This document shows, one piece after another, positions 1 through 64,000 of a stretch of 64,000 bases of DNA (position 1 is its first letter; each line of letters starts with the position of its first letter). The stretch spans positions 1 through 64,000 of the forward strand of contig JEMX01000021.1 of the NCBI GenBank assembly GCA_000585055.1, written 5' to 3'. The notes below the pieces were generated by a model. The model worked only from the letters and a program-made list of their open reading frames with translations, ran no database searches and was not told where the DNA came from. The position numbers and the translations under genes are program-made. This DNA comes from Candidatus Accumulibacter appositus. GTDB taxonomy: Bacteria > Pseudomonadota > Gammaproteobacteria > Burkholderiales > Rhodocyclaceae.

Positions 1-449
1 CGGGCGGTCTCGGTGGGGATCAGCGTCTGGCGCGGCGGCGAAACACCGGGCGCGGGGTCGAGGCGCTGGTAATCGCCGCTAAGCCAGGCCGGTTCTGCGG
101 CGCTATCGATCACGGGCGTCGTGGCGACGGCGTTGAGCGTCGATGTCAGTGTCTGTGCGGGCAGATCGATCGGCGGCGTGCGTGTCGGCGGCGCGGCGAG
201 CCCCGGTCGACGTGGCGTGGCAGGAGCTTCGGTTTTTGGCCGGGCCGACAGGCGGCTGCGGTCATAGACCGTCGGCGTCGGCCGGGCGGGCTGCAGGTCG
301 GGCGCCGCCAGCCCGAAACCGAGGCAGCCGGCAATCGCCCGTGCGTGCTCGTCATCGTGGCAGTGCAGCGTGCCGAGCGCGCGGATGAGGTCGCCGAGGT
401 GAATCTCACCGCGTTGGGTCTCGTCGGTTTCCCGGCGCGAAGTGGCCAT
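1..449 (-). CDS. N-terminal part of an unrecognised protein (runs off the window)
   Basis: The reading frame starts with ATG at 449 and stays open to the window edge, giving 149 visible residues. It starts four bases after the stop of the MoxR-like ATPase gene, so it is probably translated from the same mRNA. The first 50 residues are a helical, charged segment (HLGDLIRALGTLH near residue 17, then HARAIAGCLGFGL). The rest is a Pro/Ala/Thr-rich linker with many PxxP stretches, so the functional domain probably lies beyond the edge. I do not recognise the family. By position it should be the third component of the TIR-MoxR operon. Its reality rests on the open frame, the tight spacing and protein-like composition. 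Confidence 0.6.
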   Translation of the reverse strand, partial: MATSRRETDETQRGEIHLGDLIRALGTLHCHDDEHARAIAGCLGFGLAAPDLQPARPTPTVYDRSRLSARPKTEAPATPRRPGLAAPPTRTPPIDLPAQTLTSTLNAVATTPVIDSAAEPAWLSGDYQRLDPAPGVSPPRQTLIPTETA

Positions 450-453
450 CGTT

Positions 454-1416
454 TCAGACCGTGGGCTTGACCAGAACGGCGCGCTCGATCTGGCGCCACA
501 GCGGGTTGTCGTCGGCGACGGCAATCTTCAGTTCTTCGCAGGCCTGGATGGCGTCGAGGAATTCGCTGGTGCCGGGGTGGCGGCGGCCGACTTCCGGCGG
601 CATCTCGCGGATGCTCGTGATCTTTCCGACGATGGCTTCGACGCGGGTGGGGTCGGCGGCCGGGTGATGCGCATGGGCGATGGCGAGCAGCGCTTGCTTG
701 TTGGGCGGGTCGAAGACCAGGCTCACGCAGCGGCGGAGAAACGCTTGTGGCAGTTCGCGTTCGCGATTGGTGGTGATGATGGTCAGCAGCTGCTGCTGGT
801 CTTTCGGTTTCGCGTGCAGTGTCGACCCGCCGGGCAGGCAGAAACTGCGCCGGTCGAGCGGTTCGAGCAGGTCGTTGGGTACGTCGGGTTCGGCTTTGTC
901 GATCTCGTCGATGAGCAGGACGGTGTGCTGCGGTGGCTTGTCGGTGGGCCGCTCGGTGCCGGGGAAAGGCAGGGCGACCGCGTGGGTGATCGCGTCTGCC
1001 GGGCTGAGTCCTCTACGCGCGGCCGATTCCCGGTCGAAAGCCCACCAGAAGATGCCCGGGTTGTGATAAGCCTCGTCGGGCTTCAGCTGTTCGGCGTCTG
1101 CTCGTGCCGCGCGGTGGGCGTCGTGCAGGCGGCGGAGTTGATCGACCTCGACGGTCAGCTCTTCGAGCCGGGTGCGCGAGGTGATCGTCTTGCTGAGGAA
1201 GTTCCAGCCGAGCCTCGCTGCCATGGCTTCAGCCAGCCGGCTCTTGCCGCAGCCTGGCGGACCGGCTACGAGCAGCGGCCGGCTGGTCGCCAGCGCCACG
1301 TCGACGGCGATGACCGCTGCTTCGGAAAAGATGTAGGGCTTGATTTCCAGGACGGGATCTCCCGGAAATGAATAGTCGTCGGGGAGCGTGAAGTTCCTGG
1401 GGCGGTAGCGGGCCAT
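454..1416 (-). CDS. MoxR-like AAA+ ATPase
   Basis: A 320-residue AAA+ ATPase. Walker A GPPGCGKS is at residues 52-59, Walker B VLLIDEID near 166-173, and a sensor-1 TTN near 215-217, followed by an arginine-finger-like LRRC. This matches the MoxR branch, which usually remodels or loads a partner protein and is often paired with a vWA protein. No vWA gene is visible, though the operon is cut by the window edge. The start lies 9 bases after the stop of the TIR gene and the stop is 4 bases before the next start, so three genes form one operon. In NTP-dependent conflict systems such an ATPase gates an effector; that role here is inferred from the TIR neighbour. Confidence 0.85.
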   Translation of the reverse strand: MARYRPRNFTLPDDYSFPGDPVLEIKPYIFSEAAVIAVDVALATSRPLLVAGPPGCGKSRLAEAMAARLGWNFLSKTITSRTRLEELTVEVDQLRRLHDAHRAARADAEQLKPDEAYHNPGIFWWAFDRESAARRGLSPADAITHAVALPFPGTERPTDKPPQHTVLLIDEIDKAEPDVPNDLLEPLDRRSFCLPGGSTLHAKPKDQQQLLTIITTNRERELPQAFLRRCVSLVFDPPNKQALLAIAHAHHPAADPTRVEAIVGKITSIREMPPEVGRRHPGTSEFLDAIQACEELKIAVADDNPLWRQIERAVLVKPTV

Positions 1417-1425
1417 CGGCTTTCC

Positions 1426-2736
1426 CTATCCGTAGATGTTGTTGAGCAGCTCGCGCGCGTCGAGTTCTGCGAGAAGTTGGTCCGACTCTGTTTGCAGGGA
1501 CAGTTCGGGAAGGGGCTGAACTGCGTCGGGCAGATCGTCTCGCAGTTGTGCGCCGACACCAACGACGAAGACCAGCGTGCCGTAGACTTGCTGCAGTCCT
1601 TGCAGACCATCGACCAGCCGCGCGTCGGGGGCTTCGCCCGCCCATGCGGTGGCCGGAACGAAGACGACCACATGCCATTTGTCCGCGCGCACGCGCCGGT
1701 CGATGACTTCGTTCGTGAGGTGCGCCAGTCCACGCGCGTAGGTCTTGCGGATTTCTGCCTGGATCGCCTCCGGGCTGCTCACGTCTGATATCGGGATCAC
1801 CCGGATCTGGTTCGCTCCGGGCCAGGCGCGTTCGAGATAGCGGTCGAGCGTGAAATGCCGCGTGCCGAGTTCGGGCTGGCTGAGCTCCAGGCACTGGCCG
1901 TTGAGCGCCAGGCATTTCCCGTGTGCGCGTGCAGCCGGAATCTGCCCGGCAGCGCCGGCACCCACCCACAGCGCGCGCACGAACTTCAACAGCTCTTCGG
2001 CGCGTTCCCGGCTCGGGTGTGGCAGCGTGTCGTCGAGCACTTCCTGGAAGCGCTCCAGCGACTTCTCGCCGTCGTTCAGCAGGTGGCGCGCCAGCGCCCT
2101 GGCGTAGTCGGCGTGCGTCGACGGCAGCGTCGTTCCCGGGAAGAGCGTCTGCCACAGCCGCTCCAGACTGCTTAACTTCACCTGCTCGACAATGACGCTC
2201 TCGACGGCTTCCAGCAGCCGTTCGAAGGGTGTCGCGACGGTCCCGCGCAGCAGCTCGGGATGATGGCCCATCTTCAGCCTGATGCCGCCGAGAATCTGCG
2301 CGGCGGTGCTGACCTGGGCAACGCACTGCGTGCGGGTGATGCGCAGCGTGCCCAGGAAGTCCTTTTCGAGATCTTCCGGCGTCGCCTGTTGGTCGAGCAG
2401 GACCGGGAAGAGCCTGAATTCGGGTTCGAGTTCGGCACGCCAGCTGAGGATCGCGGCTTCCTTCCTGACCCAGTTCGACTCCTCGATGGCGCGTCGCGAA
2501 AAGAGGATGATCGCCGCGTGACACTCGGCCAGCCATTCGTTGAGTCGCCGTTCCCAGTCGTCGCCGGGATGCAGGCCCTCGTAGTCGACCAGGATCTCGA
2601 TCTTGTCGCCGTACTCGGTCTTCAGCCCTTTGCAGGTGTCCTGCAGCAGTTGCCAGTTCCCTTGCGCCTCGGCGTCATCCGCACTGGCGGGACGCAGTCG
2701 GGAACTGTGGCTGATGAAAAGTTTGAGAGCCGCCAT
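1426..2736 (-). CDS. TIR-domain protein with an unrecognised C-terminal region
   Basis: A 436-residue protein. Residues 1-125 read as a TIR/TIR_2 domain: it opens KLFISHSS, has a DYEGLHPGDDWERRL segment near 51-65, AIILFSRRA near 75, and SNWVRKE at 87-93, where Glu93 sits in the position of the catalytic Glu of NAD-cleaving TIR domains (SxWxxxE). The remaining 300 residues are helical and unrecognised, ending with alternating strands and helices (IRVIPISDV, WHVVVFVPA, LVFVVGVG). I chose ATG 2736 because the domain begins right there; a TTG at 2817 and an ATG at 2805 would add non-conserved residues. Bacterial TIR proteins often deplete NAD on infection, and the MoxR partner suggests regulated activation; both roles are inference. 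Confidence 0.8.
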   Translation of the reverse strand: MAALKLFISHSSRLRPASADDAEAQGNWQLLQDTCKGLKTEYGDKIEILVDYEGLHPGDDWERRLNEWLAECHAAIILFSRRAIEESNWVRKEAAILSWRAELEPEFRLFPVLLDQQATPEDLEKDFLGTLRITRTQCVAQVSTAAQILGGIRLKMGHHPELLRGTVATPFERLLEAVESVIVEQVKLSSLERLWQTLFPGTTLPSTHADYARALARHLLNDGEKSLERFQEVLDDTLPHPSRERAEELLKFVRALWVGAGAAGQIPAARAHGKCLALNGQCLELSQPELGTRHFTLDRYLERAWPGANQIRVIPISDVSSPEAIQAEIRKTYARGLAHLTNEVIDRRVRADKWHVVVFVPATAWAGEAPDARLVDGLQGLQQVYGTLVFVVGVGAQLRDDLPDAVQPLPELSLQTESDQLLAELDARELLNNIYG

Positions 2737-2973
2737 GTCGGATTCTGCTGCGGGTTTCGTTGCCCGGTCGGGCGTGCCTTGTTTCCCCGAAAGACTACCA
2801 CGCATCGTGCGTCGCAAGCTGTTGTAGCGCGCTTCGTTGGGCTTGGTGGATTAGCCGCGCAGGCTGGACTGGACTGCCACATCGCTGCGCTGCTCGCAGT
2901 GACGGTTTTTGGGACGTGGCGGCGATGACTGTGGCGATCGGCGCTCGGTGGTCGGCCGCCGCTGCGCAGCGTC

Positions 2974-2979
2974 TTATAA
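2974..2979 (+). promoter_or_regulatory. Perfect -10-like hexamer in the TIR / DMT divergent gap
   Basis: The 362-base gap 2737-3098 separates the TIR gene from the divergent transporter gene. It contains a perfect TATAAT at 2974-2979 pointing toward the transporter. No good -35 hexamer is seen 17 bases upstream, so this is a weak call. I see no gene in the gap. Confidence 0.3.
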
Positions 2980-3098
2980 TCGCCACCTACCAAGCTGCGC
3001 AGCGCCGGTGAGCCTGACCAAGGCCGTCCGGCGCTACTTATCCTTCCGGCGTCACCCCTGCGCCCTGTTCGAATCTCCGAGTCTCCGAGCCAGCGACC

Positions 3099-3989
3099 GT
3101 GTCCGTCATCCTGCCCCCCGCACCAGCCGTCCGCCTGGCGGGCGTTGCCTGCATCGTCGCTTCGGCGACGGCTTTCGGGGCGATGCCGATTTTCGGCAAG
3201 CTGGCCTATGCCGACGGCGTCGATGTGCCGAGCCTGCTGTTTCTGCGCTTCGGACTGGCCGGTGCGCTGATGGTGGTGGTGATGCGGGTGCGTGGCATGG
3301 CCTGGCCGCGCGGGCGCACGCTGTGGCTGCTGGCGGCGATGGGTGGGCTGGGTTATGTCGGGCAGTCATTCTGCTATTTCGCCGCTCTGCAGTATGCGAG
3401 CGCCGGGCTGACGGCGCTGCTGCTCTACCTCTATCCGGCGATCGTCACCGTCTTGTCGGCGGTGCTGGCGCGGCGGCGGCTGTCGGGGCTGCGTATGCTG
3501 GCGGTGCTGGCGACGCTGTTCGGCACCGGGCTGGCGGTTGGCGGCAGCCTGGCCGGCAGCACGCTGGGCATCCTGCTCGGGGCCACGGCGGCGCTGATCT
3601 ATTCGGTGTACATCCTGGTCGGCGAGCGGGTGACGCCGGTGAGCGGGGCGATGGCGTCGGCGACGGTGATTCTGCTTGCTGCGGCCTGCGTTTGTGGGCT
3701 GGCGGTGCTGGTGCGCGGGCCGGCTTTTCCGAGCTCGGCAGTGGGCTGGGCGGCGGTCGGTAGTATCGCGACCCTGTCGACGGTGGTGGCGGTGATCACT
3801 TTCTTTGCCGGCATGGCGCGTCTCGGGGCGGCCGATGCGGCGACGCTGTCGACGCTCGAACCGGTGGTGAGCATTGTCCTGGCGGCGCTGTTTCTCGACG
3901 AGGCGCTGGGGCAGTGGCAGATCGTCGGCGGGGCGATCGTTCTTGGGGCGGTGATTCTGCTGGCGCGTTCGGGCGACGACAGGAGTTAG
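3099..3989 (+). CDS. DMT-superfamily (EamA) transporter
   Basis: A 296-residue inner-membrane protein made of two EamA repeats of about five transmembrane helices each (roughly residues 10-140 and 155-290). Features such as FGAMPIFGKLAY in the first helix, YVGQSFCYFAALQYASAGLTA in the middle of repeat one, and LSTLEPVVSIVLAALFLDEAL in repeat two are typical of drug/metabolite exporters. The substrate cannot be read from sequence. The start is GTG at 3099 and the encoded N-terminus is short before the first helix, as usual for the family. It is monocistronic and convergent with the hydrolase gene; a REP-like palindrome separates the two 3' ends. Confidence 0.85.
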   Translation: MSVILPPAPAVRLAGVACIVASATAFGAMPIFGKLAYADGVDVPSLLFLRFGLAGALMVVVMRVRGMAWPRGRTLWLLAAMGGLGYVGQSFCYFAALQYASAGLTALLLYLYPAIVTVLSAVLARRRLSGLRMLAVLATLFGTGLAVGGSLAGSTLGILLGATAALIYSVYILVGERVTPVSGAMASATVILLAAACVCGLAVLVRGPAFPSSAVGWAAVGSIATLSTVVAVITFFAGMARLGAADAATLSTLEPVVSIVLAALFLDEALGQWQIVGGAIVLGAVILLARSGDDRS

Positions 3990-3995
3990 CCGGGT

Positions 3996-4030
3996 AGCTT
4001 CTATCGCCCGATGAATCGGGCTCCTACAAG
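3996..4030. repeat. REP-like palindromic repeat, single copy
   Basis: The core GCCCGAT-GA-ATCGGGC forms a 7-bp hairpin followed by a conserved CTCCTAC tail. The same element, identical over about 25 bases, recurs as an inverted pair at 12528-12601. It starts six bases after the transporter stop, in the gap between two convergent genes, where REP elements commonly sit and can act as weak bidirectional terminators or mRNA stabilisers. Confidence 0.8.
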
Positions 4031-4079
4031 AAACAGCGCGCTGCCCCTGGCGGAGCACGATTCAACGGGCGAGCTTGCG

Positions 4080-4928
4080 CTAGCGGGCTGGCTTGGCTGC
4101 CGCCGGCACGGCCGGGGGTGTCGCCGTGCTGGCGAGAAAGTGCAGCAGATCGTCGACGACCGCCTGCGGTTGCTCGTTCATCATCGCGTGTCCGCAGTCG
4201 GGGATTTCGACGCGGATGAACTGGCGCAGCGCGGCTTGCAGCGGCGGCAGGTTGCGGCGCGGCGTCATGCGGTCGCGGCGGCCGACGAGCAGCAGCGTCG
4301 GGCATTCGACCTGCGCTGCCGCTTCCAGGCCGTGCTGATAGTTGTTGCAGTTGGCGAGGTCGATGGCCAGGACGCCCGGCGGGCTGCGGCGCATGATGGC
4401 CAGCGTCGCGCCGGGACCCCAAATGCCGTGTCCGCCGCCACCGGTGAGCAGGAACTGCAGGGTGTGCGAGTATTCGGTCATCATGCGCAGGACGCTGTCG
4501 GGATGGGTTTCGGCGCGGCCGAGCAGGGCGTCGGCGACCGGCATCGGCGCCGACGCGCCGAGCAGGGCCATCTGGGCGACGCGTTGCGGATGACGTGCGG
4601 CGCACTCGAGAGTGATCAGCGAGCCCATCGAGTGTCCGACCAGCACTGCCTGCTCGACATCGGCGGCGTCGAGCAGGGTCGGCAGCCAGTCGGCGAGTTC
4701 CTCGATGCTGCGCAGGGCCGGGCCGGCCGACAGGCCATGTCCCGGTAGATCGGGGGCGAGAACCGCGCAGCCGGCGGCGGTCAGCCCGCCGGCGACGGTG
4801 CGCCAGCAGTCACGGTCATTGGCGGCGCCATGCACCAGCAGCAGCGGTGGGTAGGGCGAACCGGCAGGGTCGAAGGACTTTCCCCCGGTGCCGACATGGC
4901 AGCGTTTCCCGGCGACATTCATTTGCAT
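4080..4928 (-). CDS. Alpha/beta-fold hydrolase
   Basis: A 282-residue alpha/beta hydrolase. LLLVHGAAND near residue 30 forms the oxyanion-hole HG motif, GHSMG places the nucleophile at Ser100, GRRDRMTP carries the acid Asp, and DCGHAMMNEQP carries the catalytic His. The cap region contains a Gly-rich stretch (TGGGGHGIWGPG). There is no signal peptide, so it is cytosolic. Substrate unknown; sequence of this type covers esterases, C-C hydrolases and haloperoxidase-like enzymes. ATG 4928 was chosen over 4958 because purine-rich AGGAG/AAGAGG tracts precede it at suitable distance; the ATG two codons later is also possible. The last 15 residues are an Ala/Pro-rich tail. Confidence 0.85.
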   Translation of the reverse strand: MQMNVAGKRCHVGTGGKSFDPAGSPYPPLLLVHGAANDRDCWRTVAGGLTAAGCAVLAPDLPGHGLSAGPALRSIEELADWLPTLLDAADVEQAVLVGHSMGSLITLECAARHPQRVAQMALLGASAPMPVADALLGRAETHPDSVLRMMTEYSHTLQFLLTGGGGHGIWGPGATLAIMRRSPPGVLAIDLANCNNYQHGLEAAAQVECPTLLLVGRRDRMTPRRNLPPLQAALRQFIRVEIPDCGHAMMNEQPQAVVDDLLHFLASTATPPAVPAAAKPAR

Positions 4929-5015
4929 GTTCTGCCTCTTACTCCTGCATTCCCTCATCGACGCCCATCGGGATTGGCAATTTGCGACATTGCCAAGCTT
5001 GAACCGTGCCCCCGT

Positions 5016-5225
5016 TCAGGCCTTGACATCCGGTTCGAGCGCGCTTTCGAGCTGGTTGATGCGATCCTTGAGCAGCAGCTTGCGTTTCTTCAGGCGGCGG
5101 ACGAGCAGCTCGTCGGGAGGCGGGCTGAGCAGCAGGTGATCGATCACCAGATCGAGGTCGCGATGCTCGACGTGTAGTTCTTCGAGGGTGGCGCGTGCTT
5201 CTATGGCCTGTTCTTCGTTGAGCAT
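5016..5225 (-). CDS. Small YdcH/DUF465-family protein
   Basis: A 69-residue, highly charged, helical hairpin protein. LEELHVEHRDLDLVIDHLL and the basic VRRLKKRKLLLKDRINQLE stretch are the two-helix signature of DUF465 (YdcH/SlyX-like) proteins, which are small cytosolic coiled coils with no assigned activity. The start at 5225 gives the usual family length and is preceded by AGGAGAAGG. The longer frame that begins at 5321 adds residues without family resemblance. It lies between the hydrolase and azlCD genes on the same strand. Confidence 0.8.
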   Translation of the reverse strand: MLNEEQAIEARATLEELHVEHRDLDLVIDHLLLSPPPDELLVRRLKKRKLLLKDRINQLESALEPDVKA

Positions 5226-5263
5226 GGTGGGCCTTCTCCTGGGGGTGGTACGGGGTGACTTGT

Positions 5264-5614
5264 CTAGGCCAGCAGGGCTTGCAGCCCCCACAGGGCGAGC
5301 ATGCCGACAACGATGGTCCATAAGGTGCTGCGCGTTCGCCAGGCGACCGCGGCGGCCAGGGTGGCGGCGGCGATGCGCGGCAGGTTGGCGTCAATGGTAG
5401 GCGTGCCATCGGCAAAAAACAACGGCGGGGCGATGATCGCCGCCATCACCGCCGGTGGCACGTAGCGCAGGGCCTGGGTCAGCCACGCTGGCAGTTCGAG
5501 GCGGGCGAGCAGGGCGATGGGGGCGAAGCGGAGCAGGAAGGTGGCGACGCCGATGCCGACGATCATCGACCATACGAACAGTTCACCGGCCAGCTCGCCG
5601 GGCAAATGGTTCAT
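5264..5614 (-). CDS. azlD: AzlD-family branched-chain amino acid export subunit
   Basis: A 116-residue hydrophobic protein with four predicted membrane segments and the AzlD features FLLRFAPIALL, LRYVPPAVMAAI and a C-terminal WTIVVGMLALWGLQ helix. AzlD is the small subunit that works with AzlC as a branched-chain amino acid exporter in the inner membrane. Its ATG at 5614 overlaps the TGA of azlC by four bases (ATGA), typical for translational coupling. A frame extending up to 6220 exists but lies antisense-free over azlC in another register and is not coding. Confidence 0.85.
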   Translation of the reverse strand: MNHLPGELAGELFVWSMIVGIGVATFLLRFAPIALLARLELPAWLTQALRYVPPAVMAAIIAPPLFFADGTPTIDANLPRIAAATLAAAVAWRTRSTLWTIVVGMLALWGLQALLA

Positions 5615-6312
5615 GCCCTGACCCATAGCCTTTCCGCGGCGACGCCGACGGCGACGCCGATCAGCGCGGCGCCGATCAGGTTGAGCTTCAGCGGCAGGAC
5701 GAGCAGCACCGATGCCAGGGCGCCGCTGGCCGCGGCGAGGCGCATCGCGCGGTCGTCGAGCAGCGGGACGACCATGGCGATGAAGGTCAGCGGCACGATG
5801 AAGTCCAGCGACCAGCTCGCTGGCACCAGGCTGCCGAGCAGGATGCCGGCGATCGTCGCCAGTTGCCACGACAGCCAGGTGGCGCCGGCGACGCCGAGAT
5901 AGAACCAGCGCAGGTCCGCTTGCCGCTCGGGGTGCTGGCTGTGATGAACGACGGTCAGCCCGAAGGCCTGGTCGGTGAGCAGGTAGGCGATCAGCGCTTG
6001 CCAGCGCCGGTTCTGGTTGCGAAAGCGGGTGGCCAGCGAGGTGGCGTACATCAGGAAGCGCAGGTTGACGATTGCCGCCGTGGCCAGAATGACCAGCAGC
6101 GGCGCGCCGCTGGCGAACAGCTGCGTGGCGGCAATCTGCGCCGACCCGGCGAAGATCACCCAGCTCATCGCCGAGGCCTGCAGCGGCGTCATGCCTGCCG
6201 TACTGGCCGCGGCCCCGCAAACCACGCCGAAGGGAATGATGCTCATGCTCAGCGGAGCAAAGGCGCGCACGCCGACGATAAACTCGGCGCGTGCGCTGGC
6301 GTCTTGCGGCAT
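5611..6312 (-). CDS. azlC: AzlC-family branched-chain amino acid export subunit
   Basis: A 233-residue membrane protein. GVRAFAPLSMSIIPFGVVCGAAA and the MSWVIFAGSAQIAATQL segment (residues about 48-65) are the AzlC signature, followed by NLRFLMYATSLA and DQAFGLT. AzlC is the large subunit of the AzlCD exporter, which expels branched-chain amino acids or related compounds. It overlaps azlD by four bases. No AsnC/Lrp-type regulator is adjacent, so control cannot be read from context. Confidence 0.88.
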   Translation of the reverse strand: MPQDASARAEFIVGVRAFAPLSMSIIPFGVVCGAAASTAGMTPLQASAMSWVIFAGSAQIAATQLFASGAPLLVILATAAIVNLRFLMYATSLATRFRNQNRRWQALIAYLLTDQAFGLTVVHHSQHPERQADLRWFYLGVAGATWLSWQLATIAGILLGSLVPASWSLDFIVPLTFIAMVVPLLDDRAMRLAAASGALASVLLVLPLKLNLIGAALIGVAVGVAAERLWVRA

Positions 6313-6378
6313 GGGGCGCTTTTACGAATAGAATAGAGGGTCAAATTGTAACCTTGGTGCACCCCCGGGAGGAGGCAG

Positions 6379-6699
6379 ATGGTCTATCACATAATCGTTT
6401 CGTTTGGGCGAGAGAGGGAATACGAGTTCAAGTTCCCGCATGCCGAACTCGCCACCGGGTCTCCCGAAGAAGCGCGCCGCTGGTTTGACAAGGAGTTCGC
6501 GGATCTCGAATGCGAACCCAGCAACCCGATGGGCAAGGTCTTGATCATCGACAAGATTCTCAATGTCGCCCGTTACGGCGGCGAGCAGCGCTTCATCGAC
6601 GGGAAGGAGTGGGCGACGCGCTTCGCGCGCTACACCGCCCTGGCCCTGGGACGCGACACCGTGCGCATCGACGTGGCGGCCTTCAATATCGGCTACTGA
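6379..6699 (+). CDS. Conserved-looking hypothetical protein, 106 aa
   Basis: I do not recognise a named family. The protein is small, soluble and mixed alpha/beta: VYHIIVSFGREREYEFKFP, then EEARRWFDKEF, VLIIDKILNVARYGG, and WATRFARYTALALGRDTVRIDV. There is no signal peptide or membrane segment. The start is well supported: GGGAGGAGG lies a few bases upstream of ATG 6379. The gene is followed by a strong intrinsic terminator at 6747, so it is a single-gene transcription unit divergent from azlC. Confidence 0.7.
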   Translation: MVYHIIVSFGREREYEFKFPHAELATGSPEEARRWFDKEFADLECEPSNPMGKVLIIDKILNVARYGGEQRFIDGKEWATRFARYTALALGRDTVRIDVAAFNIGY

Positions 6700-6746
6700 T
6701 GCGGCGTTCAAGCCGATAGCGCCGAGCCGTCGGCGGGCAGGCATTG

Positions 6747-6785
6747 CGGCGCAGGTTTGCGGACCTGCGCCGTTTTCTTTTTTTA
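6747..6785 (+). terminator. Rho-independent terminator
   Basis: A perfect 10-bp stem (CGGCGCAGGT at 6747-6756 with ACCTGCGCCG at 6763-6772) around a 6-base loop is followed by TTTTCTTTTTTTT. This is the clearest intrinsic terminator in the window. It ends the unit of the 106-aa gene and lies 17 bases before the greB start. Confidence 0.92.
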
Positions 6786-6801
6786 CGCTGAGCAACCAAT
6801 C

Positions 6802-7368
6802 ATGAACAAGGCATTCAGCAAGGAATCCGACGGCGACGAAGACGAGGAACAAGGCCTCGATCCCTCCTTCCGGCTGCCGGCGGGAACGCGCAACTACATC
6901 ACCCCGGGCGGGCATGCGCGCATCCTGGCCGAAGTCGATCATTTGTTGCGCGTCGAGCGGCCGCAGCTGGTCGACGTCGTGCAGTGGGCGGCGTCGAACG
7001 GCGACCGTTCCGAGAATGCCGACTACATCTATGGCAAGCGACGGCTGCGCGAGATCGACCGGCGGATTCGTTTCCTGACCAAGCGCCTGGATCTGGCCGA
7101 GGTCGTCGATCCGGCCGGGCGGCACGGCACCGAGCAGGTTTTCTTCGGCGCCACGGTGAGCATCGCCGATGAAGACGGGCAAGAGCAGACCTACCAGATC
7201 GTCGGTGTCGACGAAACCGACTTCGCGCGCGGGCGGATCAGCTGGGTGTCGCCGCTGGCGCGCGCGCTGCTCAAGGCGCGCGAGGGTGACACGGTGCGTT
7301 TCCAGAGTCCGGCCGGGATGCGCGAGGTCGAGGTGCTGGTGGTGGCCTATGTGGCCATCGAGGACTGA
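6802..7368 (+). CDS. greB: Transcription elongation factor GreB
   Basis: A 188-residue Gre-family protein. After a 25-residue acidic N-terminal extension (SDGDEDEEQ) comes the GreB opening NYITPGGHARILAEVDHL, the coiled-coil tip motif NGDRSENADYIYGKRRLREID with the acidic pair that inserts into the RNA polymerase secondary channel, and a C-terminal FKBP-like domain (FFGATVSIADEDG, VGVDETD, WVSPLARALL). It stimulates transcript cleavage in stalled polymerase. The GreB rather than GreA assignment follows from YGKRRLREIDRRIRFL. ATG 6802 was chosen because the frame upstream lies within the preceding terminator. Confidence 0.92.
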   Translation: MNKAFSKESDGDEDEEQGLDPSFRLPAGTRNYITPGGHARILAEVDHLLRVERPQLVDVVQWAASNGDRSENADYIYGKRRLREIDRRIRFLTKRLDLAEVVDPAGRHGTEQVFFGATVSIADEDGQEQTYQIVGVDETDFARGRISWVSPLARALLKAREGDTVRFQSPAGMREVEVLVVAYVAIED

Positions 7369-7391
7369 ATAGGGGCGCGGCGCAGGCAGGG

Positions 7392-7417
7392 CTTGAAATC
7401 GCTGCGACTGCCCCCAC
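7392..7417 (+). promoter_or_regulatory. Sigma-32 heat-shock promoter of htpG
   Basis: CTTGAAA at 7392-7398, a 13-base spacer and CCCCAC at 7412-7417 match the sigma-32 consensus CTTGAAA-N13-15-CCCCAT closely. It sits 80 bases upstream of the htpG start, in the gap after greB. HtpG is a classical heat-shock chaperone, so sequence and gene agree. Confidence 0.75.
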
Positions 7418-7497
7418 GTGTTGGTCCATTGCGCGCCGGCACTCCTCCCATTTTCTCGCCGGGGCGCTTTCGATCAACGCTTTTCACGGAGTTCTCA

Positions 7498-9416
<1,919 letters not shown>

Positions 9417-9420
<4 letters not shown>

Positions 9421-9917
9421 GCGCCGACGGCGGGCCGCCGGCAGAACTCCTGCACGGCCTGCCGCCGATTCTCGATGCCGGGGTCAGGGTGCTTATCCTC
9501 GGCAGTTTTCCGTCGCCGGCATCGCTGGCGGCACAGCGTTACTACGGGCATCGCCAGAACCAGTTCTGGCGCCTGCTCGGCGCGGTCCTCGACGAGCCCC
9601 TGGCCGAACTCGACTACCCCGCACGGCAGCCTTGTCTGTTGCGCCATGGCTTCGGCGTCTGGGACGTCTATCGCCGCTGCCAACGTCAGGGTGCGCTCGA
9701 CTCGGCGATCCAGTCGCCCGAAATCAATGATTTCTCACGGCTGCCTATCGACGCGCCGCAGCTGCAGCGGGTCTGCTTCAATGGGCAGACCGCCGGCAAG
9801 CTGGCCGCCTGGTTTCAGGCGCGTGGCTACGAAACGCGGCTGCTGCCGTCGAGCAGCCCGGCCTACACCCTGGCTTTCGCCAGCAAGCTCGAACGCTGGC
9901 GCGCGGCGCTACGCTAG
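9417..9917 (+). CDS. DNA-deoxyinosine (hypoxanthine-DNA) glycosylase, UDG superfamily
   Basis: A 166-residue uracil-DNA-glycosylase-superfamily protein. [11 protein letters not shown] at residues 27-36 is the catalytic-pocket motif, [15 protein letters not shown] follows at 41-55, CFNGQTAG lies mid-protein and [10 protein letters not shown] is the C-terminal DNA-insertion motif. This pattern matches the family-6 enzymes that excise hypoxanthine from deaminated adenine. The start is GTG 9417 overlapping the htpG TGA (GTGA), so the gene is probably coupled to htpG and co-expressed on heat shock. Confidence 0.85.
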
Positions 9918-9946
9918 CACCGGCTGGACTGCCGCCGTAGCGCCCC

Positions 9947-10495
9947 TCATTGCCCCGCGCCGAGCACCTCGAGCACGCACTGGCGGTGTTCCGAACCGCT
10001 CTTGGCGGCGCACAGCTTGCGGGCCTTGTCCTGTCGCTGGCAAACGGCGGCATCGCTGGCCCTGCTGCAGTCTGCCGGCAGGGTCTTCTGGAGTACGCAG
10101 TTTCTGAATTGCGGCCCTGTCCGTCCCTTGCACAGGGCGTAGGCCGCCTTGCGTTGCACGCATTGCTCCGGGATTCGCGCCTGCGTGCAGTCGATCTGCG
10201 CGGCCTGTTGATGCAGGCACTGCTCACGCTCGCTGCCCCGCTTGTCGCGGCAGGCCTCGTAAACCTGGCGATGAGCGGCCCGGCGGGCGGCGCACTGCTG
10301 CGGATCCTTGGTCCGGCTGCAGTCGGATGGGCCGCGCGTGCCCAGCATTCCCCGCCGATAGCCAGCGCCCTGCATGGCGGCGCTGGTTCCATCCATGCTC
10401 GTCGAGGTGTCCTTGCCGGCGCCCGATTGGGCGATGGCCGGCGCAGCGAACAGGCTGGCGGCGAGTACTGCGACGATCAGTGAGCCCATCTGCAT
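9947..10495 (-). CDS. Secreted protein with Cys-paired repeats
   Basis: A 182-residue exported protein. Residues 1-22 are a signal peptide (LIVAVLAASLFAAPAIA, cleavage before QS). The mature part has three degenerate repeats of about 40 residues, each with DC near its start, QC or VC 8-9 residues on, a central CR/CK or LC, and a closing QC or NC (for example DCSRTKDPQQC, DCTQARIPEQC, DCSRASDAAVC). This gives evenly spaced cysteines that could form disulfides in the periplasm. I recognise no family. The start has AGGAG about seven bases upstream; it is convergent with the glycosylase gene. Confidence 0.72.
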   Translation of the reverse strand: MQMGSLIVAVLAASLFAAPAIAQSGAGKDTSTSMDGTSAAMQGAGYRRGMLGTRGPSDCSRTKDPQQCAARRAAHRQVYEACRDKRGSEREQCLHQQAAQIDCTQARIPEQCVQRKAAYALCKGRTGPQFRNCVLQKTLPADCSRASDAAVCQRQDKARKLCAAKSGSEHRQCVLEVLGAGQ

Positions 10496-10621
10496 GTCGA
10501 TCTCCTGGTGGTTTGCGGCCGCTGCGTGTGGTCCGCCGGACGGCGTGGAAAGGGGGCTCGCGGGCGCTGTGGGGCGCCGCCCTGCGGAGCGCTGATATCT
10601 TACACGCTCTTGCCGTCGGCA

Positions 10622-10651
10622 TTGGTTGCGGCCGAACTTGTCGGGTATAGT
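10622..10651 (+). promoter_or_regulatory. Possible sigma-70 promoter for the GspE-like gene
   Basis: TTGGTT at 10622-10627 and TATAGT at 10646-10651 are separated by 18 bases, 28 bases before the ATG at 10680. Both hexamers deviate from consensus by two and one bases. It lies in the divergent gap between the Cys-repeat gene and the ATPase gene. Confidence 0.35.
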
Positions 10652-10679
10652 TGCCGCTCATTCCCCAGGAACAGTCGCC

Positions 10680-12473
10680 ATGCCCGAAGCCTCGGTGAGC
10701 ACCGTTTACGACCATCGCCTGACGCTCGCGGAACTCCTCGGCTGGCTGGTCGACGACGGCCTGATCAAGCGGCCCGACGCCGATCTGCTGCTCAGGGACA
10801 GTCGCCTCAATCGCCTGTCGGCGCATCCGCTGGTGGTCATCGCCGACCAGAAATGGAAAGCCCTGCACGAGCCCCCGCGGCCCCTGAACCTGGAAGTGCT
10901 GGGCGAGTGGCTGGCCGCCAGAGTGGGCCTCGAATACCACCATATCGATCCCCTGAAAGTCGATTTCACGGCGGTCACCGAAGTCATGTCGAGTGCCTAT
11001 GCGACGCGCTTCGGCATCCTGCCGGTGAAGGTGACGACGCGCGAAGTGCTGGTGGCGACGACGCAACCCTTTCTGCGCGACTGGGAGAAGGAGATCCGGT
11101 CGATCGTCAAGAAAGACATTCGCCGCGTGCTGGCCAATCCGGTCGACGTCGCGCGCTATCTGATCGAGTTCTACAATCTCGCCCGCTCGGTCAAGAAAGC
11201 CGCCCAGATCGGCGGCCAGGGCGGCAATCTGTCGTCGTTCGAGCAACTGGTCGAACTCGGCCGGACCAATCGCCAGTTCGACGCCAACGATCAACACATC
11301 GTCAATATCGTCGACTGGCTCTGGCAGTACGCTTTCGAACAGCGTGCCAGCGACATCCACATCGAACCGCGGCGCGAAATCGGCATCGTTCGTTTCCGCA
11401 TCGACGGCATGCTGCATCAGGTGTACCAGATCCCGATGAGCGTCATGGCGGCAATGATCAACCGGGTGAAGATTCTCGGGCGCATGGACGTCGTCGAGAA
11501 GCGCCGCCCGCAGGATGGCCGCATCAAGACGCGCACCGCCGACGGCCAGGAAGCCGAACTGCGCTTGTCGACGCTGCCGACGGCTTTCGGCGAGAAGCTG
11601 GTGATGCGTATTTTCGACCCGGAAGTGCTGGTCCGCGATTTCACCGAACTCGGCTTCACCGACGACGATCAGGCGCGCTGGAAAACGATGTCCGAACGGC
11701 CGAACGGCATCATTCTGGTGACCGGCCCGACCGGTTCGGGAAAGACGACGACGCTGTACTCGACGCTCAAGCAACTGGCGACGCCGGCGGTCAATGTGTG
11801 CACCATCGAAGACCCGATCGAAATGGTCGAGCCGGCATTCAACCAGTTGCAGGTACAGACGGTCATCGATCTCGGTTTTGCGCAGGGCGTGCGGGCGCTG
11901 ATGCGCCAGGACCCGGACATCATCATGATCGGCGAAATCCGCGACCTAGAAACCGCCGAAGTGGCGATCCAGGCGGCGCTCACCGGCCACCTCGTGCTGT
12001 CCACCCTGCACACCAACGACGCCCCGGCGGCGATCACCCGCATGCTCGACCTCGGTGTCCCCTCGTACCTGCTCAGCGCCACCGTGCTCGGGGTGATGGC
12101 GCAGCGCCTGGTGCGCATTCTCTGTCCGCACTGCAAGCAGGAGCACGCAGCGAATGCGGTCGAGGAGACAATGTGGGATCAGCTGGTGGCGCCATGGAAA
12201 GCCAACCGTCCGGCGCGCTTCTACCGCTCCGTGGGTTGTCTCGAATGCCGCATGACCGGCTTCCTCGGGCGCGTCGGTCTGTACGAGATTCTCATGCTCT
12301 CATCGGACGTCAAGCTGGCGATCAGCGAAAACAGGGATATCGCCAAGATTCGCGAGCTCGCTTTCCGCGAAGGCATGAAGCCCCTGCGCATCTCGGGAGC
12401 GATGAAAGTGGCCGCCGGCGTCACCACCCTGAGTGAAATCTTCAAGGTCGCGCCGCCCATCGAGCACGCCTGA
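10680..12473 (+). CDS. GspE/PilB-family secretion or pilus ATPase, orphan
   Basis: A 597-residue type II/IV secretion-superfamily ATPase. An N-terminal GspE/MshE-like domain (about 20-170) precedes the hexamerisation region with ASDIHIEPRR near residue 235. Walker A GPTGSGKT is at 349-356, Walker B DIIMIGEIRD near 413, and HLVLSTLHTNDAP follows. Cys482/485 and Cys520/523 form the tetracysteine zinc site of PilB/GspE proteins. It powers assembly of pili or pseudopili at the inner membrane. No other secretin or pilin gene is nearby, so its partner system is elsewhere. ATG 10680 has AGGAA upstream; a longer frame back to 10626 looks unnatural. Confidence 0.88.
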   Translation: MPEASVSTVYDHRLTLAELLGWLVDDGLIKRPDADLLLRDSRLNRLSAHPLVVIADQKWKALHEPPRPLNLEVLGEWLAARVGLEYHHIDPLKVDFTAVTEVMSSAYATRFGILPVKVTTREVLVATTQPFLRDWEKEIRSIVKKDIRRVLANPVDVARYLIEFYNLARSVKKAAQIGGQGGNLSSFEQLVELGRTNRQFDANDQHIVNIVDWLWQYAFEQRASDIHIEPRREIGIVRFRIDGMLHQVYQIPMSVMAAMINRVKILGRMDVVEKRRPQDGRIKTRTADGQEAELRLSTLPTAFGEKLVMRIFDPEVLVRDFTELGFTDDDQARWKTMSERPNGIILVTGPTGSGKTTTLYSTLKQLATPAVNVCTIEDPIEMVEPAFNQLQVQTVIDLGFAQGVRALMRQDPDIIMIGEIRDLETAEVAIQAALTGHLVLSTLHTNDAPAAITRMLDLGVPSYLLSATVLGVMAQRLVRILCPHCKQEHAANAVEETMWDQLVAPWKANRPARFYRSVGCLECRMTGFLGRVGLYEILMLSSDVKLAISENRDIAKIRELAFREGMKPLRISGAMKVAAGVTTLSEIFKVAPPIEHA

Positions 12474-12527
12474 CGGCGGCTGTATTCCGGTGTCGGCATG
12501 GGTTTTGAGCTTCGTATCAAGCGCCGC

Positions 12528-12601
12528 ATCGCCCGATGAATCGGGCTCCTACATGGATAGGGACGCGCAGGCCTCGGTAGGAGCCCGATTCATCGGGCGA
12601 T
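12528..12601. repeat. REPIN: perfect inverted pair of REP-like elements
   Basis: Arms 12528-12552 and 12577-12601 are perfect 25-base inverted copies with a 24-base loop. Each arm itself contains the GCCCGAT/ATCGGGC hairpin seen at 3996-4030. The full unit would fold into a long hairpin in DNA or RNA. Such doublets are the mobile form of REPs moved by RAYT transposases; no RAYT gene is in the window. The unit lies between the convergent 3' ends of the GspE-like gene and rtcB. Confidence 0.9.
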
Positions 12602-12626
12602 AGAAGCTGCCCGTTGCTCGGGAATC

Positions 12627-13871
12627 TCAACCTTTCACGCACACCACCTGGCGCAGGGTGTGCACCACCTCGACCAGTGAACGTTGGGCGTGCATGACCG
12701 CGTCGATATCCTTGTAGGCCATCGGAATCTCGTCGATCACGGCCTCGTCCTTGCGGCATTCGACCTGCGCGGTGGCGCGTTCCTGGTCGGCGAGGGTGAA
12801 GCGGCGGCGCGCTTCGTTACGGCTCATCACCCGTCCGGCGCCGTGGCTGCATGAGCAGAAGGCTTCCTCATTGCCGAGACCACGCACGATGTAGCTGCGC
12901 GCGCCCATCGAGCCGGGGATGATTCCCAACTCGCCCTTGCGTGCCGACAGCGCACCCTTGCGGGTGACGAAGACTTGGTTGCCGAAGTGCTGCTCCTGCT
13001 GCACGTAGTTGTGGTGGCAATTCACCGCTTCGGCGTCCACCCCGAACGGCCTGGCGATCTTCTGCCGGGCCGCGGCAACGACCTGGCTCATCAGCGCCAT
13101 GCGGTTGCAGCGTGCATATTCCTGCGCCCAGCCGACGGCTTCGAGGTAGTCGTCGAAATGCCGGCTGCCCGCTTCGAGGTAGGCCAGGTCGCGGTCGGGC
13201 AGATTGGCCAGGTGCTGGCGCATGTCGGCCTGCGCCAGGGCGATGAAAGTGCTGCCTATGGCGTTGCCGACGCCGCGTGACCCCGAGTGCAGCATGAACC
13301 ACACGCGCTCGGCTTCGTCGAGGCAGATTTCGATGAAATGGTTGCCGGAGCCCAGGGTGCCCAGATGCTGGTGGTGGTTGCTGTCCTGCAGGCGCGGATA
13401 TTTTTCGACGATGCGCTTGAAACCCGGCAGCAGCCTTGTCCACAGCGTGTCGACCAGGGGCGGCGGGACCTGTGCGCCTTGCCAGCTGCCCTTGTCGCGT
13501 TGGCCGCGGCCCACTGTCCGTCCATGCGGGACGGCGCTTTCGATGGCCGTCCGCAGCCCGCGCAGGCTGTCGGGCAGATCGGCGGCGTTGAGCGTGCTGC
13601 GCGTGGCGATCATGCCGCAGCCGATGTCCACGCCGACCGCCGCCGGAATGATCGCTCCACGCGTCGGGATGACGCTGCCGATCGTTGAGCCCTTGCCGAG
13701 ATGCACATCGGGCATCACCGCCAGGTGGCGGAAAATGAACGGCAGGCGGGCGGTATTGAGCAATTGCTCGCGCGCCGCGAGCTCCACCGGCACGCCCTCG
13801 GTCCACATCCTGATCGGCTTGCCGTTCGCCACTTGGAGCACCTCGCTCGCCGTCCTCTCCTGGCCACTCAC
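12627..13871 (-). CDS. rtcB: RNA-splicing ligase RtcB
   Basis: A 414-residue RtcB. The metal-site motif VGVDIGCGM, the HLGTLGSGNHFIEI segment, NCHHNYVQQE and the guanylated-His motif CSHGAGRVMSR are all present, as is GIIPGSMGARSYIV. RtcB joins RNA 2',3'-cyclic phosphate or 3'-phosphate ends to 5'-OH ends using GTP and Mn. I chose GTG 13871 because AGGGAA lies six bases upstream and the protein then starts close to the family's usual N-terminus; a TTG at 13895 would overlap the preceding gene. Neither the sigma-54 regulator RtcR nor the cyclase RtcA is adjacent; the upstream gene is a sensor kinase 16 bases away. Confidence 0.93.
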   Translation of the reverse strand: MSGQERTASEVLQVANGKPIRMWTEGVPVELAAREQLLNTARLPFIFRHLAVMPDVHLGKGSTIGSVIPTRGAIIPAAVGVDIGCGMIATRSTLNAADLPDSLRGLRTAIESAVPHGRTVGRGQRDKGSWQGAQVPPPLVDTLWTRLLPGFKRIVEKYPRLQDSNHHQHLGTLGSGNHFIEICLDEAERVWFMLHSGSRGVGNAIGSTFIALAQADMRQHLANLPDRDLAYLEAGSRHFDDYLEAVGWAQEYARCNRMALMSQVVAAARQKIARPFGVDAEAVNCHHNYVQQEQHFGNQVFVTRKGALSARKGELGIIPGSMGARSYIVRGLGNEEAFCSCSHGAGRVMSRNEARRRFTLADQERATAQVECRKDEAVIDEIPMAYKDIDAVMHAQRSLVEVVHTLRQVVCVKG

Positions 13872-13887
13872 TTGCGTTCCCTGTGTG

Positions 13888-16800
<2,913 letters not shown>

Positions 16801-17081
16801 GCTTGCCGCAGCCGGCCGAAAATCGGCGGGCGCCGCCCTACGACAGGCGGGCGCCGCTCACTGGATGGTGTCAGCACGTCGGTGGTGCGCAGCCTGTCTG
16901 TCGTCCGCATCTTCCTGCGCTCTCCTGAACGTCGCCATTGCAGCCGTGCACTCTAGCAGAGAGCCTGCTGCGGGTCATCGCCGAGTCCGCCGGGCAGCGT
17001 TCCGGCGAGCAATCCGACCGGGCGCCGCTGGCCGGGCTGTATTCCGGTGCTCGGGGATGGTCTTTTTGATTCGCTGGCCGT

Positions 17082-17258
17082 ATGCTAAGGCGTGCAGCAA
17101 ACTACCGCAGCTCGAGAGCGACATTCCTGCCGTCGTTCCTGGCGCTGGCCGGTTTCGCTGGTGCCGAAGTCCCCGAAGTCCCCGAAGTCCCCGAAGTCCC
17201 CGAAGTCCCCGAAGTCCCCGAAGTCCCCGAAGTCCCCGAAGTGCCGACCGGGAAATAA
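17082..17258 (+). CDS. Candidate small secreted (EVP)n repeat peptide, 58 aa
   Basis: An uninterrupted ATG-to-TAA frame of 58 codons. It starts MLRRAANYRSSRATF, continues with a hydrophobic run (LPSFLALAGFAGA) that reads as a signal peptide with an AGA cleavage site, then becomes nine consecutive Glu-Val-Pro triplets and ends PTGK. The 9-bp tandem repeat at 17164 encodes the EVP part in frame, and the stop is nine bases before the ATG of the 1304-aa kinase. Against it: I see no convincing ribosome site upstream and the repeat is also open in other frames. If real it would be a small exported peptide near a dCache-type sensor, but any link is speculation. Confidence 0.35.
   Translation: MLRRAANYRSSRATFLPSFLALAGFAGAEVPEVPEVPEVPEVPEVPEVPEVPEVPTGK
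17164..17242. repeat. Nine-bp tandem repeat (minisatellite)
   Basis: Eight perfect copies of CCGAAGTCC plus a partial ninth run from 17164 to 17242. The copies are identical, which points to recent expansion and makes copy number likely to vary between strains. Because the unit is a multiple of three, gain or loss keeps every frame. It ends 25 bases before the kinase start. It is the only such array in the window. It is not a CRISPR: there are no spacers. Confidence 0.95.
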
Positions 17259-17267
17259 CGGAAAAAT

Positions 17268-20200
17268 ATGACCGAGCGTAGCGCGCCTCACGCGGCATCT
17301 CAACTCGTCCCAGCTGCTGGTGAGGGGGTGCGCGAATGGCAAGCGGCTCCGCGTTTCATTCGCTACCTCATTGTCGGCATCGTCGGCATCAATGTGCTGG
17401 TGGCCGTTGCGCTGGCCTATGTCTTCGCGGACTCGCGGCGCAGCGAGGAGCTGAGGTTCAGGGAGGAGGCGGCGAACCTCGCGCGCTTGATCAGCAAGGA
17501 TATTGACAGCCAGTACGCCAGGATCGACCTCAGCCTGCGGGCGGTCGCCGACGAGTATGCCAATCAGCTGGCCATGGGGGGGCTGTACTTCGAGCGCTGG
17601 ATGGAACGTGTCCGCCAGCGCCATCCGGCAGTGTCCTTCATGCGCATCAGCGATGCCGCCGGCAATATCGTTTACTCGCCAGACGGCCAGGCCGCAGCAA
17701 GGATCAATATTGCCGACAGGGACTATTTCACTCGTTTGCGTGCAGATCCGCAGGCCGGGCTGCAGATCACGCCACCCCTGCTCGGCCGGACCACCGGCAC
17801 GCGGCTGATCATCCTGGTGCGCCGTCTCGGAGCGGCGGACGAACACTTCCATGGTGTGGTGTTGGCATCGATCCCCATCGCTCGCTTGCAGGACATGCTG
17901 GCTGGCCTTTTGCCGCGCGCGGACAGCTACGTCGGGCTGATCGACGCGCAGTACCGCTGGGTCGCCGCGCAGCCCGCGACCGCAGGCCAGCAGCCATCCT
18001 TAGCTGCGCTGCGCGACGCGGCCGCACGTTCGCCAGAGAGTGGTCTCTTCCACAGCCATGGCGACGATGGCGAGCGACTGGTCGCCTACAAGCGCAGTGA
18101 AGCGTTCGGCTTCTATACCGTTGTCGGGCTGCCGGCTGGCGTACTGCTCGCCGATTGGCGCAAGACAGCCGCCGCCGGTGCTGCCGGTATGGCGCTGTTC
18201 GCCTTGCTGACCACGCTGCTCGGCTGGCTACTCTGCCGCAGCTGGAAGCAGCAGTCGGCGACAACGGCGAGACTGATCGAACGCGATGAATGGGTCCGGC
18301 AGGCACAGCAGGTCGCTGGTCTGGCGCTTTTCTCCTACGATATCGAGAGCCAGCGCTTTGCCGTCAGCGATGCCTTGTACGCTATTTCCGGTACCGACAG
18401 CGAATACCCGCATACCTGGCCGGGCTGGCTGGCGCTGGCGCATCCCGACGACCGCCAGGCGCTCGATCTCGCTTTTCGGCGCCTCCTGCGCGGCGAGTCC
18501 GACGGGCCTGCGGTCGCGTACCGAATCGTCCGCCCTGCCGACGGCAGCCTGCGCTGGGTGAAAAGCGTTGCCCATCTGGTCAGCGCGCCGGACGCTACCC
18601 GGCAGACGCTTAGCGGCGTGGTTCTCGACATCAGCGCCGAGAAGCGCCAGGAGGATGTGCTGGCGAAGAGCGAGCAACTGTTTCGTAGCGTATTCGAGAA
18701 CTCGATGATCGGCATGGCGACGACATCGCTGGAAAAGGGCTGGCTGAAGATCAATCAGACGCTATGCGACATTCTTGGCTATGAGCACCACGAACTGCTC
18801 CGCATGACCTGGGCAGATCTCACCCACCCTGACGATCTGGCCGCTGACGTGGCGTCCTTCAACCGCGTACTGGCCGGCGAAATCGATGCCTATGAGCTCG
18901 ACAAGCGCTTCATTCGCAAAAGCGGTGAGATTGTCGATGCGTACATTGCGGCGCGGGCCATTCGTCGCTCCGACCACTCGATCGACCACTTCGTCGCCCT
19001 GGTGCAGGACATCACGCCGCGCAAGCGCGCGGAGGACCTGTTGCGGGCCAGCGAAGCCGACCTCAGCGCGGCGCTCGACCAGGCTGCCGTCGGCATTGCC
19101 TTTGTGGCTCCCGACGGGCACTGGCTGCGCGTGAACGAGCGCTTGTGCCAGCTGGTCGGCTACGCGCAGGCGGAGCTCCTCACCCTGACTTTCCAGGACA
19201 TCACCCATCCGGACGACCTCGAGCTCGACCTGGCGCAGCTCGCGCGCCTGGCGAGCGGGCAAATCGACAGCTATACCCTGGAGAAGCGCTATTTCCGAAA
19301 GGACGGTCGCTGCGTCTGGATAAATCTCAGTGTTTCACTGATACGCAACGGCGACGGTACGCCGCACCATTTCGTCTCGATCATCGAAGATATCGATGCG
19401 CGCAAGACTGCCGAACGTGATCTCGCTCGCTCGCGCGAAATCCTCAAGAATTTTCTCGACCATCTCCCCGGGATGGCCTATGTCAAGGATCAGGACTTGC
19501 GAGTCCTGCATGCCAATCGCGGTGTCGCCGAGTTCTTGAATCTGGACCCGGAGCAGGTGGTCGGGCGCAGTAACGCCGAGTTGTTCCCCGGCGAACTCGG
19601 CGACAAGATCAGCCGCGATGATCGGCGCGTGCTCGCTTCCGGCCAGACCGAATACCTGGAGGAAGCCTACGCCGGGGGCTTCTACCAGACGACCAGGTTT
19701 GTCGTCTCGCAGGGCGATCACTCGTCGCTGCTCGGGGGCATCACGCTGGACATCACGCGTCGCCATCAGCTCGAAGAGCGGGCGCGTGCGCTACTCGAAA
19801 TCAATGACCTCGGGCGCAAGCTGGGGGAGAAGGAATTGCTGGCTGCCTGCCTGGAGATGGCCGAAAAGATGACCGCCAGTGGCATTGGCTTCCTGCACTT
19901 CGTGAACGACGATCAGCAGACGATCGAGTTATCGACCTGGACCGCTGGCGCGCTCAAGGGTTGCCGCGCGATGTTCGACAATCACTATCCGATCAAGGAG
20001 GCCGGCATCTGGGCCGATTGTTGCCGCCAGCGGCTTGCGGTGTGTTTCAACGACTACGGCGAGTACGAGGCCAAGCGCGGCCTGCCCGAGGGTCACGCGC
20101 CGCTGCAGCGCTTGATCTCGGTGCCGGTGATCGAGGAGGGCAGGGTACGCATGGTCGTCGGCGTCGGCAACAAGGCAGCCGCCTACGACGACTTTGACGT

Positions 20201-21182
20201 CGAGACGGTGCAATTGGTCGGCAACGAAGTCTGGAGTATCAGGCGTCGCGCGCAGGCCGAGGCGGCGCTGGCCCAGCGCCTCGCCGAAGTGACCGAACTC
20301 AACGGCAAGCTCGAAGACGCCCATCTGCAACTCCTGCAGTCGGAAAAAATGTCGGCGATCGGCCAGCTCGCGGCGGGCGTCGCGCACGAACTCAACAACC
20401 CGATCGGCTTCGTGCACTCCAACCTCGGCACCCTCGGCGAGTACGTCGAAGACCTGCTGGCCATCGATGCGGCCTTTGCCCGTGTCGAGGCGCAGCTGCC
20501 GGCGCTGGCCGGCTCCGGCGCCTTTGACGAAGTCCGCCGCCTGAAGGCGGCGCGGGATCACTCGTATGTCGTCGAAGATCTGCCGAAGCTGATCCGCGAG
20601 AGCAAGGAGGGCCTCGAACGGGTGCGCAGGATCGTCCTCGACCTGCGCGATTTCTCGCGCGTCGGCGAAAGCGAATGGCAGTGGACCGATCTCGAAAAAG
20701 GCCTCGAAAGCACGATCAACATCGTCTGGAATGAACTCAAGTACAAGGCCGAGGTGGAGCGCCAGTACACGCCGCTACCGCCGATCCACTGCCTGGCCTC
20801 GCAGCTCAACCAGGTGTTCATGAACCTGCTGGTCAATGCCGCGCAGGCCATTGAAACGCGTGGCAGAATCGTCATTCGCACCGGCACGGGCACCGACGCC
20901 GACGCCGCTTCCACGGACGCTGCGAGCGCTGTCGATGTGGTCTGGGTTGAAATCGAAGACAGCGGCTGCGGCATGTCGCCGGAGGTGCAGAAGCGCCTCT
21001 TCGAACCGTTCTTCACCACCAAGCCGGTCGGCAAAGGGACCGGGCTGGGCTTGTCGATCGCCTTCGCGATCATCGCCAGGCATCATGGGCGCTTCGCTGT
21101 GCGCTCGGAAATCGGTCACGGCACGACTTTCCGGATTACCCTGCCGATCGACCCCAGCCAAGCCGCAACAGGGACCGAGTGA
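17268..21182 (+). CDS. Large sensor histidine kinase (dCache-4xPAS-GAF-HisKA-HATPase)
   Basis: A 1304-residue membrane kinase. TM1 about 32-52 and TM2 about 300-320 flank a dCache-like periplasmic domain (NIADRDYFTRLR near 150 is typical). Four PAS domains follow (about 335-460, 465-590, 590-715, 715-840), then a GAF-type domain (about 845-990), a short coiled coil and HisKA with His1040 in GVAHELNNPIGF, and HATPase with DSGCGMS and GTGLGLSI. It probably reads a small periplasmic ligand plus cytosolic signals. The next two genes follow on the same strand (46-base gap, then a four-base overlap), making a kinase / hemerythrin-kinase / phosphodiesterase operon. Confidence 0.93.
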   Translation: MTERSAPHAASQLVPAAGEGVREWQAAPRFIRYLIVGIVGINVLVAVALAYVFADSRRSEELRFREEAANLARLISKDIDSQYARIDLSLRAVADEYANQLAMGGLYFERWMERVRQRHPAVSFMRISDAAGNIVYSPDGQAAARINIADRDYFTRLRADPQAGLQITPPLLGRTTGTRLIILVRRLGAADEHFHGVVLASIPIARLQDMLAGLLPRADSYVGLIDAQYRWVAAQPATAGQQPSLAALRDAAARSPESGLFHSHGDDGERLVAYKRSEAFGFYTVVGLPAGVLLADWRKTAAAGAAGMALFALLTTLLGWLLCRSWKQQSATTARLIERDEWVRQAQQVAGLALFSYDIESQRFAVSDALYAISGTDSEYPHTWPGWLALAHPDDRQALDLAFRRLLRGESDGPAVAYRIVRPADGSLRWVKSVAHLVSAPDATRQTLSGVVLDISAEKRQEDVLAKSEQLFRSVFENSMIGMATTSLEKGWLKINQTLCDILGYEHHELLRMTWADLTHPDDLAADVASFNRVLAGEIDAYELDKRFIRKSGEIVDAYIAARAIRRSDHSIDHFVALVQDITPRKRAEDLLRASEADLSAALDQAAVGIAFVAPDGHWLRVNERLCQLVGYAQAELLTLTFQDITHPDDLELDLAQLARLASGQIDSYTLEKRYFRKDGRCVWINLSVSLIRNGDGTPHHFVSIIEDIDARKTAERDLARSREILKNFLDHLPGMAYVKDQDLRVLHANRGVAEFLNLDPEQVVGRSNAELFPGELGDKISRDDRRVLASGQTEYLEEAYAGGFYQTTRFVVSQGDHSSLLGGITLDITRRHQLEERARALLEINDLGRKLGEKELLAACLEMAEKMTASGIGFLHFVNDDQQTIELSTWTAGALKGCRAMFDNHYPIKEAGIWADCCRQRLAVCFNDYGEYEAKRGLPEGHAPLQRLISVPVIEEGRVRMVVGVGNKAAAYDDFDVETVQLVGNEVWSIRRRAQAEAALAQRLAEVTELNGKLEDAHLQLLQSEKMSAIGQLAAGVAHELNNPIGFVHSNLGTLGEYVEDLLAIDAAFARVEAQLPALAGSGAFDEVRRLKAARDHSYVVEDLPKLIRESKEGLERVRRIVLDLRDFSRVGESEWQWTDLEKGLESTINIVWNELKYKAEVERQYTPLPPIHCLASQLNQVFMNLLVNAAQAIETRGRIVIRTGTGTDADAASTDAASAVDVVWVEIEDSGCGMSPEVQKRLFEPFFTTKPVGKGTGLGLSIAFAIIARHHGRFAVRSEIGHGTTFRITLPIDPSQAATGTE

Positions 21183-21228
21183 TGACCCCAGCAAGCTCAC
21201 GCCAGCAGGCGCAGAAGAGAGACAGGCC

Positions 21229-22767
21229 ATGACCTTCATGAACTGGAGCCGGCATTTCGTGACCGGCATCGAAGTCGTCGATCGCGAGCATCGGCGTCTG
21301 GTCGATCTGATCAACGAGGCCGCACCGCTGCTCTCGCGTAGCGAACCGGTCCTGGCCGCTGACCTTGAAGAGCTGCTCGATCAGCTCTCGACCTACGCGC
21401 AGACGCATTTTCGCGACGAGGAACGGCTGATGGGCGCGGCCGGCATGGACCCTGCGTGCGTCGCCCAGCAGGTGCTGGCGCATCGCGCCTTCGTCGAAGA
21501 GCTGGCCACGATGCGTCAGGAAGTCGACGCCAATGGAGAACTCGACGGGCGCCTGCTGTTGCGCTTCCTGGCCAACTGGCTGAGCTTCCACATGCTGGCC
21601 GACGATCAAGTGATGGCCAGGCAGCTGGTGCTGATCGGCGAAGGTCATAGCGCCGCCGAAGCGGCGGCGCGGGTGCGGGAAGCGAAGGAGGACACACCAC
21701 AGGCGGTGCTCACCGAGGCCTTGATCGATCTCTACGGGGTTGTCACGGTGCGCAACCGCACGCTGCAAACGAGCAACGCGCAGCTGCGGGCCGCACGCCG
21801 GGAGTTGGCCGAGCTCAACGCCGACCTCGAAACGCAGATCGAAGCGCGCACCCGCGAACTGACGCAAACCAACCACGAGCTGTTGCGCGAGCAGGCTGAA
21901 CTGCAGCAGGCGATGGAAGCCATCGAGCGCACGCAGAGTCAGTTGTTGCAGTCCGAGAAAATGGCGGCCGTCGGCCAGCTCGCTGCCGGCGTAGCGCACG
22001 AGATCAACAACCCGATCGGCTTCGTCAGTTCGAATCTCGGTTCGCTGCGGACCTACGTCGATGCGCTGCTGGCGCTCATCGACGTCAGCGCAGCGGCGCT
22101 TGCCGCCTTGCCGGCCGATCATCCGGCGCGACTGGCTGTCGAAGGGGCCTGGCAGGAGGCTGAAGTGGACTTCCTGCGCGAGGACATCCCGTCCCTGATC
22201 GGCGAGTCGGCGGAAGGCTTGGCACGGGTGCGCAAGATCGTCGCCGACCTCAAGGATTTTTCGCACGCCGATGAAGGCGCGTGGCAGGAGGCCGACCTCA
22301 ATAGCGGCCTGGAGAGTACCCTGAACGTGATCTGGAACGAACTCAAGTACAAGGCCAAGGTGGTGCGCGAACTTGGCGAGTTGCCGGCCGTGCGTTGTAT
22401 TCCGGCGCAGCTCAACCAGGTGTTCATGAACCTGCTGGTCAATGCCGGGCAGGCCATCGAGAAGGAGGGGACGATTACCCTGCGCAGCGGCTACGAAGCC
22501 CAGGAGGTGTGGGTCGAGATCGAGGACAGCGGTGGCGGCATGCCGCCCGAAGTTCAAAAACGCATCTTCGAGCCCTTTTTCACCACCAAAGCGGTCGGCA
22601 AGGGGACCGGTCTCGGTTTGCCGATCTCCTGGGAGATCATCCAGCGCCACGCCGGAACGATCAGCGTGGACAGCGAGCCGGGGCGGGGCACTTGCTTTTG
22701 CATTCGTCTGCCGGTCGCCGGGCCGCCGCCGCTTGATCCGCCGCTTCACACCGAGGTCAGCTCTTGA
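21229..22767 (+). CDS. Bacteriohemerythrin-histidine kinase fusion
   Basis: A 512-residue soluble kinase. Residues 1-135 are a hemerythrin domain with ligands His21, His60, Glu64, His85, His121 and Asp126; the His normally found four residues before His85 is Gln81. Residues about 165-245 form a coiled coil, followed by HisKA with His257 in GVAHEINNPIGF and HATPase (DSGGGMP, GTGLGLPI). Hemerythrins bind oxygen at a di-iron site, so this is likely an oxygen or redox sensing kinase. ATG 21229 was chosen because the domain begins there, with AGAGAG upstream; the longer frame overlaps the previous gene. The stop overlaps the TTG of the next gene. Confidence 0.9.
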   Translation: MTFMNWSRHFVTGIEVVDREHRRLVDLINEAAPLLSRSEPVLAADLEELLDQLSTYAQTHFRDEERLMGAAGMDPACVAQQVLAHRAFVEELATMRQEVDANGELDGRLLLRFLANWLSFHMLADDQVMARQLVLIGEGHSAAEAAARVREAKEDTPQAVLTEALIDLYGVVTVRNRTLQTSNAQLRAARRELAELNADLETQIEARTRELTQTNHELLREQAELQQAMEAIERTQSQLLQSEKMAAVGQLAAGVAHEINNPIGFVSSNLGSLRTYVDALLALIDVSAAALAALPADHPARLAVEGAWQEAEVDFLREDIPSLIGESAEGLARVRKIVADLKDFSHADEGAWQEADLNSGLESTLNVIWNELKYKAKVVRELGELPAVRCIPAQLNQVFMNLLVNAGQAIEKEGTITLRSGYEAQEVWVEIEDSGGGMPPEVQKRIFEPFFTTKAVGKGTGLGLPISWEIIQRHAGTISVDSEPGRGTCFCIRLPVAGPPPLDPPLHTEVSS

Positions 22768-25238
22768 GTGGCGAAGCGTCATCGGCGTCGATCTACGACG
22801 CCCTTGGGCTGATCGTCATTCGCGTCGATGCCGAACTCAAGGTCTGGTATGTCAATAGCTTTGGCCTGCGCCTGCTCGGCTACAGTCGGCTGGGACAGGT
22901 TTTCCGGCGGCCATTGCGCGAGCTGCTCGGCGCCGATTTACTGCACTCTCCCGAGTTCCTGGCCGAGCTTCGCGACATTGGCGGTCGCGGCGGCGTGCGG
23001 CAGGTGGAAGCGCCCTTGACGACCAGCGACGGGCGGCAACTGTGGATCTCATGGTCGATCGAGGAGCGCGTCGGCGCCGATACCGTCCTGGCACCGATCT
23101 TCTTGATTGGCACCGATGTCACGCGCGTGCACCGGAGCCTGGAGTCGGCGCTGCTCTTTCGTGACATTGCGCAGAACACGCCCCTGTCGGTGATCATCAC
23201 CGACGCCGAGCGCAACATCCTGTTCGCCAATGCGGCGGTGCTGGCGATGACCGGCTACGCGGCCGAGGACGTGATCGGCCGCAAGCCGCAGATGTTCAGC
23301 TCCGGGCTGACGCCGGCGTCCACCTACCAGGAAATGTGGGCCGCTCTTGGCAGCGGCAGCAGCTGGAGCGGCGAGTTGACCAATCAGCGCAAGGACGGCA
23401 GCGTGTTTACCGAGCGCCTGACCATCTCGCCGATCACCGACCAGGAAGGACAGCTCAGCTTCTTCTTCGCCATCGGTGAGGATTCGACGCGGCAACGCGA
23501 GCTGGAAACGCAGCTCGAGGCCTTCACCAGCACCGACGCCCTGACCGGGCTGCGCAACCGCATCGGTTTCTTCGCCGAATTGACGCGACTGCTGAAACAG
23601 GTGGCCGATGCCAACACCGGAATCGCCGTCGTGCACATCGATATCGACGACTTCGACAGCATCAATCGCTCGCTCGGCCACGAACAGGGGGACCGCCTGC
23701 TGGTCGATATCGGCAAGCGGCTCGCCGATACCGTACGCGAAAGCGATGTCGTCGCCCGCCTCGGCAGTGACGAATTCGGCTTGCTGCTGATTGTTCCGGA
23801 CCTCTCGTCGGGGGACGACTACGAGGAGATCTCGGGACGGCTGCGGGCGGCGCTGCGGCCGGCCTTCAGCATTGGCGAGCGCAGCATCGAAGTCGTTGCG
23901 TCGATCGGCTTCGCCTCGTTTCCTGCCGACGGCAACGAGCCCGGCGAACTGCTGGCGCGCGCCACGGGTGCCACGCAAATAGCCAAGCGCGATGGCGGCG
24001 ATGGCGCCGCCCGCTTCGACCGGGGGCTGAACACGGACGATCTGCAGCGCCGCGAGTTGCTCGGCGAACTGCGCCAGGTCGTCGAAAACCGGCAACTGCT
24101 GCTGCACTACCAGCCGCAGTTGAGTCTGCAGACCGGCGCCTTGATCGGTCTCGAGGCGCTGCTGCGCTGGCAGCATCCGGAGAAGGGACTGATCCCGCCG
24201 GGGCGCTTCATTCCCTTGGCGGAAGAGAGCGGGCTGATCATCGCCATCGGCGAATGGGTCCTCGGCGAGGCCTGCCGCCAGATGCGCGCCTGGCTTGACG
24301 CCGGCTTTCCGCCGATCAAGGTGGCGGTCAACCTGTCGGCGCGCCATTTCCACCAGGCGAACCTCTACCAGAACGTCAGTGACGCCCTCGCCAGGCACCA
24401 GATCGACCCGCGAACGCTCGAACTTGAGATCACCGAGGGGGCAATGATGAACGACGTGGCCTTGTCCGCCCGCGCCAGCGAACGCCTCAAGGAAATCGGC
24501 GTACGCCTGTCGCTCGACGACTTCGGCACCGGCTATTCCTCGCTCGCCTACCTGTCACGTTTCCCGATCGACGTGGTCAAGATCGACCAGTCGTTTGTCC
24601 GCGACATCACCAGCAATCCGGCCAACGCCGCGATCACCCAGGCGATCATCGCCATGTCGCACAAACTCGGCAAGATCACCCTGGCCGAAGGCGTCGAAAG
24701 CGAGGAGCAGATGCACTATCTGCGGCGCAACGATTGTGACGAAATGCAGGGCTACTTCTTCTCGCGACCCCTTCCCGCCGACGAGATCGCCACCCTGCGC
24801 AGCGCCGGCAAGCGTCTGCCGCTCGGCAGCGGCAAGGAGGATGTCCTGCCGACGGTGCTGCTGGTCGACGACGAAGCGAGCATTCTGTCGGCACTCAGGC
24901 GCCTCCTGCGGCGCGAGGGCTACCGGGTGCTGCTTGCCGATAGTGCCGAGGCGGCTTTTGCCGTCCTGGCGCGCGAAGCCGTCGAAGTGATCGTTTCCGA
25001 CCAGCGCATGCCGGTGATGACCGGCACCGAACTCCTCGCCCGCGTCAAGACCCTCTATCCGCGCACCGTGCGCCTGGTCCTTTCCGGGTATTCGGAAATC
25101 ACCGCCGTCACCGACGCCATCAACAAGGGCTCGATCCACAGGTACCTCAGCAAACCCTGGGACGACGAGCACCTGAAGAGCGAGATTCGCGACGCTTTTC
25201 GTACCTGGAAGGAACGCTTCGGGAAGGGGGAAGGCTGA
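22764..25238 (+). CDS. PAS-PAS-GGDEF(degenerate)-EAL-REC c-di-GMP phosphodiesterase
   Basis: An 824-residue cytosolic protein. Two PAS domains (about 10-125 and 130-250), a GGDEF domain whose motif is GSDEF (334-338), an EAL domain with EAL at 464-466 plus DDFGTGYSSL, KIDQSFV, AEGVE and MQGYFFSRP, and a C-terminal receiver (about 695-820) with phosphoacceptor Asp746 and a KPW lysine site. The EAL set looks complete, the cyclase site doubtful, so it should hydrolyse c-di-GMP. The receiver probably accepts phosphate from the upstream kinases. The start is TTG 22764, overlapping the kinase TGA (TTGA) with GAGG upstream; no ATG is near. Confidence 0.9.
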   Translation: MSGEASSASIYDALGLIVIRVDAELKVWYVNSFGLRLLGYSRLGQVFRRPLRELLGADLLHSPEFLAELRDIGGRGGVRQVEAPLTTSDGRQLWISWSIEERVGADTVLAPIFLIGTDVTRVHRSLESALLFRDIAQNTPLSVIITDAERNILFANAAVLAMTGYAAEDVIGRKPQMFSSGLTPASTYQEMWAALGSGSSWSGELTNQRKDGSVFTERLTISPITDQEGQLSFFFAIGEDSTRQRELETQLEAFTSTDALTGLRNRIGFFAELTRLLKQVADANTGIAVVHIDIDDFDSINRSLGHEQGDRLLVDIGKRLADTVRESDVVARLGSDEFGLLLIVPDLSSGDDYEEISGRLRAALRPAFSIGERSIEVVASIGFASFPADGNEPGELLARATGATQIAKRDGGDGAARFDRGLNTDDLQRRELLGELRQVVENRQLLLHYQPQLSLQTGALIGLEALLRWQHPEKGLIPPGRFIPLAEESGLIIAIGEWVLGEACRQMRAWLDAGFPPIKVAVNLSARHFHQANLYQNVSDALARHQIDPRTLELEITEGAMMNDVALSARASERLKEIGVRLSLDDFGTGYSSLAYLSRFPIDVVKIDQSFVRDITSNPANAAITQAIIAMSHKLGKITLAEGVESEEQMHYLRRNDCDEMQGYFFSRPLPADEIATLRSAGKRLPLGSGKEDVLPTVLLVDDEASILSALRRLLRREGYRVLLADSAEAAFAVLAREAVEVIVSDQRMPVMTGTELLARVKTLYPRTVRLVLSGYSEITAVTDAINKGSIHRYLSKPWDDEHLKSEIRDAFRTWKERFGKGEG

Positions 25239-25388
25239 GCCGGGGAGTGCCGCTGCCCGGCGTTGATGGCCGCACCTGCGGTGGCTGCGCGCCGCCGCCG
25301 GCATCGGCGGACCTGGACGGCTGGGGCGGCCGAGGATTGCCGGCGCAGTAGGCACGTGCTCTAATATGGGCCTTATAAGGAAAGCGCG

Positions 25389-25688
25389 ATGTTCGTCGCC
25401 CTGAGCCGCTTCACCGTTGCCAACGACATGCACGATGCCGTGCGCGAGGCTTTTCGCGCGCGTCCACACCTGGTGGACCGTGTGCCGGGTTTCGTGCGCA
25501 TGGAGGTGCTGCGGCCGCAGGGTTGTCCCGAGGAGTTCTGGTTGATGACCTGGTGGAGCGACGAAACTTCCTTCGACGCCTGGCATCGAAGCCATGCCTA
25601 TCACGATTCGCACGGCGGAATACCCAAGGGATTGAAGCTGGTTCCCGGTTCGACAGAGATCCGCCGTCTCGAGCGGATTGCCGAGTGA
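25389..25688 (+). CDS. Antibiotic-biosynthesis-monooxygenase (ABM) fold protein
   Basis: A 99-residue ferredoxin-like dimeric alpha/beta-barrel protein. FVALSRFTVAND at the start, VDRVPGFVRMEVLRP and FWLMTWWSDETSFDAWHRSHAYHDSH are the ABM pattern found in heme-degrading and quinone monooxygenases and in many uncharacterised small proteins. Substrate unknown. AAGGAAA lies upstream of ATG 25389. It sits between the phosphodiesterase operon and the cobalamin-binding gene, 39 bases before the latter, so the two may be co-transcribed. Confidence 0.8.
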   Translation: MFVALSRFTVANDMHDAVREAFRARPHLVDRVPGFVRMEVLRPQGCPEEFWLMTWWSDETSFDAWHRSHAYHDSHGGIPKGLKLVPGSTEIRRLERIAE

Positions 25689-25727
25689 GTTGACGAGGTG
25701 CAAACCACCGCCGACGGGGAGTGTGCG

Positions 25728-26798
25728 ATGACGACCAGCAGTGGCTACCTGGCCGATGAAGAAGCGATCGAGCGCTTTCTCGTCCTGCGCAGCGAGGCGA
25801 TCGCGTATGCGACTGCCGCCAGCCAGGCCGCCTGGCCGGAGTTGTTCGCCAGACGCGGGCCGCAGGCCTTGGAAGCTTGTGCCGAGGACATCGGCTTCCA
25901 TCTCGATTTCCTCCGCCCGACACTCGAAACGGGTGACCTCTCTCCGTTTACCGCCTATCTCGGCTGGCTGGCGCAGGTTCTCGCGTCGCGCGGTGTTCCC
26001 GGCGATTCCCTGGCGCGCTCGCTGGACCACCTCGGCGGCTTCTTCGCCGAGCGGCTGGGGAGCGCCGCAACGCCGCTGCTTGCGGCGCTGGCTGCCGGCC
26101 GGGAGGCGCTGGCTGGCGATATTCCTGCACACTGCTACGATCGCCCCTGCCCGGAGCCATGGCCAGAAGCGGAAGCCTTCGGAAATGCCCTGCTCGAAGG
26201 CCAGCGGCGCGAGGCGTCGGCGCTCTTCAATCAGGCCCTGGACCGTGAAGCGTCGTTGGCCGGCGCTGAAATCCATGTCGTCCAGCCGGCGCTCTACGAG
26301 GTCGGCCGGCGCTGGCAGCAGAACAGCGTTTCGGTGGCCCAGGAGCATCTCGCCACGGCCATGGCGCAAAGCCTGATGGCGCAGGGTTTTGGGCGCGTCG
26401 AGCCGGCAGCCGACAATGCTCGCAAGGCACTCCTGGCCTGTCCGGCCGGCAACCACCACAGCGTTGGGTTGCGGATGGTGGCCGATGCCTTCGAGCTGGC
26501 CGGGTGGACCGTGCATTACCTCGGCGCCAACGTTCCGCAAGCGGCCCTGATCGCCCAGATAAGGGAGCTGCGGCCCGATCTGGTCGGCCTTTCAGCGTCG
26601 CTGCCGCAGCAATTGCGCAGCCTGCGCCAAACGCTCGCCGCGCTGCGCGCGAGTCTTGCCGACGGTTGCCCAAGAATCGTCGTTGGCGGGCTCGTTTTCA
26701 ACCAGTTTCCACTGCTTGCGCAGAGCTTCGCTGCCGAACTCCTGGGCGCCGACGCGGTGCGTGCTGCGGCGGCAGCCAGTGCCTCCTTGAACGGCTAG
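25728..26798 (+). CDS. Cobalamin (B12)-binding domain protein
   Basis: A 356-residue soluble protein. Residues about 10-130 are helical and unassigned. About 150-230 form a B12-binding helical cap (AEIHVVQPALYEVGRRWQQN, then VAQEHLATAMAQ). The Rossmann-like B12 domain follows, with N242-H243-H244-S245-V246-G247 matching DxHxxG except Asn for Asp, then AFELAGWTVHYLGANVP, LVGLSASLP and IVVGG. His244 would be the lower cobalt ligand. With no catalytic partner and a kinase gene ten bases downstream, a sensory role (corrinoid or light, as in CarH-like proteins) is more likely than methyl transfer. That role is inference. Confidence 0.85.
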   Translation: MTTSSGYLADEEAIERFLVLRSEAIAYATAASQAAWPELFARRGPQALEACAEDIGFHLDFLRPTLETGDLSPFTAYLGWLAQVLASRGVPGDSLARSLDHLGGFFAERLGSAATPLLAALAAGREALAGDIPAHCYDRPCPEPWPEAEAFGNALLEGQRREASALFNQALDREASLAGAEIHVVQPALYEVGRRWQQNSVSVAQEHLATAMAQSLMAQGFGRVEPAADNARKALLACPAGNHHSVGLRMVADAFELAGWTVHYLGANVPQAALIAQIRELRPDLVGLSASLPQQLRSLRQTLAALRASLADGCPRIVVGGLVFNQFPLLAQSFAAELLGADAVRAAAAASASLNG

Positions 26799-26807
26799 CG
26801 CAGGCGC

Positions 26808-27131
26808 GTGCAGCAGGCCTTGCTACAGTCACTGCAATCGGTCGCCTTTGCGGAAATCAGTCTGGCGGGAGACCTGATTTCGGCCAACCGCGGTTTCTAC
26901 GTCTTGCTGCAGCTTGCGCCGGACAGTGTGGTCGATCATGTGGGCCCGTACATCAACAACCCGAGCTTCACGGAGCTGGCCGCAGGTGCGCAACGGGCAA
27001 TGCCCGGGCAAGTGGTCTATCAGGGCCTGATCACGTTTCTTGGCGAGCTCGGCGAGCCACGCTCGCTGCTGGCGAGGGTCTACGCTCGCTGCTGGCGAGG
27101 GTCTGTCGGCAGGGCGATCATCTGGCCATGA
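26808..27131 (+). pseudogene. N-terminal fragment of a sensor histidine kinase, frameshifted
   Basis: Starts GTG 26808, ten bases after the cobalamin-binding gene. It encodes a PAS-like sensor start (AFAEISLAGDLISANRGFYVLLQ, SVVDHVGPYINNP, PGQVVYQGLITFLGELGEPRSLLARV), then changes register at the 23-bp tandem duplication 27059-27104 and stops at 27131 after 107 codons. Deleting one copy rejoins the frame to the kinase core: LARV would be followed by CRQGDHLAMIAEHDV. So this fragment and the gene at 27128 were one kinase of about 430 residues. It could be a sequencing/assembly artefact, a recent mutation or a phase switch. Confidence 0.85.
27059..27104. repeat. Exact 23-bp tandem duplication that breaks a kinase gene
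   Basis: Positions 27059-27081 and 27082-27104 are identical and adjacent. Because 23 is not a multiple of three, the second copy shifts the reading frame of the kinase gene that began at 26808. Removing either copy restores one continuous kinase frame. Confidence 0.95.
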
Positions 27132-28108
27132 TCGCGGAACACGATGTGCGCGAGAACGAAAACCTGCTCGCGGCGGTGATGGACCTCAACGAGGAACTGG
27201 CTGAGCAGCAGCGCGCGCTGGCGCGCGCCAATCGCCAGCTGGCCGCCGAAAAGGCCGAGCAACAGCGCCTGCTGCAGGAGTTGGCGACGGCGCAGGCGCA
27301 CCTCGTTCAGTCGGCGCAACTCGTTTCCCTCGGTCAGCTCGCGGCCGGGGTCGCACACGAGATCAACAATCCGATCAGTTTCGTGCGCGCCAACGTGGCG
27401 ACCCTCGGAGGCTATGTAGGGGACCTGCTTGCGATCATCGATGCCTACGCGGCGGGGGAAGCGCTGCTCGCGCAGGATCCCTCTCTGTTGGCGCGCATCC
27501 ACCGGCTGCGCGAGCGTTGCGATCTGGACTTCGTGCGCGGCGATGCCGTGGCCGTGGTTGCCGAATCGGCCGCAGGCATCGCGCGGGTGGCGCGCATTGT
27601 CAGCGACCTGAAGAATTTTGCGCGCATCAACGAGTCGGAATGGCAGGTCGCCGATCTGCACGCCTGCCTCGAAAGTACGCTCAATGTGGCCAGTCACGAG
27701 TTGAGGGGAAGTGCGGAAGTCGTTCGCCAGTACGGCCCGCTACCGGCGCTTCATTGCTGTCCCGGTCAACTCAACCAGGTGTTCATGAACCTGCTGCTCA
27801 ATGCCATCCAGTCACTGGAAGGGGCAGGAAACGGGCCGGGGCGAATTTTCCTGCGCACGGGCCGGCAGGATGATCAAGGCTGGATCGAAATCGAGGATAA
27901 CGGCCGCGGCATTGGGCCGGAAAGGCTGCCGCGCATTTTCGAGCCTTTTTACACCACCCGCGCGATTGGTGCGGGCACCGGACTCGGTCTGTCGTCGGCA
28001 TGGGGGATCATCAATGCCCATGGCGGGCGGATCGAAGTGCGCACCGAAGTCGGCAAGGGGAGCACTTTCCGCATCTGGCTGCCCCTGTCGCGGACGACGA
28101 GCGAATAG
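27128..28108 (+). CDS. Histidine kinase core (HisKA-HATPase), C-terminal part of the split gene
   Basis: From ATG 27128 the frame encodes 326 residues: a coiled coil (about 10-60, ENLLAAVMDLNEELAEQQ), HisKA with His77 in GVAHEINNPISF, and HATPase with NLLLNAIQSLE, DNGRGIG and GTGLGLSS. It is the in-frame continuation of the fragment at 26808 once one duplication copy is removed. A weak CAGGG lies upstream of ATG 27128, so a sensorless kinase might still be made. It is convergent with the CheB/CheR gene, 23 bases apart. The His box matches the three other kinases of the island. Confidence 0.85.
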   Translation: MIAEHDVRENENLLAAVMDLNEELAEQQRALARANRQLAAEKAEQQRLLQELATAQAHLVQSAQLVSLGQLAAGVAHEINNPISFVRANVATLGGYVGDLLAIIDAYAAGEALLAQDPSLLARIHRLRERCDLDFVRGDAVAVVAESAAGIARVARIVSDLKNFARINESEWQVADLHACLESTLNVASHELRGSAEVVRQYGPLPALHCCPGQLNQVFMNLLLNAIQSLEGAGNGPGRIFLRTGRQDDQGWIEIEDNGRGIGPERLPRIFEPFYTTRAIGAGTGLGLSSAWGIINAHGGRIEVRTEVGKGSTFRIWLPLSRTTSE

Positions 28109-28131
28109 GAGGAGAGGGGGCGTTCAGGCGC

Positions 28132-30495
28132 TCAGGCGCGTGGCACTTCTTCCATGGCCAGCAGGATCAGCGCTGCTTCGCCAGGAATGCGGCGAGCATT
28201 GAGCAGCATCTTGCCGTGGCCGTGCGCTGGCAGTTCGCAGTCCACGGCCAATTCCTCGACCACCTGGTCACGCGACAGGATGCTTGCGAGCAGCTCGCGC
28301 AAGGCCGGGATATTCCACTGCCCGTCGCCGAGATCGTAAAGTCGTTGGCCGATGCTTGCTTCGCGGCCCACCTGGAAGCGTTGGTAGAAAGAGCGGCTGG
28401 CCGAGACCACCGTCAAGTTTGCGTCGAGGACCAGCAGCGGCACGCGCACGCTATCGATGATGCTCTGGGCAAAATGTTGGGCAGCCCGGCTTTGCGACTC
28501 GGCGGCGACGCGGGCGCTGATGTCGGTAAAGGTGATCACCAGCCCGTCGAGCCGGTCGTCCAGTCGGCGATACGGTTTCAGGCGCGCTTGATACCAGAGG
28601 CACTTGCGCGTCTGCACTTCGCGCTGGCAAGCCTGCCCGCCGGCGAGCACGGCCTGGGCATCGGCCAGCAGCTGCTGGTCATCGACGAGGTTGGCCCGGA
28701 TGTCGGCCAGAGGACGGCCGACATCGGTGGCGACCAGGGGATAGAGATCTGCTGCCGCGGACGTGAAGCGGCGGATGAGCAGTTGCTCATCGAGAAAGAG
28801 GAGGCCGCCACTGACGTTGTCGAGCAGGTTCCTGAGGTCGTCCTGCGTGCTGCCGAGTTGATCGATATTGGCCTGCAACTCGGCATTGACGGTCACCAGT
28901 TCTTCATTGACCGATTGCAGTTCCTCCTTCGAGGTCTCGAGTTCTTCGACCGTCGACTGCAGTTCCTCGTTGGCCGACTGCAGCTCCTCATTGGTGGACA
29001 TCAATTCCTCATTGGAGATCTGTTGCCGCTCAATGGTCGCTTGCAGGCTTTCCCAGGTTTGGGCCAGGTCACGCTCGAGTTCCAGGATGCGCCGGTCAGC
29101 GCTGCCTTCGCCGGCCTCGTTGACCAAACGGCTGTCGTCGCCGCTGGCCGGCGTGGCGGCCAGCGCCACTTTCCTGGCGAGGTCCTGAAAACTGACCAGC
29201 AGTGATTGCCGCGTACCGTCCGGGCTGGACAGGGGGCGGACGCTGATGGCGACTTTCTGAAGTTCGCCGTTGCTGTGCAGCATGACTTCGCGGATGCTGC
29301 CCTGCGGTCCTTGCCCGGCGGCCTCGAGCAGTGCCGCGCGCAGTTCGGGCTGCAGGCCGTCGTGGGCCATGTCGACGACGTTGAGTGTGCCGGCGCCCGG
29401 CGCCGGGCGCAGGTACTTTCCCGTCTCGCCATACACGAAGAGGATGTTGCCGGCGCTGTCGGTGACCACCGACGGCGGTGCGAAAGCGCTGAGCAGGGCG
29501 CGGCGCGCGAGCTGGGCGATAGTGCTTGCTGCCCTGCTCACCGCTGTTGCCTCGCGACGGTTGTCCGCCGGCGCTTTCGCCCAGGCGAGGCCGCTGACCA
29601 ACAAGGCGCGGTTCTTCGCGCCGCTGCCGATCGCCCGGTAGAACTTCCATTTGTGGCTCAGCGGCTGGAACAGCGCCGGCTGATCGGCGATCGATTCGGC
29701 CGGTGACAGGAAGAGCACGCCGTTCGCTTTCAGGGCGTAGTGCAGGTTCGCGATCAGGCGGTCCTGCAACTCGGCTTCCAGGTAGATCATCACGTTGCGG
29801 CAACTGATCAGGTCGAGCTTGGTGAACGGGGGATCCTTGACCACGTTCTGCACCGCGAAGACCAGCATCTCGCGAATCTCCTTGCGCACCCGGTAGACGG
29901 CGTTTTCCCGGAGGAAGAAGCGTTGCAGACGTTCCGGCGTCAGGTCGGCGGCGATGTTCGGCGGATAGAAGCCGTTGCGGGCGACGGCGATCGCCTCCTG
30001 ATCGAGGTCGGTGCCGTAGATCTGAATCCTGAACGACTGCTGCGTCTGCTCCATGACTTCGCGCAGCAGGATGGCGATCGAGTAGGCCTCCTCGCCGGTG
30101 GAGCAGCCGGCTACCCAGACGCGAAACACGTAGTCGTCGGGCTTGTTGGCGAGCAGCTGCGGAAGGATCTCATCGCGCAGCGCGTCGAACGCCTCTGCAT
30201 CGCGGAAGAAGCGGGTGACGTTGATCAGCAGGTCCTTGAACAGGGCCTGCATCTCGTCCGGATGCGCCGCCAGATAGGCGGCGTAGGCGTCGGTGTCGGT
30301 GAACGAGCTCTGTAGCATGCGGCGCGCGATGCGCCGGCCGATGGTGCCCTTCTTGTAGAGGGAGAAATCATGCCCGGTGGCTGTGCGCAGGATGCTCAAC
30401 ACCGCACCGTATTCAGCGCCGACTGCCGCTGCCCCCGTTGCCGACGCTGGTCTGGCGCGCTCGGCGTGGACGCCCGCCAATAGCACCGTCGGCAT
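28132..30495 (-). pseudogene. CheR-PAS part of a split CheB-CheR-PAS sensory protein
   Basis: Encodes about 787 residues from an ATG inside the duplication. A CheR methyltransferase (VLSILRTATGHDFSLYKKGTIGRRIARRM, VWVAGCSTGEEAYSIAILL, DLISCRNVMIYL) is followed by a long coiled coil of NEELQS-type heptads (about 500-560) and two PAS-like domains. In the full protein a CheB methylesterase domain precedes it. The reading frame is separated from that domain by the 25-bp duplication at 30473; removing one copy gives the continuous junction IEDMPTVLLAGVHAERARP. Such fusions act in non-flagellar signalling. As sequenced, only an independently initiated CheR-PAS piece could be made. Confidence 0.85.
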
Positions 30496-31132
30496 GTCCC
30501 GCCAATAGCACCGTCGGCATGTCTTCGATGGCGACGACATGGCTGGCGTAGCCGCTGCGGATGGCGCTTTCCGGCATCCCTGCGTACTTCGCCGAGCTCG
30601 GTTCCTGGACCAGGGTGAGACCGCCGGCGCCGTGGATGGCTCGCAGCCCCTGCGTGCCGTCGGTCCCGGTGCCGGAGAGAACTATCCCCACTGCATTTTC
30701 GTTGCAGGCCTCGGCAAGGGTGCGCAGGAAGGCGTCGATCGGCATCCGTCGACCGCGTGGCAACTCCGGTAGCGAGACTTGCAGCTTGCCGTCGTCGATC
30801 GCCATGTCGCGGTTGGGCGGGATCACATAAACCGTGTTCGGGACCACAGCTAACTGATCCTCGGCTTCGCGTACCGGCATCGTCGTCGAACGCTGCAGGA
30901 TCTCGCCGAGAATGCTCGCATGGCCGGGATCGAGGTGGGGCACCAGCACGAAGGCCAGACCGCTGTCCGGCGGCAGGTGGCGGAAGAATATCTCGTAGGC
31001 TTCGAGGCCGCCGGCGGAGGCGCCGATGCCGACGACGGTCAGAGCCGTCGGGGGGGGGTTCTCTGCGGCGATGCCTGCGGCCGCCGGTGGGCCTGATCTT
31101 GGCTGGTCACCGTTTGCCTGGTCTATTGTCAT
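30413..31132 (-). pseudogene. CheB methylesterase part of the split CheB-CheR-PAS protein
   Basis: Starts ATG 31132 and encodes 239 residues. After a Pro-rich 30-residue lead comes the CheB catalytic domain: Ser in GIGASAGGLEA, His in VLVPHLDPGH, Asp in LSGTGTDGTQGL. It has no N-terminal receiver. From the 25-bp duplication onward the frame is wrong and ends in an unrelated Arg/Gly-rich tail at 30413. The CheB triad itself is complete, so a truncated esterase could still fold. Undoing the duplication would give one protein of about 990 residues, 28132-31132. Confidence 0.85.
30473..30522. repeat. Exact 25-bp tandem duplication that splits cheB-cheR
   Basis: Positions 30473-30497 and 30498-30522 are identical and adjacent. 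The 25-bp unit shifts the frame by one between the CheB and CheR domains. Each copy carries an ATG on the minus strand, so the downstream frame gains its own possible start at 30495. It lies 3.4 kb from the similar 23-bp duplication at 27059. Confidence 0.95.
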
Positions 31133-31229
31133 ACTGAGCTCTCTCTCGCCCCGGTAAGGTGCTGGATTTCGGGCCCGTGTGGCTGGCGGTGCTGGCCTAC
31201 ATGATAGCGGGGCTCAATTGTCACGACCG

Positions 31230-32345
31230 TCAGTGCAGCGGCCAGGCGCTGACCGGCCAGCCATGCGGTGCGTCGAGCGGTAGCTGCGTGCGCGTGCGCA
31301 GGGCGGTATCGGTAAGGGCGTAGCCCCAGTTGATCAGCCGCCCCTGTTCCTTGGCGGTAAAGGCCTTGAGGCGGGTCGGGATGTGCTGCAGCGCGGCGGT
31401 GAGCGGGTTGTCGCTGGCCAGGGCATCGACATCGTCGTAGTCATCGATGGCGGTGCCGATTCCCCAGTAGGCGCCGTGCCGAAGCCCGGCCTTGAAGTCG
31501 CCAATCAGCGATCGCTTGCGCAGCGCCCGCGTCTGCTCGATCAGGATGTCGCGCACCCGGCCGAGTTGCAGCAGGTCGTCTTCGAAGGGTGACTCGTCGA
31601 TCTCGAAAGGCGCGCCGGCGTCGCTGACCAGAACGATGTCGACCTTGCCGAGCAGGGCTTCGAGGCCCATGTTGTCGTAGATGCCGCCGTCGGCGAGCAC
31701 GATCCGGCGGCGCAGCTTGTCGAGGTTCGCCAGCTCGCGCTGTGGTTGCTCCCAGGCGCTGGGCTCGGTCTTCAGCAGCACCGGCGAGAAGATCGGCGGG
31801 AAGGCGCTGGAGGCGGCGACTGCCTCGGCAAGAGGCACCTCGGTGTTGTAAGAAACGCCCAGGACGTAGTCCGCGATGTAGTCCTGACGAAAACGGAAGC
31901 TGCGCCCAGTCTGCATGTTCGTGGCGTAGAAGATGAAGCGCGGCGCGTGGTCCTCGGCGGGGGTTGCCAGCTCGCGCAGCAGGGTTTCGCCGAACAGGTC
32001 GCGCGCGTAGCGCCGGGCGAGAACCTCGCCGGAAGACCGGAACGGCGTCAGGTGGCCGAGCAGGGCGGTGCTGACGTCGATAGTCTGATTGCAGAAGTCG
32101 CGCACCGGTTGCGCGACGACTTCCTCGAAGTTGCGGGCCTGATCGTCGACAAAGTTGAGTTGCCGCCAGCGGTGCGCCAGTACCCCGGCCACAATCGAGC
32201 CGCCGGAAACGCTGGTGATGCGCGTCAGGCGGCGCAGCAGTCCGCCCTCGTTGAGCCGCCAGAGACTGCCGAGACCGAAAAGCGTCGCCCGAAATCCGCC
32301 GCCGGACAACGCCAGACCGATACTCGGCTGTTGGTCAGTGTTCAT
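31230..32345 (-). CDS. Patatin-like phospholipase
   Basis: A 371-residue patatin-family lipid acyl hydrolase. The oxyanion loop SGGGFRA is at residues 14-20, the nucleophile Ser47 lies in SVSGGS (Ser replaces the usual first Gly of GxSxG), and the catalytic Asp219 in ADGGIYDNMG completes the dyad. There is no signal peptide. ATG 32345 has a perfect AGGAGG six bases upstream; the longer frame to 32543 is not supported. The gene stands divergent to an outer-membrane barrel gene and beside the caspase/CHAT block. Patatins are frequent membrane-damaging effectors in bacterial immunity, but lipid turnover is equally possible. Confidence 0.88.
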   Translation of the reverse strand: MNTDQQPSIGLALSGGGFRATLFGLGSLWRLNEGGLLRRLTRITSVSGGSIVAGVLAHRWRQLNFVDDQARNFEEVVAQPVRDFCNQTIDVSTALLGHLTPFRSSGEVLARRYARDLFGETLLRELATPAEDHAPRFIFYATNMQTGRSFRFRQDYIADYVLGVSYNTEVPLAEAVAASSAFPPIFSPVLLKTEPSAWEQPQRELANLDKLRRRIVLADGGIYDNMGLEALLGKVDIVLVSDAGAPFEIDESPFEDDLLQLGRVRDILIEQTRALRKRSLIGDFKAGLRHGAYWGIGTAIDDYDDVDALASDNPLTAALQHIPTRLKAFTAKEQGRLINWGYALTDTALRTRTQLPLDAPHGWPVSAWPLH

Positions 32346-32674
32346 CAGAGTCCTCCTGGAGATTGCCGCAATCACTGGTCTGCGGGCGTCCGCGCCGCGC
32401 TTGCCGACCGGTTTCAGTGGCAGCCGGCAGCCGTGGTCAAACCTGCGCTGTGCGATTGGCGGCGAGCGACGAATCGGGCCAGCACCCCTGACGAAACGCC
32501 TGCCAAGGCCGTGGGCGGCGCTTGTTGCCGGCGCGCGACACATCTCGCCGCGGATTCCGGAATTCCCTGAAAATCGCGCCCAGGCCGCCGATCTTGCGAG
32601 CTATGCTATCACCGTTAGTGTGGCCTTTGCCATTTTGGATTTGTCCACGTGTCGTGACCCTTTGGAGAGAACCC
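32346..32674. other. Divergent intergenic region, no gene seen
   Basis: This 329-base gap lies between the patatin gene (minus) and the barrel gene (plus). I see no credible ORF. It must hold both promoters; a TTTGGAGAG ribosome site for the barrel gene is at its right edge. I see no strong hairpin or repeat. Confidence 0.6.
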
Positions 32675-33340
32675 GTGATCAAGAATCAGAGTCTGCTGAT
32701 GGCCTTGCTGGCAACGGCCCTCAGCGTCGGTGCGCACGCCCAGGAGACGCAGCTCCAGCCCGTAGCAGGCTGGTATGGAGCGGCCAATGCCGGTCAATCG
32801 AAGGTCAAGATCGACGACCTCGATCTGGCGAGTCTGGACCTTACCGGAAGTGAAGCGAAGGACGAGACGGATACGGCGTGGCGTTTGGCCATCGGCTACC
32901 AGTTCAACCCCTACTTCGCCGTCGAAGGCGGCTATGTGGACTTCGGAAAATTCAAGCAGGAAGCGGTGATCAGCGCACCGGTAAGCGGGAGCTTTTCCGG
33001 CGACATCGAGGCCAGGGGCTGGTTCGTCGACGCCGTCGGCAGCTATCCGCTCGGCGCCAAGGTGGCCGTTCTCGGCCGACTCGGAACCGTACGCAGTACG
33101 ACCAAGACCAGTTTTTCGACGGGCGGCGGCTTGAGCGGGGCTCTGGCCGCTGCGGGCATCGATGCCAGCCCCAGCCAATCGGAGTGGAACTGGCGCTACG
33201 GCCTCGGGCTGCAGTTCGACTTCACGCGCAGCCTCGCCCTGCGGCTTGAATACGACCAGACCAGAAACCTGGGCAAGGAGGACACGACCGGCGAAGGAAA
33301 TATCGACGTCTGGTCGCTGGGAGTGGTGCTGCGCTTTTGA
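32675..33340 (+). CDS. Outer-membrane beta-barrel protein
   Basis: A 221-residue exported protein. Residues 1-24 are a signal peptide (LLMALLATALSVGAHA, cleavage before QE). The mature chain is an eight-strand OmpA/OprF-type barrel: GWYGAANAGQSKV, WRLAIGYQFNPYFAVEGGYVDFG, GWFVDAVGSYPLG, WRYGLGLQFDFT, LALRLEYDQT, and a C-terminal VWSLGVVLRF ending in Phe, the barrel-assembly signal. There is no peptidoglycan-binding OmpA domain. The start is GTG 32675 with GGAGAG six bases upstream. It precedes the caspase gene by 150 bases on the same strand. Confidence 0.85.
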   Translation: MIKNQSLLMALLATALSVGAHAQETQLQPVAGWYGAANAGQSKVKIDDLDLASLDLTGSEAKDETDTAWRLAIGYQFNPYFAVEGGYVDFGKFKQEAVISAPVSGSFSGDIEARGWFVDAVGSYPLGAKVAVLGRLGTVRSTTKTSFSTGGGLSGALAAAGIDASPSQSEWNWRYGLGLQFDFTRSLALRLEYDQTRNLGKEDTTGEGNIDVWSLGVVLRF

Positions 33341-33403
33341 ATCCCCGGCTTCGCATGCGTCGGGCCGACAAGCTGCTTACCAAGGCGAGAGCGATGGCGA
33401 GGC

Positions 33404-33431
33404 TTGTTATTGCCTTCGCGCTTGCTAGACT
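33404..33431 (+). promoter_or_regulatory. Possible promoter of the caspase gene
   Basis: TTGTTA at 33404-33409 and TAGACT at 33426-33431 are 16 bases apart, 60 bases before ATG 33491. The match is only moderate, but the gap between the barrel gene and the caspase gene offers nothing better. Confidence 0.3.
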
Positions 33432-33490
33432 GAGGGCCGAAGTTGGCAGTTCGCGATCAACCCTCAACGATCAATTGACAGGAGGCACTC

Positions 33491-34333
33491 ATGAGCAAGC
33501 GCGCGCTTTGTATGGGCATCAACAACTACCCCGGAACGCACATGGATCTCAATGGTTGCGTGAATGATGCCAACGACTGGGCTGCCGAGCTTGCCGGGCG
33601 CGGCTTCGCGGTCAGCAAGCTGATCGACCAGCAGGCGACCAAGGCGGCCATGTTCAACGCCATCCAGTCGCTGATCAGCGGCGGCGTCAGTGGCGACGTG
33701 TTGGTGATTACCTATTCCGGGCACGGAACCTATGTCCCGGACACCAACGGCGATGAGATCGATGGTCTCGACGAGGCGCTTTGTCCCTACGATATCCAGA
33801 CCGGCGGTGGGCCGCTGGTCGACGACGAGATCAACACCCTGTTTGCGGCGCGCAAGGCGGGCGTTCGTCTGTTGTTGATTTCCGACAGTTGCCACTCGGG
33901 CACCGTGACTCGCGCTGCCGCCGCCGACCCTGACGCCGAGGATGCGCCGCGCGCTCGCTTCCTGCCGATGGGTAACTGGCTGGCGGCCGACAAGTTGCCG
34001 CATGGCATCAGCGGCCAACCGCTGACGACGGTGGCGGTGAGTTCGGGAGGCTCCCCGTTTGCCGGCGCGCTGTCACGAATGATGGGCGATCTGCTGCTCG
34101 CCGGCTGCAAGGAGGGGCCGAACAACTTCAGCTACGACGCGCGCATCGCTGGCCGCCCCTGTGGAGCGTTCACCTATTACGCCTTGAAGACGCTCAAACA
34201 GCTGCCGGCCAACGCTACTTACGCACAATGGCACGCGGCCATCAATCCGGGCTATCTGCCGTCGGCATCGTATCCGCAGAGCCCGCAGATTTTTGGCAGC
34301 ACGGAAGCGCGCAATCGCCAGATCTTCACCTGA
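33491..34333 (+). CDS. Caspase-family (C14, metacaspase-like) protease
   Basis: A 280-residue cytosolic caspase-fold protease. His78 in TYSGHGTY and Cys134 in SDSCHSG form the catalytic dyad; DLNGCVNDA near residue 19 and DEALCPYD near 95 are metacaspase-type flanking motifs. There is no signal peptide, pro-domain or fused partner domain, so the gene product is a bare protease of near-minimal length. AGGAGG lies just upstream of ATG 33491. The gene is followed after 171 bases by the giant hydrolase-CHAT gene on the same strand. It could process that protein or serve as a separate effector; neither is shown by sequence. Confidence 0.92.
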   Translation: MSKRALCMGINNYPGTHMDLNGCVNDANDWAAELAGRGFAVSKLIDQQATKAAMFNAIQSLISGGVSGDVLVITYSGHGTYVPDTNGDEIDGLDEALCPYDIQTGGGPLVDDEINTLFAARKAGVRLLLISDSCHSGTVTRAAAADPDAEDAPRARFLPMGNWLAADKLPHGISGQPLTTVAVSSGGSPFAGALSRMMGDLLLAGCKEGPNNFSYDARIAGRPCGAFTYYALKTLKQLPANATYAQWHAAINPGYLPSASYPQSPQIFGSTEARNRQIFT

Positions 34334-34382
34334 GGGCGGCGTCGCCGGCGTCGCGGGGGGCCGGTGGGCTGGCCCCGGCGGG

Positions 34383-34455
34383 CCTAACGGTCATGACAGG
34401 CAAAGACACGCCAAATCATTAATGTGGAAGTCGCGTAGGCGACTTTCACGGTAAG
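34383..34455. repeat. Short dispersed repeat, copy 1
   Basis: The stretch opens with CTAACGGTCATGACA and closes with GCGACTTTCACGGTAAG; between them GTCGC/GCGAC forms a small hairpin. The same opening and closing blocks recur at 51693-51822, and the opening block again at 55820. This copy separates the caspase gene from the giant CHAT gene. Confidence 0.6.
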
Positions 34456-34504
34456 CGAGCGACGACGCCGTAGCTGGCGTGGCAAGAACTCGATGGAGGC
34501 GACG

Positions 34505-37500
34505 ATGGCTGACAGCACTGTTCTCAACTTCACTGGCCGCCAGAGCGATCAGGCGCGATTGCCGGCTCTGCTGCAGACCGTTCGTCGCTCGGCGGGCGAG
34601 GCGGATGACCCGTTCCTGCCGGTCGGCTACCTGCGGACGCGGGCGAGCTTTGAGGTCGGTTCTGCGGTGCGTGCTGGCGGGGCCAGCGCCAGTGCGCAGC
34701 AGTACGCGGCGCAGGACGATGAGGTGCTGGTCATTGAACTCGCCGACGCTGGCGTTCTGATCACCTCGGCCAGCAAACTCAAGGCCTCGCTGGAGCGCAG
34801 CCGGCCCGATCTGATCGGCAGTGACGGCGAGATCCTGTTCGATCAGCTGCGCAGCGATGGGGCGGCGACGCGCGGGCTGCTCGGCGACGCGATCGGCGGC
34901 CTGGTCAGCAAGGTCTTTGCGCTGGCGGTGGGGGCCGCCAGCGATGAAATCATCGAGGCGGCCAAGAGCAGGCTTGGCAAGTTGCGCAAGGGTGCCGGTG
35001 AGGTGGCCGAGCTGGGGGTCAGCGGGCTCGGTACCAAGGCCTTGATGTGGGCGATCGAGTCGCGGCTGGGTCGGCCGACCGGCGTTTACTGCTGGGACGG
35101 CGCAGGCAGCGTCGCCGAGGCACAGGACAGCGAGGCCCTGGCGCGGGCGCAGCGCGAGCTGCACCGCGCCGCGGCCGAGCGCCTGCCGGTGCTGCTCTTC
35201 ATCCACGGCACGGGGTCCAATTCCTTGGGCAGCTTTGGTGAGCTGCAGCTTGATGAGCGCGATCTGTGGAGTGTGTTGCAGCGCCGTTTTCGCGGCGGGA
35301 TCTATACCTACGAGCACCGCACGCTCTCCGAGAGCCCGATCGAGAACGCCCTGGAGCTGCTGGCGGTGCTGCCCGACGGCATTCAGCTCAATCTGGTCTC
35401 GCACTCGCGCGGCGGTCTGGTTGCCGACCTGCTCTGTCTGCAGGACTTCGAGCGGCTGATCGAGCAGTTCAAGGCTGATCTGCCGGGTACCGGCGATGCC
35501 TACGAGAGCGAAGCTGCCGCGCAGAGCCTACGTGGCGAACTCGACTCGGCGCACGCCGAGCAGCGTGCGCAGCTGCGCCAGCTGGCCAGCGTGCTGGCGG
35601 CCAAGAAGCTGGTCGTGCAGCGCTACGTGCGCGTCGCCAGTCCGGCGCAGGGGACGCGGCTGGCCAGCGGCAACCTGGATCTCTTTCTTTCCGGGATGCT
35701 GACCTTGATCGGGCAGGTGCCGTTCTTTTTCGGTAGTCCTTTCTATTCGGCTTTCAAGCGGGTGGTTCTCGAAATTGCCCACAAGCGGACCAATGCCCAC
35801 TTGGTGCCTGGTATTGAAGCGATGTTGCCGGACTCGCCGATGGCGCGCCTGCTGCGCGACGCACCGGTACGCGCCGGAATCGAGATGGCGGTGATCGCCG
35901 GCGACATCGAGGGCGGCAATCTGCTCCGGCGCCTCGGCGTCCTGCTCACCGACTATTTGCTTTTCGACAACGTCGACAACGACCTGGTCGTTGATAGCGA
36001 CTCAATGTTCGCCGGCATCGCGCCGCAGGCGCGGGCGAGGGCGCTCTTCGATCGCGGTGCGGAGGTCTCGCATTTCCGCTACTTCAGGAACATCGACACG
36101 CGCCTTGCGCTGCGTGACTGGCTGGTGGCCGGCGAGGTCTTGCCGCTGGCGGCTTTCCAGCCGCTGCCGGGTCCCTTCTTCGACGGCGAGCTGAGCACGC
36201 GCGAGGCGGGTGAAGGCCGCTCGCGGGGTGGCTCGCGGACGCCGCCGACGCGGCCTGCCGATTTGCCGGTGGTCGTCGTGCTGCCTGGGGTGATGGGCTC
36301 GCACCTGTCGGTGAATGGCAAGGACCGGGTGTGGTTCGACCCGCTCGACATCGCGACGGGTGGTCTCGGCAAGATTGCCTGGGAGCAGTCAGGCGTCGAG
36401 GCCGAGAAGCTGTTCGACATGTTCTACAGCGAGCTCTGTGATTTTCTCGCGGAAAGTCACCGCGTCGAGCGCTTCGCCTACGACTGGCGACAACCGCTCG
36501 ATGTGCTCGCCGAGCGCTTCGCGGAATTCCTCGACCGCTTGTTGCGCGAGACCACGCAGCCGGTGCGCCTGCTCGCGCACAGCATGGGCGGCCTGGTGGT
36601 ACGCGCCAGTATTCACAAGCGCCGCGCGGTGATCGACGCGCTGATGGCGCGCGATGGTGCGCGCCTGGTGATGCTCGGGACGCCCAATCAGGGCGCCTAT
36701 TCGATGGTCGAGAACCTGCTCGGCAAGGGCGATACGCTGCGCTCCTTGGTACGCCTCGATCTTGCGCACGACATGCGGGAAGTACTGGAGATCGTCGCCG
36801 GTTTTCGGGGCGCGCTGCAGTTGCTGCCCAAGCGCGGTTTCGTCGATTGTTTTCAGGGGCAGCCCGAAGGCGGTGATGACCATCAGGATTTCTGGCAAGC
36901 CGGGACCTGGGCCAGCTACCGCAAGAAGGTCTTCGATTTCTGGTTTGGCAATGGCAATTCGGCGACACCGAACCAGCAGCAGCTCGATGCGGCGAGCTGG
37001 CTGTGGACGCAGGACGGCGAGGAGACGCCGGCACTGCCTGCGGCCTATGCCAGCAAGGCGATCTATGTCTTTGGCGTGGCGCGCAATACGCCGTGCGGAA
37101 TTCGCGAGGTGAAAGGGCGCCTGAAAATGGTCGGCACCAGCCAGGGTGACGGTACCGTCACCTGGGCGTCGGGGCGTATCGGCAATGTCGGCAGCTACTA
37201 CTACCTGCCGGCCAAGCATGGCGATCTGCCCTCGACCCGCGAGTATTTCCCGGCGCTCGGCGAGTTGCTGAGCAGCGGTGTGAGCGGTGGCTTGCTGAGC
37301 AGTCCGCCGCTGGTGCGCGGCGAAGAGCAGCCGCTACCGGTGACCTACGATGCCGGACCGCCGACCCTCGACGGCGGCGAAGCGGTGGCGCGCGGCCTGC
37401 TTGGCGGTTCGCCGCGCAGTCGCGTCGCGGCGCGCCCGAAACGTCGCCTGGAAGTCAAGGTCAAGGCCATGGACCTGCGTTTCCTGACCCAACCGGTCCT

Positions 37501-40500
37501 GCTCGGTCATTACGAGCAGGACCCGATCGCCGGTGCCGAGGCGCTGATCGATCGCGAGTTGCTCGGCGGCGACCTCACGCAGCGCTACAACCTCGGGCTT
37601 TACGCCGGCCCGCGTGGCGCGGCGAGCGTCGTCCTGCGCGTTCCCAATGAGCAGGAGCGCCGCCGTGGCAGCCTCACCGGCGCGATCGTCACCGGCCTCG
37701 GCGCCTACGACGGTAATCTCAGTGTCGGCGATCTGACCGAAGCGGTCCGTGCCGGCGTCCTGCGCTACCTGCTGCAGGTGATCGACGTGCTCGGCAAGGA
37801 CGAACGCGAACTGCCGCTGGCCGCGCTACTGCTCGGCTACAACTCTTCGGCGAACCTGTCCGTGGCGGCGTCGGTCGAGGCACTGCTGCGCGGCGTCATG
37901 GAAGCCAACGCGCGCTTCTACGAGACCACCCGACTCGACATTCGCGTCACTCGTCTCGATATCGTCGAGCTCTATCAGGATACGGCGATCACCGCCGTCT
38001 ACGCGCTGCGGCGCATGCCCGAGCGGCTTGCCGAACTGAGCCGGCGCTATGACGTGGCGCTGGTCTGCCAGCCGGAGCTCGAACAGGGCGAAGGCTTGCG
38101 CCGTCGCCTGTTCGATAGCGGCAATCCGAGTTACTGGCCACGACTGATCGTCACCGACGCCGATCGGCACGATCAGGGCCCGGCTTCCTGCCCGCCGAGC
38201 AATGACGCCAAGGCCGGCGACGCTGGCCAGGCGGGAGCGCTGCAGGCTTCGCCGCGGCAGCGTACGGCGATTGCCGAGCGCCTGCGTTTTCTCTACGTTG
38301 GCCAGCGTGCACGCGCCGAGTCGGTGGTTCACCAGCGCCAGCCCGGCCTGATCGAGCAGCTCGTGCGCCAGCAGATCCAGATGCCGGTTTGGCGCGAGGA
38401 CTTCGGGCGCGTGCTCTTCCAGCTGATGGTGCCGCACGACTTCAAGGACGCGGCACGACAGCTCGAAAGCATTGTCCTGGTCGTCGATGACTACACCGCC
38501 AACCTGCCATGGGAGTTGATGTTCGCGGACAATCAGCGCGGCGCCGGCGAGAAACTGCCGCTTGCCGTGCGCACTCCGGTAGTGCGCCAGCTCGCGGCCA
38601 TGCAGTTCCGTCGCCAGGTGCGGCAGGGACTGGAGCGCAAGGCCTTTGTCGTCGGCAATCCGTCGGTCGAAGGTTTTGCCGCGGCCTTTCCGGATCCCCG
38701 GCAGCCGGATGCGCTCGACCCACCACCGCTGCCGAACGCCGAGAGCGAGGCTTACCAGGTGGCAGCCATCCTGCAGGGTCTTGCCTACCAGGTGGTCGCC
38801 GAGATCGGCTGCGACCGCAGCGCTTCCGACGTGCTGACCCGGCTTTACCAGCAGCCGTACCGGTTGCTGCATATCGCGGCGCACGGCATTTTCGACCAGC
38901 AGCACGTCGATGGCCGCCGCCGCTCGGGGGTGGTTCTCTCCGACGGACTGTTGATTACCGCCGCCGAGATCCGGGCCATGGAAAGCGTGCCCGAACTCGT
39001 TTTCCTGAGCTGTTGCCATCTGGGCAAGGTGGATACAGGCAGCGGGGACGAAGGCCGGAAGCAGGCTGCCGAGCGCACGCTGCTTGATGGCAACCTGTTG
39101 GCGGCCAGCGTCGCGCGCGAGTTGATCAACATCGGCGTGCGCTGCGTGGTGGTTGCTGGCTGGGCGGTGGATGACAAGGGCGCGATGATTTTCGGCAAGG
39201 CCTTTTACGAGAGCCTGCTGCTTGCCGGCCAGCCTTTCGGGCAGGCGGTTTTCGAAGGGCGGCGGGCGGTCTGGCAAGCCAATCGCGAAGACATCACCTG
39301 GGGTGCCTATCAGGCCTACGGCGAACCGGGCTGGCTGGCCGAGCCGCGTCTGTCGGGACAGGCCGCGACTGCGGTCGCTTACGTCTCGCCCGACGAATTG
39401 CTCGACGAGCTATCCAGCCGCCGTGCGGCGCTGTCACGTGCCAGCGAGCGGCAGACGACGCGCGAGCTTGAGGCGCAGCTGAGCAGCATCGCGACCTTGC
39501 TCGACGAGCGCTGTCCGGCCGGCTGGTTGCGGCTACCGGCCGTGCAGTCGGCGCTGGCGAGCGTCTGGGCTGACCTCGGTGACTTCGCCAGGGCGCGGAC
39601 GGCTTACCTCGACGCCATCCAGTCTGAGGACGGCGACGGGCAGGTGCCGATACGCGACATCGAGCAGTTGGCGAATATCGAGGCGCGCATGGGTGAGAAG
39701 GCGGAAAGCGACGCCAGCGACGAACGGGATGCAAGCGACGAAAGGGATGCAAGCGAGAACAAGGACGGCAAGGCGCTGCAGTTGATCGACAGCGCGCTGG
39801 AGCGTCTGCGCAGTCTCGACGCTCTGGTTTCGCACCCGGCCGGCGCAGCACCGGTCGGCCGGGTCAATGCTGAGCGTTGCGCACTGCGCGGCAGTGCTGC
39901 CAAGCGCAAGGCCAACGTGTTTGCACGCCGGGCGCTTGCTGCCGACGTCGGCACGGGCAGTGCTAGCGAAAAAAACCGGGCAGCCAGTAAGGCGGCGCTT
40001 GTTCAGATGGAGCAGGCCTTGCGCGACAGCGCCGGTTTTTACGGGCAAGGCGAGGGACGGCCGGGCGATGCGGCTTTCCGGTCGTACAACGCGCTCAACC
40101 GGCTGGCAATCGAGGCGCTGTTGACGCCGCTCGACGGCGGGCGGCAAGAGGAGGACAAGGTGGCCGTCGAGGAGGGTATTGCCCTGGCGCGTTACTGCCG
40201 CTCCGCGGCCCGCGACGCGTACGCACACAGTGCCGATTTCTGGGACGCCATGCGCGAGCCTGAGGCGATGCTCGTCGAGTGTCTGCTCGATGGCGTACTC
40301 ATGCGCTCGGGAGCCGTCGGCCAGCTGGCGTTCGACGAAGTGGCGCGCGCTTACGACGAGACGCTGTCCACGCTTTGCCTCAAACCGAAGCAAGTCGACT
40401 CGGTGCTGGCGCAGATTTGTCTGTTGTCGAGATTTTGCGACGCTCGCGCGCTCAGTCAAGGTGACGGCGACGGCGGCTGGCAGCTGGCGGCCGGCCGGCT

Positions 40501-40648
40501 GATCAATCTCGCCGAACGCATTCGTCCCGGGGCATGCCAGCGAAGCGATCGGCCGCGGGGCGCGGCGCCTGCCGGGGAGGTGGCGACAGGGTCGTCTGCC
40601 AGCACGGCGGCCAGTAAAGGGCGTCAAGGCACACCGCGCAAACGCTAA
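34505..40648 (+). CDS. Giant protein: two alpha/beta hydrolases fused to a CHAT protease
   Basis: 2047 residues, no signal peptide. Residues about 225-480: a first alpha/beta hydrolase with FIHGTGSNS near 233 and nucleophile Ser301 in SHSRGG. About 590-930: a second, LCAT-like hydrolase (VLPGVMGSHL near 595, Ser693 in AHSMGG, MLGTPNQGAYSM, and a GDGTV motif supplying the acid). About 1090-1290: linker with mixed alpha/beta folds. About 1290-1620: CHAT protease with LPWELMF, His1460 in AAHG and Cys1504 in LSCCHLG. The last 400 residues are helical, TPR-like, with a small SDERDA repeat. ATG 34505 follows GGAGG by five bases and is preferred to 34493. CHAT proteases cleave partners in type III-E CRISPR and other systems; here the obvious targets are the fused lipases. 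Confidence 0.88.
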   Translation: MADSTVLNFTGRQSDQARLPALLQTVRRSAGEADDPFLPVGYLRTRASFEVGSAVRAGGASASAQQYAAQDDEVLVIELADAGVLITSASKLKASLERSRPDLIGSDGEILFDQLRSDGAATRGLLGDAIGGLVSKVFALAVGAASDEIIEAAKSRLGKLRKGAGEVAELGVSGLGTKALMWAIESRLGRPTGVYCWDGAGSVAEAQDSEALARAQRELHRAAAERLPVLLFIHGTGSNSLGSFGELQLDERDLWSVLQRRFRGGIYTYEHRTLSESPIENALELLAVLPDGIQLNLVSHSRGGLVADLLCLQDFERLIEQFKADLPGTGDAYESEAAAQSLRGELDSAHAEQRAQLRQLASVLAAKKLVVQRYVRVASPAQGTRLASGNLDLFLSGMLTLIGQVPFFFGSPFYSAFKRVVLEIAHKRTNAHLVPGIEAMLPDSPMARLLRDAPVRAGIEMAVIAGDIEGGNLLRRLGVLLTDYLLFDNVDNDLVVDSDSMFAGIAPQARARALFDRGAEVSHFRYFRNIDTRLALRDWLVAGEVLPLAAFQPLPGPFFDGELSTREAGEGRSRGGSRTPPTRPADLPVVVVLPGVMGSHLSVNGKDRVWFDPLDIATGGLGKIAWEQSGVEAEKLFDMFYSELCDFLAESHRVERFAYDWRQPLDVLAERFAEFLDRLLRETTQPVRLLAHSMGGLVVRASIHKRRAVIDALMARDGARLVMLGTPNQGAYSMVENLLGKGDTLRSLVRLDLAHDMREVLEIVAGFRGALQLLPKRGFVDCFQGQPEGGDDHQDFWQAGTWASYRKKVFDFWFGNGNSATPNQQQLDAASWLWTQDGEETPALPAAYASKAIYVFGVARNTPCGIREVKGRLKMVGTSQGDGTVTWASGRIGNVGSYYYLPAKHGDLPSTREYFPALGELLSSGVSGGLLSSPPLVRGEEQPLPVTYDAGPPTLDGGEAVARGLLGGSPRSRVAARPKRRLEVKVKAMDLRFLTQPVLLGHYEQDPIAGAEALIDRELLGGDLTQRYNLGLYAGPRGAASVVLRVPNEQERRRGSLTGAIVTGLGAYDGNLSVGDLTEAVRAGVLRYLLQVIDVLGKDERELPLAALLLGYNSSANLSVAASVEALLRGVMEANARFYETTRLDIRVTRLDIVELYQDTAITAVYALRRMPERLAELSRRYDVALVCQPELEQGEGLRRRLFDSGNPSYWPRLIVTDADRHDQGPASCPPSNDAKAGDAGQAGALQASPRQRTAIAERLRFLYVGQRARAESVVHQRQPGLIEQLVRQQIQMPVWREDFGRVLFQLMVPHDFKDAARQLESIVLVVDDYTANLPWELMFADNQRGAGEKLPLAVRTPVVRQLAAMQFRRQVRQGLERKAFVVGNPSVEGFAAAFPDPRQPDALDPPPLPNAESEAYQVAAILQGLAYQVVAEIGCDRSASDVLTRLYQQPYRLLHIAAHGIFDQQHVDGRRRSGVVLSDGLLITAAEIRAMESVPELVFLSCCHLGKVDTGSGDEGRKQAAERTLLDGNLLAASVARELINIGVRCVVVAGWAVDDKGAMIFGKAFYESLLLAGQPFGQAVFEGRRAVWQANREDITWGAYQAYGEPGWLAEPRLSGQAATAVAYVSPDELLDELSSRRAALSRASERQTTRELEAQLSSIATLLDERCPAGWLRLPAVQSALASVWADLGDFARARTAYLDAIQSEDGDGQVPIRDIEQLANIEARMGEKAESDASDERDASDERDASENKDGKALQLIDSALERLRSLDALVSHPAGAAPVGRVNAERCALRGSAAKRKANVFARRALAADVGTGSASEKNRAASKAALVQMEQALRDSAGFYGQGEGRPGDAAFRSYNALNRLAIEALLTPLDGGRQEEDKVAVEEGIALARYCRSAARDAYAHSADFWDAMREPEAMLVECLLDGVLMRSGAVGQLAFDEVARAYDETLSTLCLKPKQVDSVLAQICLLSRFCDARALSQGDGDGGWQLAAGRLINLAERIRPGACQRSDRPRGAAPAGEVATGSSASTAASKGRQGTPRKR
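39716..39751 (+). repeat. In-frame 18-bp tandem repeat inside the CHAT gene
   Basis: Two 18-base copies that differ at one base encode SDERDA twice, followed by a diverged SENKDG. It lies in the linker before the C-terminal helical region. The unit keeps the frame, so copy number could vary without breaking the protein. Confidence 0.7.
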
Positions 40649-40789
40649 GCGGGTGTTGCACGGCTCTTGCGCCGCTGTCAGGTTTGCCGGAAATTTCATC
40701 AGGAATGGAGCACGGAGAGGGCGGCGGCTTCCTGTGCGCGACCTGAAAACCCGCTTTATTCCATCAACCATCGTTCAGAAAGGAAAGCC

Positions 40790-41233
40790 ATGTTCCAGAA
40801 GCTCGCAGCTTGCCTGTCAGTCCTGCTCTTGGTCAGCGTGCTCACGGCTTGCGCCGGCGCCAGCCGGCAGCCGGGAGAAATGGAGATGCGTACCGGCGTC
40901 GTCGAACAGATTATCGATGTCGACTTGCCGAGCAATCATCATCCCGGCGTCGGTGCGGTGGTCGGTGGCCTCGCCGGTCTGGGGGTCGGCAGCCTGATCG
41001 GTGCGGGCACCGGTCGCGACGTGGCCATGATCGCCGGAAGCATTGGCGGCGCGCTCGCCGGCAATGAAATCCAGAGGAAATATGAGCGCCCTGTTCCGGG
41101 GCAGCAAATCGTTGTTCGTACCGCCAGCGGCGTGCTGATTTCGGTCACCCAGGCCGGCGTCGCGGGTTTGCGCAAGGGACAACTGGTCTATGTCGAGGGT
41201 CATGGCGACGGTGCGCGCGTCGTCGCGCGTTGA
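40790..41233 (+). CDS. Glycine-zipper outer-membrane lipoprotein (SlyB/17-kDa antigen type)
   Basis: A 147-residue lipoprotein. The signal peptide ends in the lipobox LTAC with Cys21 as the lipidated residue. A glycine-zipper stretch (VGAVVGGLAGLGVGSLIGAG and IAGSIGGALAGNEIQ, about 57-100) is typical of SlyB/Rickettsia 17-kDa surface antigens. A C-terminal small beta domain (GQQIVVRTASGVLISV, GQLVYVEG) follows. It likely sits in the outer membrane and stabilises the envelope. ATG 40790 has AGGAAA upstream. Its stop overlaps the TTG of the next gene (TTGA). Confidence 0.88.
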   Translation: MFQKLAACLSVLLLVSVLTACAGASRQPGEMEMRTGVVEQIIDVDLPSNHHPGVGAVVGGLAGLGVGSLIGAGTGRDVAMIAGSIGGALAGNEIQRKYERPVPGQQIVVRTASGVLISVTQAGVAGLRKGQLVYVEGHGDGARVVAR

Positions 41234-42855
41234 ATTGCGGCCGCCAGCCGGGGCAGAATGGGCAGCTGATCGACGTCAGTGAGGTCTACGCCGAGTACAT
41301 CCGGCCGGCGCTGGAGGTGGCCGGGATGGAAGTCTTCGGGGCCGACGATGAGCAGCGCCCCGGCGCCATTCGTGCCGACCTCTTCCAGGAACTGCTGCTC
41401 GCCGAGCGCCAGGCGTTCTCCGGCAGCTATCGCAGCTGGGCGCAGCGCATGGACGTCGCGCACCAGAAGGACTGTCCCGGCGACCTGCTGGTGCTGGCCG
41501 ACGAGGCGCCGATGCGCGCGCTGCACCGCGAAGCGAGGCGCGCCGCCGGCAAGGTCTTGCTCAAGCGCAGGCAGTATCAGCTGGCGCTCGAGCAGTTCGA
41601 GCTGGCGTTGGCCATCGACGCTGACGACAGCTTCAGCCGCGAGAAGAAAGCGCTCTGCCTGGGTCGCCTGGGCCGCTTCACGGAGGCGCGCGAGTGGCTA
41701 CGGCAGCTGATCGAGGGCTATCCTCGCGATCCTGCATGCTGGGCGCTGCTCGGCCATGTCGAGAAGGAAAGCTGGCGGGCCGGTTGGCGACAGCCCGGGC
41801 GGACACCGGCGCAGATGCACGCCGCCGCCAGCCACGAAAATAGGGCGCTCGGCGAGGCCATCGAAGCTTATCGCCAGGCTTTCGTCGCCGCTCCGGCCGA
41901 TCATCACTCTGGGGTCAAGGCGCTGACCCTGCAAGTGCTGCGCCAGCATTGTCGCGGCGAGAGCAGCCAGACCATGATCGAGGCGTTGATCGGCGGCGTG
42001 CGCTGGTCCTGCCTGAGCGCCCGGGAGCGTGACGGCAAGGACTATGGGGCGCACGCCAGCTACGCCGAACTCTGTCTGTTGATCGATCCGCTGCCGAGCG
42101 TTCACCAAGCCTTTGGGAATATGGTGGCAGCGGCCAGCGGTGACTGCTTCGCGCTCGATTCAACGCGGCAGACGCTGCAGCTGCTGCGCGACATCGATTT
42201 CCGGCCCGTCGAGACGGCGACCGCGCTGAGCATCGTCGAAGGCGGCATCGAGCGCAGCCGTGTGCCGTTCGAGCCCCGCCAGGTGTGGCTCTTCAGCGGG
42301 CACATGATTGACGCCGCTGGTCGTGAGCCGCCGCGCTTTCCTGCTGCCAAGGAGGCGCTGGCCGCCGCGAAGATCGCCGAGGCTCTCGATGCGCTCGGTG
42401 CGGGGGACGGTGATCTGGCGCTAGCACAGGCCGCCAGCGGCGGCGACCTGTTGTTTCTGGAAGCCTGTCAGGCACGCGGCATTCGCCTGCAGGTGATGCT
42501 GCCTTTCGAGAGCGCGGAGTTCATTGTGCGCTCGGTGCTGCCGGCGAGTAACGGCGAGCACTGGCGGCAGCGCTACCTGACGCTGACCAATGCGCTTGCC
42601 GAGCAGCCGCGGATCATGCCGGCGGAACTCGGTCGGCTGCCGAAAGACGTGTGCGGCAAGGCGGCGAATGCTTTCGAGCGCTGCAATCTGTGGCTGCTGT
42701 ATACGGCGCTCGCCTGGGGCATCGACAAGCTGCGCTTTGTCTGTCTGTGGAATGGCGGTGGTGGCGACGGTCCCGGAGGGACCGCGCACATGTACGCTGA
42801 AGTCAAGCGTCGTAGCGGACGGGTGACCTGGCTCGATACGCGGAAGTTGTGGTGA
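41230..42855 (+). CDS. TPR protein resembling DUF4071 proteins, probably deleted at the front
   Basis: 541 residues from TTG 41230. Its first part (QLIDVSEVYAEYIRPALEVAGMEVFGADDEQ) resembles the start of DUF4071-type proteins, but the usual preceding motif (a short MPFG strand) and about 100 residues of the nucleotide-deoxyribosyltransferase-like half after LFQELLLAE seem missing; the text jumps to the later segment GDLLVLADEAPMRALHREA. TPR-like helices run through about 110-210 and a basic-acidic C-terminal domain (DLLFLEACQARGIRLQVMLPFESAEF, LRFVCLWNGGGGDGPGG) follows. The comparison is from memory of the family. Start and function are uncertain; it may be a decayed member. Convergent with the DJ-1 gene. 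Confidence 0.65.
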   Translation: MNCGRQPGQNGQLIDVSEVYAEYIRPALEVAGMEVFGADDEQRPGAIRADLFQELLLAERQAFSGSYRSWAQRMDVAHQKDCPGDLLVLADEAPMRALHREARRAAGKVLLKRRQYQLALEQFELALAIDADDSFSREKKALCLGRLGRFTEAREWLRQLIEGYPRDPACWALLGHVEKESWRAGWRQPGRTPAQMHAAASHENRALGEAIEAYRQAFVAAPADHHSGVKALTLQVLRQHCRGESSQTMIEALIGGVRWSCLSARERDGKDYGAHASYAELCLLIDPLPSVHQAFGNMVAAASGDCFALDSTRQTLQLLRDIDFRPVETATALSIVEGGIERSRVPFEPRQVWLFSGHMIDAAGREPPRFPAAKEALAAAKIAEALDALGAGDGDLALAQAASGGDLLFLEACQARGIRLQVMLPFESAEFIVRSVLPASNGEHWRQRYLTLTNALAEQPRIMPAELGRLPKDVCGKAANAFERCNLWLLYTALAWGIDKLRFVCLWNGGGGDGPGGTAHMYAEVKRRSGRVTWLDTRKLW

Positions 42856-42926
42856 GCGGCCGCTGCACTTGGCGTGAGCCGCCGCCGCACAAGCCCGCTG
42901 GCTAGCGCGGCGGCTGAGCAAAGGCG

Positions 42927-42953
42927 CTGCGCCTGTCCGGCTTACAGGCGCAG
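42927..42953. terminator. Perfect hairpin between convergent genes
   Basis: A 10-bp perfect stem (CTGCGCCTGT at 42927-42936 with ACAGGCGCAG at 42944-42953) closes a 7-base loop. It sits between the TPR gene and the convergent DJ-1 gene. No U-tract follows, so factor-independent termination is unproven; a bidirectional attenuating hairpin is likely. Confidence 0.45.
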
Positions 42954-42973
42954 CCGCCGCAGCGTTCGGTGGC

Positions 42974-43555
42974 TCATGGCTCGATGCGCGTGCCGAGGAC
43001 CTTGAGGAATTTTGCCAGCCAGTCCGCATGCGCGGGCCAGGCCGGCGCGGTGACCAGATTGCCATCGACCAGCGCTTCTTCGATCGGGATGTCGGCGAAG
43101 CTGCCACCGGCAGCCCTGACCTCGGGTGCGCAGGCCGGATAGGCAGAGCACGAGCGTCCCGCCAGCACACCGGCGGCGGCCAGCAGTTGCGCACCGTGGC
43201 AGATGGCGGCAATGGGTTTGCCGGCGTTGGCGAAATGCTGAACCATGGCGATCACTGCCGGGTCCAGGCGCAGGTATTCGGGCGCCCGGCCACCGGGAAT
43301 GACCAGCGCGTCGTAGTCTTCGGCGTTCACCGTCGCGAACTCGGCGTTGAGCGTGAACCGGTGCCCCGGCTTTTCGCTGTAGGTCTGGTCGCCTTCGAAA
43401 TCGTGGATGGCGGTGCGTACCTGCTCGCCGCCAAGCTTGCCCGGGCAGACAGCGTGCACGGTATGGCCGACCATCTGCAGGGCCTGGAAGGGAACCATCG
43501 TTTCGTAGTCCTCGGTGAAATCACCGGTGATCATCAGAATCATTTTTGCAGCCAT
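42974..43555 (-). CDS. DJ-1/PfpI-superfamily protein
   Basis: A 193-residue class I glutamine-amidotransferase-like protein. The nucleophile elbow [10 protein letters not shown] places Cys119 and His120, with Glu15 (GDFTEDYE) next to it in the fold, and [15 protein letters not shown] at 83-97. This set matches PfpI/DJ-1 proteins of the glyoxalase, deglycase or stress-protease type; exact activity is unclear. No signal peptide. ATG 43555 has AGGAG upstream; the longer frame back to 43681 lacks such a site. It is divergent from acnA. Confidence 0.88.
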
Positions 43556-43621
43556 TTGGGTCTCCTTGGCGTGATTGTGGCGAGCGCTTGAACGAAGCGT
43601 CACAAAGTTGATACGCATGGA

Positions 43622-43631
43622 TTGTATACAA
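43622..43631. promoter_or_regulatory. Candidate GntR-type operator in the DJ-1 / acnA gap
   Basis: TTGTATACAA is a perfect 10-bp palindrome, typical of FCD/VanR-type GntR operators. It lies in the 351-base divergent gap 43556-43906, 67 bases before the DJ-1 start. I see no gene in the gap. A GntR regulator is not encoded nearby. A perfect 10-mer palindrome can occur by chance in high-GC DNA less easily than in AT-rich DNA. Confidence 0.4.
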
Positions 43632-43906
43632 AGCCTGTCGAAAGCGCAGGTAGCGCTCGGCGGCGGCTGTCGGCAGGGCATCGCTCGAGGTGCTTTTTTC
43701 TGCCAGAAAGGGGGGGCGCTGGATTAGCGTCTATTATTAGGCTGTCACTTGCCGGACGACGCCCGCAGATGTCATACGCAAGCCATGCCGGCCGATCTGG
43801 CTGCGTGTCCGGCAGCGGGAAGAAGTCCGCTTGTCCTGCTTGACTGCTGCCCGATGTCGGCCTGATTGTTTCTTGTACCTCACGCAATACCCTTCGGAGG
43901 TCGTCC

Positions 43907-46624
<2,718 letters not shown>

Positions 46625-46762
46625 CGGCGGCGGGGGAATTTGGCGGCAAGGGCCGGCGGCCTGGCTGCCGGCGCGCAGCCTTGCGCCGTGATTGCGTGGC
46701 CTCGCCGTTCTCGTCGGGCGCGGCTAACGTACTATTGATGCTTCCTTCGTTCACTTGTCGCC

Positions 46763-47950
46763 ATGCGCCGGGAGACCTGCTTGCCGTCCTGCCTTTCGAT
46801 CCGCACTGTTCCTTCGGCGAGCGCGATTCCGCGCCAGGCCTGGGAGGAGCTCTGTCCTGCCGGCCATCCGTTCCTGAACGCCGATTTCCTGACCATCATC
46901 GAGCAGCACGGCGCGGCGGCGCGCGAATGGGGATGGGCGGCTCGCCATCTGGTGGCCAGCGACGAAAGCGGCAGCATCCTTGGTCTTCTGCCCCTCTACG
47001 TGAAGACGCATTCGCATGGCGATTTCATCTACGACTGGTCGTGGGCTGCGGCTTACCGGCAACTCGGTCGGCAGTATTACCCGAAGTTGATGAGTTGCTT
47101 GCCGCATACGCCGGTGGCCGGGCCGCGCTTTCTGGTTGCCGCCGGGCCGCAGGCGGCCAGTGTTCGCCAGGCGCTGCTCGATGCTGCGCGCGAACTGCTT
47201 GTTGGCGCCGGCCTGTCGTCATGGCATGTGGCCCTGCCGTCCGAGGAGGATGCAAGGATGTTGCAGAACGCGGGCTTGTTGATCAGCCACGACGTGCAGT
47301 TCCACTGGCTCAATACCGGCGGTGGCGATTTTGGCGGCTATCTGGCGAGCTTCAGCGCCGCCAAGCGCCGCAAGGTGCGCGCCGAAAGGCGGCGGGTGCA
47401 GGAAAGCGGCCTGGCGATCGAAACCAGGCATGGCGATCAGATCGACCCTGCCGAATGGCCGCTGCTGCGCGCCCTCTACGCCGATACCTTCGAGAAATTC
47501 AACAACCACGCAGTTTTTTCGGCGGCCTGTTTCGCCGATCTGGCGACGGCGCTGGGTCGCCGTATGGTCGCCTTCATTGCTCGCGATGGCGGGCTGCCGG
47601 TGGCCGTGGCGATCTGTTTCCGCAGCGACGAAGCGCTCTATGGACGCTACTGGGGTTGCAGCGGCAATTACCATAGCCTGCACTTCGAACTCTGCTTCTA
47701 CCAGGGCATTGCCTATTGCCTGCAGCACGGCCTGGCACGCTTCGAGCCCGGCGCTGGTGGCGAGCACAAGCTGTCACGCGGCTTCACGCCGACCGTTGTC
47801 CATTCTGCGCACTGGATCGCCAATCCTGAAATGCGCGCGTTGCTTGCCCGTCATCTGGCGCTGCAGGGGCAGGCGCTGGCCGACTACAGCGAGCAGGCGG
47901 CAGCGCACCTGCCGTTCCGGCGAGATCTGCAGTCGTCGTCGGCCGCCTGA
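46763..47950 (+). CDS. FemAB-like GNAT acyltransferase (DUF482)
   Basis: A 395-residue GNAT-fold protein of the PF04339/DUF482 peptidogalycan type. HPFLNADFLTIIEQHGAAAREWGW, LLPLYVKTHSHGDFIYDWSWAAAYRQLG and YYPKLMSCLPHTPVAGPRFL are the N-terminal GNAT half; FGGYLASFSAAKRRKVRAERRRV and GRYWGCSGNYHSLHFELCFYQGIAYCLQHGLARFEPGAGGEHK the second, with acyl-CoA-binding loops. Substrate unknown; cell-wall or lipid N-acylation has been proposed for such proteins. ATG 46763 is well placed; it is convergent with the broken sirtuin gene. Confidence 0.85.
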   Translation: MRRETCLPSCLSIRTVPSASAIPRQAWEELCPAGHPFLNADFLTIIEQHGAAAREWGWAARHLVASDESGSILGLLPLYVKTHSHGDFIYDWSWAAAYRQLGRQYYPKLMSCLPHTPVAGPRFLVAAGPQAASVRQALLDAARELLVGAGLSSWHVALPSEEDARMLQNAGLLISHDVQFHWLNTGGGDFGGYLASFSAAKRRKVRAERRRVQESGLAIETRHGDQIDPAEWPLLRALYADTFEKFNNHAVFSAACFADLATALGRRMVAFIARDGGLPVAVAICFRSDEALYGRYWGCSGNYHSLHFELCFYQGIAYCLQHGLARFEPGAGGEHKLSRGFTPTVVHSAHWIANPEMRALLARHLALQGQALADYSEQAAAHLPFRRDLQSSSAA

Positions 47951-47988
47951 AGTGGCCAAGCGGCAGTGCCGGGAGTCGGCGCTGCCCG

Positions 47989-48837
47989 CTATTCCAGACT
48001 CGCGGCGATGGCGCGCAGCGCTTCCAGAGCGCCGGCAGCAATGGCGACGCCTTGGTCGCCTTTTGCGTCTTTGCTGCTTTTTCCAACGGGTAGTTGCGCT
48101 TCGCGGGGGTTGATACGGATCAGCGATCCCTTGAGTCGCTCGCCCAGCAAACGCACGGTGGGGATGTGGGTGCCGGCGCCCACTTCGATCACTACGGGAT
48201 GCTCGACCCGTCGCAGCTAGGTCTGCAGGCGGCTATCCTGTGCCTGGCTGCGTTGCCCCAGCCATCCCCAGTCGCCGAACATCAGAATGTTCGGGCGGGC
48301 GATTTTCCGGCAGCGGGGGCAGAGCGGCAGCTCGCCGGTCAGCAGACATTGCTCTTCGTCGATCTCGGGCGCGAAATCGTCGGCCGGCCAGATGGCCTGC
48401 GCGGAGGGCGCGCAGTCGGCAATGCATTGCAGGTGATGGATGGAACCGTGGCATTCGCTGATGCGATCGTCGGCAAAACCCGCCTTCTGAAACTGCCCAT
48501 CGACGTTGCTGGTGAACACGAAACTGCCCTGCGCCAGCCTGTCGCCGATCTGGCGCAGGATGGCGAAGCCCTGGTGCGGAATGGTGCGCCGGTAGAGCTG
48601 CAGGCGATGCCCGTAGAAGCCCCAGGCGAGACGGGGCCGGCACTCGAAGGCAGCCGGATTGGCGATCTGCTCGAAGGCGATGCGCGCACGACCAAGTGCC
48701 GGGTAGGCGCCCCAGAAGCCCTGCGTGCCGCGAAAGTCGGGCAGGCCCGAATCGACGCCGATGCCGGCTCCGGCGGTGATCAGCAGGCCGTCGGCCGCGG
48801 CGATCAGCTCGGCGCAACGCCGATAGTCGTTCGCCAC
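47989..48837 (-). pseudogene. Sir2-family NAD-dependent deacylase with in-frame amber stop
   Basis: The frame from GTG 48837 encodes a sirtuin: AGAGIGVDSGLPDFRGTQGFW, FTSNVDGQFQKAGF, the catalytic His in SECHGS, and zinc Cys pairs. At 48217-48219 a TAG replaces what reads as a TGG Trp codon: before it the text is AQDSRLQT, after it LRRVEHPVVIEVGAGTHIPTVR in the same frame, ending at 47989 in GALEALRAIAASLE. So a single G-to-A change splits a 282-residue protein. It follows the radical-SAM stop directly (TAAGTG). Readthrough or sequencing error cannot be excluded; I call it a probable recent pseudogene. Confidence 0.8.
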
Positions 48838-49737
48838 TTACAGCCCGCGTGCCCAGGACGGGCGCAGCGGCGCGCCTTGCGGATCGGCGATCGCCTGCCG
48901 TACCTGCTGCAGCAGGCGTTGCTTGTCGGCGCCCAGGGTGCCCTTGAGCAGCAGCCAGTTCGACGCGTGGTCGCTGCGGAAAACCGTGCGTTCGAGCTGC
49001 AAGCGGTCGAGAAAATGTTCCATTTCGACGAACAGCTCGGATTGGCTCAGCGGTCGCCAGTCCGGAAAGGCGCTGCGAAAGCGCTCCTCGCCAAGGGGAA
49101 AGCTGACCACCAGCGTCGCCAGATATTCGGGCTGGGTGGCGTTCGCCAGGCGCGCCGAGTTCTCGGCGTGGCGCAAGGACAGTACCGGACCGGCGAGACC
49201 GTTGAGAATCATCACCGAGCGGCGGATGCCGGCGGCGCCGAGCTTGTCGAGCGCCGCGCGCGTCGATTCGAAGGTCTCGCCCTTGTTGACCCGTGCCAGG
49301 ACTTCATCGTCGCCGGATTCGGCACCGACGTAGGCGATCGACAGGCCGGCAGCGGCCAGTTCGCGCAGTTCGTCGACCGATTTGCGGCGCAGATTGCGCG
49401 GCAGGCAGTAGCTCGAAACGCGGTGAACGCCGGGCAGATGCTTGCCGATGGCGGCGAGAACGGCGAGCAGGCGGCGCGTGGGCAGAACCAGAGCGTCGCC
49501 GTCGGCCAGAAAGACGCGGCGGATTTCGCTGCCGAATTGCTCGCCGCTGCGCACGATGCTCTCCAGGACCTCAGCCTCGTCGCGGGCACGAAAGTGCTTC
49601 TGTGGCGCGGTGTACATTTCGCAGAACGTGCAGTGATTCCAGGAGCAGCCGTCGGTAATTGGCAGGATCAGCGACTCGGCTTCGCTGGGTGGCCGGTAGA
49701 CCGGTTCGATGTAACGGATCGGGATCACGGATGGCAT
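48838..49737 (-). CDS. Radical SAM protein
   Basis: A 299-residue radical SAM enzyme. The cluster motif is CSWNHCTFC at residues 31-39, with four rather than three residues between the first two Cys, as in the subfamily that reads CSHNQCTFC. GIRRSVMILNGLAGP and a YVGAESGDDEVLARVNKGE motif follow. The rest of the barrel is present, with no SPASM or B12 domain. Substrate unknown. Its stop abuts the GTG of the sirtuin gene, so the two were one operon. ATG 49737 begins just before PSVIPIRYIEPVYRPPSE. Confidence 0.85.
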   Translation of the reverse strand: MPSVIPIRYIEPVYRPPSEAESLILPITDGCSWNHCTFCEMYTAPQKHFRARDEAEVLESIVRSGEQFGSEIRRVFLADGDALVLPTRRLLAVLAAIGKHLPGVHRVSSYCLPRNLRRKSVDELRELAAAGLSIAYVGAESGDDEVLARVNKGETFESTRAALDKLGAAGIRRSVMILNGLAGPVLSLRHAENSARLANATQPEYLATLVVSFPLGEERFRSAFPDWRPLSQSELFVEMEHFLDRLQLERTVFRSDHASNWLLLKGTLGADKQRLLQQVRQAIADPQGAPLRPSWARGL

Positions 49738-49851
49738 GGTATTCGGGAGGTGGAGGGACGGGTAGAGGGAGGTGGAAGGGGCGCGTGAACAGCCATACTA
49801 GCCTGCTTTCAGGCTCTTGCCTGCGCTCGCTGCGCGGCGGCGGCAGCAGGC

Positions 49852-51597
49852 TCAGGACCTGCCCTCGCGAGGCGGCGCTGCCCGCCCTTCCGGGCCGGAG
49901 CGCACGAGCGCATAGTCGGCACTGCGCACTTCACGCAACAGCATATCGGTTTCGGCATTGCTGATGCCCAGGGATTCCAGGGTTTCAGCCGCCAGGCGCA
50001 GGCTGGCCTCGAGCGTTTCGGGGTAGGCCTTGCTGACGCCGGCGCGCAGCAGGGCCTCGCAGCTGGCCAGGTCGCGCGCGCGCGCGACGATGCTCACCTG
50101 CGGCAGTTGCGAGCGGATCAGCGATGCGGCACGGACGGCGGTATGCCGTTTGTCGATGGTCAGCACGACCAGGTCGATTTCCTGCAGGGAAGCGGCGGTG
50201 AGCAACTGCGGGTCGCCGAGGTCGCCGTAGAACACCGGATGCCCTTCGGCATTCCACTTGGCGACCAGTACCGCGTCGCTATCGAAGGCCACGTAGGGTA
50301 TGCCAGTACTGGCCAGGATGGTCCCGACGGTGTGGCCGACGCGACCGTAGCCGCCGATGACTACCCGCACTGCGGATTCGTTGCCCCGTCCGGAGTAACG
50401 GAAGCTCTGGTGAACCTCGGCTGGCGCCGCGGCGACACGCCGCGCCAGCCAGTTGCTGAGCTTCACCAGCATTGGGGTGAGCAACATGGTGAGGGAGATG
50501 ACCGCCGCACCCATCACGAAGACGAAGTCGTCAATGATACCCAGCGCCTTGGCGGCGCCAAAAAGCACGAAACCGAATTCACCTCCCTGCGAGAGCAGGA
50601 AGGATACTTTCAAGGCGATGCTGCGCCCGGTTCCGAAGCACAGGCAGAGCAGGTACAGAACGGCCACCTTGATGGCGATGATCGCCAGCACGTTGAGGCC
50701 GAACTGCCCGGGGTGCTCGAGCAGTACGCGCACATCCAGTGACATGCCGACAGCGACGAAGAAGAGGCTCATCAGCAGCCCCTTGTGCGGTTCCATGCCG
50801 GCCTCGATCTGCAGGCTGTAACGCGAGGTCGAGAGCATCATTCCCATCAGGAAGGCGCCCAGCGCCATCGACATGCCGGCATGGTGCATCGCCCAGGCGG
50901 CGATGAATACCGCGCCCATCGCCGCCAGCAGGAAGGCCTCGCGATTGTTCTTGCGGGCCAGATGATCGAGGATTCTCGGTACCAGGTAGCGGCCGCCGAG
51001 GACCACCAGGGCGACCAGCGCCACCGCCACCCCGATCTGCTCCCACAGCCGTGTGTCCTCGGGGAGCGTGCCGCTGTCGGCGAGCAGCGGTACCAGCGCC
51101 AGCAGCGGTACCACCGCCAGATCCTGCATCAGCAGCACGGCAAATGCCGTCTGACCGTGATGGGTGGCAATTTCGCCCTGATCTCTGAGCATTTGCACGA
51201 CGAAGGCCGTGGAGGAGAGAGCAAAGCTGCAGCCGATCAACAGCGCCGTGCCCCAGCTGTGCTCGAAGAGCCTGAAGTAGCCAGTGATCAGCAAGGCGGA
51301 AAGGACGATCTGCAGCGAACCGAGACCGAAAAGCGTGCGCCGTAGATCCCAGAGGTGGCGCGGTTTCATCTCCAGCCCGATCAGAAACAGCAGCAGCACG
51401 ACTCCGAGTTCGGTGAACTGGCGCACGTCCTCGACGTTGGCGGTGACGAAAGGCCCCATCGTATGCGGTCCGACGACGACGCCGGTGACCAGCAGGCCGA
51501 GCACCGAACCGAGGCCGAAATGCCGGAACACGGTGACGGCGATTGCGGCGACGACCAGTAACAGCACTGCGGAGTCAACGAAGGACTTGGGGTCCAT
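49852..51597 (-). CDS. Kef-type K+/H+ antiporter (CPA2) with TrkA-N domain
   Basis: A 581-residue inner-membrane protein. Residues 1-390 are 12 or so transmembrane helices of the CPA2 fold (GSVLGLLVTGVVVGP, LLFLIGLEMKPRHLW, FALSSTAFVVQML, LLSQGGEFGFVLFG). Residues about 410-530 form a TrkA-N/RCK Rossmann domain (VVIGGYGRVGHTVGTILA, GDLGDPQLL) that binds NAD(H) or a ligand to gate the channel. This is the KefB/KefC layout: potassium efflux coupled to proton uptake under electrophile stress. No KefF/KefG ancillary gene is adjacent. Divergent from a small secreted-protein gene. Confidence 0.92.
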   Translation of the reverse strand: MDPKSFVDSAVLLLVVAAIAVTVFRHFGLGSVLGLLVTGVVVGPHTMGPFVTANVEDVRQFTELGVVLLLFLIGLEMKPRHLWDLRRTLFGLGSLQIVLSALLITGYFRLFEHSWGTALLIGCSFALSSTAFVVQMLRDQGEIATHHGQTAFAVLLMQDLAVVPLLALVPLLADSGTLPEDTRLWEQIGVAVALVALVVLGGRYLVPRILDHLARKNNREAFLLAAMGAVFIAAWAMHHAGMSMALGAFLMGMMLSTSRYSLQIEAGMEPHKGLLMSLFFVAVGMSLDVRVLLEHPGQFGLNVLAIIAIKVAVLYLLCLCFGTGRSIALKVSFLLSQGGEFGFVLFGAAKALGIIDDFVFVMGAAVISLTMLLTPMLVKLSNWLARRVAAAPAEVHQSFRYSGRGNESAVRVVIGGYGRVGHTVGTILASTGIPYVAFDSDAVLVAKWNAEGHPVFYGDLGDPQLLTAASLQEIDLVVLTIDKRHTAVRAASLIRSQLPQVSIVARARDLASCEALLRAGVSKAYPETLEASLRLAAETLESLGISNAETDMLLREVRSADYALVRSGPEGRAAPPREGRS

Positions 51598-51692
51598 GGT
51601 GCGGTGTCCGAGAGCCCGCCCAATTGGGCCGAGAGCCCAATACTAACTTGCTTTCGGTCTGCTGGCGCCTGCTCGGGCGGCGCTCAGCGGTG

Positions 51693-51822
51693 CTAACGTT
51701 CATGACATGAAGGGACACCGCAAATCATGAAAGTCATGACCGCCCCTCTTCGCCCCGCCCTTCTCCCGCAGCGGGGAGAGAGGGAGTTTCGTGAGTCGCA
51801 TGCGTGACTTTCACGGTAAGAT
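51693..51822. repeat. Short dispersed repeat, copy 2, in a gene-free stretch
   Basis: The 302-base gap 51598-51899 holds no gene. From 51693 it carries the opening block CTAACGTTCATGACA found at 34383, and at 51800-51820 the closing block TGACTTTCACGGTAAG. An extra middle of about 60 bases is inserted here, including ATCATGAAAGTCATGACC, which also resembles 55820. Confidence 0.55.
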
Positions 51823-51899
51823 CACCCGCCTGGCCCGCCCCTGAACCTGCACCGGGCCTGGTCGTCGCCCCCTGGCGCGCAGAGAAGGAGTTGCCTGTC

Positions 51900-52355
51900 A
51901 TGAAACACAAGATTGTCCTCGCTGGCTTGTCGCTGGCGCTTTCCTGGTCGCCTCTGGCGCTGGCACAGAGCAAATTGCAGCTGCAGTTGCCGAGTGGCGA
52001 GGAGACCTATCGCGAGCTGCAGCAGGAACAGCGCAGCGGGCCTTGCGAACGTTGCGGCGTGGTTTTCAGGACGCGCACGGAAAGTCGCGCGGGACCGGTT
52101 CGCCGCGATCCGGCCATGGCCGCACGGCAGCTCCCCGGTTCGCCCGATGAGCACATGGCGACGGCGCCGATCATCGCTAGCGGCAGCTCCGTCCAGGACG
52201 CGCGCAAGGCGGCTGCGCCGGTGCTGATCTACATCGTCACCGTGCGCTACGATGACGACAGTTTTGCGGCCTTTGAGCAGCTTGACGAACCGGTGGTGCG
52301 TGAAGGCGACCGGGTGCGCGTCGTCGAGGGACGCGTGGAATTGCGCAACGATTGA
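51900..52355 (+). CDS. Small secreted protein, unrecognised
   Basis: A 151-residue exported protein. Residues 1-22 are a signal peptide (VLAGLSLALSWSPLALA, cleavage before QS). A CERC motif near residue 48 and a C-terminal VLIYIVTVRYDDDSFAAFEQLD and EGDRVRVVEGRVEL beta segment are visible. The C-terminus resembles that of small glycine-zipper lipoproteins but has no lipobox. ATG 51900 has AAGGAG upstream; the earlier start at 51804 would give an unnatural signal peptide. Convergent with the NlpC/P60 gene; a hairpin at 52381 lies between. Confidence 0.65.
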   Translation: MKHKIVLAGLSLALSWSPLALAQSKLQLQLPSGEETYRELQQEQRSGPCERCGVVFRTRTESRAGPVRRDPAMAARQLPGSPDEHMATAPIIASGSSVQDARKAAAPVLIYIVTVRYDDDSFAAFEQLDEPVVREGDRVRVVEGRVELRND

Positions 52356-52380
52356 CCTGGCCTGTGGCGCCAGCGAAACC

Positions 52381-52402
52381 ATCGCCCGATTTGTCGGGCG
52401 AT
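52381..52402. repeat. REP-like hairpin between convergent genes
   Basis: ATCGCCCGA and TCGGGCGAT form a perfect 9-bp stem around TTTG. The core ATCGCCCGAT / TCGGGC matches the REP elements at 3996 and 12528, without their CTCCTAC tail, so it may be a relic or a simple terminator. It lies just 3' of two convergent genes. Confidence 0.7.
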
Positions 52403-52408
52403 ACGGCG

Positions 52409-52894
52409 CTAGAAGTAGCTGCGCGCGGTTTGAAAGCGCTGCGCGTAGTAATTGGCGGCCAGCTTGTCGATGCGTACTTGGCCGCGGGTCGAGGGGGCGT
52501 GGACGAAGCGATCGTCGCCGATGTAGACGCCGACGTGCGAGAACGGCGCATTGCGGGTGTTGAAGAAGACCAGGTCGCCGGGCCGCAATTCATCGCGGTC
52601 GACCGGGCGGCCGTCGCGCGCTATGTCGGCTGCGCTGCCGCCGACCTTGATGCCGGCAGCGCGGCCGTAGATATAGGCGACCATGCCACTGCAGTCGAAA
52701 CCGGCTTCGGGGTTCTTGCCGCCGAAGCGGTAATTGGTATCGATCAGGCCGAGCGCGAAGATCACCACGTCCATGCCCTTTTCGCTGGCCACCGGTCGCT
52801 CGACCGAGCTACTCGCTCTGTGCTCGGGAGTGCTGCCGCAGGCGACGAGCAGCAGCGATATGACGGCGGCGACGAGGAACTGTAGTACACGCAT
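52409..52894 (-). CDS. NlpC/P60 lipoprotein, cell-wall peptidase
   Basis: A 161-residue lipoprotein. Lipobox LLVAC gives lipidated Cys19. Residues about 45-155 are an NlpC/P60 domain with nucleophile Cys68 in FDCSGM, His120 in FSHVGVY and His132 in FVHAPS, the complete Cys-His-His triad. It hydrolyses gamma-D-glutamyl-diamino acid bonds in peptidoglycan at the outer-membrane face. ATG 52894; the gene is divergent from gabD (44 bases apart), so promoters must overlap. Confidence 0.93.
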   Translation of the reverse strand: MRVLQFLVAAVISLLLVACGSTPEHRASSSVERPVASEKGMDVVIFALGLIDTNYRFGGKNPEAGFDCSGMVAYIYGRAAGIKVGGSAADIARDGRPVDRDELRPGDLVFFNTRNAPFSHVGVYIGDDRFVHAPSTRGQVRIDKLAANYYAQRFQTARSYF

Positions 52895-52938
52895 GGTGCA
52901 CAGTATAAACTGCGGTTTTCAGAAATCCGGAGATTGTC

Positions 52939-54390
52939 ATGCATCTGAACGATCCGCGCCTGTTGCGCTCCGACTGCTACATCGATGGTCGCTGGGAGGC
53001 CGCCGATGACGGCCGCACGCTGGCGGTCATCGATCCTGCCAGCGGCGCTGCAATTGCCGATGTGCCGCTGATGACTGCCGCCGAGACGGCGCGCGCGATA
53101 GAAGCGGCCGCCGTTGCGCTGCCGGCGTGGCAGGCCAGGACAGCCAAGGAGCGTGCCGCGGCTTTGCGCCGCTGGTTCGAACTGATCATTGAAAACACCG
53201 AGGATCTGGCGCAGTTAATGACTGCCGAATGCGGCAAGCCAATTGTCGAGGCGCGCGGAGAAGTCGCGTACGGGGCGTCGTTCGTCGAGTGGTTTGCCGA
53301 AGAGGGCAAGCGTGCCTATGGCGAAAGCATTCCCAGCCCGGCCGGCGATCGACGCCTTCTGACTATCCGCCAGCCGATCGGTGTCTGTGCGGCGATCACG
53401 CCGTGGAACTTCCCGCTGGCGATGATCACCCGCAAGGTCGCGCCGGCGCTTGCCGCCGGGTGTACGGTGGTCGTCAAGCCCGCCGAACAGACGCCGCTGA
53501 CGGCCTTGGCGCTGGCTCGGCTGGCGCACGATGCCGAGTTGCCGGCCGGCGTGTTCAACGTGCTGACCGGTGACCCGCAGACCATCGGGGCAACGCTGAC
53601 CGCCAGCCCGGTGGTGCGCAAGCTGTCGTTCACCGGCTCGACGGAAGTCGGTCGCCTGCTGATGGCGCAGAGCGCGCCGACGATCAAGAAGCTGTCGCTG
53701 GAACTGGGTGGCAATGCACCGTTCATCGTTTTCGATGACGCGGACGTCGATGCTGCGGTCGAAGGGGCTTTGATTGCCAAGTATCGCAACACCGGACAGA
53801 CCTGCGTCTGCGCCAACCGCTTGCTGGTGCAGGACGGTGTCTATGATGCCTTCGTCGCCAAGCTGGCCAGACGCGTGCAGTCGCTGCGCGTGGGACCGGG
53901 AAGCGATGAAGGCGTCACACAGGGGCCCTTGATCGACGAAGCCGCGTTGCACAAGGTAGAGGCGCATATCGACGACGCGCTGCGCAAGGGCGCGCGGGTA
54001 GTTACCGGCGGCAGCCGTCATCCACGCGGCGGCACTTTCTTCGAACCGACGGTGCTTGCCGACGTGAGCAGCGATATGCGCGTCGCGCGCGAAGAAACCT
54101 TTGGCCCGCTGGCTCCGGTGTTCAGGTTTGCCGAGGAGGCGGACGCGGTGCGCATGGCCAACGACACCGAGTTCGGTCTTGCCGCCTACTTCTATTCGCG
54201 CGACGTCGGGCGCTGTCTGCGCGTCGGCGAAGCGCTCGAATACGGCATGATCGGCATCAATACCGGCCTGATTTCGAACGAGGTCGCGCCTTTCGGTGGC
54301 GTCAAGCAGTCCGGGCTGGGCCGCGAAGGCTCGAAGCACGGGCTCGACGAGTATCTCGAGATCAAGTATCTCTGCTTCAGCACTGTTTGA
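52939..54390 (+). CDS. gabD: NADP-dependent succinate-semialdehyde dehydrogenase
   Basis: A 483-residue aldehyde dehydrogenase. Catalytic Glu255 in LELGGNAPFIVF and Cys289 in NTGQTCVCANR are present; the cofactor-binding FTGSTEVGRLLM motif and the TPWNFPLAMITRKVAPALAAG segment are typical of GabD. It oxidises succinate semialdehyde to succinate in the GABA shunt or in polyamine/4-hydroxybutyrate breakdown. ATG 52939 has GGAG upstream. No gabT is adjacent. The assignment over broader ALDH paralogs rests on the overall pattern and length. Confidence 0.9.
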   Translation: MHLNDPRLLRSDCYIDGRWEAADDGRTLAVIDPASGAAIADVPLMTAAETARAIEAAAVALPAWQARTAKERAAALRRWFELIIENTEDLAQLMTAECGKPIVEARGEVAYGASFVEWFAEEGKRAYGESIPSPAGDRRLLTIRQPIGVCAAITPWNFPLAMITRKVAPALAAGCTVVVKPAEQTPLTALALARLAHDAELPAGVFNVLTGDPQTIGATLTASPVVRKLSFTGSTEVGRLLMAQSAPTIKKLSLELGGNAPFIVFDDADVDAAVEGALIAKYRNTGQTCVCANRLLVQDGVYDAFVAKLARRVQSLRVGPGSDEGVTQGPLIDEAALHKVEAHIDDALRKGARVVTGGSRHPRGGTFFEPTVLADVSSDMRVAREETFGPLAPVFRFAEEADAVRMANDTEFGLAAYFYSRDVGRCLRVGEALEYGMIGINTGLISNEVAPFGGVKQSGLGREGSKHGLDEYLEIKYLCFSTV

Positions 54391-54578
54391 CGCACTGCCG
54401 CGGCCTTGTCCGGCAAATGCTTGTAATGGGGAGGGGAGGCCGCGAGATGGCGACTGACGCCGCAGGCGTGGCGTCCGGGCCGGCTCTGGCGATCGTCGAG
54501 CTGTCCCGCATGGAGTAGGGTTTTTCCGACTTTGTGTATCATGCAGGGAATTGATCACATCTGAGCATGGAGAGAGCG

Positions 54579-54638
54579 ATGAATTCACTTGGCTACCACA
54601 TTGCAGATCTGCCGGTCGGCAGTCGCGGCGAGGCCTGA
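54579..54638 (+). CDS. Possible 19-codon leader ORF
   Basis: ATG 54579 opens a 19-codon frame (MNSLGYHIADLP then VGSRGEA) that stops three bases before the AhpD-like gene and in the same register. GGAGAG lies upstream. It could be a leader peptide or the wrong half of a mis-started gene. The 250-base gap 54391-54641 shows nothing else. Confidence 0.3.
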   Translation: MNSLGYHIADLPVGSRGEA

Positions 54639-54641
54639 GTC

Positions 54642-55220
54642 ATGGACAAGTCGATCAGTCGTTTTCCGGTTCCGACGCTTGAGGAAATGCCGGAAGATGT
54701 GCGCAGCCGCATCCTCGCGGTACAGGAGAAAGCCGGTTTCGTGCCCAACGTCTTTCTGACCCTGGCGCACCGGCCCGAGGAGTTTCGCGCTTTCTTCGAC
54801 TATCACGACGCACTGATGGAAAAGGAAAGTGGCCTGAGCAAGGCCGAACGCGAGATGATCGTCGTCGCCACCAGCGGCGCCAATGACTGCCAGTACTGCG
54901 TCGTGGCGCACGGCGCAATTCTGCGCGTGCGCGCCAGGAATCCGCAAATCGCCGATCAGGTGGCCGTCAATTACCGCAAGGCCGACATCACCCCGCGGCA
55001 GAGCGCCATGCTCGCCTTTGCGCTGAAGGTCTCGCTACACGCTGCGGAAGTCGGCGAAGCCGATTTCGCCGTCCTGCGCGAGCACGGTTTTTCCGATCCG
55101 GATATCTGGGACATCGGCGCCGTTGCTGCCTTCTTCGCGATGTCCAACCGCCTGGCGAACATGACGTCGATGCGGCCCAATGACGAGTTCTTCCTGATGG
55201 GACGCCTGCCGAAGTCATGA
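54642..55220 (+). CDS. AhpD/carboxymuconolactone-decarboxylase-family peroxidase-related protein
   Basis: A 192-residue CMD-fold protein. CQYCVVAHG (about residues 86-94) is the redox CxxC-H motif of AhpD-type proteins, with the conserved FVPNVFLTLAHRPEEFRAF segment before it and ADITPRQSAMLAFALKV after it. These proteins are thiol-dependent peroxidase-like enzymes. No signal peptide. It is downstream of gabD on the same strand, with a 250-base gap; a short leader frame precedes it. Confidence 0.88.
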   Translation: MDKSISRFPVPTLEEMPEDVRSRILAVQEKAGFVPNVFLTLAHRPEEFRAFFDYHDALMEKESGLSKAEREMIVVATSGANDCQYCVVAHGAILRVRARNPQIADQVAVNYRKADITPRQSAMLAFALKVSLHAAEVGEADFAVLREHGFSDPDIWDIGAVAAFFAMSNRLANMTSMRPNDEFFLMGRLPKS

Positions 55221-55389
55221 ACTCGGGAATTCGCGAACTCGGGACGTCTTGAGTTCCTGATCGCGCGGCGCCAGTCTTCCCTGAGAATGAATTCCGCCGC
55301 AAGACTGGCGATCGAAGTATCATGATTCACGTCGAAGTGCCGGCGTTCGCGAGGGCGAACGGCTGTGCCTTCCTTCCGGAGAAACCCGC

Positions 55390-55821
55390 GTGATGATGGA
55401 GCGCTTGAATCGACCAATCCTGCTGGTCGAAGATAATCCCGCCGACGTTGATCTGACGCTGCGCGCCCTTGCCAAACGGCGCCTGGCCAATCCGGTGCAC
55501 GTCGCCCGCGACGGCGAGGAGGCGCTGGCCTGGATTCCCCGCTGGGAGGCCGGCGAAACGCCGCCACTGTTGATCCTGCTGGACCTCAAGCTGCCGCGTA
55601 TCGATGGCCTGGAGGTACTTGCCGGGTTTAAGGCGCATGCCGTCACTCGCAAGCTGCCGGTGGTCGTGCTGACCACCTCGGAAGAGGACACGGACATCGA
55701 AGCGGCTTACCGTCTGGGCGCCAATTCGTACATTCTGAAGCCGGTCGATTTCGTTAGGTTCATGGACGTCGCGGCGCAGGTCGAAATGTACTGGTGCCTG
55801 CTCAACACGCCACCGCGCTGA
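55390..55821 (+). CDS. Single-domain response regulator
   Basis: A 143-residue receiver with no output domain. LLVEDNPADV supplies the acidic pocket (Glu14, Asp15), Asp65 in LLDLKLPRIDG is the phosphoacceptor, TTSEED the switch Thr region, and NSYILKPVDF the conserved Lys. It resembles Rcp1-type receivers that act by protein-protein contact or as phosphate shuttles. The start could be GTG 55390 or the adjacent ATGs. It lies upstream of the multi-REC phosphodiesterase, 85 bases away, and may deliver phosphate to it. Confidence 0.9.
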   Translation: MMMERLNRPILLVEDNPADVDLTLRALAKRRLANPVHVARDGEEALAWIPRWEAGETPPLLILLDLKLPRIDGLEVLAGFKAHAVTRKLPVVVLTTSEEDTDIEAAYRLGANSYILKPVDFVRFMDVAAQVEMYWCLLNTPPR

Positions 55822-55870
55822 CGGTCATGACCGTCGCGGCGCCCCGGATGATGAAAGTCATGGCCGTTCC
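55820..55870. repeat. Short dispersed repeat, copy 3 (partial)
   Basis: TGACGGTCATGACC at 55821 followed by GATGATGAAAGTCATGGCCG resembles the opening and middle of the copies at 34383 and 51693. The closing block is absent. It lies between the receiver gene and the multi-REC gene. Confidence 0.45.
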
Positions 55871-55906
55871 CCCTCTCACTTGCAGTGCGCACTCCGGCTT
55901 GCACAG

Positions 55907-58900
55907 ATGACCGTAGCTTACGCCGCCCTGCAACGCGTTCTCTATCTCGAGGACAACGCGGCCGACGCCGATCTCGGCCGTCGTGCACTTGCGCGCAGCG
56001 CGCCGGACACCGAAGTGGAGATCGTGACTAGTGTCGCGGCGGCAAGTGAACGGCTGCAACGCGGTGCGCCCGAATTCGATGTCGTTCTTGCCGATCTCAG
56101 ACTTCCCGACGGTAGCGGCCTCGACCTGCTGGCGCATGTGCGGGCACAAGGTCTGCCGCTGGCCTTCGTGGTGCTCACCGGATCGGGTGACGAGGCCTCG
56201 GCGCTGATCGCGCTGAAAGCCGGCGCCGATGATTACCTGAGCAAGCATGGCAATTACGGCGAGCGGCTGGCGCGCGTCCTGTCGGCCGCGCTCGATCGTT
56301 TCCGAAGTGACTCAGCGCGCCAGGGACGGCTGCTGCGCGTGCTCTACGCTGAGCATAACCGCTTCGACATCGACCTGAGCTTACGCCATTTTGCGGAGCA
56401 CGCGCCGCATTTTCGCATCGAAGTCGTGGGCAGCGGCGAGGAGGTATTGGCGAAGCTGCCCGAGGACTCTGGCGAAGCGCTCGGCTACGACCTCTTGTTG
56501 CTCGACTATCAGCTGCCGGCGCTGAACGCGCTGGAGGTCGCCAAGACGGTGCGCGATCAACGTGGCCTCGACCTGCCGATCGTGCTGGTGACCGGTCAGG
56601 GTGACGAGGATGTGGTCGCCGCCGCCTTGCGGCTGGGCCTCGAAGACTACGTGATCAAGAAGAGTGGCTATCTTTCCGGTCTGCCGAACATCCTCGAAAA
56701 CGCGCTGCGGCACGCGCAGCTGCGGCGCGAGCAGTCGAAGCTGCGTCAGGCCAGCAGCCGTCTGACGCACCTGCTTTCGGCGAGTCCGACGATCCTGTAT
56801 GCCTTGCGCGTCGATGGTGATCGCTTGCTGCCGGTGTGGGTCAGCGACAACATCACGCGGGTGATGGGTTATACGCCTGCCGAGTGCTTGGCACCGGACT
56901 GGTGGTCCGCGCACCTGCACGGCGACGATCGCGCCCGCGTTGTCGGCAGCGCGCAAGCGCGCTTGCTGGAGCAGGGCGAATTGACCCACGAGTATCGATT
57001 TCTTGATGCTGCGGGCGGCATCCGCTGGCTGCGTGACGACATGCGCCTGATTCGTGACGCCAGGCAGCAGCCCCTGGAAGTCATCGGCAGCTGGAATGAT
57101 CTCACCGACGAGCACGCCTTCGCGGAACGGCAGCGGCTCTATGCGACGGCCCTGGAAAGCACTCGTGATGGCGTGATGATCACCGGCCTTGACGCCGGGA
57201 TCATCACCGTCAACCCGGCCTTTTGCGCGATGACCGGCTACGCTGCGGCCGACGTGATCGGCAAGAACCCGCGCTTCTTGCAATCCGGACGTCACGATCG
57301 CGCCTTCTATCAGGCGCTGTGGGCCAGCCTGACGCAGAGCGGGCACTGGCAGGGTGAAATCTGGAATCGTCGGGCGGATGGTGAAATCTATCCGCAGTGG
57401 GCCACCTTGAGCGTGGTCAAGGACGAGCAGGGACAGGCCTGCCATTACGTGGGCGTGTTCACCGATCTGACCAAGCTCAAGCGCAGCGAAGAACAGGTCG
57501 AGCGCTTGGCGCACTACGACCCGCTGACCGATCTGCCGAATCGCTTGTTGTTGCGCTCGCTACTGCAGCACGGTCTCGATCGCGCGCAGCGCCAAGGCGG
57601 CAAATCGGCGCTGCTGATCATCAACCTGGATCACTTCAAGAACGTCAATGAGAGCCTTGGGCACACGCTTGGCGATGAGCTTCTGCTGGCCGTGGCCGTG
57701 CGCCTGCAGGCCCGCTTGCGCAAGGAAGACACGCTCGGGCGCCTGGCAGCGGACGAATTCGCCGCGGTGATCGAGGGGCTGCACGAGGCCGAGAGCGCCG
57801 AACATACGGCACGCGACCTGTTGGCCGCCCTGGCGGCGCCGTTCATGCTCGCCGATGGGCATGAAGCCTACGCGCGTGCCAGCGTCGGGATCAGCCTCTT
57901 CCCGCAAGACGGCACAACGGCGAATGAGCTGTTGCGTACCGCAACCGCGGCCATGTCCCGTGCCAAGGAGGGAGGTGGTAATCAACTCGCGTCATACACC
58001 GGCGAACTTGGCCAGGGTGCGCTAGAGCGACTGGAAATGGAGACTGCGCTGCGCCGGGTGCTGAGCAAGGGCGAACTGCTGCTGCATTACCAGCCGAAGC
58101 TTGACTTGGCCAGCGGCGTGATCATCGGCGCCGAGGCCTTGCTGCGCTGGCAGCGACCCGGTGTCGGAATGGTGCCACCGGACAGCTTCATTCCGCTGGC
58201 CGAGAAAACCGGCTTGATCATACCGATCGGCGCCTGGGTCATTGACGAGGCCTGCCGGCAGATCCGCGCCTGGAGCGATGCCGGCTTGCCGGTAGTCAAA
58301 ATCGCGGTCAATGTCTCGGCGCGCCAGTTTGCCAGCTCTGAGCTGGAGGGGGTACTTGCCGCAGCACTGAGCCGCCACGCCGTGGCGCCGAGAATGCTGA
58401 CCCTGGAGTTGACCGAAAGCATGCTCATGGCCGTGCCTGATCAGGCCATAAAGCGGCTCGAACGCTTGCGGGAGATCGGCGTTGGCCTATCGCTGGACGA
58501 TTTCGGTACCGGCTATTCCAGTCTCGCCTACCTGAGTCGCTTCCCGGTCGACGAGCTGAAGATCGACCGCTCTTTTGTTACCAATATCGTCACCGATCCC
58601 AATGCCGCCAACATCGCAACTTCGGTGATTGCGCTAGCGCACCGCCTGCACCTCAAGGTGGTCGCCGAAGGGGTCGAAACCGAGGCCCAGCTCGGCTACC
58701 TGAAGAAAAACCGCTGCGACCAGATGCAGGGCTATCTGTTCAGCATGCCGCTGCCCGCCGACGCTTTCAGCGCCTTGCTCAGCGAGAGTCGGACGCTGCC
58801 GGTCGGTGGCACACCGAGTGAGCTGCACTGCTTGTTGGTGGTCGACGACGAACCGAGCATTCTGTCGTCGATTCGCCGCGTCCTGCGTGGCCAGGGTTAC

Positions 58901-59233
58901 CGGGTGCTGACCGCAAACAGTGCCCTGGAGGGGCTGGAAATCCTCGCCCGTGAGGAGGTGCAGGTGATTCTTTCCGACCAGCGCATGCCGCAGATGAGCG
59001 GCACCGAGTTTCTGGCGCGGGTCAAGCTGCTGCACCCCGATACCGTGCGCCTAGTCATTTCCGGCTACACCCAGCTCGATTCGGTGATCGATGCCGTCAA
59101 TCAGGGATCGATCTACAAATTCCTGACCAAGCCCTGGGAGGAAGAGCAATTGCGCGAGCATCTGCGCGAGGCCTTCGCTTACTACGAGGCAATTATCAAA
59201 CCGCGCAGTATCAGCGACGGTTTGGCGGACTGA
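55907..59233 (+). CDS. REC-REC-PAS-PAS-GGDEF(degenerate)-EAL-REC phosphodiesterase
   Basis: A 1108-residue protein. Receiver 1 has Asp63 in LADLRLP; receiver 2 has Asp200 in LLDYQLP. Two PAS domains (about 280-400, 415-530) precede a GGDEF domain whose motif is AADEF (about 614-618), so the cyclase site is lost. The EAL domain has EAL at 743-745, DDFGTGYSSL, KIDRSFV, AEGVE and MQGYLFSMP. A third receiver closes the protein with Asp1024 in LSDQRMP and a KPW motif. Three receivers allow several phosphate inputs. ATG 55907 was taken because an earlier TTG at 55880 adds nothing conserved. It resembles the gene at 22764 over GGDEF-EAL-REC. Confidence 0.92.
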   Translation: MTVAYAALQRVLYLEDNAADADLGRRALARSAPDTEVEIVTSVAAASERLQRGAPEFDVVLADLRLPDGSGLDLLAHVRAQGLPLAFVVLTGSGDEASALIALKAGADDYLSKHGNYGERLARVLSAALDRFRSDSARQGRLLRVLYAEHNRFDIDLSLRHFAEHAPHFRIEVVGSGEEVLAKLPEDSGEALGYDLLLLDYQLPALNALEVAKTVRDQRGLDLPIVLVTGQGDEDVVAAALRLGLEDYVIKKSGYLSGLPNILENALRHAQLRREQSKLRQASSRLTHLLSASPTILYALRVDGDRLLPVWVSDNITRVMGYTPAECLAPDWWSAHLHGDDRARVVGSAQARLLEQGELTHEYRFLDAAGGIRWLRDDMRLIRDARQQPLEVIGSWNDLTDEHAFAERQRLYATALESTRDGVMITGLDAGIITVNPAFCAMTGYAAADVIGKNPRFLQSGRHDRAFYQALWASLTQSGHWQGEIWNRRADGEIYPQWATLSVVKDEQGQACHYVGVFTDLTKLKRSEEQVERLAHYDPLTDLPNRLLLRSLLQHGLDRAQRQGGKSALLIINLDHFKNVNESLGHTLGDELLLAVAVRLQARLRKEDTLGRLAADEFAAVIEGLHEAESAEHTARDLLAALAAPFMLADGHEAYARASVGISLFPQDGTTANELLRTATAAMSRAKEGGGNQLASYTGELGQGALERLEMETALRRVLSKGELLLHYQPKLDLASGVIIGAEALLRWQRPGVGMVPPDSFIPLAEKTGLIIPIGAWVIDEACRQIRAWSDAGLPVVKIAVNVSARQFASSELEGVLAAALSRHAVAPRMLTLELTESMLMAVPDQAIKRLERLREIGVGLSLDDFGTGYSSLAYLSRFPVDELKIDRSFVTNIVTDPNAANIATSVIALAHRLHLKVVAEGVETEAQLGYLKKNRCDQMQGYLFSMPLPADAFSALLSESRTLPVGGTPSELHCLLVVDDEPSILSSIRRVLRGQGYRVLTANSALEGLEILAREEVQVILSDQRMPQMSGTEFLARVKLLHPDTVRLVISGYTQLDSVIDAVNQGSIYKFLTKPWEEEQLREHLREAFAYYEAIIKPRSISDGLAD

Positions 59234-59313
59234 GACGCCGGAGCTTGCTGTCCTGGTAAGTTCGCCAGCAGCCGTAGCAGTTGGCGGTCGTCGCGCACGC
59301 AACCGGGGTGCGG

Positions 59314-59925
59314 CTATTCGGCAAGCCTTTCGATTGACTGACTGCTGACCGCCGGCAGCCAGGCGGCGGCGAGGCCGCGGCCGGGGATGCGCGATTGCGG
59401 TGCGATTTCGAGCAGCGGTGCGATGACGAAGGCGCGCAAGTGCATGCGCGGGTGCGGGACGCGCAGCCACTGGCTATCGACGATTCGCTCATCGTAAAGC
59501 AGGAGGTCGAGGTCGAGCGTGCGTGGCGCGTGGTGATACTCGCGGCGCCGTCCGAAAAGACGTTCGATGGCGAATAGGGCGTCGAGCAGTTGCGCGGGTG
59601 ACAGGCGGGTGTGCAGGGATGCCACGGCGTTGATGAAGTCGGCCTGGCCGCGGATCGTTCGGCTTCCTACCGGTGCCGTGCGATACAGGGACGACAGCCG
59701 CAGTAGCCGGCATTCGGGTAAGTCCGCCAGCGCCCGACCGGCGGCCCGGACCTGCGCCAGAGGGTCCGCCAGGTTGGCGCCCAGTGCGACGTAGGCGAGA
59801 TGCTCGCTGCTGCTGTCGGTAAGAGGCGGCGTCGATGCTGCAGCGTTGGTGCGCGGTTCTTGCGGCGCTGCGGTCTCGGCGCGCCGCATTGGCGGCGCCT
59901 CTGCCGCCGCGTCATGGCGGGTCAT
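59314..59925 (-). CDS. folK: 6-hydroxymethyl-7,8-dihydropterin pyrophosphokinase
   Basis: A 203-residue HPPK with a 40-residue Ala/Pro-rich extension at the front. YVALGANLADP opens the domain; APRTLDLDLLLYD is the metal and substrate signature, and VPHPRMHLRAFVIAPL follows. It transfers pyrophosphate from ATP to the pterin in folate synthesis. ATG 59925 overlaps the pcnB TGA (ATGA), so it is translated with pcnB. A longer upstream start inside pcnB is unlikely. Confidence 0.92.
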   Translation of the reverse strand: MTRHDAAAEAPPMRRAETAAPQEPRTNAAASTPPLTDSSSEHLAYVALGANLADPLAQVRAAGRALADLPECRLLRLSSLYRTAPVGSRTIRGQADFINAVASLHTRLSPAQLLDALFAIERLFGRRREYHHAPRTLDLDLLLYDERIVDSQWLRVPHPRMHLRAFVIAPLLEIAPQSRIPGRGLAAAWLPAVSSQSIERLAE

Positions 59926-61289
59926 TCCGTAGCGTTGGGGTTTTGCCCAGTGTCCTCGCCGGCGCGGCGACGGCGGCGGCGACGCTTCTTGGCGGTGCTC
60001 GGTGCCGCTGGCAGGAGCATTGCCGCGCGGGCCTCGTCGCTGGCATGCAGGAATGCTGTCCACCAGTTGCTGATCGCCTGATCGACTTCACCAGACTGCG
60101 CGCGCAACAGCAGGAAGTCGTAGCCGGCCTTGAAACGTGGCTGCTGCAGGATGCCGTAGGGTCGTTTTCCGGAGCGCTGTTCGAAACGCGGCTGCAGGGC
60201 CCAGATGTCCTTGATGTCGCCGGCAATGCGCCGGGTGATGGCGAGTTTTCCGGCCTGTACGCGCAGGACTTCATCCATGGCCACGAAAAGCGAAGGAATC
60301 GGCGGTTCACCGCTGTCCTTCAGCGGTTCCCAGGTAGCCAGCACCTGATGCCAGAGCAGGGTGGCGAAAAGGAAACCGGGCGAGATCGGCTTGCCTTCGG
60401 CGACGCGCCGGTCCGTGGCTTCCAGGGCGAGCATCACGAAGCGTTCGCCGCGCGGTTGCTCGAGGATCACGTCGAGCAGTGGCAGGACACCGTTGTGCAG
60501 TCCCTCTTCGCGCAGGCGCGTGATGCAGCGCAGCGCATGCCCGGAGGTGAGAAGTTTGAGCATCTCGTCAAACAGGCGGGACGGTGGCACATTCTCGAGC
60601 AGATCGGCCATTTCGCGGATCGGCCGTCGCGCCGCGGGGTCGATTGCCAGGCCAATCTTGGCCGCCAGACGCACCGCACGCAGCATGCGCACCGGGTCTT
60701 CGCGATAGCGCGTCTTCGGGTCACCAATCACGCGTAGGGTTTTTTGCTGTAGGTCGGCGACGCCGTGGTGGTAATCAAGGATGGTTTCGGAACTCGGGTC
60801 GTAGTACAGCGCGTTGACCGTGAAATCGCGGCGGGCGGCGTCTTCCGACTGGCTGCCGAAGACGTTGTCGCGCAGCAAGCGACCCTGTGCGTCGGTCTGT
60901 GCTCTGTTGCCGCCATTTGTGCCCGGTTCGCCGTGATGGCCGCGGAAGGTGGTGACCTCGATCGTTTCCGCTCCCATGCTGACGTGCACGATCTGGAAGC
61001 GGCGGCCGATGATTCGCGAGCGGCGGAAGCAGCGACGGACCTGCTCCGGTGTGGCGTTGGTGGCGACGTCGAAGTCTTTCGGCGTCAATCCGGCGAGCAG
61101 GTCGCGGACCGCACCGCCGACGATGTAGGCCTGATAGCCATTTTCCTGCAAGTCCTCGACGGTCTGCCGGCAGCCACGGCTGATCTGCTCCCGCTGCAGA
61201 CCATGCTGGTCAAGCGCGATGAGCGCCGGTTCGTTGCGCTTGCCGGTGTTTTTTCTTCCGAGAACGCGGGATATGAACTTGCGGATCAT
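59922..61289 (-). CDS. pcnB: Poly(A) polymerase I
   Basis: A 455-residue nucleotidyltransferase. YIVGGAVRDLLAG with DFDVATNATPEQV holds the GG and DxD-type metal motifs, FVDS-like PVRMLRAVRLAAKIG follows, and a Lys/Arg-rich C-terminal tail (KKRRRRRRR) is typical. It adds poly(A) tails that mark RNA for decay. It is the central gene of the hda - HAD - pcnB - folK group; its stop overlaps folK. Confidence 0.93.
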   Translation of the reverse strand: MIRKFISRVLGRKNTGKRNEPALIALDQHGLQREQISRGCRQTVEDLQENGYQAYIVGGAVRDLLAGLTPKDFDVATNATPEQVRRCFRRSRIIGRRFQIVHVSMGAETIEVTTFRGHHGEPGTNGGNRAQTDAQGRLLRDNVFGSQSEDAARRDFTVNALYYDPSSETILDYHHGVADLQQKTLRVIGDPKTRYREDPVRMLRAVRLAAKIGLAIDPAARRPIREMADLLENVPPSRLFDEMLKLLTSGHALRCITRLREEGLHNGVLPLLDVILEQPRGERFVMLALEATDRRVAEGKPISPGFLFATLLWHQVLATWEPLKDSGEPPIPSLFVAMDEVLRVQAGKLAITRRIAGDIKDIWALQPRFEQRSGKRPYGILQQPRFKAGYDFLLLRAQSGEVDQAISNWWTAFLHASDEARAAMLLPAAPSTAKKRRRRRRRAGEDTGQNPNATE

Positions 61290-61380
61290 CGATGGGGTCT
61301 TGTTCCTGTGTTGTGGTGCCCTAGGCGCGGCATGATAGCCGATATTGCCCGCGCCATCAGGGGTCGATCGGCGCTGCGCT

Positions 61381-62046
61381 TCAGCCGAGGAGGCTGATGA
61401 CCGGCCAGCCGGCGGTTTCGGCGTGTGCGCGCAGCGTCGGGTCAGGATCTACGGCGACCGGATTGCTGACCCTCGACAGCAAGGGCAGGTCGTTCTGCGA
61501 GTCACTGTAGAACCAGCTGCGTTGGAAACTTCCCCACCACAGTCCCATCGCTTCGAGCCAGGCCTCGACGCGGAGGATCTTGCCTTCGCGAAACGATGGC
61601 GTGCCGCGCGGCTGGCCGGTGAATTGGCCGTTCTCGTGCGCTGGAATGGTGGCGATCAGATGGGCGATACCGAGATCGCGAGCCAGCGGCGCGGTGACGA
61701 AGCTGTTGGTCGCGGTGACGATGGCGCAAAGCGCGTCGCTGTCGAGGTGCTGGCGAACCAGGGCGCGTGCCTGGCGGCCGACAATCGGCAGGATGTGGCG
61801 GCTCATGAACTCGCCAAGCCAGGCGTCGAGTACTTGGCGCGGGTAGCGTGCCAGGGGCTGCAGCTGGAAATCAAGAAAGACCTCGATATCCAGCGTGCCG
61901 GCCTTGTACTGCTCGTAGAACTCGATATTTCGCGCTTCGTACAAGGCGCGGTCGAGAACCCCTTTGGCGATCAGGAACTGCGCCCATTCAAAGTCGCTGT
62001 CGCCGGCGATGAGGGTATTGTCGAGGTCAAAAAGAACAAGATCCAT
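61381..62046 (-). CDS. HAD-superfamily (subfamily IB) phosphatase
   Basis: A 221-residue SerB-like HAD phosphatase. Nucleophile Asp7 and general acid Asp9 sit in LFDLDNTLIAGDSD; VTATNSFVTAPLA gives motif II, and YSDSQNDLPLL the motif III acids. A small cap lies between. The substrate is probably a phosphoserine-like or lysophosphatidic compound, but cannot be read. It is flanked by pcnB and hda on the same strand, a common betaproteobacterial arrangement. Confidence 0.88.
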   Translation of the reverse strand: MDLVLFDLDNTLIAGDSDFEWAQFLIAKGVLDRALYEARNIEFYEQYKAGTLDIEVFLDFQLQPLARYPRQVLDAWLGEFMSRHILPIVGRQARALVRQHLDSDALCAIVTATNSFVTAPLARDLGIAHLIATIPAHENGQFTGQPRGTPSFREGKILRVEAWLEAMGLWWGSFQRSWFYSDSQNDLPLLSRVSNPVAVDPDPTLRAHAETAGWPVISLLG

Positions 62047-62066
62047 GGGTAGGCCTTTCGGGCAGC

Positions 62067-62732
62067 TCAGAGCTGCAGTGGCGCCTGGAGAACTTCGCGC
62101 AGCGAGCTCAGGGTGACCGGGCGCTTATGTTCCAGCGAGTAGCGGTCGATGGCCATCAGCAAGGCGCTCAGGCTGCGCATGTCGCGTGGTGCGCGCAGGA
62201 AAAGGTAGGCGAGTGCGTCGGGCGGCAGGATCAGCCCGCGCGCTCGGGCCTGCTCGCCGAGGGCAGCCAGCTTCTCGGCGTCGCTCAAGGGCTGCAAGCG
62301 GTATACCAGGCTGCTGCCCAGGCGCGTGCGCAGATCCTCGCGCAGGACGAGTTGTCGTGGTGGCACGCCGGCCGCTGCGAGGAGTCGTCCGCCGCTGGCG
62401 CAAAGGCGATTGATCAGGTTGAAGAGACTGATTTGCCCACGGGCGCTGAGCGCTTCGACGTTGTCGATGGCATGCGTGGCGTCATTCGGCGCGAGTGCCG
62501 AGATGGCCGCCAGATCGGGGTCAACGCGAGCATCCTGGTACGCGGCTTCGCTGGCCTGCAGCAGGTGCGACTTGCCGGCGCCTGCTTCGCCGCAGAGAAA
62601 GAACAATGGCTCGCGGCTGGACGGCGCCAACCAGGAGGCTAATCCGGTCAGCACTTCACCGTTGCTGCCGACGACAAAATTCTCGAAACTGGGCCGTTCT
62701 GCCGGCAGCAGGTCGAGAATCAACTGGCGCAT
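62067..62732 (-). CDS. hda: DnaA regulatory inactivator Hda
   Basis: A 221-residue DnaA-like AAA+ protein. It opens [10 protein letters not shown], with the clamp-binding QL motif, and has Walker A GEAGAGKS at 48-55 and a Walker B like HAIDNVEAL. With DNA-loaded sliding clamp it stimulates DnaA-ATP hydrolysis to prevent re-initiation. ATG 62732 gives the family N-terminus; earlier ATGs would add a foreign lead of 32 or more residues. It is divergent from purM. Confidence 0.88.
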
Positions 62733-62876
62733 CTGGAGAGGTTCAAGCTTGCGGGTTTGCGGTGCGATCAGCACGCGGCAGGGCCATTTCGGATAAGATT
62801 CGGGATTAGGCAGATCAGAGTGGCCCATTCTACCACTACCCGGCATCTGCCAGCCTTGCTCGGGACGCGCCACAAG

Positions 62877-63914
62877 ATGACTCAGGAATCTCTCTCCTAT
62901 CGCGATGCCGGTGTCGACATTGACGCCGGCGATGAACTCGTCGCACGTATCAAGCCCTTTGCCAGAAAGACGCTGCGTGAAGGCGTACTCGGCGGCATCG
63001 GCGGCTTCGGTGCCCTGTTCGAGGTGCCGAAGCGCTACCGCGAGCCGTTACTGGTCTCCGGGACCGACGGTGTTGGCACCAAACTCAAGCTGGCGTTCCA
63101 GTTGCGGCGGCACGACACGATTGGCATCGACTTGGTGGCAATGAGCGTGAACGACATTCTCGTACAAGGTGCCGAACCGCTTTTCTTCCTCGACTACCTG
63201 GCCTGCGGCAAGCTTGATGTCGCCACCGCGGCGCGCGTCATCAAGGGAATTGCCGAGGGCTGCGAGCGGGCCGGATGCGCCTTGATCGGTGGCGAAACCG
63301 CCGAAATGCCGGGGATGTATCCGGAGGGTGAATACGATCTGGCCGGTTTTGCGGTTGGCGTCGTCGAGAAATCGGCACTCATCGATGGGACGAGCATCGC
63401 TGCCGGCGATGTGTTGCTCGGCCTGCAGTCGTCGGGTGCGCATTCCAATGGCTACTCGCTGCTGCGCAAGATCATTGCCCGTTCGGGTGCCGACCTTGCC
63501 GCGCCGTTTGACGGCGAGCAGACCTTGGCCGACGCGGCGATGGCGCCGACACGGATCTATGTCAAGTCACTCCTGGCACTGATGCAGGCGCTGCCGGTCA
63601 AGGGCATGGCGCACATTACTGGCGGCGGTCTGACCGGCAACGTGCCGCGCATCCTGCCGGACAGCGTTCGTGCCGAGATTTCTCAGGGAGCGTGGCGGCG
63701 GCCGAAACTATTCGACTGGCTGCAGCAGGAAGGTGGCGTCAGCGATGAGGAAATGCACCGGGTCTTCAACTGCGGGATTGGCATGGTCGTCGTCGTTGCT
63801 CGCGAGGACGCTGCACAGGCGGTCAAAATCCTCAATGACGCTGGCGAGACAGCGGTGGTCATCGGCAGCATCAAGCCACGCGGCGAAGGTGAGGCGCAGA
63901 CCACGGTGCTTTGA
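62877..63914 (+). CDS. purM: Phosphoribosylformylglycinamidine cyclo-ligase
   Basis: A 345-residue AIR synthetase. [28 protein letters not shown] and [13 protein letters not shown] are PurM-superfamily ATP-binding signatures; [23 protein letters not shown] is the conserved substrate segment. It makes AIR, the fifth purine-pathway intermediate. ATG 62877 was chosen; the frame upstream overlaps the hda promoter. It lies divergent from hda, as in many betaproteobacteria. Nothing gene-like follows in the last 86 bases. Confidence 0.95.
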
Positions 63915-64000
63915 GTGGTGAATGGCCTGTGCCATGGCGGCAAGGGATGTTTGGCTGCCCAGCCGGGACCGTAGCATTGCCGTCTTCGGGGCACTTGGTG

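Follow-up and report, generated by a model that had tools for sequence, protein, structure and literature searches.

A conserved pair of genes for a caspase and a giant hydrolase-CHAT protein in Candidatus Accumulibacter, a putative envelope-attacking conflict module

Introduction

Type IV Thoeris, reportedly described by Rousset in 2025, is said to contain a TIR-activated caspase, and TPR-S conflict systems were reportedly described by Burroughs and Aravind in 2020 (J Bacteriol). Phage lysis by holin and endolysin is a further point of comparison. According to the accessible part of the source, the caspase of VMAP systems always has an alpha/beta-hydrolase neighbor, and the word CHAT is absent from the main text of the paper (PMC7159879). 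In Canu caspase-nuclease systems the caspase gene precedes that of a distinct catalytic effector, a metallo-beta-lactamase-type nuclease (PMC12799240, accessible part), and in Craspase TPR-CHAT a CHAT protease is joined to TPR repeats (PMC9729208, accessible part).

The locus described here lies in a stretch of 64,000 nucleotides (the window) from Candidatus Accumulibacter, in which a caspase gene precedes a gene for a giant protein with two alpha/beta-hydrolase domains and a CHAT protease. TIR and caspase both occur, as in type IV Thoeris, but here they occupy the same slot in different loci: TIR substitutes for the caspase in five relatives, while a Pfam scan of the window neighbors found no TIR domain over the cut-off. 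As in TPR-S systems, a PF20308 protein scoring over the Pfam cut-off adjoins the pair; the combination with a caspase and a two-hydrolase CHAT giant differs, and the window copy of the TPR-S gene is damaged. Endolysin-family M15 or GH19 genes adjoin giants in relatives, which recalls phage lysis; unlike it, there is no holin, whose role the lipase-protease giant would fill, and no endolysin gene is adjacent to the window pair. The pairing of caspase and alpha/beta hydrolase is shared with VMAP/MoxR-vWA ternary systems as presented in the accessible part of the source; in contrast to these, no AAA-vWA pair lies beside the window genes (both components are present in one relative, L107), and CHAT is part of one giant polypeptide together with two hydrolases (PMC7159879). 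The order of caspase gene and separate effector resembles Canu, where the effector is a nuclease instead of a hydrolase-CHAT giant (PMC12799240, accessible part); no metallo-beta-lactamase-type nuclease family was found among the scanned window neighbors. Like Craspase, as covered by the accessible part of the source, the giant links CHAT to TPR repeats, here a weak TPR-S region, and it differs in the fusion of two hydrolases to CHAT (PMC9729208). A literature search, mostly at title level, recognized no published description of the caspase-giant pair.

Organization of the locus

The 11.6-kb cluster contains the following features (window positions):

31230..32543, minus strand: patatin, clade-local bystander (PF01734, E 3e-21)
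32522..33340, plus strand: OmpA-like barrel, bystander (PF13505, E 1.5e-20)
33491..34333, plus strand: caspase (C14), core gene (PF00656, E 3.2e-20)
34493..40648, plus strand: giant protein of 2051 aa, putative effector and core gene (homologs of full length throughout the genus)
35180..36127, plus strand: DUF7379 alpha/beta hydrolase, giant residues 230-545 (PF24096, E 1.8e-29)
36275..37297, plus strand: LCAT/PGAP1-like alpha/beta hydrolase, giant residues 595-935 (PF02450, E 2.3e-5)
37445..38167, plus strand: macro-like (Peptidase_M17_N-like) domain, giant residues 985-1225 (profile matches in homologs)
38402..39322, plus strand: CHAT protease, giant residues 1304-1610, H1464/C1508 (PF12770, E 9.6e-31)
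39587..40108, plus strand: weak TPR-S repeat region, giant C-terminus (PF20308, E 0.0041, below cut-off)
40790..41233, plus strand: glycine-zipper lipoprotein, clade-local bystander (PF05433, E 2.8e-6)
41230..42855, plus strand: TPR-S protein, damaged (PF20308, E 3.1e-16)
41392..41405, plus strand: 14-bp repeat, one copy left at a deletion junction (L038 has two, spaced by 321 bp)

All genes named in an earlier sequence-only reading of this DNA are present. The patatin, barrel, glycine-zipper lipoprotein and TPR protein are each matched by a Pfam profile, the two serine hydrolases and the CHAT protease of the giant correspond to the DUF7379, LCAT and CHAT matches, and the giant's length, given there as 2047 residues, is 2051 aa, the smaller figure being counted from the second Met. 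The idea that the block forms one system is supported for the caspase and the giant and not for the patatin, barrel and lipoprotein, whose membership was rejected on neighborhood counts. Only part of the cluster, with the caspase and the giant as its conserved core, is a unit, and several of the other genes are bystanders.

In the window the pair has CheB/CheR, patatin, barrel, DJ-1 and aconitase-like neighbors (aconitase by inspection). Within 6 kb of the window's giant a motif scan detected no P-loop gene, and the window gave no match in Rfam and tRNA searches at their thresholds.

The caspase and the giant protein

The caspase carries a metacaspase-type DSCHSG motif around Cys134. His78 and Cys134, reported as intact in the sequence-only reading, are indeed present, and with Asp132 are invariant in all 46 aligned caspase ORFs. 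No other PF00656 match turned up in the 4.95-Mb assembly. Among PADLOC defence-protein models it matches the caspase model PDLC02987 (E 7.2e-14), and the EACC1-associated caspase model NF047832 scores 29.3 bits, under its cut-off of 140.

Because their residues are nearly invariant in the giant alignment, S305-D497-H527 and S697-D886-H909 are the probable catalytic triads of the DUF7379 and LCAT/PGAP1-like domains, respectively. D497, H527, D886 and H909 occur in all 75 giants, S305 in 72 (two Gly, one gap) and S697 in 71 (four Gly); the CHAT residues H1464 and C1508 are likewise found in 75 of 75. The four enzyme active sites of the pair are thus nearly invariant. The macro-like domain was overlooked in the sequence-only reading. 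Of 38 homologous segments, 14 are matched by Peptidase_M17_N (best E 3.2e-7), whereas the window's segment searched by itself is not, and a profile of the domain matches the PDB aminopeptidase 3jru (E 5.8e-5). The C-terminal TPR-S region scores 22.6 bits versus a cut-off of 27.6. With the whole giant as query, a PDB search returned no match at E 0.01 or better, and BovA was its only match among PADLOC models (E 0.054).

In comparisons with four relatives the caspase has a pairwise dN/dS of 0.08-0.14 and the giant one of 0.17-0.27, and these low values indicate that the genes are not chance ORFs. Window-branch omega is 0.07-0.09 and 0.13-0.16, respectively (point values with no significance attached).

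Caspase cleavage at basic linkers of the giant found no support and was rejected: when 41 giants with a paired caspase and 29 without one were compared for their Arg+Lys fraction in 9 segments, the two hydrolase linkers showed no enrichment in the paired ones (p 0.19 and 0.48). The value for the macro-CHAT linker (p 0.014, uncorrected, 29 versus 12 sequences) was discounted.

Conservation of the pair

The loci compared include 52 fetched from family and class matches, fragments and weak partial matches being excluded. The 81-locus count leaves out L026-L031 and L034, which lie on the same contigs as other fetched loci, and L058, a giant fragment that enters only the genus tally. A caspase gene lies within 500 bp upstream of the giant on the same strand in 41 of the 73 loci with readable upstream sequence. 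The association of the giant with a caspase thus holds, whereas that with a patatin is almost absent (5 of 81 loci). No scored gene class occupies the upstream slot in 25 of the 73, three of which have a caspase farther away or downstream. Searching 905,627 bp of flanks with a caspase profile yielded 45 ORFs, 41 of them at the upstream slot; 45 is an undercount, since this local profile missed at least one caspase, L041:2202-4490, recognized as such by Pfam. The ORF-based count also recovered caspases in L120, L129 and L130 that a simple gene caller overlooked. Within the genus a caspase is present in 16 of 17 readable close homologs, and L042 of Accumulibacter has a giant with neither caspase nor TPR-S gene. 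The caspase and the giant are a real, conserved, adjacent pair under purifying selection.

Genomic contexts in relatives

The slot upstream of the giant is occupied by a TIR gene in 5 and a SLOG-like gene in 1 of the 73 readable loci, and the tree implies at least three changes for TIR. Within one giant clade the caspase can give way to a TIR or SLOG-like gene, and an M15 endolysin-family gene starts 12-114 bp past the giant in 8 of 14 readable loci. Wall hydrolase genes directly downstream of giants number eight M15 and one GH19 overall; one GH19 gene lies upstream.

AAA, VWA_CoxE and TIR-CHAT genes are found at the caspase-giant locus of L107, and AAA genes with a MoxR-like P-loop in L105, L107 and L108. 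A TIR-NB-ARC-TPR gene is present in L117. On a Rhizobium plasmid, a macro-CHAT-TPR-S relative that lacks the hydrolases has TIR-nSTAND1-WD40 to its left and right, and an Azotobacter plasmid giant adjoins a DNA methyltransferase, an S subunit, a recombinase and transposases. The TIR, NB-ARC, AAA+vWA, TPR-S and endolysin-family neighbors are consistent with a proteolysis-controlled envelope-attack or immunity system.

Proposed function

The best reading of these contexts is that the pair could be a caspase-licensed, envelope-attacking suicide or defence effector in a STAND/MoxR/TIR conflict-system network. That it would attack the envelope of its own cell upon sensed infection or damage has about an even chance of being correct. 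The pairing, the near-invariant active sites, the constraint, the genomic contexts and the VMAP precedent speak for it; the 25 loci with no scored class at the upstream slot, L042, the Gly substitutions of hydrolase serines in a few giants, the lack of basic enrichment in the hydrolase linkers and the tentative DRHyd and SLOG identities speak against it. The trigger in most Accumulibacter would be the neighboring DRHyd-like/TPR-S/SLOG-like protein, its part being taken elsewhere by a TIR, SLOG-like, NB-ARC or AAA-vWA component, and would signal probably via a nucleotide or NAD-derived ligand that the macro-like and TPR-S-like regions of the giant could receive. The caspase and the CHAT protease would then license the two alpha/beta hydrolases, which would attack membrane lipids, their putative substrates, so that the cell would die or stop growing. 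A further role of the hydrolases, in one clade, could be to release an endolysin-family wall hydrolase from the cytoplasm. The trigger gene of the window is damaged, so the pair there would use another trigger or would have lost one input.

A more specific version, which we regard as rather doubtful, is a modular host-encoded lysis machine, in which a caspase, TIR or SLOG-like trigger would lead the giant's lipase-like domains to breach the inner membrane, releasing an endolysin in one clade. The co-encoded M15 or GH19 endolysin, apparently signal-less, would then cut the wall, in a bacterial pyroptosis with lipases instead of gasdermin that borrows the logic of phage lysis. The Accumulibacter form would be endolysin-free, with a DRHyd/TPR-S/SLOG nucleotide sensor, now being lost in this strain, as its gate. 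If the endolysin clade works in this manner, it would be a programmed-lysis device in which caspase, lipase and phage-type lysin are combined.

Accumulibacter forms dense aggregates in wastewater plants, where phage pressure affects phosphorus removal, and in such aggregates it would be a sensible strategy for infected cells to die altruistically. The envelope-attacking effector, if real, would unite caspase-family proteases, lipase effectors and nucleotide-signaling triggers, themes usually handled separately, in an arrangement where protease and TIR genes exchange for one another upstream of the giant.

The pair might instead be a regulated stress or developmental module for proteolysis and lipid turnover, for example in envelope remodeling in dense granules, with no role in immunity or suicide. 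Its chromosomal location in the window clade, the same DJ-1 and aconitase-like flanks in L035, L037 and L038, the strong constraint on both genes and the mostly housekeeping-like neighbors of many giants are consistent with such a role. It is nevertheless rather unlikely in view of the patchy spread of the giant (matches in 62 of 199 family and 11 of 369 class genomes at the thresholds used), its different chromosomal neighborhoods within the genus, and the TIR, NB-ARC, AAA-vWA, restriction-modification and endolysin contexts.

The TPR-S protein

A DRHyd-like/TPR-S/SLOG-like protein is normally encoded downstream of the giant in the genus Accumulibacter. The window copy comprises a remnant of the DRHyd/TIR-like N-domain, the TPR-S region (about 41572-41931; 60.3 bits, above the Pfam cut-off of 27.6) and a SLOG-like C-domain (about 42286-42852). 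It lacks the start region and 321 bp present in L038; the second copy of the 14-bp repeat is conserved over just 10 bp in L035 and L037. The truncation of the gene relative to its orthologs had escaped the sequence-only reading.

The N-domain of the orthologs weakly matches Rcl/DNPH1 (12 of 17 PDB matches listed, best E 0.0087) and TIR_2 (14 of 19, best E 0.0039). The Accumulibacter orthologs possess the Glu of a YELG motif, which we take to be the catalytic residue of this DRHyd-like domain; it is absent from the window copy. Among 19 family members, 2 have a C-domain with a weak match to YAcAr (best E 0.0032), and a PDB search with this domain returned no SLOG structure. The DRHyd and SLOG identities of this presumed trigger protein are accordingly tentative.

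Window-branch omega of the TPR-S gene is 0.34-0.42 versus 0.15-0.23 on the sister branch (point values with no significance attached); the gene evolves faster while the caspase and the giant stay constrained. Together with the lost segments, and with giants interrupted by stops or breaks in several relatives (among them L037 and L047), this could mean that the whole locus is a decaying remnant in the window genome. Such decay is unlikely, given the low window-branch omegas, open frames and intact active sites of the caspase and the giant.

Patatin, barrel and lipoprotein

For the patatin of the window the likely start is Met67 of the ORF; it matches a PADLOC model with E 0.0037. A single lipid-attack system made up of all genes in the 11.6-kb block, these three among them, could draw on the patatin adjoining the pair in four near relatives as well and on different patatins, on the same strand, near the giants of L111, L129 and L130. 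It is highly improbable, since patatins of the window's family are encoded on the strand opposite to the giant and adjoin it in 5 of 81 loci, all near relatives, the barrel is found in the window only (no homolog in any other fetched locus, 31 loci in one comparison) and the lipoprotein is clade-local. By profile, the lipoprotein gene, likely starting with the ATG at 40790, lies downstream of the giant in three loci, the window among them; in addition, L037 has a fragment of it and L009 carries a copy where the contig ends.

Association of the caspase and giant genes

The sequence-only reading had tentatively placed a patatin (31230–32543, minus strand), a barrel protein (32522–33340), a caspase (33491–34333), a giant hydrolase–CHAT protein (34493–40648), a lipoprotein (40790–41233) and a TPR protein (41230–42855; plus strand for these five) in a single system. 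Translation and domain scans found all the named genes in the window, and the giant comprises 2051 aa counted from its first methionine. As one unit the cluster held only in part across 81 giant loci, namely the window, the loci of the genus search, L032 and L033 from a scan of named genomes, and 52 family and class loci (L-numbers denote fetched giant loci; fragments were omitted). By our own profiles and ORF calls, 41 of the 73 loci with readable upstream sequence (at least 900 bp) have a same-strand caspase within 500 bp upstream of the giant, the median gap between the caspase and giant ORFs being 62 bp. An association of giant homologs with patatins found little support: at 5 of 81 loci a patatin of the window's family neighbors the giant, encoded on the opposite strand. 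The barrel was found beside the giant at none of the compared loci except the window, and the lipoprotein gene is clade-local. We conclude with high confidence that the caspase and the giant form a unit. Patatins of another type lie beside the giants of L111, L129 and L130, with DRHyd-like/TPR-S genes near by.

The same upstream slot is occupied by a TIR gene in five of the 73 loci, and by a SLOG-like and a GH19 gene in one each; the other 25 carry none of these four types there, a caspase lying farther upstream in L047 and L144 and downstream in L135. Within 905,627 bp of flanking sequence the profile recovered 45 caspase ORFs, of which 41 occupy the giant's upstream slot; it missed at least one caspase (L041:2202-4490), recognised by Pfam. 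The latter is a second, longer caspase downstream of the operon (762 aa, PF00656 E 1.1e-19). The window's caspase is the sole PF00656 match found in its assembly (4.95 Mb, 218 contigs), although a passage of one survey places Accumulibacter with the most metacaspase-rich genera (PMC4933709).

With the window's giant as query, scans recovered records named Candidatus Accumulibacter, with identities reaching 90%. A protein search (E 0.001 or better) matched the giant in 25 of 28 genus genomes, and close homologs (67–100% identical) are present in 18 of the 28. Matches were obtained in 62 of 199 genomes and 28 of 68 genera of the family sample, and, with a threshold of E 1e-30, in 11 of 369 genomes of the class sample, counting that of the window.

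Domains and active sites of the giant

Among 75 aligned giants, S305 of hydrolase 1 is conserved in 72 (two Gly, one gap) and S697 of hydrolase 2 in 71 (four Gly), while D497 and H527, D886 and H909, and the CHAT residues H1464 and C1508 are present in all 75. This invariance suggests that the Asp and His residues are the remaining members of both hydrolase triads.

Of 38 segments covering the domain between hydrolase 2 and CHAT, 14 matched Peptidase_M17_N (best E 3.2e-7), which we take to be of macro-type fold; the window's segment alone gave just one unrelated match (E 0.068). A PDB search with the profile of the 38 segments returned one entry, cytosol aminopeptidase (E 5.8e-5). When the window is compared with L035 and L037, its nearest fetched relatives, this macro-like domain shows the strongest constraint within the giant (dN/dS 0.046 and 0.050); the values against L038 and L043 are 0.124 and 0.216. 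The C-terminus of the window's giant is weakly TPR-S-like (E 0.0041). A shorter Rhizobium plasmid relative consists of an M17_N-like domain (E 0.0037, below the cut-off), CHAT and TPR-S, the last exceeding the cut-off.

Genomic context and possible function

The gene row of L107 encodes AAA, VWA_CoxE, TIR-CHAT, caspase, giant and TIR proteins, and an AAA-type P-loop gene sharing this motif is present in L105 and L108. L117 comprises TIR-NB-ARC-TPR, caspase, giant, DUF4062-NB-ARC and a DRHyd-like/TPR-S protein. The macro-CHAT part was matched by 21 plasmid records, and the neighborhoods of six were inspected. The Azotobacter plasmid giant is located near a DNA methyltransferase, an S subunit, a recombinase and transposases; the Rhizobium relative is flanked by two TIR-nSTAND1-WD40 proteins; one Ensifer record lacked annotation. 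In three Paracoccus copies, the gene directly upstream of the giant encodes a product of about 1,080–1,095 aa:

L150:2033-5317, large upstream gene
L153:2098-5343, large upstream gene
L155:2033-5317, large upstream gene

The L150 product, the one of the three scanned, contains a solute-binding domain; this gene could possibly encode a different sensor.

In the relevant passages of Kaur and colleagues, an alpha/beta-hydrolase neighbor accompanies every caspase-bearing VMAP system, and the two are suggested to act together (PMC7159879). The window's pair is the VMAP caspase/hydrolase theme in a new form: the giant has two hydrolases in place of one, joined in a single protein to CHAT, a second caspase-like protease, and to the macro-like domain. 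Its pairing, conservation and context are direct observations. Its function is most likely regulated self-destruction through envelope damage, probably directed against phage; we give this mechanism about an even chance of being correct. A lipid substrate, an order of activation and an anti-phage effect are properties that we infer for the pair.

Exchange of partners and endolysin-family neighbors

A FastTree tree of 75 giants, for which the program warned of long branches outside this group, contains a supported clade of 15 giants with a caspase (9), TIR (5) or SLOG-like (1) upstream partner; the TIR label requires at least three changes on the tree. An M15 domain starts 12–114 bp past the giant's stop in 8 of the 14 clade loci with readable downstream sequence (L053, L119, L120, L121, L123, L124, L126 and L128), seven paired with a caspase and one with TIR; the 81 loci yielded no further M15 match. 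Of these eight genes, four were scanned and matched endolysin family phrog_894 (PHROGs, E 4.9e-26 to 2.4e-25), and a Pfam scan of four gave Peptidase_M15_3 over the cut-off. His, Asp and His, presumably zinc ligands, are invariant in all eight. By hydropathy the N-termini are not strongly hydrophobic (maximum 1.65 over 12 residues, in L128), several starts being uncertain. A GH19 gene assigned to endolysin family phrog_181 (E about 1e-73) lies downstream of the L148 giant, and another upstream of the L113 giant. TIR-paired giants are followed by a gene of about 380 aa in L125 (11912-13063), L127 (5213-6358) and L132 (11964-13115), whose sole match is phrog_30036, of unknown function; on visual inspection it is similar to the M15 genes in its first part.

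The Accumulibacter operon and its TPR-S gene

Among close Accumulibacter homologs, a caspase is located upstream in 16 of 17 with readable upstream sequence, and 13 of 14 with readable downstream sequence carry TPR-S no more than 1,809 bp downstream, L042 being the exception in both cases. DJ-1 and aconitase-like genes border the operon likewise in L035, L037 and L038, whereas the downstream genes of L043, L046 and L048 resemble, by inspection, ribosomal protein S6 and its usual neighbors, indicating more than one chromosomal location for the operon. PAS sensor kinases and GGDEF-EAL response proteins are dense around the window's locus (13888-16800, 17268-21182, 22764-25238 and 55880-59233).

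Relatives of the TPR-S protein consist of an N-terminal domain, TPR-S and a C-domain. The N-domain gave a weak TIR_2 match in 14 of 19 proteins (best E 0.0039), and its profile matched Rcl/DNPH1 deoxynucleoside hydrolases in the PDB (12 of the 17 matches listed, best E 0.0087); the C-domain weakly matched the SLOG family in 2 of 19 (best E 0.0032). With reserve, these domains may be regarded as DRHyd-like and SLOG-like, respectively.

The N-terminal domain is complete in 12 of the 13 Accumulibacter loci, the window being the exception. Compared with L035, L037 and L038, its copy has lost, at window 41230-41424, both the start region and an in-frame stretch of 321 bp (107 codons) from the N-domain. 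L038 contains a 14-bp repeat twice, exactly 321 bp apart, of which the window retains one copy; in L035 and L037 the second copy is conserved over 10 bp only. Three-point branch estimates, made without a significance test, gave dN/dS of 0.34–0.42 for the rest of the gene on the window branch versus 0.15–0.23 on the sister branch, with unchanged window-branch values for the caspase (0.07–0.09) and giant (0.13–0.16). An assembly error could conceivably account for the loss. Three further TPR-S proteins are encoded in the window's assembly (G000:C29, C78 and C25; L060–L062), and the C25 stretch also has a CHAT match.
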